Positions 1 through 32,142 of a stretch of DNA of 32,142 bases are shown piece after piece. The DNA is from Peptococcaceae bacterium. Lineage in GTDB: Bacteria > Bacillota > Desulfotomaculia > Desulfotomaculales > JACDOK01. Position numbers and translations under genes: made by a program. The notes below the pieces were generated by a model. The model was not told where the DNA came from. It saw nothing but the letters and a program-made list of their open reading frames with translations, and made no database searches. Location: the NCBI GenBank assembly GCA_017656185.1, contig JACDOK010000023.1, forward strand, positions 1 through 32,142, in the 5' to 3' direction. Every line of letters begins with the position of its first letter. The stretch's first letter is position 1.

Positions 1-332
1 GCGCTTCGGCGCTCGGAGTCGCTGCAGCCGCCATTACCGTCTCCACTCAGCCTGGGGCCGCCGCAGCAATTAAAGCCATTGATAGCGCTATTAACCTAGT
101 CTCAAGTGAACGGTCTAAGCTGGGTGCCATCCAGAACCGCCTGGAGCATACGATTGCCAACCTGGGCGTCGCCGCCGAGAACTTGACCGCGGCCGAGTCG
201 CGCATCCGCGACGTGGACATGGCACAAGAAATGATGGCCTTCGTAAAAAACCAAATCCTGGTACAGGCCGGTACGACGATGCTGGCACAGGCAAACATGG
301 CCCCGCAATCCGTTCTTCAACTGCTCGGTTAA
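1..332 (+). CDS. Flagellin, C-terminal part (gene cut by window start)
   Basis: This is the last 109 residues of a flagellin, the filament subunit exported by the flagellar type III system. The reading frame is open from base 3 to the TAA at 330-332. The carboxyl end has the classic flagellin D0/D1 helix pattern: an RSKLGAIQNRLEHTIANL stretch, then ENLTAAESRIRDVDMA, then a tail ending APQSVLQLLG. The start and the variable middle domain lie outside the window. A strong hairpin terminator follows 9 bases after the stop, so this is probably a highly expressed single gene or the end of its operon. The Maf glycosyltransferase two genes downstream suggests the filament is glycosylated (inference). 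Identification is certain; whether this is the main or a minor flagellin cannot be told. Confidence 0.96.
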   Translation, partial: ASALGVAAAAITVSTQPGAAAAIKAIDSAINLVSSERSKLGAIQNRLEHTIANLGVAAENLTAAESRIRDVDMAQEMMAFVKNQILVQAGTTMLAQANMAPQSVLQLLG

Positions 333-340
333 TCGCACCC

Positions 341-384
341 AGCGAGGCAGGGGGCCGCAGGCGCTCCCTGCCTCGCTTTATTTC
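341..384 (+). terminator. Rho-independent terminator of the flagellin gene
   Basis: A perfect 12-bp stem (AGCGAGGCAGGG pairing with CCCTGCCTCGCT) closes a 13-base loop and is followed by TTATTTC. It begins 9 bases after the flagellin stop. This is a clear intrinsic terminator. Confidence 0.9.
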
Positions 385-407
385 ATTCTATATGAAAGGG
401 GAAAGTA

Positions 408-776
408 ATGAATACGGCTTTACCGCCTGAGATCGAGGAAATTTTGAGGCAAATCAGGGAATTCATCCCGACCCTCTCCGCGGCAGCAGGTGAAGTTACT
501 ACCCTGCTGCAGCAGGGTGATGTAGCACAGGGGATGCGCGGCTTGGGAGAACTTGTAAACGGGCTGAAGGAACTGCAGCGAGTGTTGGAGTTTCTCTGCA
601 GTTCCTTCAGTGTGGAGCTGTCAGGTTTGGAGAGCTCACGCGTACAAATCGAAGCGGTCTACCCGTCTTTGCTCACAGCCGTTGAAGACGCAGATCCGGT
701 GGCGATCAGCGACGTTCTCAGCTATGAATTGGTACCGGCCTTGGAGTCGTGCCAGGGCGGTCTACAGCGGGGGTAA
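408..776 (+). CDS. Small helical protein of unknown function preceding Maf
   Basis: A 122-residue protein that I do not recognise as a named family. It is acidic, leucine-rich and predicted to be mostly helical, with no cysteine pair, signal peptide or membrane segment. The ATG at 408 follows a GAAAGGGG ribosome site. The stop lies 5 bases before the ATG of the Maf gene, so the two are almost certainly co-transcribed and translationally coupled. Its position between flagellin and the Maf glycosyltransferase suggests an accessory role in flagellin handling or glycosylation (inference only). The region is coding: codon pattern, ribosome site and tight spacing all agree. Confidence 0.75.
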   Translation: MNTALPPEIEEILRQIREFIPTLSAAAGEVTTLLQQGDVAQGMRGLGELVNGLKELQRVLEFLCSSFSVELSGLESSRVQIEAVYPSLLTAVEDADPVAISDVLSYELVPALESCQGGLQRG

Positions 777-781
777 CAGCG

Positions 782-2602
782 ATGGCCGATGCAGCACCTG
801 CCATCGAGATCCTGCCCGCCAGGAACGGTCAAGTAACAGCCCGCGTCCGGTGGGGTGATGGGCGTTTCTCGTGGCTGCACAGTGCTTACGACCCCGGGCG
901 AGAGGCGGCATCCCTGGTGGCAAAGCATGCTCTGGACCACGCCGGGGTAGTAGTGGTCTTAGGCCTGGGTCTTGGTTACCATGTTGCCGAACTGCTGCAG
1001 CAGCTGGACAACCAAGCCCGCGTGCTGGTGATTGAAAGCGATGACCGCATGATAAAGTTAGCACGCAAACACAACCGCTCAATCACCTGGAAGCGTATTA
1101 CTATCGCCGCCCGGGAAGAGGAAATAAAAGCGTTTTTCTTTCAGCACCGTGATGTACTACGGGAAAAGAAATTGGTTCTCATCGACCACCCTGCTTCCGT
1201 CCGGACCAACCCGGACTACTATACTAAAATAAGGCAGCACATACGAGATTATGTTTCCACATTACTAGTGGAAACAGCCACGGGGAAAGTAATAAACCGG
1301 TCTGTCCATGAAAACATGCTAGCTAATCTACCTGGCGTGATTACCGATCCCGGTGTCCATACGATAGCTGATATCTTCCGTGGGTGCCCCGCCGTAATCG
1401 TCAGTGCCGGGCCTTCGCTGAGCAATAATATGCGCCTCCTGAATCAGGCCAAGAATAAAGGCGTGATCATATGCGTCGGTACGGCATTGAAGGCCATGCT
1501 GGCGGAAGGACTGCACCCGGATCTGGTTGTCACTTTGGATCCTAATATCGGCAATTATAAGCTGTTTGAAGGGTTGGACCCTACCGAGGCCTTTCTCTGC
1601 TACGAGCCCCAGACCCACCGGTTGATCCCCCCGCTGTTCGCGGGACGGCGTTTTGTTTTTAACTCTTTTCAAAGCCCTTTGGCAAACTGGCTGGTAGGCC
1701 TTTACGGCGCAAAGGGATACATTGAACCCGGAGGGTCTGTTGCTGTCGCAGCCTTCGGCATCGCTTATCTCCTGGGAAGCGATCCCATTGTCTTTATAGG
1801 TCAGGACCTGGCCTATACCGGTGGGTTCACCCACGCCAAGGGTACGGTATATGAAGGGCGCCAGGTGAAGCCCAAAGCGGGACGGCTGGACTACCTGGAG
1901 GTGCCGGCCATCGGCGGCGGGAAGGTCTGGACATCCCGTGCAATGCATTCTGTTTTGGTTCGCTTTGAAGAACTATTTGCCAAATATAGTGATCGTCTGA
2001 TTATTGATGCTACGGAGGGCGGGGCCCTGAAGCAGGGGACCAAAGTGATGACCTTCCGCGAGGCTCTGGACACCTACTTCACCAAAGAGGTGCCGGCGCT
2101 GGAAATCATCACCACCAAACACCGGGAGGCCTCCGGACCGCGGCCGGATGTGGTAAGACGGGTGCGGAAAGAGTTAGAAAACACCCTGGAGGCATACAGG
2201 AAATGGTTACCCAAGTTAGATCAATTACTGGAAAAAGCCCAAGGAATTGTGAAGGCTGCAGATGTTTTTAACGTCGCACCCGATGCTGAAACGGCTAACC
2301 GTTTCGCTCAGGGCGCAGCCCGTCACCTGCAAGAGCAGGCCGCCGAACTGAACGCCCTGCTTAAAGAAGTCAACACCGCGGCCAAGCTGATCGATCTCCT
2401 CAGTCTATTAACCTTTGAACATCACTTGGCTAAAACCCCGCCGGACGGCGCAACACTGCTGGATCAGGTCCGGCACATCATCAAACTTTACGAAGGTTAC
2501 CGCACCGGTACCAAGACTATGATCAGCCAACTAGAACAGACTCTGGTCGCCTTGGATGATAGGCCCCAGGAGCAAAGCTTCCAAACACCCGTGGGTTCCT
2601 AA
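782..2602 (+). CDS. Maf-type motility accessory factor (DUF115, flagellin glycosyltransferase family)
   Basis: A 606-residue protein of the Maf/DUF115 family. In other bacteria these enzymes attach nonulosonic (pseudaminic or legionaminic) sugars to Ser/Thr of flagellin in the cytoplasm. The central DUF115 domain is recognised by a beta-strand plus GPSL motif at residues 210-213 (PAVIVSAGPSLSNN) and by LDPNIGNYKL with Asp 253. An N-terminal Rossmann-like part carries VLGLGLGYHVAELL, and the C-terminal 150 residues are helical. The ATG at 782 is chosen because GGGGG at 769-773 sits 8 bases upstream; a GTG at 749 in the same frame lies inside the preceding gene without such a site. The target sugar cannot be read from the sequence, and no sugar-synthesis genes are in the window. 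Confidence 0.88.
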   Translation: MADAAPAIEILPARNGQVTARVRWGDGRFSWLHSAYDPGREAASLVAKHALDHAGVVVVLGLGLGYHVAELLQQLDNQARVLVIESDDRMIKLARKHNRSITWKRITIAAREEEIKAFFFQHRDVLREKKLVLIDHPASVRTNPDYYTKIRQHIRDYVSTLLVETATGKVINRSVHENMLANLPGVITDPGVHTIADIFRGCPAVIVSAGPSLSNNMRLLNQAKNKGVIICVGTALKAMLAEGLHPDLVVTLDPNIGNYKLFEGLDPTEAFLCYEPQTHRLIPPLFAGRRFVFNSFQSPLANWLVGLYGAKGYIEPGGSVAVAAFGIAYLLGSDPIVFIGQDLAYTGGFTHAKGTVYEGRQVKPKAGRLDYLEVPAIGGGKVWTSRAMHSVLVRFEELFAKYSDRLIIDATEGGALKQGTKVMTFREALDTYFTKEVPALEIITTKHREASGPRPDVVRRVRKELENTLEAYRKWLPKLDQLLEKAQGIVKAADVFNVAPDAETANRFAQGAARHLQEQAAELNALLKEVNTAAKLIDLLSLLTFEHHLAKTPPDGATLLDQVRHIIKLYEGYRTGTKTMISQLEQTLVALDDRPQEQSFQTPVGS

Positions 2603-2646
2603 CAGTGCGTTGTGAACTAAAATTTAGTAAAATGTTTGGAAAATAC

Positions 2647-2668
2647 TACTATACTATATAGTATAGTA
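2647..2668. repeat. Perfect 22-bp AT-rich palindrome upstream of flaG
   Basis: The interval is a perfect two-fold palindrome centred between 2657 and 2658, with half-site TACTATACTAT. It lies 41 bases before the flaG start, in the 100-base spacer after the Maf gene. It could be an operator or a cruciform; it lacks the GC-rich stem and T-run of a terminator. Confidence 0.7.
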
Positions 2669-2709
2669 ATAGTAGCTTAATAAATTAAAGAAAGAGGGAT
2701 GTGACGCTT

Positions 2710-3078
2710 ATGGCTGTTAATCCCGTAAAATCTTTGGACTCTATCTCCCGGCCAAACTCTGTTACCGAAAAGAATCCGACAGCACCGCCAAAATCACAGC
2801 AAGGTCAAAAAGTCAGCAAGGAACAACATGATACCCAAGAAAACCAAGCTCCTACGGAGGAGCAGCTTGTCAAAGCGCTGGAGAAACTGACCCGGACCGC
2901 CTACATATTCGACCGTATGTTTCATTTCCTGATTCATAAGGAAAGTGAGCGAGTAATGGTACAGATCATTGACAGGGAGACCGAGGAAGTAATTAAGGAG
3001 ATCCCGCCGGAGAAAATCCTGGATATTGTGGCTCGCATCCAGGAACTCGTTGGGCTGCTGATAGACGAGAAGGTATAA
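2710..3078 (+). CDS. flaG: FlaG family protein
   Basis: A 122-residue FlaG protein, a small conserved partner of the filament genes found next to fliD; in some bacteria it influences filament length. The first 55 residues are polar and low-complexity. The C-terminal domain carries the family signature, VMVQIIDRETEEVIKEIPPE followed by an amphipathic helix (ILDIVARIQELVGLLIDEKV). I start at the ATG at 2710, which is 11 bases after GAGGG at 2694-2698; the in-frame GTG at 2701 is too close to that site. It is followed after 19 bases by fliD. Family assignment is firm from the DRETEEVIKEIPPE motif. Confidence 0.92.
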   Translation: MAVNPVKSLDSISRPNSVTEKNPTAPPKSQQGQKVSKEQHDTQENQAPTEEQLVKALEKLTRTAYIFDRMFHFLIHKESERVMVQIIDRETEEVIKEIPPEKILDIVARIQELVGLLIDEKV

Positions 3079-3097
3079 GTTTGGGAGGGCTGCGGCG

Positions 3098-4627
3098 ATG
3101 TATTATGGCAGTATTAACAGAATTACCGGCCTCGCCTCGGGGCTGGATATCGAACAGATCGTCGAGGACCTGATGAGGGTAGAAAGAAAACCTCTCGATA
3201 AGCTCCTTCAAGACAAGCAGCTCCTGGAGTGGAAGCAGGAAGATTACCGCTCCATCAACACCGCCCTGCGCGCGTTCCGGGATGGGATAGCGTCAGCTGC
3301 CCGCCTGCAATCATCCTACTTGGCCAGAAAGGCGACCTCTTCGGATGAAACGGTGGTTACGGCGGCGGTAGGGGCCAACGCCCAGCCGGGTACCTACACC
3401 GTGACAGTCCACCAGTTGGCCGAGGTGGCCAGTGATATCAGTACGGTGGTGCTCTCGGCAGATCCGGCGGACAAGATCGATCCCGATGTCACTATTGACA
3501 GCCAAGCGGCGAAATTTGCTACCTCCCCTTCGGCCACAGTCCTGGAGTTCAGCATTTCCACTTATGATGAAGAAGGCAATGTTATCACCGAAAACTTCAC
3601 GGTGGATACCACCGTGGACAGCCTCAACGATGTCATTGCCCGGATCAACGCCAAGTCTGCTACCCTCGGCGTTACAGCCTTCTACGAAGAAAGTACAGAT
3701 AAGGTGGTTATTTCCACTACCAGGACTGGAGATTACGCGACCCCTGAAATTAAAATAGAAGATATTACCGGCAACTTTGCGCTGGGGACCCTGCAGCTTG
3801 AAGCTACGGCGGACGGAAAAAACGCCATCGTTGATATCAACGGACTCACAGGCATCACAAAATACGAAAACACCTTCACCCTCAACAACGTCACCTTTAA
3901 TCTTAAAAACACAGGTACCGCCACGGTAATGGTAGAACGCGATACAGACGCCGTCGTTGAGTTTATTAAATCCTTTGTTGAGGAGTACAATAACATTCTA
4001 GAAACAATTAACGCGAAACTAAACGAACCCCGTTACCGCGACTACCCACCACTTACCGAGGAGCAAAAGAAAGAAATGTCTGACCGGGAAATTGAATTAT
4101 GGGAAGAAAAAGCCCGCAGCGGCATGCTGCGCAGCGACCCCTTACTGACAAGGGCGATCTATGCCCTGCGCAATGCCTTTGCTTCGCGCGTGGAAGGCGT
4201 GGATACCGCTTATGATACCATTTACGAAATCGGTATTACCCCTGGCAGCTACCAGGAAGGTGGCAAGCTGTACATCGATGAAGAAAAGCTCCGGGAAGCG
4301 GTGGAAGCAAACCCGGAAGCGGTAATGGATCTGTTTACAGCCAGTGGAGAAACCACCGAAACGACCGGTCTCGCGAAGCGCGTTTACGACGAATTGAAGG
4401 ACGTTATCGAACTCCTCACGGACAAGGCCGGTTACCCCAGCAGCTTTAGTCTTTACGATAACAGTTTTATGGGTAAATCCCTCCGGGAAATCGAGGAGCG
4501 GATCGACCAGATGGAGGAGCGGCTGCAAGAAGTGGAAGAGCGTTACTGGCGGGAGTTTACCGCGCTGGAGCAATACATTGCTCAGATGAATGCCCAGAGC
4601 ATGTGGTTGATGCAGCAGATGCAATAG
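3098..4627 (+). CDS. fliD: Flagellar filament cap protein FliD (HAP2)
   Basis: A 509-residue filament cap, secreted through the flagellum to catalyse flagellin polymerisation at the tip. The N-terminal FliD_N domain (about residues 5-100) has the family opening ITGLASGLDIEQIVEDLMRV and YRSINTALRAFRDG. The C-terminal FliD_C domain (about 240-480) contains the glycosylation-prone and coiled-coil parts, ending in a long helix with SLREIEERIDQMEERLQEVE and YIAQMNAQSMWL. The ATG at 3098 is preceded by GGGAGG at 3083-3088. There is no cleavable signal, as expected for flagellar type III export. It follows flaG by 19 bases and belongs with fliS and the FliT-like gene, although 408 bases of repeats separate it from fliS. 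Confidence 0.96.
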   Translation: MYYGSINRITGLASGLDIEQIVEDLMRVERKPLDKLLQDKQLLEWKQEDYRSINTALRAFRDGIASAARLQSSYLARKATSSDETVVTAAVGANAQPGTYTVTVHQLAEVASDISTVVLSADPADKIDPDVTIDSQAAKFATSPSATVLEFSISTYDEEGNVITENFTVDTTVDSLNDVIARINAKSATLGVTAFYEESTDKVVISTTRTGDYATPEIKIEDITGNFALGTLQLEATADGKNAIVDINGLTGITKYENTFTLNNVTFNLKNTGTATVMVERDTDAVVEFIKSFVEEYNNILETINAKLNEPRYRDYPPLTEEQKKEMSDREIELWEEKARSGMLRSDPLLTRAIYALRNAFASRVEGVDTAYDTIYEIGITPGSYQEGGKLYIDEEKLREAVEANPEAVMDLFTASGETTETTGLAKRVYDELKDVIELLTDKAGYPSSFSLYDNSFMGKSLREIEERIDQMEERLQEVEERYWREFTALEQYIAQMNAQSMWLMQQMQ

Positions 4628-4630
4628 CGC

Positions 4631-4777
4631 GACCTTACGGTCGCTGTAATACATTCGCCCTTGGGGGCTCACTGAGATACGGACCTTCGGCCCTGAGATA
4701 CGGCGCTGTGCGCCTGTGATACGCGCCTTCGGCCTGAGATACGGTGGTGACATAATGGTAATACGATGGTGATACAA
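4631..4777 (+). repeat. Array of small hairpins joined by a TGAGATAC-type linker
   Basis: Immediately after fliD there are about seven units, each a short G+C-rich inverted repeat followed by a linker of the form TG(A/T)GATAC or TAATAC. Examples are GCGACCTTACGGTCGC then TGTAATAC, GGACCTTCGGCCC then TGAGATAC, GGCGCTGTGCGCC then TGTGATAC and GCGCCTTCGGCC then TGAGATAC. The stems differ but the linker is conserved. The last units lose the hairpin. No T-run follows. Confidence 0.7.
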
Positions 4778-4794
4778 TAGGTTGCTTGGGTATT

Positions 4795-4816
4795 CCTGTC
4801 TAAGGTTTTAGACGGG
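4795..4816. other. Isolated 9-bp hairpin downstream of fliD
   Basis: CCTGTCTAA pairs with TTAGACGGG across a GGTT loop, with one G-T pair. It lies between the hairpin array and the 9-bp repeat array. There is no T-run, so it is not a standard terminator. Confidence 0.4.
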
Positions 4817-4837
4817 ATTAAGAGGATAGACTGGATT

Positions 4838-4976
4838 TTATCTATAAATCCTCTAATCCTATAAATCTAATCCTGCTAATCCTGTGAATCCTGTTTATTT
4901 ATAAATATCCAATTAATCCTGTCAATCCTAGTTTTTATTTTTATCTTGTTAATCCTGTTGATCCTGTCCAAATATT
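4838..4976. repeat. Degenerate 9-bp periodic array (AATCCTGTT type)
   Basis: This AT-rich stretch upstream of fliS is built from imperfect 9-base units of the form TAATCCTGT or GAATCCTGT, for example TAATCCTGCTAATCCTGT, repeated in several blocks. The complement (ACAGGATTA) recurs at 5411-5424, 6717-6787 and 9404-9426, and in the forward sense at 6829-6846. It has no coding potential. Confidence 0.75.
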
Positions 4977-5035
4977 TAATTATTCCTTGCACATCGTGTC
5001 TGATCAATTAATAAATTAATAAAGGATGTGAGAGA

Positions 5036-5419
5036 ATGCAGGCGCCCAATCCGTACCAACAGTATAAGGCCAACGCCGTTATGACGGCTGATCCCGGGAA
5101 ACTCACGCTGATGTTGTACACCGGAGCCGTTAAAAATATCAAAGAAGCCATAGAACACGTCCATAACAATAAACCCGCCGCGGCCCATAAGGCCATCACC
5201 AAGGCCCAGGATATCGTGGAATACCTAGCCAGCACCCTCAATCCCGCCATCGAAATCAGCCGTAACCTCGCCCAGCTCTACGATTATATGTATCGGCGGC
5301 TGGTGGAGGCTAATGTCAAAAAGGACGCGGCCATTTTGCAAGAAGTGGCCGATATGCTGAACGAGTTGCGGGAGACATGGCAGGAAGCGGCGAAAAGTGT
5401 GAAGAACAGACAGGATTAA
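5036..5419 (+). CDS. fliS: Flagellin export chaperone FliS
   Basis: A 127-residue FliS, the cytosolic four-helix chaperone that binds the disordered C-terminus of flagellin and delivers it to the export gate. The family pattern is plain: NPYQQYKANAVMTADPGKLT near the N-terminus, MLYTGAVKNIKEAIE, then AISRNLAQLYDYMYRRLVEA-like helices and a C-terminal LRETWQEAAK. (The third motif reads EISRNLAQLYDYMYRRL in the protein.) The ATG at 5036 follows GGATGTGAG. Length matches the family (about 125-135). It sits between two repeat arrays, so it may have its own promoter, which I could not identify. Confidence 0.96.
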   Translation: MQAPNPYQQYKANAVMTADPGKLTLMLYTGAVKNIKEAIEHVHNNKPAAAHKAITKAQDIVEYLASTLNPAIEISRNLAQLYDYMYRRLVEANVKKDAAILQEVADMLNELRETWQEAAKSVKNRQD

Positions 5420-5424
5420 CAGGA

Positions 5425-5529
5425 TTGTGTTCGCTCGCTGCGCTTCGCTGTTATTCGCAGGCTAACGCCTGCTGTCATTCGGCCTTTCAGGCCTGTCATT
5501 CGCTCGCTGCGCTTCGCTGTCATTCGCCC
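5425..5529 (+). repeat. Array of small hairpins joined by a TGTCATTCG linker
   Basis: Right after fliS come about four units, each an inverted repeat followed by TGTCATTCG or TTATTCG: CTCGCTGCGCTTCGCTG, CAGGCTAACGCCTG, GGCCTTTCAGGCC, and again CTCGCTGCGCTTCGCTG. The design is the same as the array after fliD, but the linker is different. The stems are unrelated to each other while the linkers are nearly identical. Confidence 0.7.
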
Positions 5530-5626
5530 AGCACTCAGTGAACAACAGGGAGTTTATATGTCCGTTCTGTTTGCCAGCGATTACTTCAGCACTTCTATCT
5601 GTGCTTATCAGCCCTGAGTGCTGGGC
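5526..5626. repeat. 101-bp element bounded by a perfect 13-bp inverted repeat
   Basis: GCCCAGCACTCAG at 5526-5538 pairs perfectly with CTGAGTGCTGGGC at 5614-5626, enclosing 75 bases. A smaller hairpin (AGCAC with GTGCT) lies inside. It could be a miniature inverted-repeat element or a structured leader of the next gene. No target duplication is evident by eye. Confidence 0.5.
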
Positions 5627-5720
5627 TGAATAATTTGGGAATATTCCTTTGGGGTCACCGGGCGGGCACAGAGATCCGCCCTTACGTTTTTTGGGGGAAG
5701 TGGCATGTGGAAAGTTAGAC

Positions 5721-6113
5721 GTGAGAAAGGCGGGTGGGATTTTGAGCCGAGAAAGTAAGTTAGAGCTTCTCAAGCAGATGTATCGGGTCACGCAGCAGAT
5801 GGTCGACATTGTGCAGCAGGATGAGATCGACGACGCAGTCTTGACTGCTTTGTTCGAACAACGTCAGAAGTTAATGGACAAAATAGATGAACTGGACGCT
5901 ACCGGTTCTCCGCCTTCTCCCGAAGAGGCACAAGCAATCAAAAAACTCCTGCAAGAGATTCAGGAACTCAATGCTTCGGTGGCTAAGACCCTGGAGAACA
6001 AGTTGTTAAAGGCCAAGAACTTCATTAAACGGCTGCAAAAAAGCAAAAAAGCGCTGCAGTATCTGCCGCGCCCGCAGCAGCAGTCGGGGGCGTTTATAGA
6101 TAAGAAAAAGTGA
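5721..6113 (+). CDS. FliT-like flagellar chaperone candidate
   Basis: A helical protein of about 130 residues in the position where Clostridia usually have fliT, the chaperone of FliD. It reads LELLKQMYRVTQQMVDIVQQ near the start, then EQRQKLMDKIDELDA and QEIQELNASVAKTLENKL, a heptad-rich helical pattern of the FliT/FlgN type. The C-terminus is basic. The start is uncertain: GTG at 5721 has GGAAAG 6 bases upstream, TTG at 5742 has AAAGGCGGG upstream, and the frame stays open further back. It follows fliS by 300 bases of repeats. The function is inferred from helical pattern and location, not from a diagnostic motif. Confidence 0.65.
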   Translation: MRKAGGILSRESKLELLKQMYRVTQQMVDIVQQDEIDDAVLTALFEQRQKLMDKIDELDATGSPPSPEEAQAIKKLLQEIQELNASVAKTLENKLLKAKNFIKRLQKSKKALQYLPRPQQQSGAFIDKKK

Positions 6114-6139
6114 TATAGTGGGGTTACTGGGCATTCCTT

Positions 6140-6167
6140 TAGGTCAATCTGAAGTTTGAATGACCTA
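6140..6167. terminator. Hairpin between convergent operons
   Basis: TAGGTCA at 6140-6146 pairs with TGACCTA at 6161-6167 in the 63-base gap between the converging FliT-like gene and the minus-strand FlaG-like gene. The position suits a bidirectional terminator, but the stem is short and the T-runs are weak. Confidence 0.3.
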
Positions 6168-6176
6168 TCTGATATA

Positions 6177-6569
6177 TCATACTTCGCGCTCGAGGGTGAG
6201 GCCGGAGTGGTCGCCGGACAGCAGGTGACGCTCAATGCGGTTAATGTCATCCTGAATTAAAGGTCTTTTTTCACCAGTCCTGAGATCTTCAACTTCTACC
6301 ACAAGCTCGCCCTTTTGCTTGCCTTCTTTGTCCTTGTCCCCTTTACGATCCCGCTCGCGCCGCACTGTGTAACGGTAAGGGTAGTTATAAAATGCAGCTA
6401 GGCGGTTGAGCTGCTCTACGAGGCGCACAAGGTCTTCCAGGCCGACGTTCGGCTTAAAGGCCACTCCTTCCTGCGCCGTGTTGGCGCGGGTGGCAATGGT
6501 CTCGCCTTTTTTAATTATGATGTTATCGTAGTGCAGGAGGGACTGCAGTCCGCCGGCGCCGATTTTCAT
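6177..6569 (-). CDS. FlaG-like protein at the end of the flgM-flgL operon
   Basis: A 130-residue protein. The middle and C-terminal parts (LVRLVEQLNRLAAFYNYPYR, then a charged KGDKDKEGKQKG linker, then ELVVEVEDLRTGEKRPLIQDD) resemble the layout of FlaG domains: a helix, an amphipathic strand pair and D-x-x-T-G-E. The usual REIPPE turn is absent, replaced by KRPLIQDD. I start at the ATG at 6569, with AGGTGAT just upstream, rather than the GTG at 6578. It is the last gene of the minus-strand operon, after flgL, separated by 284 bases of repeats. I rate it a divergent FlaG relative or an unassigned flagellar protein. Confidence 0.6.
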   Translation of the reverse strand: MKIGAGGLQSLLHYDNIIIKKGETIATRANTAQEGVAFKPNVGLEDLVRLVEQLNRLAAFYNYPYRYTVRRERDRKGDKDKEGKQKGELVVEVEDLRTGEKRPLIQDDINRIERHLLSGDHSGLTLEREV

Positions 6570-6589
6570 GAGGATCACCTTATACCGTA

Positions 6590-6690
6590 TACCGTTCGAC
6601 GTTCGATGTGCAACGTGCGACGTTCGAGGTTCGAAAAAAGTTCAACGTTCAACGATAATCGTTCAAGGTTCGACGTTCGACGTTGGAATT
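6590..6690. repeat. 7-bp periodic array (GTTCGAC / GTTCAAC)
   Basis: The spacer upstream of the FlaG-like gene holds imperfect heptamers GTTCGAC, GTTCGAG, GTTCAAC and GTGCGAC in tandem. The units are rich in TTCGA. A second, longer array of the same family sits at 7778-7925, so flgL is flanked by both. Confidence 0.8.
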
Positions 6691-6716
6691 AGGGCATTTC
6701 TTTACGGTCACAATTT

Positions 6717-6846
6717 TGACAGGATAACAGGATTTGATTGGATCTAAATAATTATATAGACAGGATTCACAGGATGCACAGGATTTAACGAGGTTATATG
6801 GTTATGTTTTCCGGGTGTAAAATAATTTTATCCTGTAAATCCTGTC
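6717..6846. repeat. 9-bp ACAGGATT repeats, inverted around a loop, downstream of flgL
   Basis: Units of ACAGGATTA/ACAGGATTC run from 6717 to 6787, and the reverse complement (TATCCTGTAAATCCTGT) appears at 6829-6845. ACAGGATTTA at 6778-6787 pairs perfectly with TAAATCCTGT at 6836-6845 across 48 bases. The flgL stop is only 8 bases beyond, so the dyad would form in the flgL 3' transcript. Confidence 0.65.
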
Positions 6847-6853
6847 CATACCT

Positions 6854-7735
6854 TTAGCGGAGGTAGTCGATGAGGCTCATCTGCATCAGCTTGGCCCCGG
6901 CGGATAAGGCAGCGCGGTAAGCAATCTGCTGCTGGGTAAAGTCGATGGCCGCGCGGCCGATGTCGCTATCCTGCAGGCTGGATTTAACGGCCGCCAAGCG
7001 TACCTCCTGGTCTTCAAGCTGGCTCTTCAGCGCTTCCAGGTGGCGGGTACGGGAACCGATTTTGACGCGGTGCACAAGAACGGCATCTATATTATTATCT
7101 AAATCACCAATATTTTGTTCTATCCCTGCAGTATTATTCGCATCTAAATTATCACGTAAGCTGGCTAATGTTGCAAAAATATTCTCAAAGGTTGTTTCAA
7201 CGTATGCGTTTACCTCTACTTCTTCATCACGACCAATTTCACGTTTTACATTTTCCGAAAAAGTAGGATCACTAGTATTAATTTGAAATACACCGTTGTT
7301 AAACGGCTTGGTATCCGTCTTATTGCCCGCAAAAATATACTTATTGCCCATCTGCCTATTAGCAACCTGTTCCATCCCATCCATAATACCCTCAATCTGG
7401 CGGGCGATGGTCTGCCTGTCTTCCGGGCTGTAAGTGTCGTTGCTGGCCTGGACGGCAAGCTCGCGGGCTTTATGCAGCAAACCCAAGGCATCGTTTAAAG
7501 CGGCGTCTGTTTCGTAGACCCAAGCTAAACCGTCGGTAATATTCCGTATATACTGCCTATTGCGATCAATGCCGCTCTCGATCTCCATGATCTGGCTGGT
7601 CGCGGTAGGGTCGTCGCTGGGGCGGTTAACTCTCTTGCCGGTGGACATGCGTTCCTGGGCTTTGGCCAGTTCTTCGAGATTATACTGGACGCTTTTCATC
7701 ATGCGGTTGCCGATCACAGTATGGGTAATGCGCAT
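6854..7735 (-). CDS. flgL: Flagellar hook-associated protein FlgL (HAP3)
   Basis: A 293-residue hook-filament junction protein, exported through the flagellum, which adapts hook and FlgK to the filament. The N-terminal flagellin-like D0/D1 region opens MRITHTVIGNRMMKSVQYNL and carries AKAQERMSTGKRVNRPSDDP, the strongest FlgL/flagellin signature. The C-terminus has QDSDIGRAAIDFTQQQIAYR and ends LMQMSLIDYLR. The ATG at 7735 has GGAGG 5 bases upstream; the frame stays open for 35 further codons into repeat DNA, which is not FlgL-like. It is transcribed after flgK. Repeat arrays lie on both sides, which is unusual inside an operon. Confidence 0.96.
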   Translation of the reverse strand: MRITHTVIGNRMMKSVQYNLEELAKAQERMSTGKRVNRPSDDPTATSQIMEIESGIDRNRQYIRNITDGLAWVYETDAALNDALGLLHKARELAVQASNDTYSPEDRQTIARQIEGIMDGMEQVANRQMGNKYIFAGNKTDTKPFNNGVFQINTSDPTFSENVKREIGRDEEVEVNAYVETTFENIFATLASLRDNLDANNTAGIEQNIGDLDNNIDAVLVHRVKIGSRTRHLEALKSQLEDQEVRLAAVKSSLQDSDIGRAAIDFTQQQIAYRAALSAGAKLMQMSLIDYLR

Positions 7736-7777
7736 AATATCCTCCAATCTGACGGGATTAACGAGATTAATATAATA

Positions 7778-7925
7778 ATGTTCGACGTTCGATGCTTTAA
7801 AGTTCGAGGTTCGAGTGTTCCAAAAGAGTTCAACGTTCAAGGTTCAACGTTCTAAGTTCAAGGTTCAAGGTTCAAGGTTCAACGTTCAACGTTCGAGATT
7901 CGACGTTCGACGTTCGAAGTTCGAA
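7778..7925. repeat. Long 7-bp periodic array between flgK and flgL
   Basis: About twenty heptamers of the form GTTCRAS (GTTCGAC, GTTCAAC, GTTCAAG, GTTCGAG) fill most of the 198-base spacer. A stretch near 7855-7885 is nearly pure GTTCAAG/GTTCAAC. Both GTTCGA and GTTCAA variants occur in blocks, suggesting local duplication. Confidence 0.85.
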
Positions 7926-7933
7926 ATCTCTAT

Positions 7934-9310
7934 TTAAATCATCCGGTCGATGATGGTATCGAGCATTTCGTCGATCATCGTTACGACGTGTGCCGCAGCC
8001 TGGTAGGCGTACTGGTATTGGGTCAGCTTGGTTAATTCCTCGTCAATAGAGACTCCGATGACCGATTGGCGCAGGTTCTCAAGCTGGTCACGCACTGCTT
8101 TGCTTCCTGCCATGCGCTCACCGGCACCTTCGACATCGGCACCGATCTTGGTCACCAGCCCGGCATAAAACTGTTCGAAGGTCTGATTATTTAAATCTGC
8201 ATCTAAATCGTCAAATTTATCATCGCGTAATCCAGCAATATTTAAAGCCACTGACCCGTCAACTTGAGAAGGATCCCCCACAAGAGCACTATTGACGGTA
8301 ATATCATTCGCGCCGTTACCAGCAAAAAACTCGGGAGCACCGTTAGCCGTGTGTTCCGCATTCACCTTATTAATTAGTGCCGCAGACAGTTTGTCAAGGT
8401 CATCCATGTAACCCTTAATATCCTGGCGGGCCTGCTCCCAGCCGGCGATTGCTCCTGTGTGATAATCACTGACAACTACTTTAGAGGAAGGAGCGCTCTC
8501 AAAAGTTAACTTAAACTTATCGTCAGTACTATCGACAGCCCCGCTTACAAACTCACCGTTGCTATCAACATCCTTTAGCTCTAAGCCAAACATATAAACT
8601 TTCACGGTATGATCAGCATCGTTTTCCTCAACGGTAATAGGACCGAGTTCGGCCAGCTTGTCCAATACCAGATCACGCCGGTCCAGCAGGTCGTTGGCCT
8701 TATGGCCCGCGGCCCCCAGCTTGGTCAAACTATTATTAATATCTTGCAGCTGCGCCGCCAAGCTGTTAATTTGTTTAACAACGTAGTTTTCAAGATGGTC
8801 TTTCAGCCCCTGCTGCTGGTCCTCCAATTGAACGTATGCCTCGCGGATCATAGACGCCAGTTCGCGCCCGCCTTCAACTACTGCGGCTTTTAGACCCAGG
8901 TCGTCGGGACTGTTGTTTAAATCGTGCCAGTTGTCAAAGAACTTCCCTATTACTTTTTGCAGCCCGTATTCGCTGGGTTCCGGGAATACAGCCTCTACTC
9001 TTTCCAGGGCAAGCTGCCGGCTTTCCCAATAACCCGCGTCACTAAGGGCTGAACGAACCTGCCGGTCGAGAATCTCATCTCTTACCCGGCGGATTTCGGT
9101 CACTTCAACGCCGGTGCCGATCTGGCCGGGCGTCACTTTTTGCGTCCTGGTGGGGATGGTGTACGGGTTGGTAGCACTGTGCACGGCATCCTGGCGCGTA
9201 TAGCCTTCGTTATTGGCGTTGGCCAGGTTATGGGCCGCTACGTCCATCGAGGTACGCTGTGCCTGCAGAGCCCGGCGGGCAATTTCGAGACCGAAGAAAG
9301 TTGATCGCAT
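7934..9310 (-). CDS. flgK: Flagellar hook-associated protein FlgK (HAP1)
   Basis: A 458-residue first hook-filament junction protein, exported through the flagellum. The N-terminus has the FlgK and rod/hook signature: STFFGLEIARRALQAQRTSM, then AAHNLANANNEGYTRQ. A conserved EPSEYGLQKVIGKFFDNWHD follows, and the C-terminus has SIDEELTKLTQYQYAYQAAA and a final MIDEMLDTIIDRM helix. It is shorter than enterobacterial FlgK (about 550), with a reduced middle domain. ATG at 9310 is chosen; the TTG at 9313, 9 bases after GGAG, is equally possible and adds one residue. It lies in the flgM-flgN-flgK-flgL order normal for Firmicutes. Confidence 0.96.
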   Translation of the reverse strand: MRSTFFGLEIARRALQAQRTSMDVAAHNLANANNEGYTRQDAVHSATNPYTIPTRTQKVTPGQIGTGVEVTEIRRVRDEILDRQVRSALSDAGYWESRQLALERVEAVFPEPSEYGLQKVIGKFFDNWHDLNNSPDDLGLKAAVVEGGRELASMIREAYVQLEDQQQGLKDHLENYVVKQINSLAAQLQDINNSLTKLGAAGHKANDLLDRRDLVLDKLAELGPITVEENDADHTVKVYMFGLELKDVDSNGEFVSGAVDSTDDKFKLTFESAPSSKVVVSDYHTGAIAGWEQARQDIKGYMDDLDKLSAALINKVNAEHTANGAPEFFAGNGANDITVNSALVGDPSQVDGSVALNIAGLRDDKFDDLDADLNNQTFEQFYAGLVTKIGADVEGAGERMAGSKAVRDQLENLRQSVIGVSIDEELTKLTQYQYAYQAAAHVVTMIDEMLDTIIDRMI

Positions 9311-9373
9311 CAATGATACCGTCTCCTTGTAGACATAATTAACAGGAATTAAATTAAACTACATGGTTTTTTA

Positions 9374-9466
9374 TAGGTATTCCTTTGGGGTCCTTAATTT
9401 AGACAGGATTAACAGGATTCACCGGATTATTATATTGCATATGTACTAGGTATTCCTTACGGGTCA
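9374..9466. repeat. Two TAGGTATTCCTTTGGGGTC motifs around a 9-bp repeat block
   Basis: The flgN-flgK spacer contains TAGGTATTCCTTTGGGGTC at 9374-9392 and TAGGTATTCCTTACGGGTCA at 9447-9466, flanking ACAGGATTAACAGGATTCAC at 9404-9423. Related copies occur at 5641-5656, 6129-6146 and 6692-6710, each in an intergenic spacer. Confidence 0.7.
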
Positions 9467-9494
9467 TATAGGATCGACGGGATCCCGTCCGACC

Positions 9495-9983
9495 CTAAAC
9501 TGATTTGTTAAGGGTGCAGGGTTTGGACGCGGCTTTTAATTGGCCGCCCGGTTCGTAGGTGGCACCCTCCACCGCTCCCACAGCGCGCATTAAGGCGTTG
9601 TTAAACTGCAGAGCCCGGGTACTTAAAACACGGCAAATAGCGTTGCTTTCCTTTAGATCGTGCACGAGCCCGGTCATATCCCGGTATAAACTTTCCAGCC
9701 CGCTGCGCAGTTCTTCCGGTAACGCGCTGATCAACTCGCGCATGCTGGCATCAGCTTGTAATTTCAAGGCCGACTCTAGAGGGCGCTGCGCCTGCCGGCG
9801 TTCCTCTTCCAAGCGTGACATCTCGTCGCTTAGGCGGCTTAAAGTTTCCACCGCAGAGGTAAGGGCGTCTATGTCATTGTTCTTGAAAGCCTCAATCTCA
9901 CGTTCGGACGCCCGGACCATTTGCTGGAGTATTTCTTTCTGTTGTTCCAGTACATCGTAAAGGGTGCTGATCTGGCTTTGCAT
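9495..9983 (-). CDS. flgN: FlgN family chaperone for FlgK and FlgL
   Basis: A 162-residue helical FlgN-type chaperone, which keeps FlgK and FlgL export-competent in the cytoplasm. It has the family layout: an N-terminal helix LYDVLEQQKEILQQMVRASE, a charged coiled-coil segment with LSRLSDEMSRLEEERRQAQR, a central LRSGLESLYRDMTGLVHDLK, and an NAICRVLSTRALQFNNALM helix near the C-terminus. The ATG at 9983 follows GGGGGGAG. It sits between flgM and flgK, the standard place, 33 bases after flgM. The context makes the call secure although the sequence is of the variable coiled-coil kind. Confidence 0.9.
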   Translation of the reverse strand: MQSQISTLYDVLEQQKEILQQMVRASEREIEAFKNNDIDALTSAVETLSRLSDEMSRLEEERRQAQRPLESALKLQADASMRELISALPEELRSGLESLYRDMTGLVHDLKESNAICRVLSTRALQFNNALMRAVGAVEGATYEPGGQLKAASKPCTLNKSV

Positions 9984-10016
9984 TGCCCGCTCCCCCCAAA
10001 AAGCAAAAAACGGCGG

Positions 10017-10307
10017 TTAGACCCGCCGGTCAAGCCTGGCTTCCTCGATAATGCCTTTGGCAATGGCCTCGGCGTCAGCCCGGTAAGTACCGGCTTCAAT
10101 CTTCTCGCGGATCTCCTTTACCAACTTCTCACGCACTTCGGACAGTTCCTTCATTCTGGCACGGTACTTTTCTATTGCAAGAGCCTTATCGGAAAGCTGC
10201 ACAGAGGACGCGTCATCAGCGCCTTTGCGCTTTTCTACCCGGTCTTTCGCGTTTTGCTCCTGATAGACCTTGCCAAGGTTAGGTATATTATAAGGATTAA
10301 TACGCAC
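10017..10307 (-). CDS. flgM: Anti-sigma-28 factor FlgM
   Basis: A 96-residue FlgM, which binds and holds sigma-28 (FliA/SigD) until the hook is complete and late genes can be switched on. The N-terminus is disordered (MRINPYNIPNLGKVYQEQ). The C-terminal sigma-binding helices show the family pattern: VREKLVKEIREKIEAGTYRA, then DAEAIAKGIIEEA. The GTG at 10307 is placed by GGAGGTGAT directly upstream. Its own promoter is a consensus sigma-28 site at 10337-10363, giving the usual feedback arrangement in which sigma-28 makes its own inhibitor. It starts the flgM-flgN-flgK-flgL block. Confidence 0.95.
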   Translation of the reverse strand: MRINPYNIPNLGKVYQEQNAKDRVEKRKGADDASSVQLSDKALAIEKYRARMKELSEVREKLVKEIREKIEAGTYRADAEAIAKGIIEEARLDRRV

Positions 10308-10336
10308 CTATATCACCTCCAACCCAGTCATTATGT

Positions 10337-10363
10337 TTATCGGCTAACTGGGCAATAACTTTA
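10337..10363 (-). promoter_or_regulatory. Sigma-28 (FliA/SigD) promoter of flgM
   Basis: On the minus strand the sequence is TAAA (10363-10360), a 15-base spacer and GCCGATAA (10344-10337), an exact match to the sigma-28 consensus. It ends 29 bases before the flgM GTG. CCCAGT and ACTGGG flank the -10 box as a 6-bp dyad, which could be an operator or a leader hairpin. Confidence 0.9.
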
Positions 10364-10369
10364 GGAGTA

Positions 10370-11428
10370 CTATAACATTTTCTCAACTATTTGCACCAGA
10401 GTCGGACCAATTTGGGGCAAAGGAATGACATTATCGGCTAAACCGGCATCAACAACCGCCTTGGGCATGCCATAGACCACACAAGTGCTTTCATCCTGCG
10501 CTATCGTCAGCCCGTTGGCGGCTTTAATGGCCCGCATTCCTTCCAGTCCGTCCCGGCCCATCCCGGTAAGTACGACGCCGCAAGTCTGACTGCCGTATAT
10601 CTCAGCCGCACTGGTCATAACTTCATCCACTGAGGGACAAAAAGAGCCCGGTTTCAACGGTCCCCGGCATTCCCTCACCACACAATGCACGCCGGAAGTC
10701 TTTCTTTGCAGTGCAAATCGCTTTCCCGAAGGGGCAATTAAAACTCCCCCCCACTTCACCATGTCCCCGTCCGCCGCATGCTTTACCCTCAAAGCACACC
10801 TGGCGTCAAGGTTTTCGGCCAGGGAAGCCGTAAAACCGGCGGGCATATGCTGTACAACGAGGACCGGAACTTTGAAGTCCGGGGGCAGAGAAGGCAGTAT
10901 GACTCGCAGGGCGGCAGGTCCTCCTGTTGAACAGCCGATGACAATTAACTGTACACGCTGCCGTGGTAATACTATCCCGGCCGGTTTATCCCTTCTTAGC
11001 TTTTTTTCCGGGGGTAATCCCGCCGCCTTACTGATATCCGCGGCAGCAGCAGCCTCAATCTTAGCCACCAGCTCATCCACCATAGCATTTAACCCGGTAC
11101 TTTGGGTGGGTTTGAGAACAAAATCGACAGCACCGTTTGCCAATGCGTCTATAGCGACCGAACTTCCTTCGCACGTATGGGCGCTCAGCATCAGCACCGG
11201 TACAGGGTAACTTCGCATCAGCCGCTTCAAGGTGGATAAGCCGTCAAGGACAGGCATCTCAACATCAAGAATTACGACATCGGGTTTGACCTTGGGAATT
11301 TGCTCCAGGGCTTCCTGCCCGTTACGCGCCGTACCGACCAGTTTAAAACCATAGTTTCTGGCCAGTATCCCTCCGATGATCTTACGAATTGCCGGCGAAT
11401 CATCAACGATAAAAATACTAACTGGCAC
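10370..11428 (-). CDS. cheB: Chemotaxis glutamate methylesterase/deamidase CheB (first copy)
   Basis: A 352-residue CheB, which removes methyl groups from chemoreceptor glutamates and is activated by phosphate from CheA. The N-terminal receiver domain (about 1-120) has D9, D10 and the phospho-acceptor D55 in VILDVEMPVLDG, and a KPT motif. After a linker with PPEKKLRRD, the catalytic domain (about 165-350) has the Ser site GCSTGGPAAL, the His site QHMPAGFTASL and the Asp site GMGRDGLEGM. The GTG at 11428 has AAGGTG 7 bases upstream and overlaps the cheA end by 11 bases, so translation is coupled. No cheR is adjacent; the only cheR in the window is at 29611. Confidence 0.95.
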   Translation of the reverse strand: MPVSIFIVDDSPAIRKIIGGILARNYGFKLVGTARNGQEALEQIPKVKPDVVILDVEMPVLDGLSTLKRLMRSYPVPVLMLSAHTCEGSSVAIDALANGAVDFVLKPTQSTGLNAMVDELVAKIEAAAAADISKAAGLPPEKKLRRDKPAGIVLPRQRVQLIVIGCSTGGPAALRVILPSLPPDFKVPVLVVQHMPAGFTASLAENLDARCALRVKHAADGDMVKWGGVLIAPSGKRFALQRKTSGVHCVVRECRGPLKPGSFCPSVDEVMTSAAEIYGSQTCGVVLTGMGRDGLEGMRAIKAANGLTIAQDESTCVVYGMPKAVVDAGLADNVIPLPQIGPTLVQIVEKML

Positions 11429-13517
11429 AGGCCGACACCTTATCTTCTTTCCTGGTAAATTCCTGTACCAGCGCCTGCACGTCGACAATAAGAGCCACAT
11501 TACCGTCGCCCAGAATAGTTGCCCCGGAAAGCCCCGGAATACGTCCCAGGTACTTACCAAGCGACTTGATGACAATCTCTTGCTCGCCGATGAGGTAATC
11601 TACCACCACACCCACCATATTCTCAGCTGTTCCGATGATGACAACGGATAGTTTATCTTTGGCTTCCGACCTTTCCCCAAACAATTCTGCCAGGCGCACG
11701 AGAGGTAGCACGGAACCGCGAACCACGATAACTTCGCGGTCCTTGACCAATTGGATCTCGTTGCAGGTAATCTGGATCGTTTCCTGGACGTTAGCAAGGG
11801 GGAAAGCGTAGATTTTATTAGCGAGACTAACCATCAGCGCCCTGATAATAGCCAGGGTTAAAGGTAATTTAATAATGAATTGGGTACCTTTCCCCGGTGA
11901 ACTTTTGACATCCACGGTACCATTAATTTGTTCGATTTGATTACGCACTACATCCATCCCCACCCCGCGACCGGAAAGGTCACTAACCTCGGCGGCGGTG
12001 GAAAAACCTGGCCTAAAAATCAGGTCTATGGCATCCTTATCACTCATACGCTCGGCGCTTTCAGCGTCTACGACGCCTTTTTGTATGGCGGCTTGCTTAA
12101 CTTTGGCAGGGTCAATCCCGCGCCCGTCATCCTCCACAATGATCACGATATGGTTCTCTTCGTGATAAGCTTTGAGCTTCAGCATACCAGTTACAGGTTT
12201 ACCCAGCTGCCGGCGCTCCTCAGCCGTTTCAATGCCATGATCGATAGCGTTGCGTACCAGGTGTAACAACGGCTCACCGATTATCTCAATGATATTGCGA
12301 TCAAGCTCGGTTTCCCGGCCCTCTATCACCAGATTGATTTCTTTGCCGAGTTTGTGAGCTATGTCCCGCACCATGCGTGGAAAACGGCTGAAAACCTGGT
12401 TAATCGGCAACATCCGGGCCTTCATTATCTCATCTTGTAAATTCCCGGTAACCTGCCCCAAATGGTTGGATATCTCACTGATAGTGTCAACGAGTTCATC
12501 ACTCTTTTGTCCACTTTCCATCAGCTCGGCAAAGCGGTCCAACCGGGTACGCTCTATGACAAGTTCTCCTACCAAATTCATCAAATTATCCAACTTATCA
12601 ACGCTAATCCGTACTGTACGCACTGTTTTTGGGGTCGCCATGCCGGAAGGACCGTCCGCTTTTTTGTCCGCAGCGGCGTTTGCCGTCTTGGAAGCGGCAA
12701 GAGACGCCTCTTCCTCCGCATTAGACGATGTGGTAGATGTAAACTCGTCATCGGAAACCCTAACCGGCGTTACTCGTGCATCTTCGATTTCGGCAATCCC
12801 TAATATCTTCTGGCGGAGTTCATCAGCAGTTTTTTCAGAAACAGCAACTAAATCAAATTCACGATCAAATTCTCCTTCTTCAAGCTGCTCGGCTGGAGGT
12901 TCAGATTTGATGACCTCGCCCATCCCTTCCAGCCTATCGAACACCATAAAGGCTCTCACATTTTTCATTTGGCAATCGGGATCTAAAATAACACGAATGC
13001 GATAAGCGTTAAGTCCGCGTAAAAGAGCCTCGCGGATTATTTCTATCTCTGCGTCGGTCAACTCCGGCTCGTTTTCGCTCTCTCCACCGGAAGAAACACT
13101 AAGCGGTTGACTTTCCGCCGGCCCACTTTCCTGATCGCTTTCTCCACGAAAATACTTTCCTAATTTTGCCATAATTGGATCAATATCAACATCAGCGTCG
13201 CCGCCCACTACTTTGTCACGCAGCAACTTAAGTGTATCAAGGGCCTCGAACAAGACATCAATCATTTCGCTGGTTACCCGGAGCTCGCCTTGTCTGATAC
13301 GGTCAAACAGGTTCTCCATTTCGTGGGTTAAGGCTGACATTTTATCGTAACCCATGATAGCAGAAGACCCTTTGATGGTATGGGCAGCACGGAAAATCTC
13401 CTGAACCACCTCCGGGCTTTCCCCGGCGCGCTCCAGTTGTAGAAAACCATCGCTGATAACCTCGATCTTTTCGTCCAATTCGTCCAGGAAAACGCTAATT
13501 TCAGCATCTGAAAACAT
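11418..13517 (-). CDS. cheA: Chemotaxis histidine kinase CheA (copy 1)
   Basis: A 699-residue CheA that phosphorylates CheY and CheB in response to receptors. P1 (1-105) has the phospho-acceptor H46 in AAHTIKGSSAIMG. P2 (about 170-260) has NAYRIRVILDPDCQMKNVRA. P3 dimerisation starts at VRISVDKLDNLMNLVGELVI. P4 has the N box LVRNAIDHG, DDGRGIDP and RPGFSTAAEVSDLSGRGVGM. P5, the CheW-like domain, ends with ALVQEFTRKEDK. The ATG at 13517 is fixed by AGGAGGTAACC. Bases 11431-13493 appear identical to 18895-20957 in copy 2; the two differ only in residues 5-8 (AEIS here, EELG there) and near the end (CAS here, RAG there). It lies between cheW and cheB. Confidence 0.97.
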   Translation of the reverse strand: MFSDAEISVFLDELDEKIEVISDGFLQLERAGESPEVVQEIFRAAHTIKGSSAIMGYDKMSALTHEMENLFDRIRQGELRVTSEMIDVLFEALDTLKLLRDKVVGGDADVDIDPIMAKLGKYFRGESDQESGPAESQPLSVSSGGESENEPELTDAEIEIIREALLRGLNAYRIRVILDPDCQMKNVRAFMVFDRLEGMGEVIKSEPPAEQLEEGEFDREFDLVAVSEKTADELRQKILGIAEIEDARVTPVRVSDDEFTSTTSSNAEEEASLAASKTANAAADKKADGPSGMATPKTVRTVRISVDKLDNLMNLVGELVIERTRLDRFAELMESGQKSDELVDTISEISNHLGQVTGNLQDEIMKARMLPINQVFSRFPRMVRDIAHKLGKEINLVIEGRETELDRNIIEIIGEPLLHLVRNAIDHGIETAEERRQLGKPVTGMLKLKAYHEENHIVIIVEDDGRGIDPAKVKQAAIQKGVVDAESAERMSDKDAIDLIFRPGFSTAAEVSDLSGRGVGMDVVRNQIEQINGTVDVKSSPGKGTQFIIKLPLTLAIIRALMVSLANKIYAFPLANVQETIQITCNEIQLVKDREVIVVRGSVLPLVRLAELFGERSEAKDKLSVVIIGTAENMVGVVVDYLIGEQEIVIKSLGKYLGRIPGLSGATILGDGNVALIVDVQALVQEFTRKEDKVSACAS
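11431..13493 (-). repeat. 2,063-bp direct repeat within cheA, copy 1
   Basis: This interval matches 18895-20957 at a constant offset of 7,464 bases; I saw no mismatch when reading the two. Beyond both ends, up to the aligned stop and start codons, similarity drops to 9 of 13 and 18 of 24 bases. The repeats are in the same orientation. Confidence 0.9.
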
Positions 13518-13630
13518 GTGGTTACCTCCTACAGAGAAGCATAAGCATATCCGAAAATCTTTGGGGGACAAGCACCAGCACCTTCCGCATGTTTTTACCA
13601 TAAATTAGAGCAGTCCTACGGGGAAACGTA

Positions 13631-14125
13631 TTATTGCGCCGCCCTTTTCAGTATGTCCTGAGTTTCCCGCAACTGTTCCTGTTCATCTTTCTGCAGTACC
13701 TTATCAAGATTTAACATAATAATGAGCCGGTCATCCCGCAGCACGATGCCGCGCAAGAACTCGGCGTCCACCCCACCCACAACCGGTGGCGGCGGTTTCA
13801 TACTGTCCATTGACACGCTCAAGACCTCGTGCACCGCATCTACGATCATACCCACCGTCATTTCGCCCACCTGGACGATGATAATCCGGCTGGACTTGGT
13901 CTGCTCTCCCTCGGGGAGGTGGAACCTCTTGCGCAAATCAATGATCGGTACAATACGACCGCGCAGGTTGATAATGCCCTCAACAAACTCCGGCGCCTTG
14001 GGCACCCTAGTGATTTTTTCCATTCTAATGATTTCCCAGACATCAGCAATACCTACCCCGTAAATCTGACCACTTAATTCAAAAACAACGATCTGCTCCT
14101 CACGCGATCTAACTTCCTCAGTCAT
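13631..14125 (-). CDS. cheW: Chemotaxis coupling protein CheW (first copy)
   Basis: A 164-residue CheW, the SH3-like adaptor that joins receptors to CheA. Typical motifs are EEQIVVFELSGQIYGVGIAD, then ITRVPKAPEFVEGIINLRG, RIVPIIDLRKRF and GMIVDAVHEVLSV. It has a slightly extended C-terminus (DEQEQLRETQDILKRAAQ). The ATG at 14125 follows GGAGGTGTACGTTT; upstream frame extension is not CheW-like. It is the first gene of the minus-strand operon cheW-cheA-cheB, 113 bases before cheA, and is divergent from the ubiB-like gene. Confidence 0.95.
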   Translation of the reverse strand: MTEEVRSREEQIVVFELSGQIYGVGIADVWEIIRMEKITRVPKAPEFVEGIINLRGRIVPIIDLRKRFHLPEGEQTKSSRIIIVQVGEMTVGMIVDAVHEVLSVSMDSMKPPPPVVGGVDAEFLRGIVLRDDRLIIMLNLDKVLQKDEQEQLRETQDILKRAAQ

Positions 14126-14368
14126 AAACGTACACCTCCGTTCCAAGCAACAGGGCAACAATACCTCCGTTACCATAAACTCTCTAAAGCTACATATTTC
14201 TTCCCTATATAACCCCATTCCTTCCTAATCGACAGCAAACAAAAGCCCTAGGGTGTATTCCTTGCATTATTGGACAAAATGTGCCAAAAACCCTGCTTGA
14301 TCCCAAAAGTTTTGGTTTGTTAGTTTTCTGGAAAAAGCGCATGCTAGACAATGAGGGAGGTTGCACTC
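14126..14368. other. Divergent spacer between cheW and the UbiB-like gene
   Basis: This 243-base spacer must hold the promoters of both the minus-strand che-flg operon and the plus-strand UbiB-like gene. I found no convincing sigma-28 match. TTGCAT-like and TATATA-like hexamers occur, but with poor spacing. No gene is visible. Confidence 0.4.
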
Positions 14369-16030
14369 TTGTTAAGGATGTTTCGGCAGCGGTTGCGGCA
14401 GTTCCACAGGTATCGCCAGATCGCCCGCATTTTAACGAAGCACGGTTTCGATTATTTTGTGCATCTATTTCGCCTGGCAGATCTGGTAGCATATCCCCGC
14501 AGGTTGGTTACCAGGCGCCAGCGAACCGTATACCGGATGTCAGCGCCGGAACGGTTTCGCATCATGCTCCAGGAACTCGGTCCCACCTTTATCAAGTTGG
14601 GGCAAATTATGTCCACGCGCGCCGACCTGCTGCCGCAAAACTATATCAGCGAACTGGAAAAACTGCAGGACAGGGTGCCGCCGGTAAGGTTCGAGGACAT
14701 CAGCAAACAGGTGGAACAGTCGTTAAACCGTCCCCTGGCGGATATCTTCGCCCATTTTGAGGAGGAGCCTCTTGCGGCGGCATCCATCGCCCAGGTCCAC
14801 CGGGCGACCCTGAAAACGGGTGAAGATGTCGTCGTTAAAGTCCAGCGCCCCGGCGTAGCAGAATTAACCGCCGTTGATGTCCAGATTCTGCGCGATTTTG
14901 CCTACCTTGCCGAAAAACACACGGCCTGGGGACAAATCTACAGCTTCACCGAAATGGCCGACGAATTTGCGGACACCATTGCTGAGGAGACTGACTTTCG
15001 TGTCGAAGGGCGCCACGCCGACACCATTCGCCACAACTTCGATACCGATGACAGGGTTTATATTCCCAAAGTGTATTGGGATTTCACTGCTAAAGAAGTT
15101 CTTACCATGGAATACGTGGACGCGGTCAAGCTCAACAACCTGCAGGCGTTGGAAGCCGCCGGCATTGACCGCTCTTCTCTCGCCCGCACGCTGGCCGATG
15201 TGCTGCTCCGGCAGATATTGATTGACGGGGTTTTCCACGCCGATCCCCACCCCGGAAACCTTGCCGTACTGCCCGACGGGCGCCTGGTCTTCATGGATCT
15301 CGGGATTATCGGGAACCTAACCCCGCAAGCACGCGATCACATAGGAACAATGGTCCTCGGCCTGGTCAAACGCAGCGCCGAAATGGTATCCCGCGCCATC
15401 ATCGAAATGGGGCAGGTCCCGCCAACAGTCAACAAAGATGCCCTGCAGCGGGATATTTATAAATTGCAGCAAAAATACTACGAAATCCCCCTCAGCCAGA
15501 TCAATATCACCGAATCTCTTACCGAACTCCTCCAGGTAGCCTTTAAACACCGTATCAAACTGCCCAACGAAACCACCATGGTGATCAAAGCCCTCATTAC
15601 CACCGACGGTGTGGTCAAAAAGTTGGATCCCCGGATCAGCATCGTCGAAATCGCCGAGCCCATCGGACGCCGGATCCTGCAGGAACGTTTTAACCCGCGC
15701 CGCTTGCAAGCCCTGCTGGCCGAAAAACTGCCCCAGTACGCCCACCTGCTGGAACAATTCCCCTTCCAGGTCAGCGAGCTGCTGGAGCAGGCTACCGGTG
15801 GAACCTTTAAGTTAAACCAGGAAAACCCCGCTCTTAATCGCCTGGCAAACAATGCCGGAAAATGGATCAACCGCCTGGTTTGGGGTTTCATCACCGGTAC
15901 CTTGTTTATCACCGCCGGCTTGTTTGCCGATATCGGCTACCGCCTGTTCAACACCTTTGAGGTCGTTGACGCAGCCCTGGTCACCGCATTCGGTTTACTG
16001 CTGTGGTTATTGCTCACCAGCCGCCGCTAA
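14369..16030 (+). CDS. UbiB/ABC1/ADCK family protein kinase-like protein
   Basis: A 553-residue atypical kinase-like protein of the UbiB/ABC1 (ADCK) family, linked elsewhere to isoprenoid quinone synthesis. Family motifs are all present: KLGQ at residues 76-79 ([16 protein letters not shown]), the Ala-rich loop AAASIAQVH, the lysine strand VVVKVQRP, the catalytic HADPHPGN at 290-297 and MDLG at 309-312. Two C-terminal membrane helices ([17 protein letters not shown] and [15 protein letters not shown]) anchor it. I start at the TTG at 14369 because GGGAGG at 14355-14360 lies 8 bases upstream; the ATG at 14351 has no ribosome site. It separates the che operon from motAB. A link to motility is not expected from the family. 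Confidence 0.93.
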
Positions 16031-16141
16031 ACCTTACCAATATTTCCTATGAAAAATTGTGGAAATTGTCAAAAGAAGCAGGAAAAACTTGGCGCAACGC
16101 GAAATTAGTCTTAATTTCCTATTTTCGAAGGGGGACATCCT

Positions 16142-16945
16142 GTGGACCTGGCGACCTTGATAGGCATTATAATCAGCTTTGTCAGCCTCGTTGGTGGGTT
16201 TTTGCTTGAAGGCGGACACGGTGACATGCTGGTTGTGTACACATCTATGATCATCGTATTCGGCGGCACCATAGGGGCCACCATGTCCGGTTTTTCTTTC
16301 TATGAACTTAAAGTCCTCCCAGCAGCCATACGGGCATTGCTATTTCACAAACTGCCATCCGAACCTGCGGTGGTGCAGCAAATTGTAGACTTGGCGGAAA
16401 AAGCCCGCCGCGAAGGTCTTCTGGCCCTTGAAAACCAAATTGAAGAAATCGATGATCAATTTTTAAAAAAAGGTATGCAGTTGGTGGTGGACGGCGCTGA
16501 CCCCGAGGTGGTGCGCAGCGTCCTGCAGACCGAAATTTATTCAATTCAGGAACGTCACCGTATTGCCCAGGATATTTTTGAGGCGGCCGGCGGATACGCC
16601 CCCACGATGGGCATTATCGGCACCGTGATGGGGTTGATTCACGTTCTCGGCAACCTCACTGATCCTGACTCATTGGGACCGGCTATTGCCGTGGCCTTCA
16701 CGGCCACCCTATACGGCGTATGCAGTGCCAATGTCGTTTACTTCCCTATCGCCGCGCGCCTTAAAAACATCAGCCGCAAAGAAATCACGATCAGGCTTTT
16801 GATGATGGAGGGCATTACCGCCCTGCAGGCCGGCAACAACCCGCTTATCATTTCCGAACAACTGGTAGCCTTCCTGCACCCCAAAGAAAAACAGCAAGCG
16901 TTAGAACACAGCGAGCAGGGTAGTGAAACCTATGAGATCTCATAA
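16142..16945 (+). CDS. motA: Flagellar motor stator protein MotA
   Basis: A 267-residue stator subunit of the flagellar motor, in the inner membrane, forming the ion channel with MotB. Four membrane segments are visible: ATLIGIIISFVSLVGGFLL, MLVVYTSMIIVFGGTIGAT, APTMGIIGTVMGLIHVLG and GPAIAVAFTATLYGVCSANV. The large cytoplasmic loop between the second and third carries the charged residues that meet FliG (EKARREGLLALENQIEEI). The GTG at 16142 follows GAAGGGGG. It overlaps motB by 14 bases, so the two are coupled. Confidence 0.97.
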   Translation: MDLATLIGIIISFVSLVGGFLLEGGHGDMLVVYTSMIIVFGGTIGATMSGFSFYELKVLPAAIRALLFHKLPSEPAVVQQIVDLAEKARREGLLALENQIEEIDDQFLKKGMQLVVDGADPEVVRSVLQTEIYSIQERHRIAQDIFEAAGGYAPTMGIIGTVMGLIHVLGNLTDPDSLGPAIAVAFTATLYGVCSANVVYFPIAARLKNISRKEITIRLLMMEGITALQAGNNPLIISEQLVAFLHPKEKQQALEHSEQGSETYEIS

Positions 16946-17717
16946 TAATAGAATTCAACAACACGGCGAAGATCGTAAACCAAATCACGAGCGCTGGTTG
17001 ATTACCTATGCTGACCTGATCACTCTGCTTCTGATTTTCTTCGTAGTTTTGTATTCCTTCAGTAAAATTGATGCCGAAAAGTTCGCCGCCATCGCCGAAT
17101 CTTTAACCAAGGCTTTAGGCGGCGGGCAAATGAGTTTTATTTTGGATCAACCAGGCACCTCCATTGCGCCCGGCCTTCAAAATCAGTCCAACGATATTGA
17201 CCTGCAGCAAAGCGCCGAAGCAGTACAATTGGCCAGAATTGAAGGACAGCTTAGAAAATTCATTAAAGAAAAGGGCCTTGATGCATCGATTAGTGTTATT
17301 TCAGAGGAACGGGGTGTTGTTTTAAGTATCCAGGATACGGTCCTTTTTGAATCCGGAAAAGCACGCTTAACGCCTGAAGCAAAAGAGATCATTGATGAGG
17401 TAGGACTCTTGTTACTGAGTGTACCGAATTATATTCGTATAGAAGGGCACACGGACAATCTTCCCATCCACACAAGGGAGTTCCCGTCCAACTGGGAGCT
17501 CTCGGTAGCCCGCGCCTGCAGCGTGGTGCAGAGGTTGATCAAAAAGCATAACTTTCCACCCGAACGCCTTTCCGCTACCGGCTACGGCGAATACCGTCCC
17601 CGTGTACCCAATGACACGGCTGAGCACCGCCAGATAAACCGCCGCGTGGACTTCGTAATTCTCAGCAGCAAATACATTAAGACCGAACCCAAACCCTTAT
17701 TCGAGCTATCTGAATAA
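16932..17717 (+). CDS. motB: Flagellar motor stator protein MotB
   Basis: A 261-residue stator subunit. A single N-terminal membrane helix contains the ion-carrying Asp at D28 in WLITYADLITLLLIFFVVLY. A plug region follows, then an OmpA-like peptidoglycan-binding domain (about 140-250) with RIEGHTDNLPI, SNWELSVARA, LSATGYGEYRP and NRRVDFVI. I use the ATG at 16932; a GTG at 16923 in frame is only 2 bases from the AGGG site. The gene overlaps motA. Ion type (H+ or Na+) cannot be decided here. Confidence 0.97.
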   Translation: MRSHNNRIQQHGEDRKPNHERWLITYADLITLLLIFFVVLYSFSKIDAEKFAAIAESLTKALGGGQMSFILDQPGTSIAPGLQNQSNDIDLQQSAEAVQLARIEGQLRKFIKEKGLDASISVISEERGVVLSIQDTVLFESGKARLTPEAKEIIDEVGLLLLSVPNYIRIEGHTDNLPIHTREFPSNWELSVARACSVVQRLIKKHNFPPERLSATGYGEYRPRVPNDTAEHRQINRRVDFVILSSKYIKTEPKPLFELSE

Positions 17718-17732
17718 ACACAGCGATCATTC

Positions 17733-17761
17733 TTGCATTGAGACCTTAAGGGTGGTATAAT
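17733..17761 (+). promoter_or_regulatory. Promoter of tRNA-Val
   Basis: TTGCAT at 17733-17738, a 17-base spacer and a perfect TATAAT at 17756-17761 form a housekeeping promoter. It ends 12 bases before the tRNA. Confidence 0.8.
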
Positions 17762-17773
17762 AAATATTGCTTC

Positions 17774-17848
17774 GGGCGCGTAGCTCAGGGGGAGAGCGCT
17801 TGACTCACATTCAAGAGGTCGGAGGTTCGAAACCTCCCGCGCCCACCA
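17774..17848 (+). tRNA. tRNA-Val (anticodon CAC)
   Basis: All arms fold in 75 bases: acceptor GGGCGCG with CGCGCCC, D stem GCTC/GAGC, anticodon stem CTTGA/TCAAG around CTCACAT, and T stem GGAGG/CCTCC around TTCGAAA. The anticodon CAC (position 34-36) reads GTG, so it carries valine. Discriminator A and a genomically encoded CCA are present. It is a single gene with its own promoter and terminator, downstream of motB. Confidence 0.97.
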
Positions 17849-17862
17849 GTTATAACCAGTTT

Positions 17863-17891
17863 ACCAGATGGAGTTTTCATCTGGTTTTTTG
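17863..17891 (+). terminator. Rho-independent terminator of tRNA-Val
   Basis: CCAGATG pairs with CATCTGG across GAGTTTT and is followed by six T. It lies 15 bases after the tRNA. Confidence 0.88.
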
Positions 17892-17910
17892 TTTTTTGGC
17901 CTGAAAAAGC

Positions 17911-17941
17911 TGCTTCCTTACCTTTACAAGTGGGGAAGCAT
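17911..17941 (+). repeat. CTTTACA-loop hairpin, copy 1
   Basis: TGCTTCCTTACC and GTGGGGAAGCA form an imperfect stem around TTTACAA. This is the most decayed of three related hairpins (others at 18447-18472 and 21991-22021). It is followed by AAAAGGAGG and a 7-codon reading frame (17962-17985), which looks like the truncated start of a lost gene. Confidence 0.5.
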
Positions 17942-17981
17942 ATCTATGTTGAAAAGGAGGTATGGTGGTAAAAATGATTAA

Positions 17982-18080
17982 CTAACGACTGTTTCCAAAT
18001 CCAAAACCAATCAGGTGTTTACGCTTTTGCTTAGCTCTTGTACAGGCCAAACTTGCTTTATTAACTAACTCGTTAATCAT
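17982..18080 (-). pseudogene. Short basic reading-frame remnant
   Basis: A 32-codon frame from ATG 18080 to TAG 17982, basic (ACTRAKQKRKH) and without a ribosome site. The open frame extends upstream as RTNNEVSNFMINELVNKASL, which overlaps the end of the next minus-strand frame in a shifted register. It is probably a decayed continuation of that gene. I do not recognise it. Confidence 0.3.
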
Positions 18081-18096
18081 AAAGTTTGACACTTCG

Positions 18097-18249
18097 TTAT
18101 TGGTCCGGCGATAATGCATCCACCATCCTGCGAGCCGCCTCAGGCCCGATAGGAGCCTCATTGCCTACCAGCAACACGTCCTGCATAGGCGGTATTTCAA
18201 ATTCAGATAAAGAGAGTTGAATTTCCGCCTTTTTTTTTACAGTCGTCAT
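18097..18249 (-). CDS. Small 50-residue frame, possibly the shifted part of a broken gene
   Basis: From ATG 18249 a frame encodes 50 residues, MTTVKKKAEIQLSLSEFEIP and onwards, including GPEAARRMVDAL. The composition looks like real protein. The only good ribosome site (GGAGAGG) instead serves the ATG at 18257 in another frame, MSYDDCKKK, which meets this frame at a run of nine A (18238-18230 on the minus strand). Either a one-base shift broke the gene or slippage at the run joins the frames. It lies in decayed DNA beside cheA copy 2. Family unknown. Confidence 0.35.
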   Translation of the reverse strand: MTTVKKKAEIQLSLSEFEIPPMQDVLLVGNEAPIGPEAARRMVDALSPDQ

Positions 18250-18446
18250 AACTCATTAATATATACCTCTCCATAGCTATATTGATTAACACAACCTGTC
18301 ATAAATAACCAATATTTGATTTTCTACGACATTTCCAATAGTCCTGCCTGAAACGGTTTTATAGAATCTTTTCCTATATTTTCGCTAAGGTTAGCATTGC
18401 CTAATTTAACCGGCCCATACCCCAACCATCGAAAATAAATGCACAA
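18250..18446. other. Spacer with no recognised gene
   Basis: AT-rich DNA with a possible promoter region for the small minus-strand frame. A dyad GGTTA...TAACC occurs near 18391-18413. A long minus-strand open frame here runs through a repeat hairpin and has no family features, so I do not call it. Confidence 0.3.
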
Positions 18447-18472
18447 CTTCCCCGCCTGTAAAGACGGGGAAG
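18447..18472 (-). repeat. CTTTACA-loop hairpin, copy 2
   Basis: CTTCCCCG pairs perfectly with CGGGGAAG around a 10-base loop which, on the minus strand, reads TCTTTACAGG. It is related to copies at 17911 and 21991. On the plus strand GGGAGG and an ATG (18499) follow, as for copy 1. Confidence 0.6.
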
Positions 18473-18629
18473 CGTATCCATTAAATAAGGGAGGCATTAT
18501 GAACGGTTTAGCTAAAGTGCAAGCATTAAACTTCCAATATGCAGGTAAAAGCCGGACAAATGTTTTTCCTGTCCCTTCGGGCAATTTAAATAATCCCAAT
18601 ATTTCAGCTACTCATTTTTCGTGCTTTAA

Positions 18630-18880
18630 CTATTCCTCGTCGTCCTCAAACGTGTTGTTTTTTATTGCTTCTAAAAGTTCGTCAATAAGGCGATCTAATG
18701 CTTCTTCAGGACTTGCGCCATATTCTTCGGCCAGTTCTTTTAGAATATCGCGTTCTTTAATACCAACCAGCCCCCTAATAGATCTTATTGAGCGTTTATT
18801 CAGATTTAAAACAAGTAAAACCTTTTCCCGGTTTTACAATACCTTTCAAGGCACCATTGGCTCGTTTGGGTAATAAGAAA
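18630..18880 (-). pseudogene. Remnant of an unknown acidic helical protein
   Basis: A minus-strand frame ending at TAG 18630 encodes a credible C-terminus (KERDILKELAEEYGASPEEA, then RLIDELLEA, ending FEDDEE) but has no start codon before the in-frame TAA at 18834. Upstream, another frame gives ANGALKGIVKPGKG, consistent with one frameshift near 18820. The remnant abuts the 3' end of cheA copy 2. The family is not recognised; the helical, acidic pattern is compatible with a small regulatory or antitoxin-like protein, but this is a guess. Confidence 0.4.
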
Positions 18881-18881
18881 C

Positions 18882-20981
18882 CTAACCGGCTCGAGCCGAC
18901 ACCTTATCTTCTTTCCTGGTAAATTCCTGTACCAGCGCCTGCACGTCGACAATAAGAGCCACATTACCGTCGCCCAGAATAGTTGCCCCGGAAAGCCCCG
19001 GAATACGTCCCAGGTACTTACCAAGCGACTTGATGACAATCTCTTGCTCGCCGATGAGGTAATCTACCACCACACCCACCATATTCTCAGCTGTTCCGAT
19101 GATGACAACGGATAGTTTATCTTTGGCTTCCGACCTTTCCCCAAACAATTCTGCCAGGCGCACGAGAGGTAGCACGGAACCGCGAACCACGATAACTTCG
19201 CGGTCCTTGACCAATTGGATCTCGTTGCAGGTAATCTGGATCGTTTCCTGGACGTTAGCAAGGGGGAAAGCGTAGATTTTATTAGCGAGACTAACCATCA
19301 GCGCCCTGATAATAGCCAGGGTTAAAGGTAATTTAATAATGAATTGGGTACCTTTCCCCGGTGAACTTTTGACATCCACGGTACCATTAATTTGTTCGAT
19401 TTGATTACGCACTACATCCATCCCCACCCCGCGACCGGAAAGGTCACTAACCTCGGCGGCGGTGGAAAAACCTGGCCTAAAAATCAGGTCTATGGCATCC
19501 TTATCACTCATACGCTCGGCGCTTTCAGCGTCTACGACGCCTTTTTGTATGGCGGCTTGCTTAACTTTGGCAGGGTCAATCCCGCGCCCGTCATCCTCCA
19601 CAATGATCACGATATGGTTCTCTTCGTGATAAGCTTTGAGCTTCAGCATACCAGTTACAGGTTTACCCAGCTGCCGGCGCTCCTCAGCCGTTTCAATGCC
19701 ATGATCGATAGCGTTGCGTACCAGGTGTAACAACGGCTCACCGATTATCTCAATGATATTGCGATCAAGCTCGGTTTCCCGGCCCTCTATCACCAGATTG
19801 ATTTCTTTGCCGAGTTTGTGAGCTATGTCCCGCACCATGCGTGGAAAACGGCTGAAAACCTGGTTAATCGGCAACATCCGGGCCTTCATTATCTCATCTT
19901 GTAAATTCCCGGTAACCTGCCCCAAATGGTTGGATATCTCACTGATAGTGTCAACGAGTTCATCACTCTTTTGTCCACTTTCCATCAGCTCGGCAAAGCG
20001 GTCCAACCGGGTACGCTCTATGACAAGTTCTCCTACCAAATTCATCAAATTATCCAACTTATCAACGCTAATCCGTACTGTACGCACTGTTTTTGGGGTC
20101 GCCATGCCGGAAGGACCGTCCGCTTTTTTGTCCGCAGCGGCGTTTGCCGTCTTGGAAGCGGCAAGAGACGCCTCTTCCTCCGCATTAGACGATGTGGTAG
20201 ATGTAAACTCGTCATCGGAAACCCTAACCGGCGTTACTCGTGCATCTTCGATTTCGGCAATCCCTAATATCTTCTGGCGGAGTTCATCAGCAGTTTTTTC
20301 AGAAACAGCAACTAAATCAAATTCACGATCAAATTCTCCTTCTTCAAGCTGCTCGGCTGGAGGTTCAGATTTGATGACCTCGCCCATCCCTTCCAGCCTA
20401 TCGAACACCATAAAGGCTCTCACATTTTTCATTTGGCAATCGGGATCTAAAATAACACGAATGCGATAAGCGTTAAGTCCGCGTAAAAGAGCCTCGCGGA
20501 TTATTTCTATCTCTGCGTCGGTCAACTCCGGCTCGTTTTCGCTCTCTCCACCGGAAGAAACACTAAGCGGTTGACTTTCCGCCGGCCCACTTTCCTGATC
20601 GCTTTCTCCACGAAAATACTTTCCTAATTTTGCCATAATTGGATCAATATCAACATCAGCGTCGCCGCCCACTACTTTGTCACGCAGCAACTTAAGTGTA
20701 TCAAGGGCCTCGAACAAGACATCAATCATTTCGCTGGTTACCCGGAGCTCGCCTTGTCTGATACGGTCAAACAGGTTCTCCATTTCGTGGGTTAAGGCTG
20801 ACATTTTATCGTAACCCATGATAGCAGAAGACCCTTTGATGGTATGGGCAGCACGGAAAATCTCCTGAACCACCTCCGGGCTTTCCCCGGCGCGCTCCAG
20901 TTGTAGAAAACCATCGCTGATAACCTCGATCTTTTCGTCCAATTCGTCCAGGAAAACCCCGAGTTCCTCATCTGAAAACAT
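18882..20981 (-). CDS. cheA: Chemotaxis histidine kinase CheA (copy 2)
   Basis: A 699-residue CheA with the same P1-P5 layout as copy 1 and the same H46, N box and ATP-lid motifs. It differs from copy 1 only at residues 5-8 (EELG) and in the last few residues (ARAG in place of ACAS). The ATG at 20981 has GGGAGG 9 bases upstream, a leader different from copy 1. It is the last gene of the riboswitch-MCP-cheW-cheX-cheY-cheA unit, 13 bases after cheY. It probably serves this second set of signalling proteins while being biochemically the same kinase. The identical core points to recent gene conversion or duplication. Confidence 0.97.
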   Translation of the reverse strand: MFSDEELGVFLDELDEKIEVISDGFLQLERAGESPEVVQEIFRAAHTIKGSSAIMGYDKMSALTHEMENLFDRIRQGELRVTSEMIDVLFEALDTLKLLRDKVVGGDADVDIDPIMAKLGKYFRGESDQESGPAESQPLSVSSGGESENEPELTDAEIEIIREALLRGLNAYRIRVILDPDCQMKNVRAFMVFDRLEGMGEVIKSEPPAEQLEEGEFDREFDLVAVSEKTADELRQKILGIAEIEDARVTPVRVSDDEFTSTTSSNAEEEASLAASKTANAAADKKADGPSGMATPKTVRTVRISVDKLDNLMNLVGELVIERTRLDRFAELMESGQKSDELVDTISEISNHLGQVTGNLQDEIMKARMLPINQVFSRFPRMVRDIAHKLGKEINLVIEGRETELDRNIIEIIGEPLLHLVRNAIDHGIETAEERRQLGKPVTGMLKLKAYHEENHIVIIVEDDGRGIDPAKVKQAAIQKGVVDAESAERMSDKDAIDLIFRPGFSTAAEVSDLSGRGVGMDVVRNQIEQINGTVDVKSSPGKGTQFIIKLPLTLAIIRALMVSLANKIYAFPLANVQETIQITCNEIQLVKDREVIVVRGSVLPLVRLAELFGERSEAKDKLSVVIIGTAENMVGVVVDYLIGEQEIVIKSLGKYLGRIPGLSGATILGDGNVALIVDVQALVQEFTRKEDKVSARAG
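18895..20957 (-). repeat. 2,063-bp direct repeat within cheA, copy 2
   Basis: This is the partner of 11431-13493, at an offset of 7,464 bases and in the same orientation. Recombination between the copies would remove cheW, the UbiB-like gene, motA, motB and tRNA-Val as one block. Confidence 0.9.
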
Positions 20982-20994
20982 AACTGTCACCTCC

Positions 20995-21360
20995 CTACTT
21001 GTTCAGAACCTTTTTAATCGCCTGCAGGATACGTTCTTGTTCAAAGGGCTTTACAATAAAATCTTTCGCTCCGGCCTGGATGGCCTCCATAACCATCTGT
21101 TGTTGGCCCATGGCCGTTACCATGACGATCTTGGCGTCGGGGTCCTTGGCGATGATGGCTTTAACGGCTCCGATGCCGTCCAGCTCAGGCATGGTAATAT
21201 CCATAGTTACCACATCGGGTTTGTGCTCTTCATATTTCTTAATCGCCACGGCACCGTTTTCGGCTTCGTCCACTACTTCGTAACCCGCTTTGGTAACGGT
21301 GTTCTTGATGGTCATGCGCATAAAGGCCGCATCGTCTACGACCAGGATTTTGGCAGCCAC
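20995..21360 (-). CDS. cheY: Chemotaxis response regulator CheY
   Basis: A 121-residue single-domain receiver. After phosphorylation by CheA it binds the flagellar switch. The catalytic set is complete: D9 and D10 (ILVVDDAAFMR), acceptor D54 in VVTMDITMPELDG, T82 in VMVTAMG and K104 in DFIVKPF. It closely resembles the CheY of Thermotoga and Bacillus (KAGYEVVDEAENGAVAI). The GTG at 21360 is 10 bases after GAGGGG. It lies between cheX and cheA, so kinase, regulator and phosphatase are made together. Confidence 0.96.
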   Translation of the reverse strand: MAAKILVVDDAAFMRMTIKNTVTKAGYEVVDEAENGAVAIKKYEEHKPDVVTMDITMPELDGIGAVKAIIAKDPDAKIVMVTAMGQQQMVMEAIQAGAKDFIVKPFEQERILQAIKKVLNK

Positions 21361-21392
21361 TTCTATTCATCCCCTCACAAATTTATTTTTCA

Positions 21393-21866
21393 TCAATTGA
21401 CTCCTTTAATAGCAAAGTTGATTTCTAACTGATCGTTCTCGAGATAATACGGTACACAGATGACCGGTTTTTGATTAGTCACGGTGACTTGTTCTCCGGT
21501 CAGCGTCGTAGGTGGGGTGATGGTAACGTTAATACCTGCTTCGCTCAAAAGTGTGCCACTGCGCCCCATCACCATATTGCTTAACTCCCCTAACGCACTA
21601 AGGGTCATGTCATCGATGGCCGTTATTTCCATTCCCGCCATCGCCGAAGCCAGTCTTTGGGCTGCTTTATCGGAATACGAAAAGATGACTTGCCCTTGGA
21701 TATCGCCTGTAATACCGATGATGCTAATGACGTGATGCACAGGGTAAGGCGTTTTCTTGACAAACGGCTTACCCCGGTCTGGGGACAAACCCGTGATCTG
21801 GTTAATGATTTCTAAACATGCTTGCAAAAAGTGGTTTAAAGTATCTGCTAGAACGGTATTCTCCAT
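21393..21866 (-). CDS. cheX: CheY-P phosphatase CheX
   Basis: A 157-residue CheX of the CheC/CheX/FliY phosphatase family, which dephosphorylates CheY-P in Gram-positive bacteria. The catalytic E-x-x-N motif is at E94 and N97 in LSALGELSNMVMGRSG. The flanks fit the family: GDIQGQVIFSYSD before, LSEAGINVTITPPTTLTGE after. The ATG at 21866 has AAAGGGAAG upstream; an earlier in-frame start at 21908 lacks one. The gap to cheY is 32 bases. It is the only CheC-class phosphatase gene in the window. Confidence 0.92.
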   Translation of the reverse strand: MENTVLADTLNHFLQACLEIINQITGLSPDRGKPFVKKTPYPVHHVISIIGITGDIQGQVIFSYSDKAAQRLASAMAGMEITAIDDMTLSALGELSNMVMGRSGTLLSEAGINVTITPPTTLTGEQVTVTNQKPVICVPYYLENDQLEINFAIKGVN

Positions 21867-22157
21867 ATGGCATCTTCCCTTTCCAGATTTCAGAATGGTC
21901 GTCTGCAATTTACTAATTGATTAGCTCTGAGCTATCTAACTGTCGACTTATGACAATTTGCATTACTTTTACAAGTTTAAACCTAATAGTATGCTTCCCC
22001 ACCCTAAAGGTGGGGAAGCATTTCTGTCACACGTTAAACAATCTGCATTACTCGCCCTTACTCATCCTCTTCCGTCTCAGACTAAGCCTTGGCGACCGAT
22101 TCCCGGCTCTCTGCGACAAGACGGTCATTAGGGCATAAAGATTTCTGCCTGAAACAG
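21867..22157 (-). other. Spacer between cheW and cheX with two hairpin regions
   Basis: This 291-base gap holds the perfect CTTTA-loop hairpin at 21991-22021 and a second dyad in which CCGTCT (22072-22077) pairs with AGACGG (22119-22124), with AGCC/GGCT nested inside. It contains no gene. A structured leader for cheX or a processing site is possible but unproven. Confidence 0.4.
21991..22021 (-). repeat. CTTTA-loop hairpin, copy 3 (perfect 13-bp stem)
   Basis: ATGCTTCCCCACC pairs perfectly with GGTGGGGAAGCAT around a 5-base loop. On the minus strand the loop side reads CCACCTTTAGGGTGG. Hairpins of this design are typical of the ends of IS200/IS605-type elements, but no transposase or tnpB gene is near. 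There is no T-run. Confidence 0.65.
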
Positions 22158-22577
22158 CTACTTTACAATGCTGTTCAAGTCCAGAAGCAACCAAAGGTTT
22201 TTATCCCGCTTAATTATCCCTTTGATAAAGGAATTATCACCAATGGCTGTGTCGGACATGTCCAGCTCATCTTCTTCGTAAGTACTCACCTCGTCCACCC
22301 CGTCCACAATCATGCCAATTCTTTCTTCCCCGTTTTCAATCACCACAATGCGGCTGTCGCGGCTTCTTTCTCCTTCCGGCAGGCCCATCTTGCGGTGCAG
22401 GTTCAGCACCGGTACGACCTTGCCGCGGAGGTTGATAATGCCTTCCACGTAAGCATCAGACCGGGGCACTGGAGTGATATCGACCATACGGATGATTTCA
22501 TTGGTACGGTCTACAGGAAGGGCGTATTTTTGATCGGCAAGCCTGAAAATAACTAACTGGTTGCTAGTATTACTCAT
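22158..22577 (-). CDS. cheW: Chemotaxis coupling protein CheW (second copy)
   Basis: A 139-residue CheW adaptor. Motifs: QLVIFRLADQKYALPVDRT, then ITPVPRSDAYVEGIINLRG, KVVPVLNLHRKMGL, RIGMIVDGVDEVSTYEEDEL and IKGIIKRDKNLWLLLDL. It is only moderately like the CheW at 13631, so it is an old paralogue, in contrast with the near-identical cheA pair. The ATG at 22577 follows AAGGTGA. It directly follows the chemoreceptor gene (52-base gap), suggesting a dedicated receptor-adaptor pair. Confidence 0.95.
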   Translation of the reverse strand: MSNTSNQLVIFRLADQKYALPVDRTNEIIRMVDITPVPRSDAYVEGIINLRGKVVPVLNLHRKMGLPEGERSRDSRIVVIENGEERIGMIVDGVDEVSTYEEDELDMSDTAIGDNSFIKGIIKRDKNLWLLLDLNSIVK

Positions 22578-22629
22578 AAGTTTCACCTTCCTGGTTAAGT
22601 TTGCCAGCATCTTTCCGCTTTGCAGTAAG

Positions 22630-24249
22630 CTATTTAACGGACCCTTGGGGTGCTGCTGTAAGCTTTTCGGCATCATCTATCCTGAACCGTGCCGCCATCT
22701 TCTGTAGTTCCTCGGCCATTTGGGTAAGCGATTCGGTTGATGACGCGATTTCTTCCATGGCGGCCGTTGATTCTTCGGTAGTAGCGGCCACATTCTGTAC
22801 GGCTGAGGAAACCTGTTCGGCACCGGAAGATAATTCATCAATTTGACTGGCCAAGCCTTTTACCCGGTCGATGATCTGGGCAAAGGATGCGCCGACCTTA
22901 TTAACTACATTGACCCCTTCTTCCACTTCCTTAACTCCGTCTTCCATTACGTCATTGGCATTCTTGGTTTCGGTCTGGACTTTACTGATCAGCTGCTGGA
23001 TCTCGGCGGCGGCGTTGGCTGACTGTTCCGCCAGCTTACGCACTTCCTCTGCCACCACCGCAAAGCCCCTGCCTTGTTCTCCGGCGCGGGCGGCTTCAAT
23101 GGCAGCGTTTAGGGCCAACAGGTTGGTCTGGTCGGCGATATTGCTGATGGTCTCCACGATGTTACCGATCTCGCTGGACATTTTATCTAGTTTCCCGATG
23201 ACGGTGCTGGCATTTTGGGTCGAGGCACGAATGGTATTCATCTGCTTCTTGATGGTGTCGATACCCTGCCGCCCTTCTTCGGCTTCATTTGATGCTTCGT
23301 CGGAAGCCTCTTTAATGTTCTGGACATTCTGTGCCATCTGCTCCACCGTCTGAGATGTCTGCTGCATGCTGGAGGAGGTCTCGTTGGCGCCGGCCGAAGT
23401 CTCTTCGGCGTTGGCGGAGAGCTGCTCGGCGGAGGAAGCAAGATTGTTAGCGTTATGCTTGATGTTCATTACAATCTCTTTGAGGTTGTCGATCATTTTA
23501 TTGAACGCGGCGGCCAAGCTGCCTACTTCGTCTCTGGAACGGACTTGGATGCGCTGCGTTAGATCGCCTTTAGCAACTTTTTCGGCTGCGGCTATAAGCT
23601 TATGTAACGGGTCAATCATTTGCCGGTTCATGAACCACCACAGAACGGTGCTGATGAGAATTAAAGCAATAATAGAAATCAAACCAACGGTCTTAAATGT
23701 TTCTGCGATCATTTTGGAAACAAACGCCGTGGGCGCTCCCACGTACCACATACCAATAATTTGGCCGGAGGAATCTTTGATTGGGGTATAGGCCGTTTGG
23801 TACCAATGGCCCACGACGTTAGCCTCACCATAGTAGTCTCGGCCGTTTTTCAAGGTCGTTTCAGCTACGATATCGGAAACTACCGTCCCTACGGCTCGCT
23901 TGCCGTCTTTTTTGACGTTTGTGGCCACGCGGGTGTCGCCGCAGAAAATGGTAACGGTGTCCCCGTTGGTCAGCCTGCCGATTTTATCTACGATAGCAAA
24001 GTTTCCGTTCATTAAGGTATCGCCTTTATAGAGCTTGTCCCCTTCACGGCGCCATGGTCCCGGGTATTCTTTGTCCAATATTTCGTAACCGAGGGCCAGG
24101 TCGGCTTTGGCTTTCTGAGTTGCCGTATCCTTGGCTTGCTTGGTCACCACAAAATTAACCCCGTACATTACCGCACCCAACAGCAGTATCATGCCGACAA
24201 TGCAGGTGAAACCTATTTTAAACTTGAGAGATAAGTTCTGAAACCTCAA
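22630..24249 (-). CDS. Methyl-accepting chemotaxis protein with single Cache sensor domain
   Basis: A 539-residue membrane receptor. TM1 is at about 12-34, a periplasmic/extracellular single-Cache domain at about 36-180 (family motifs [39 protein letters not shown] and [12 protein letters not shown]), TM2 at about 187-207, HAMP at 208-260 and a signalling bundle with tip [20 protein letters not shown] and [16 protein letters not shown]. The sCache_3-type motifs often bind small organic acids; the ligand here is not known. The TTG at 24249 follows AAGGAGAGG and gives the usual MCP start; ATG 24297 has no site. It lies downstream of a c-di-GMP riboswitch. Confidence 0.95.
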
Positions 24250-24364
24250 CCTCTTCCTCTCCTTTCCCCTTACACGTAATCCTGCCACTTTAAGCATTTC
24301 CTAAATAATCCTTCCTTCTAATCCAACTGTGTCTGCAACCCTTGTAATGCCCGCTGCTTCCATT

Positions 24365-24586
24365 TCAGGTGATCCCGTCACCAGATGATATTTCTCCCCC
24401 CCCCTTTCTTCTTATGAACAACAGCCTCAGCTGCATACCCTTAACAAGTTCTTGCAGATAATCAAGTGTGACAACGATACTGACTATACCATGTAATTGG
24501 AAGTTTTTTTTTGCAAAGCCATCTGGAACGTATAATGGTTCTTCCAGGATCACTCCTGCCTCTGTGATGTCTGTCATTACCAGCAT
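24365..24586 (-). CDS. Small unknown protein directly controlled by the c-di-GMP riboswitch
   Basis: A 73-residue protein with no family I recognise. The start is convincing: ATG 24586 follows GGGAGGGGACA, and it is the first gene after the riboswitch. The middle is hydrophobic/amphipathic (LHGIVSIVVTLDYLQELVKG). The last 15 residues arise from a run of nine G (24404-24396 on the minus strand), which may have shifted the original C-terminus. PilZ motifs are absent. It precedes the MCP gene by 115 bases. The gene may be a regulator or a truncated relic. Confidence 0.6.
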   Translation of the reverse strand: MLVMTDITEAGVILEEPLYVPDGFAKKNFQLHGIVSIVVTLDYLQELVKGMQLRLLFIRRKGGGEISSGDGIT

Positions 24587-24623
24587 TGTCCCCTCCCTTT
24601 ATGAACACAAGTATATAAAGATG

Positions 24624-24653
24624 AAAAAGAAAAACCTTCTTTATGAGGGCTTT
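24624..24653 (-). terminator. Putative expression-platform terminator of the riboswitch
   Basis: On the minus strand AAAGCC-C-TC pairs with GA-A-GGTTTT around ATAAA, with one mismatch, followed by TTTTTCTTTTT. It starts 3 bases after the riboswitch P1 helix, as expected for a terminator-type c-di-GMP switch. Confidence 0.55.
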
Positions 24654-24656
24654 GCG

Positions 24657-24747
24657 TATCCGTGCAGCCTGGCAGCCATAGTCACATTTGTGACCTTAGA
24701 CCCATGGCTTTGCGTCCCCGGCTTTCGCCGGGTTTGCCCTCTGGATA
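24657..24747 (-). ncRNA. Cyclic di-GMP-I (GEMM-I) riboswitch
   Basis: The minus strand shows the conserved GEMM-I core: AGGGCAAACC, a GC stem capped by the GNRA-type CGAAAG loop, then GGGGACGCAAAGCC, then a second arm (GGTCAC-AAAT-GTGACT) and GGCTGCCAGG. P1 closes as TATCC (24747-24743) with GGATA (24661-24657). The CGAAAG tetraloop and GACGCAAAGCC strand are diagnostic. The switch precedes the 73-residue gene and the chemoreceptor operon, so c-di-GMP probably sets their expression. Confidence 0.93.
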
Positions 24748-24751
24748 TCTC

Positions 24752-24773
24752 TTACTTAACATTTACTTAACAT
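24752..24773 (-). repeat. Tandem 11-bp repeat just upstream of the riboswitch
   Basis: ATGTTAAGTAA occurs twice in tandem on the minus strand, ending 5 bases before the riboswitch. The location overlaps the expected promoter, so it may be an operator or part of the -10 region. Confidence 0.6.
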
Positions 24774-24894
24774 TCGGTAAGTTTTAAGAACCCTCTGGTT
24801 ATTTCGATAAGGTTTTGCATATACCTTTAAAAAGATACAAATTTTTGGTAAAAAAATTGTCATATTATGTCGAGTGCTGTTGAGTAACGTCCAG

Positions 24895-25058
24895 TAAACT
24901 GGTGTAAAAATAGAGAGGTCCTGATTAGAAGAAAAGGCCACCGTCCCTCTGGTAAGTGGGTAGTTGAAGCAACAACATAAACCCATAACTGGAGGGATAA
25001 ACGATGGCCCAATATCAGGTTACCGTAGATAACGATGTTACGCAGCTTGTTGCAATAT
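24895..25058 (+). mobile_element. Left-end fragment of an IS256-like insertion sequence
   Basis: ATG 25004 follows GGAGGG and encodes MAQYQVTVDNDVTQLVAI before a stop. That opening is typical of IS256-family transposases of Clostridia. The upstream part (TGTAAAAATAGAGAGGTCCT near 24904) looks like an element end. The rest of the transposase is missing, so this is a dead fragment. Recognition is by memory of family N-termini, not by a search. Confidence 0.45.
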
Positions 25059-25173
25059 AAGTTTCAGGCTAGCCAAATGGGACCGGGTTGTCGTGCTGGA
25101 AACCAGTTAAAAATATTTAGTGTGAAGAGCATGGACACCCACAGGCGATGCAAACATGGCCCTCATGTCAGCA
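25059..25173. other. Unassigned DNA after the IS fragment
   Basis: 115 bases between the truncated IS frame and the end of the frameshifted cheY-like gene. I see no gene and no clear terminator. It may be remaining IS or intron-like DNA. Confidence 0.3.
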
Positions 25174-25541
25174 TTACACGCCCACCTTTTTCAGCACCGC
25201 CAACAATTGTTCGGGTTTAAACGGCTTTACGATCCAGGCCGTGGCACCGGCTTTTCGACCTTCTTCCTTTTTTGCAGCCTGCGCTTCCGTTGTAAGCATG
25301 ATAATAGGAGTAAACTTGCAAGCCTTTTTTGACGTACCGCCTTGATAAAACTTATCCCGTCCATGATTGGCATGTTCAAGTCGGTAATAATGGCATCTAC
25401 CTTGCCTATTTTGTCCAGAACAGTCAAACCTGCTTTGCCGTTTTGCGCTTGCTCCACCTGATAACCGGCATTTTCTAAAACAATTTTTATACTCATCAAC
25501 ATTGTTACTGAATCATCGACGGTTAAAATGGTCCTGGCCAA
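25174..25541 (-). pseudogene. CheY-like receiver gene with a -1 frameshift
   Basis: The TTG at 25541 (AAGGGTGGT upstream) opens MARTILTVDDSVTMLMSIKI, with D9/D10 and acceptor D54 in IITDLNMPIMDG. At a run of six A (25330-25325) the frame is lost. In the -1 frame the missing half continues perfectly: KFTPIIMLTTEAQAAKKEEG, then AWIVKPFKPEQLLAVLKKVG and a TAA at 25174, restoring the Thr and Lys sites. One extra A would repair it. It is therefore a recently broken gene, a programmed slip at the A run, or a sequencing error. It is the last gene of the third chemotaxis unit, 22 bases after the soluble receptor. Confidence 0.85.
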
Positions 25542-25563
25542 TGCAAACACCACCCTTATTTAG

Positions 25564-26493
25564 TTAAAACAGTTCTACGTTATCACCCAGTTCCTCATCT
25601 ACTTTCCCCACGTTGGTCGTATCCAGAAGCTTTTCACCGGTCACTTGTTGGTGTACCCGTCGCTCACTGACAGTGGTATAAAGCTTTGCCAGCTTATCCG
25701 TTATTTCTGTTTGATCTTTTAAAGCCTCACCATTTTGCAACGCCAGCGCCAGGTGCTGGAGTTCCTCATTACACTCTTCAACTATTTTCACAACATGATT
25801 CAGTTCCTGGGAAACCATATCCTGAAACTGAAGATTAAAAACCGTGTTTTCCACCTGCCGGGATAACTCAGTTACATTGGCAACCAGAGTATTAGATGCC
25901 TCATGAATGGTTTTTATTGCTTCGGTCATTCTTTCATGTGTTTTATATACTTGCCCCCCGATATTCTGTATGATACTGGTTGAATTATTAATTGTATCCA
26001 TGACATTTACAGTCATATTTTCCACATGACTGTAAATATCCATACTCTGTTTATCCATCTTATCAAGGGTACTTTTGCTCAGTTCTGCCAGCTTACCTAC
26101 TTCCCGGGCCACAATGGCAAATCCCTGTCCGTGTTCGCCGGCGCGGGCCGCTTCTATGGAAGCATTGAGGGCCAGCAATTGAGAATGATCGGCAATATCT
26201 TTCAGCCTACCGGTCAAAGCAGATTGTTTGTCCCGCCAGTATGCTCCATCTTGAATAAATTGTTCCTGCGCTGATCTGACATCATCATTTAGTTTTTTTA
26301 GATCGTTCATTAAATCCTGCATGGTTTGCTGGTTTTCCTTTAATAACTGCGCTATCAGGCTTTGCTTGTTTTCTTGGCTTAAATATTCATCTAAAATATG
26401 TAGACCTTCCCGAGCGTTTTCCCTGGCCGCCGAACAGATACCGGCAATTTTGTCGCCCAACTGCAGCACTGACTCTTCGGTAGTAGTTATCAT
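25564..26493 (-). CDS. Soluble methyl-accepting chemotaxis-type signalling protein
   Basis: A 309-residue cytosolic receptor without membrane segments or HAMP. The N-terminal 75 residues are helical with no known sensor domain. The signalling hairpin tip is [20 protein letters not shown] then [19 protein letters not shown], matching the canonical CheA/CheW contact site. The C-terminal half has a long helix with [19 protein letters not shown]. The last residues are NVELF, which faintly resembles the NWETF tether of CheR/CheB. The ATG at 26493 has only a weak CAGGCG site. It follows the STAS gene by 30 bases and probably senses an internal signal for the third CheA. Confidence 0.88.
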
Positions 26494-26523
26494 CGCCTGA
26501 ATATTAAACCCAACAACAAAAAA

Positions 26524-26796
26524 TTAATTTGTTTTAAAACCCAGAAGTTCCAGGCGTTCAACGACCTGATTATCATGGGGCCAAATTATTTCCAGGCCGG
26601 TATATGCTTGCCGTATAGCCCATAATACCTGCAATGCGGCCATGTCCAACCCTGTTAAATTTTTCATGTCCAGCACCAGATGTCGCTCGGGCCGGCAACA
26701 TATATCAGCAGTAAATTCTTTCACCTGGGTGATGTCAAAACGATCTAGCAACTGTACTACCAGGCGATCTTCCTTATTTTCAAAACTATACCCCAT
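26524..26796 (-). CDS. STAS-domain protein lacking the phosphorylatable serine
   Basis: A 90-residue protein made of one STAS (SpoIIAA-like) domain: strand RLVVQLLDRFDITQVKEFTA, strand HLVLDMKNLTGLDMAALQVL, and C-terminal DNQVVERLELLGF. In anti-anti-sigma factors the loop reads D-S-S-G-L with a phosphorylated Ser; here it is D51-M-A-A-L, with Ala 53 at that site. It therefore cannot be regulated by serine phosphorylation in the usual way and may be a constitutive binding module. The ATG at 26796 overlaps the cheA end by 11 bases and is preceded by GGGGGGAG. The context suggests it binds or tunes the adjoining kinase or receptor. Confidence 0.85.
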   Translation of the reverse strand: MGYSFENKEDRLVVQLLDRFDITQVKEFTADICCRPERHLVLDMKNLTGLDMAALQVLWAIRQAYTGLEIIWPHDNQVVERLELLGFKTN

Positions 26797-29227
26797 CCAT
26801 TACTCCCCCCGTTTGAGTCAGTTCATGTGGGTTTAATACTAGTAAAACATTTCCGTCACCTAAAACGGCCGCTCCGGCAAAAATAGCGATTCCCGCCAGT
26901 TCGCCTTCAAGAGGTTTTAAAATAATGTCCTGTTCACCCAGCAAGTCATGTACTGCCAATCCAATACCTGTGTTCAGCACCGCAATATAGATTTCTTCAT
27001 CACTACCGGTATTGGCATCAGCATCAGTATTTATAATTTTATGCCGGGCGAGTAAACTACCCGTGTCAGATAAGGGTACCAGTTCATTACGCAGCACGGC
27101 AACCGGTTGTCCCTTCATTGTCTTTATCTGAGATGCGTTGAGTTTTACGGTTTCCTGGACTGCATCCAGGGGTAAACCGTACGGCTGCCCGGAAACTTTT
27201 ACTAGCAAAACCTTCGACGTGACCATGGTCAGCGGTAATTCCATCCGAATACAGGTACCTGAACCCGGCTCACTATAAACCCGGACCTTTCCGTTTACCT
27301 GACGCAACGATGTGGCCACCACGTCCATTCCCACTCCCCTGCCGGAAAGATCAGATACCTCTTCATTGGTGCTGAAACCGGGCATAAAAATGAAGTTTAA
27401 CGCTTCTTCATCACTAACGGACACCGCCTCTTCAGGTGTTAATAAATTTTTTTTCACCGCCATGGCCCTGACCCGGTCCGGAGCGATACCCCTACCGTCA
27501 TCCTCCACTTCTACAATTACCCGGTCACCTTCGCGGTAGGAACGCAAGGTGACAGTAGCAGGCACAGGCTTACCCAAATCCTGTCGTTCTTCCGGAGATT
27601 CCACTCCATGATCCAGGGCATTGCGCACCAGGTGAACCATCGGTTCGTTTAAAACCTGGATGATGTTCTTATCCAATTGGGTCTCCTCGCCGGAGGTTAC
27701 CAGCCGCACCGATTTACCCAGCGAGCGCGAAATATCCCGCACCAACCGGGGCATTTTTCGAAATATGTACGATACGGGCATTAACCGCACGTCAAGCACG
27801 GTATCTTGCATATCCCGGGCTATACGGTCCAAAATACTATATTTTTCTTTCATTTCCCGGGCCAACTCGACCAGACCATGTTCTATTTCCAGTTTCTTAA
27901 CCAGATAGGGAAGGGCGTTTTTGGCCACAACCAACTCACCGGCCAGGGACATCATCCGATCCAATTTCTCCTGCTCTACTTTAATGGGTTGGTTTATCCC
28001 GCTTTCCCATGCTTTCTCTCCGTCTTTGCCACCAGGAGAACTGCCGCCCGGCGAAGGAAGAACGTTTTTTCTGTCATTAACGGAAACTGGACTTGCCATG
28101 GAATCAATTTCCGCGGTATCCCCATTAATCGTTTTTCGGCCGGTTTCTTTGCACGACAATTCCTGCTCGTCACTTTCAGACAACAATTCCACCAGTCGCG
28201 CTAAAAAATCTTGAAATTCCTTTTGTTTAACCGGCAGGTCGGGTAACTGTTCAATCAACCACTGCCATTGGTAATTTTGGGCCACCCGGTGAAGAATTTT
28301 GGTTATGTGTTGTGCCCGCCAATCCCGATCTTCGTCCGTTTCGGCAGCAGCCAGGGCCGTTTGTTGCTGTTTCAGAAATTCTTTGAACATTTTCCTTTCT
28401 TTGCTCGACAGGTCGGCCAGGGTGTTAGCGACTTTAACTGTGGCCGATTGCCCCACTTCTCCCATAACTGCTACCCGGAGGTAATTTTCGGGGGATTCCA
28501 CAAATTGAAATACCTCTTCCACCCGGGCCGGCTCCGCTGTGCTGGCTAAATAAATATTTATGCCCAGGTAACAAAGTTCCGCATCCATTTCGCACAGGGG
28601 AGGAAGTCCGCTATCATCAACTTGCAGATAGATTATTTGTCCCAACTCCATCAACTCGTCAACAAGTAAAAGCGGGTCTGTACCGGTATAAAAAATGCCG
28701 ACATCAGGCATAAAGCAGATCTGAAATATATTAAGTCCTTGCCCTCTTGCAACCGAAATATTTTTTTGCACATTTTCCGGCAAGGCAGCCAGAGCATCTT
28801 TATCTACATCCCGCAAGATATGGGTAACTCCTGAGGCAGCGTCAGAAACTGAGGGCAGGTACTCCCGAATCATTGTTATTAGTTGGCGATAATCCACAGT
28901 GGGTGCCTGCCCGCCGGCAGCTGCCTCCACCAGTTCCTTCACCCCGTCGAAACCATGCAGCAAAACATCTGCCAGTTCCGAATCATAAATTATTTGACCG
29001 TCACGCAGTGCGCCAAGAACATCTTCCAACGCATGAGTCAATTTCTGGACTTCAGTCAGCCCGGCAATTCCCGCGGACCCTTTGAGTGTATGGGCGACAC
29101 GAAAAATTTCGTCCAACACTTTTGCGTCTGCCGGGTTTTCTTCCAGGTATAACAGCCCTTGACTTATATTTTCAAGATATTCTCTGGCTTCCTGGATGAA
29201 TGTGGCAAGCAGATTAATCACAATCAC
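26786..29227 (-). CDS. cheA: Chemotaxis histidine kinase CheA (third, divergent)
   Basis: An 813-residue CheA about 110 residues longer than the other two. P1 has H46 in RVAHTLKGSAGIAG. A long middle part holds a P2-like region (RGQGLNIFQICFMPDVGIFY) and a charged linker with SLSES-like acid repeats and SPGGSSPGGKDGEK. P3 begins VEQEKLDRMMSLAGELVVAK, P4 has LVRNALDHG, DDGRGIAP and MPGFSTNEEVSDLSGRGVGM, and P5 ends with GDGNVLLVLNPHELTQTG. The GTG at 29227 is 5 bases after GGAGG and overlaps cheY by 14 bases. It is overlapped at its end by the STAS gene. The divergence shows this is an independent signalling system. Confidence 0.95.
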   Translation of the reverse strand: MIVINLLATFIQEAREYLENISQGLLYLEENPADAKVLDEIFRVAHTLKGSAGIAGLTEVQKLTHALEDVLGALRDGQIIYDSELADVLLHGFDGVKELVEAAAGGQAPTVDYRQLITMIREYLPSVSDAASGVTHILRDVDKDALAALPENVQKNISVARGQGLNIFQICFMPDVGIFYTGTDPLLLVDELMELGQIIYLQVDDSGLPPLCEMDAELCYLGINIYLASTAEPARVEEVFQFVESPENYLRVAVMGEVGQSATVKVANTLADLSSKERKMFKEFLKQQQTALAAAETDEDRDWRAQHITKILHRVAQNYQWQWLIEQLPDLPVKQKEFQDFLARLVELLSESDEQELSCKETGRKTINGDTAEIDSMASPVSVNDRKNVLPSPGGSSPGGKDGEKAWESGINQPIKVEQEKLDRMMSLAGELVVAKNALPYLVKKLEIEHGLVELAREMKEKYSILDRIARDMQDTVLDVRLMPVSYIFRKMPRLVRDISRSLGKSVRLVTSGEETQLDKNIIQVLNEPMVHLVRNALDHGVESPEERQDLGKPVPATVTLRSYREGDRVIVEVEDDGRGIAPDRVRAMAVKKNLLTPEEAVSVSDEEALNFIFMPGFSTNEEVSDLSGRGVGMDVVATSLRQVNGKVRVYSEPGSGTCIRMELPLTMVTSKVLLVKVSGQPYGLPLDAVQETVKLNASQIKTMKGQPVAVLRNELVPLSDTGSLLARHKIINTDADANTGSDEEIYIAVLNTGIGLAVHDLLGEQDIILKPLEGELAGIAIFAGAAVLGDGNVLLVLNPHELTQTGGVMDGV

Positions 29228-29600
29228 CCCCGCCTCCGGCTGTAAAAATTTTTACCAAAAAGGTAAGTGTTTCAGGATGTATGGGCTTGGCCAGGTAAAT
29301 TGTCGCCCCGGCCACCAGACCGGCCCGGATATCCTGCTCACTTGTTTCGGTGGAAACAACCAGGACCGGTATGTCCGCATATTCCTCTCTCTGGCGTAAC
29401 TGCTTGAGTAAACTAACTCCGTCCAGCTTGGGCATGTTAATGTCAATCACCAGCAGGTGGTAAATATCCAGGAGGGTCTTTTCCAGAGCTTCATAACCAT
29501 TTACTGATTGTTCCACTTCAAAGCCCGCTTCCTGCAGGATATGGGAGTGATATCCTCGCACTGTCAATGAATCATCCACCACTAATGCTTTTAAAACCAC
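29214..29600 (-). CDS. CheY-like response regulator
   Basis: A 128-residue single receiver. It has D9 and D10 (ALVVDDSLTVRG), acceptor D53 in LLVIDINMPKLDG, the Ser/Thr site in VLVVSTETSEQD and Lys in IYLAKPIHPE. It ends with Gly-rich AGGGGDCD, which overlaps the next gene. The GTG at 29600 follows AGGTGG. It sits between cheR and the third cheA, so this kinase probably phosphorylates it. Whether it acts on the motor switch or acts as a phosphate sink cannot be told; it is not closely like the CheY at 20995. Confidence 0.92.
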   Translation of the reverse strand: MVLKALVVDDSLTVRGYHSHILQEAGFEVEQSVNGYEALEKTLLDIYHLLVIDINMPKLDGVSLLKQLRQREEYADIPVLVVSTETSEQDIRAGLVAGATIYLAKPIHPETLTFLVKIFTAGGGGDCD

Positions 29601-29610
29601 CAGTCACCAC

Positions 29611-30441
29611 CTACTTTTGGTATATTATGGCGTTCTTCAACCTCACCATTTTAAAAACAGGGGTTACCCGGCTCATGGATTCCGAGTGGCCAAGGAATAT
29701 GTATCCACCCTCGGCAAGCGCTGCATGGAAGTACAGGGCTACTTCCCGGCGAGAATTATCGTCAAAGTAAATTAAGACATTGCGGCAAAATATGGCGTCA
29801 AAGTTCTCCATACGCTCCATAGCGGTACTATCAAGTAAATTAAGTTGATAAAATTTAATATAGTTCCCTAAATGAGGGGATAACTCATACATTTGCCCGC
29901 GCCGGCGAAAATATTTATCCATGTATTCATGTGGTACATCTTTGACCGAGCGTTGACTATACAGTCTTGTTTTGGCTCTGCCCAGTACGTCAGTGTTGAT
30001 ATCAGTGGCATGAATTTCGAATGTAACCGGTGCGGATACTACCCCTGCCGTCATCTCCTCCAGGATAATGGCCAGTGTATATGGCTCTTCGCCTGTAGAA
30101 CAGCCTGCCGACCAGATTTTTAGCTTGATCGGGGTCTGACCCTGTACTTCTTTTTTTTCCAGGATACTCGGGATAACTTCTTCAGCAAAGCATTTCAGCT
30201 GGGGATACTCGCGAAAAAAGTACGTCTCGTTTACCGTCAGGGCATTAACCAGTTCCTGCCACTCTTTGTTTGAACTCTCAAAACGTAAAGATAAAAAATA
30301 ACTTTGAAAGCTTTGGTGCCCGGTGGCAGCCATACGGTCACGCACCCGTTTTTCCACATAATATTGTTTATTATCCCCCAAAAAAATACCTGATTTACGA
30401 TAAATGTAGTCTCTTATTTTAACAAACTCGTCGAATGTCAA
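29611..30441 (-). CDS. cheR: Chemotaxis protein methyltransferase CheR
   Basis: A 276-residue CheR that methylates chemoreceptor glutamates with S-adenosylmethionine. The N-terminal helical domain carries VNALTVNETYFFREYPQLKC. The catalytic domain has the SAM motif IWSAGCSTGEEPYTLAI, the acidic ribose site FEIHATDINTDVL and the FCRNVLIYFDD motif. The TTG at 30441 is fixed by AAGGTGG 8 bases upstream. It is the only cheR in the window, although two cheB genes occur, so it may serve more than one receptor set. It precedes cheY by 10 bases. Confidence 0.96.
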   Translation of the reverse strand: MTFDEFVKIRDYIYRKSGIFLGDNKQYYVEKRVRDRMAATGHQSFQSYFLSLRFESSNKEWQELVNALTVNETYFFREYPQLKCFAEEVIPSILEKKEVQGQTPIKLKIWSAGCSTGEEPYTLAIILEEMTAGVVSAPVTFEIHATDINTDVLGRAKTRLYSQRSVKDVPHEYMDKYFRRRGQMYELSPHLGNYIKFYQLNLLDSTAMERMENFDAIFCRNVLIYFDDNSRREVALYFHAALAEGGYIFLGHSESMSRVTPVFKMVRLKNAIIYQK

Positions 30442-30459
30442 TTTATACCACCTTCTCTT

Positions 30460-31029
30460 CTACATGTGACCTATTTTTTTTAATGCTTCGTCCACAGCAT
30501 AATGAAGAAAAGGATCTTTGAAACGCCGACCGGCATTCTCAAGGCACCTGACATCTGTTACCCGGCTGCCCATTTCTCCCAAGTACTCCACCGCTGCCGC
30601 CACTACATTGACATTGGAATCATTATTGACAACCTCTTGCAATAATGAAACGGCCTTCCTGTATTTGGCCTCTCCCAGAACATTAACGGCAAAAAGACGC
30701 AGGTCGGGGTCGAAAGATTGCAAAAGATCCCTGACCACATCAGATGCGGTTTCGCCCAGTCCCTGCAAGATTTCAACAGCTGCATTTCTCACCCAGGCAT
30801 CGGTGCTCTCCAACAGTTGAACCACCGCTTCCGCCACTTGCGGCATGTTTATCCGAATCAGCGCAGCTACCGCCGCCTCCTGAACCAAACGGCTATGTTC
30901 AAGCGTTAACAAATCAACCAAGGCATTAATTGCCGTCTCGTCCCCCTGCTGCTCCAGGTGGCGAAGAGCCGCCAGGCGTTCCTTTTCATTACCCTCTTTC
31001 AACTTGATGACCAGATTGTCAGTATTCAT
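30460..31029 (-). CDS. HEAT-repeat protein in the chemotaxis operon
   Basis: A 189-residue all-helical protein made of about five HEAT/PBS-lyase-like repeats of about 31 residues: RLAALRHLEQQGDETAINAL, LVQEAAVAALIRINMPQVAE, WVRNAAVEILQGLGETASDV, LRLFAVNVLGEAKYRKAVSL and NVVAAAVEYLGEMG. HEAT folds bind other proteins, and no enzyme site is seen. The ATG at 31029 follows GGAGGTG. It lies between cheB and cheR (23 and 18 bases), so it is probably a scaffold or adaptor of this signalling unit. No standard chemotaxis role is known to me. Confidence 0.85.
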   Translation of the reverse strand: MNTDNLVIKLKEGNEKERLAALRHLEQQGDETAINALVDLLTLEHSRLVQEAAVAALIRINMPQVAEAVVQLLESTDAWVRNAAVEILQGLGETASDVVRDLLQSFDPDLRLFAVNVLGEAKYRKAVSLLQEVVNNDSNVNVVAAAVEYLGEMGSRVTDVRCLENAGRRFKDPFLHYAVDEALKKIGHM

Positions 31030-31052
31030 TTAGAGCACCTCCGGCCAAAACT

Positions 31053-32126
31053 TTACTTTAAAGCTTCCACAATGCACCCGGCTACCTGATATGAAGGTAC
31101 AAGGTGCTGCACGCCGCCCCGCAAATGAGCTTCCCGGGGCATCCCCCACACCACTGCCGTTTCTTCCGATTCTGCTATGGTCACCCCGCCGCCCCGGCGT
31201 ATTTGCACCATCATATCCGCCCCGTCGTCGCCCAAGCCGGTAAGCAGCACGGCCACCAGGCGTTCCGGTCCCAATGCTTTACAGAAGGATTCCATGGTTA
31301 CATTGACAGAAGGCATAAAAAGCGAATCTTTCGGTTCCCGGGAAAGAAAGAGCTTGACCCCTTTGTCAACCTGATACCGGCTTGCTTTAAGGTGATAACC
31401 TCCCCTGGCTACATATATTACTCCCTGCTCCAGCACATCACCGTTGGCAGCTTCCTTTACCCGTAACGGGCAGTATTGATTTAACCTTTGCGCAAATGGG
31501 GCCGTAAATCCCGCCGGCATGTGCTGGACAACCACCACCGGAACCGGAAAACCAGGCGGCAGAAGCGGTAAAATATCCATCAGTGTTTTGGGCCCGCCTG
31601 TGGAAACCCCGATGATTACAACTCTTTCTATATTTACATTTACAGGCACCGTACTGGTTTTTATTGGAGCGCCTTTTTTCTCCCGGACAACCTTTTTCCG
31701 TTCCGGCCGGAATTTACCGGGGCGGCGGCTTTTAGCCGCCGCCCTCACCTTGGCTTTAATTTCCTCTTTTATCTTAAATATTTCTTGAGAAACAGTACCG
31801 TCCGGTTTGGATATGAAGTCCACCGCCCCAAGTTCCAGGGCTTCAAAGGTGGCCAGTGCCCCTTTCCGGGTAAGTGATGACAACATCACCACCGGACAGG
31901 GAACCTGCGCCATGATATACTGTAACGCTGTTATCCCGTCCATGCGGGGCATATTGATATCCATGGTGATAACTTGCGGTTTTAGTGAAATGGCCTTCTC
32001 TACCGCTTCCCGGCCGTCCCTGGCAGTATCCAGTACTGTCATATCAGGCTCTTCATTAATGATTTGCTTTATATATTTGCGCATCAAAGCCGAATCATCC
32101 ACCACAAGTACCCCAATTTTTTCCAT
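31053..32126 (-). CDS. cheB: Chemotaxis glutamate methylesterase/deamidase CheB (second copy)
   Basis: A 357-residue CheB. The receiver domain has D10/D11 and acceptor D56 (VITMDINMPRMDG), with KPDG after the Thr/Ser site. A basic linker follows (KSRRPGKFRPERKK). The catalytic domain has GVSTGGPKTL, QHMPAGFTAPF and GLGDDGADMM. The ATG at 32126 lies 10 bases after AGGCGG. It is the first gene of the third chemotaxis unit within the window; genes further upstream are outside. It is clearly a different paralogue from the CheB at 10370. Confidence 0.95.
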   Translation of the reverse strand: MEKIGVLVVDDSALMRKYIKQIINEEPDMTVLDTARDGREAVEKAISLKPQVITMDINMPRMDGITALQYIMAQVPCPVVMLSSLTRKGALATFEALELGAVDFISKPDGTVSQEIFKIKEEIKAKVRAAAKSRRPGKFRPERKKVVREKKGAPIKTSTVPVNVNIERVVIIGVSTGGPKTLMDILPLLPPGFPVPVVVVQHMPAGFTAPFAQRLNQYCPLRVKEAANGDVLEQGVIYVARGGYHLKASRYQVDKGVKLFLSREPKDSLFMPSVNVTMESFCKALGPERLVAVLLTGLGDDGADMMVQIRRGGGVTIAESEETAVVWGMPREAHLRGGVQHLVPSYQVAGCIVEALK

Positions 32127-32142
32127 CTACGAAACACCGCCT

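Follow-up and report, generated by a model that had tools for sequence, protein, structure and literature searches.

Two cheA copies with an identical core and diverged ends in a Peptococcaceae genome, probably homogenised by recombination

The stretch of DNA analysed here (the window, 32,142 nucleotides) is an entire contig from the genome of a motile Peptococcaceae bacterium, 2.3 Mb in 82 contigs, and it carries two cheA genes that are identical in their core and differ at both ends. We consider it probable, at about 0.7, that these are two older cheA paralogues homogenised by recombination, the copy at the second locus having been overwritten in its core. The copies lie 7.5 kb apart in direct orientation, and a DNA-level search of the whole genome with cheA1 returned two places only, cheA1 itself and cheA2. 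The features of the pair are the following, in window coordinates:

11418-13517, minus strand: cheA1, 699 aa, with the complete CheA domain set by Pfam (Hpt, P2, H-kinase_dim, HATPase_c, CheW-like); by synteny and tree, the vertically inherited copy
11423-11430, minus strand: 3' edge of cheA1, diverged at 4 of 8 bp; holds the GTG start of cheB
11431-13493, minus strand: presumably homogenised tract of cheA1, identical to 18895-20957
13494-13504, minus strand: 5' edge of cheA1, diverged at 6 of 11 bp, in codons 5, 7 and 8
13518-18881, no strand: spacer between the direct repeats, with cheW1, abc1, motA, motB and tRNA-Val(cac)
18882-20981, minus strand: cheA2, 699 aa
18887-18894, minus strand: diverged 3' edge of cheA2, without a cheB start codon; ends GCCGGT-TAG as many relatives do
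18895-20957, minus strand: presumably homogenised tract of cheA2, from the base-by-base comparison
20958-20968, minus strand: diverged 5' edge of cheA2, from the same comparison

The original prediction had described a start, a stop and a length (2,100 bp) that coincide at a fixed offset of 7,464, a core without mismatch and differences at four of the final 13 and six of the initial 24 bases. When both copies were aligned base by base, all these counts were reproduced, with 0 mismatches over the 2,063 bp of the core. The mismatches fall at 11423, 11427, 11429 and 11430 at the 3' end of cheA1 and at 13494, 13496, 13497, 13499, 13503 and 13504 at its 5' end, so that the ten differences are clustered in nt 14-24 (6/11) and nt 2088-2095 (4/8) of the 2,100-nt gene. 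The proteins differ at five amino acids, all at the tips (A5E, I7L, S8G, C697R and S699G). Core divergence is zero, with a 95% upper bound of ~0.15%, and an even divergence of both copies after one duplication is excluded because the edges differ at 10 of 37 positions and the core at 0 of 2,063 (Fisher p ~8e-19). Furthermore, the ends match each other at 18/24 (p ~1e-6) and 9/13 positions (p ~2e-3 against unrelated sequence), and judged by these matches they are homologous and not random; BLAST similarity extends 9 bases beyond the stop codon, at 6/9. What is observed is therefore a near-identical tract flanked by diverged homologous sequence, a pattern expected of gene conversion or concerted evolution of paralogues.

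As had been suggested with the original prediction, the ends were compared with cheA of related genomes, and in both copies the first 24 nt and the last 13 nt proved to be typical cheA edges of this order. The signature at the start (MFSDxExxVFLDEL) is present in the cheA genes of the order and absent from the more distant cheA compared, and the start differences lie in codons 5, 7 and 8, which also vary among relatives. At the other end, cheA1 finishes in GCCAGT-TAG, like one relative (G046), and the ending of cheA2 is the commonest one among relatives. Since the two endings match different relatives, neither looks recently derived from the other. Moreover, because both pairs of ends carry the signature of the order, copy 2 appears to be an older cheA whose core is now equal to that of copy 1.

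The edges were calibrated on 465 pairs of relatives, by setting the divergence of the core against the mismatches in the first 24 nt. All seven pairs with a core difference below 25% had 1-5 mismatches; six mismatches appeared only in pairs with a core difference of 25-45%, a range in which six or fewer are still found. The edge divergence between cheA1 and cheA2, measured over 37 bases, is thus like that of gene pairs differing by 25-45%, and from these sequences the edges look as old as the splits between families, with an unchanged core. The ancient paralogy of the acceptor copy rests on the same 37 bases. Against a long neutral divergence, codons 1-4 and 6 are the same in both copies down to their silent sites, and changes so dense (6/11 bp and 4/8 bp) beside matching codons are a little odd for such a history.

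Regarding the genetic context, the order of locus 1 is cheW1-cheA1-cheB, with abc1, motA and motB adjoining cheW1. The genes beside cheA1 are:

10370-11431, minus strand: cheB (Pfam); its GTG start overlaps the 3' end and stop of cheA1
13631-14125, minus strand: cheW1 (Pfam, synteny)

The order cheW-cheA-cheB, usually beside motAB or abc1, was found in nearly all of the examined relatives that have a cheA match, which identifies locus 1 as the inherited position; in many of them the 3' stretch of cheA also overlaps the start of cheB. In addition, the source genome groups with families f5 and f6 in the CheA tree as well as in the CheB tree, in one and the same clade of eight rows (SH-aLRT 99 in both). 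Given this synteny and the congruence of the two trees, the shared core is consistent with an ancestry at locus 1.

Locus 2 has the order MCP-cheW2-cheX-cheY-cheA2, with cheA2 as the last gene of the cluster:

18865-18881, minus strand: sequence behind the cheA2 stop that may be what is left of a cheB start; it reads PVRFLIT where relatives have PVRVFLV, which is no more than suggestive
20995-21360, minus strand: cheY (Pfam)
21393-21866, minus strand: cheX (Pfam); best relatives in the order ~43%, in another gene arrangement
22158-22577, minus strand: cheW2, 40% identical to cheW1
22630-24297, minus strand: methyl-accepting chemotaxis protein (sCache_3, HAMP and MCPsignal by Pfam), first gene of the locus
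24660-24748, minus strand: c-di-GMP-I riboswitch (Rfam RF01051, 79.5 bits), ~360 bp upstream of the MCP gene

The protein identity of 40% bears out the description of the two cheW genes as quite different. The cluster is probably under the control of the c-di-GMP riboswitch. The sequence past the stop of cheA2 is perhaps a relic of a cheB start: a nucleotide profile gave p 0.012-0.026 over 9-15 bp, and the signal was gone at 18 bp or more. A palindrome 3' of cheA2 was considered as a terminator and rejected, as its fold was no better than those of shuffled sequences. Similar palindromes (CTTCCCC...GGGGAAG) lie at 17911-17940, 18447-18472 and 21994-22018; the exact form occurs in three places of the genome only, two of which bracket cheX-cheY-cheA2. 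They seem similar to the hairpins that end IS605-type elements.

In the search for a second cheA, no near-identical pair and no second CheA of the locus-1 type was found among the 55 relatives from the order that gave a match; their second CheA matches were mostly 35-45% identical and of another CheA type. Nor did a near-identical pair appear among the two-hit genomes listed from a phylum sample of 399 genomes, although such pairs are easily lost from draft assemblies. As a second cheA of this type was seen in no sampled relative, locus 2 is taken to be lineage-specific; the source family is represented by one genome. Following cheX, whose homologues were weak only, none of the seven regions examined had the arrangement MCP-cheW-cheX-cheY-cheA.

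Other observations concern the rest of the contig and the genome. A further chemosensory cluster, the third and a diverged one, occupies 25564-32126 and encodes a CheA of its own, a response regulator, CheR and an MCP-like protein; this CheA (26786-29227), whose kinase part shows 40% identity, is the only other one found in the genome. Arrays of 7-bp units (GTTCAAC/CGTTCGA) at 6593-6684 and 7828-7924, ~79% alike, stand on either side of a flagellin gene (6854-7840). The contig itself starts inside a flagellin gene, and positions 1-115 match the start of another contig (C55; L093 1-115) at 96%, which probably reflects another copy of flagellin at a point where the assembly broke off. Elsewhere, two IS605-type elements (L094 1129-2516 and L095 830-2217) are 96.8% identical, with an exact run of 606 bp; lying within contigs at this identity, they are therefore not homogenised as cheA is.

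It should be considered whether the identity of the cores was produced by the assembly, either by filling the second core from the first, by smoothing of small differences or by merging of two strains. No 16S gene was found in the genome, and this absence, together with the contig break in flagellin, looks typical of short-read drafts, as does the number of contigs; for such data an exact repeat of 2,063 bp is hard. Assemblers that merge similar branches could render 99%-identical copies 100% identical. The contrast between core and edges would withstand such smoothing, but not gap filling from the wrong copy. On the other hand, the repeat and its spacer form a simple loop in the assembly graph, which topology alone can resolve, and the IS605-type pair, with its exact runs, was assembled in two contigs. 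Furthermore, the genome search revealed no diverged cheA core left over at another site, the gene order at locus 1 agrees on either side with what relatives predict, and two distinct pairs of homologous ends would not be expected from a single cheA. We therefore regard an artefact as unlikely, while giving it some weight.

A different origin would be one recent event that copied cheA1 into a locus 2 that held at most fragments of cheA, with short matches setting the junctions. The junctions do lie within conserved motifs, locus 2 is lineage-specific, and two of the palindromes described above flank cheX-cheY-cheA2. However, the remnants would need a spacing of exactly one gene length, the frame, and a homologous start and stop, for all of which an intact resident cheA is the simpler source, and we find this origin rather improbable. 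A recent duplication of the whole gene, with later point mutations confined to the ends, is close to refuted by the statistics, as the original prediction had anticipated in calling a simple duplication unfit: ten changes in 37 bp stand against none, even at silent sites, in 2,063 bp, and the two endings are separately common to different relatives, so that even the missing cheB start in the 3' edge of cheA2, which copy 2 would not need, leaves it a very small probability.

Under homogenisation of older paralogues, an early duplicate of the flagellar cheA, of the order-specific cheW-cheA-cheB type, would have reached the second locus and become the last gene of the MCP-cheW2-cheX-cheY-cheA2 cluster. 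The direct repeats would then have recombined, through either gene conversion or unequal crossover with contraction, so that the core was overwritten and became common to both copies. The 24 and 13 bases at the two extremes, which border on unrelated flanking sequence, would have stayed out of the reach of recombination and kept the older differences. Recombination is most likely the cause of the identity, and the shared core is most likely the vertical sequence of locus 1. The alternative outcome of a crossover would delete cheW1, abc1, motA, motB and the tRNA-Val gene, and its product would likely be non-motile and lost.

The proposal of older, homogenised paralogues thus gained from the subfamily of the edges and from their divergence like that of genes differing by 25-45%, while the alignment fits one conversion event and continuous homogenisation alike. 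Homologous recombination requires long stretches of identity, and for this reason repeated homogenisation is favoured over a single event between strongly diverged genes. As a tentative extension, which we hold to be possible and not yet probable, the two genes may have evolved in concert without interruption ever since an ancient duplication, so that the c-di-GMP-regulated and the housekeeping flagellar clusters are made to share one kinase and only the edges record the age of the duplication. As read from the two genes, both clusters would supply almost the same kinase.

Multiple chemosensory arrays usually have cheA paralogues that diverge and specialise, and additional clusters tend to be interpreted as specialised pathways, each insulated from the others and served by a kinase of its own. 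The source genome likewise has its third, diverged CheA, but cheA1 and cheA2 do not diverge. If a pair kept identical by recombination is confirmed, it would mean the reverse, with selection for, or at the least tolerance of, one kinase shared by two differently regulated operons. In addition, a gene tree made from the core would misdate the second cheA, whose tips hold the older history.

Among the known systems, tufA and tufB of Salmonella are two chromosomal copies kept nearly identical by gene conversion, and their conversion tracts have been modelled as stopping at the repeat boundary (PMC5485169). The likeness lies in copies of the same gene that remain near-identical at separate sites, with conversion blocked at the edges of the repeat. 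The cases differ in that tuf encodes EF-Tu and its conversion was demonstrated experimentally, whereas conversion in cheA, with its closely spaced direct copies, is inferred. Long-lasting concerted evolution in prokaryotes has also been described for 26 genes or gene families (PMC6053082), in whose main text the words chemotaxis and kinase are absent, so that apparently no chemotaxis kinase is named. Our literature search on gene conversion in cheA gave nothing relevant, and no earlier report was found. As in those 26 cases, the paralogues within one genome resemble each other more than orthologues of different species do, and this includes silent sites; there the pattern recurs across species, whereas for cheA it comes from one genome. 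The process, most likely recombination, is thus already known, and cheA would be a new gene for it.
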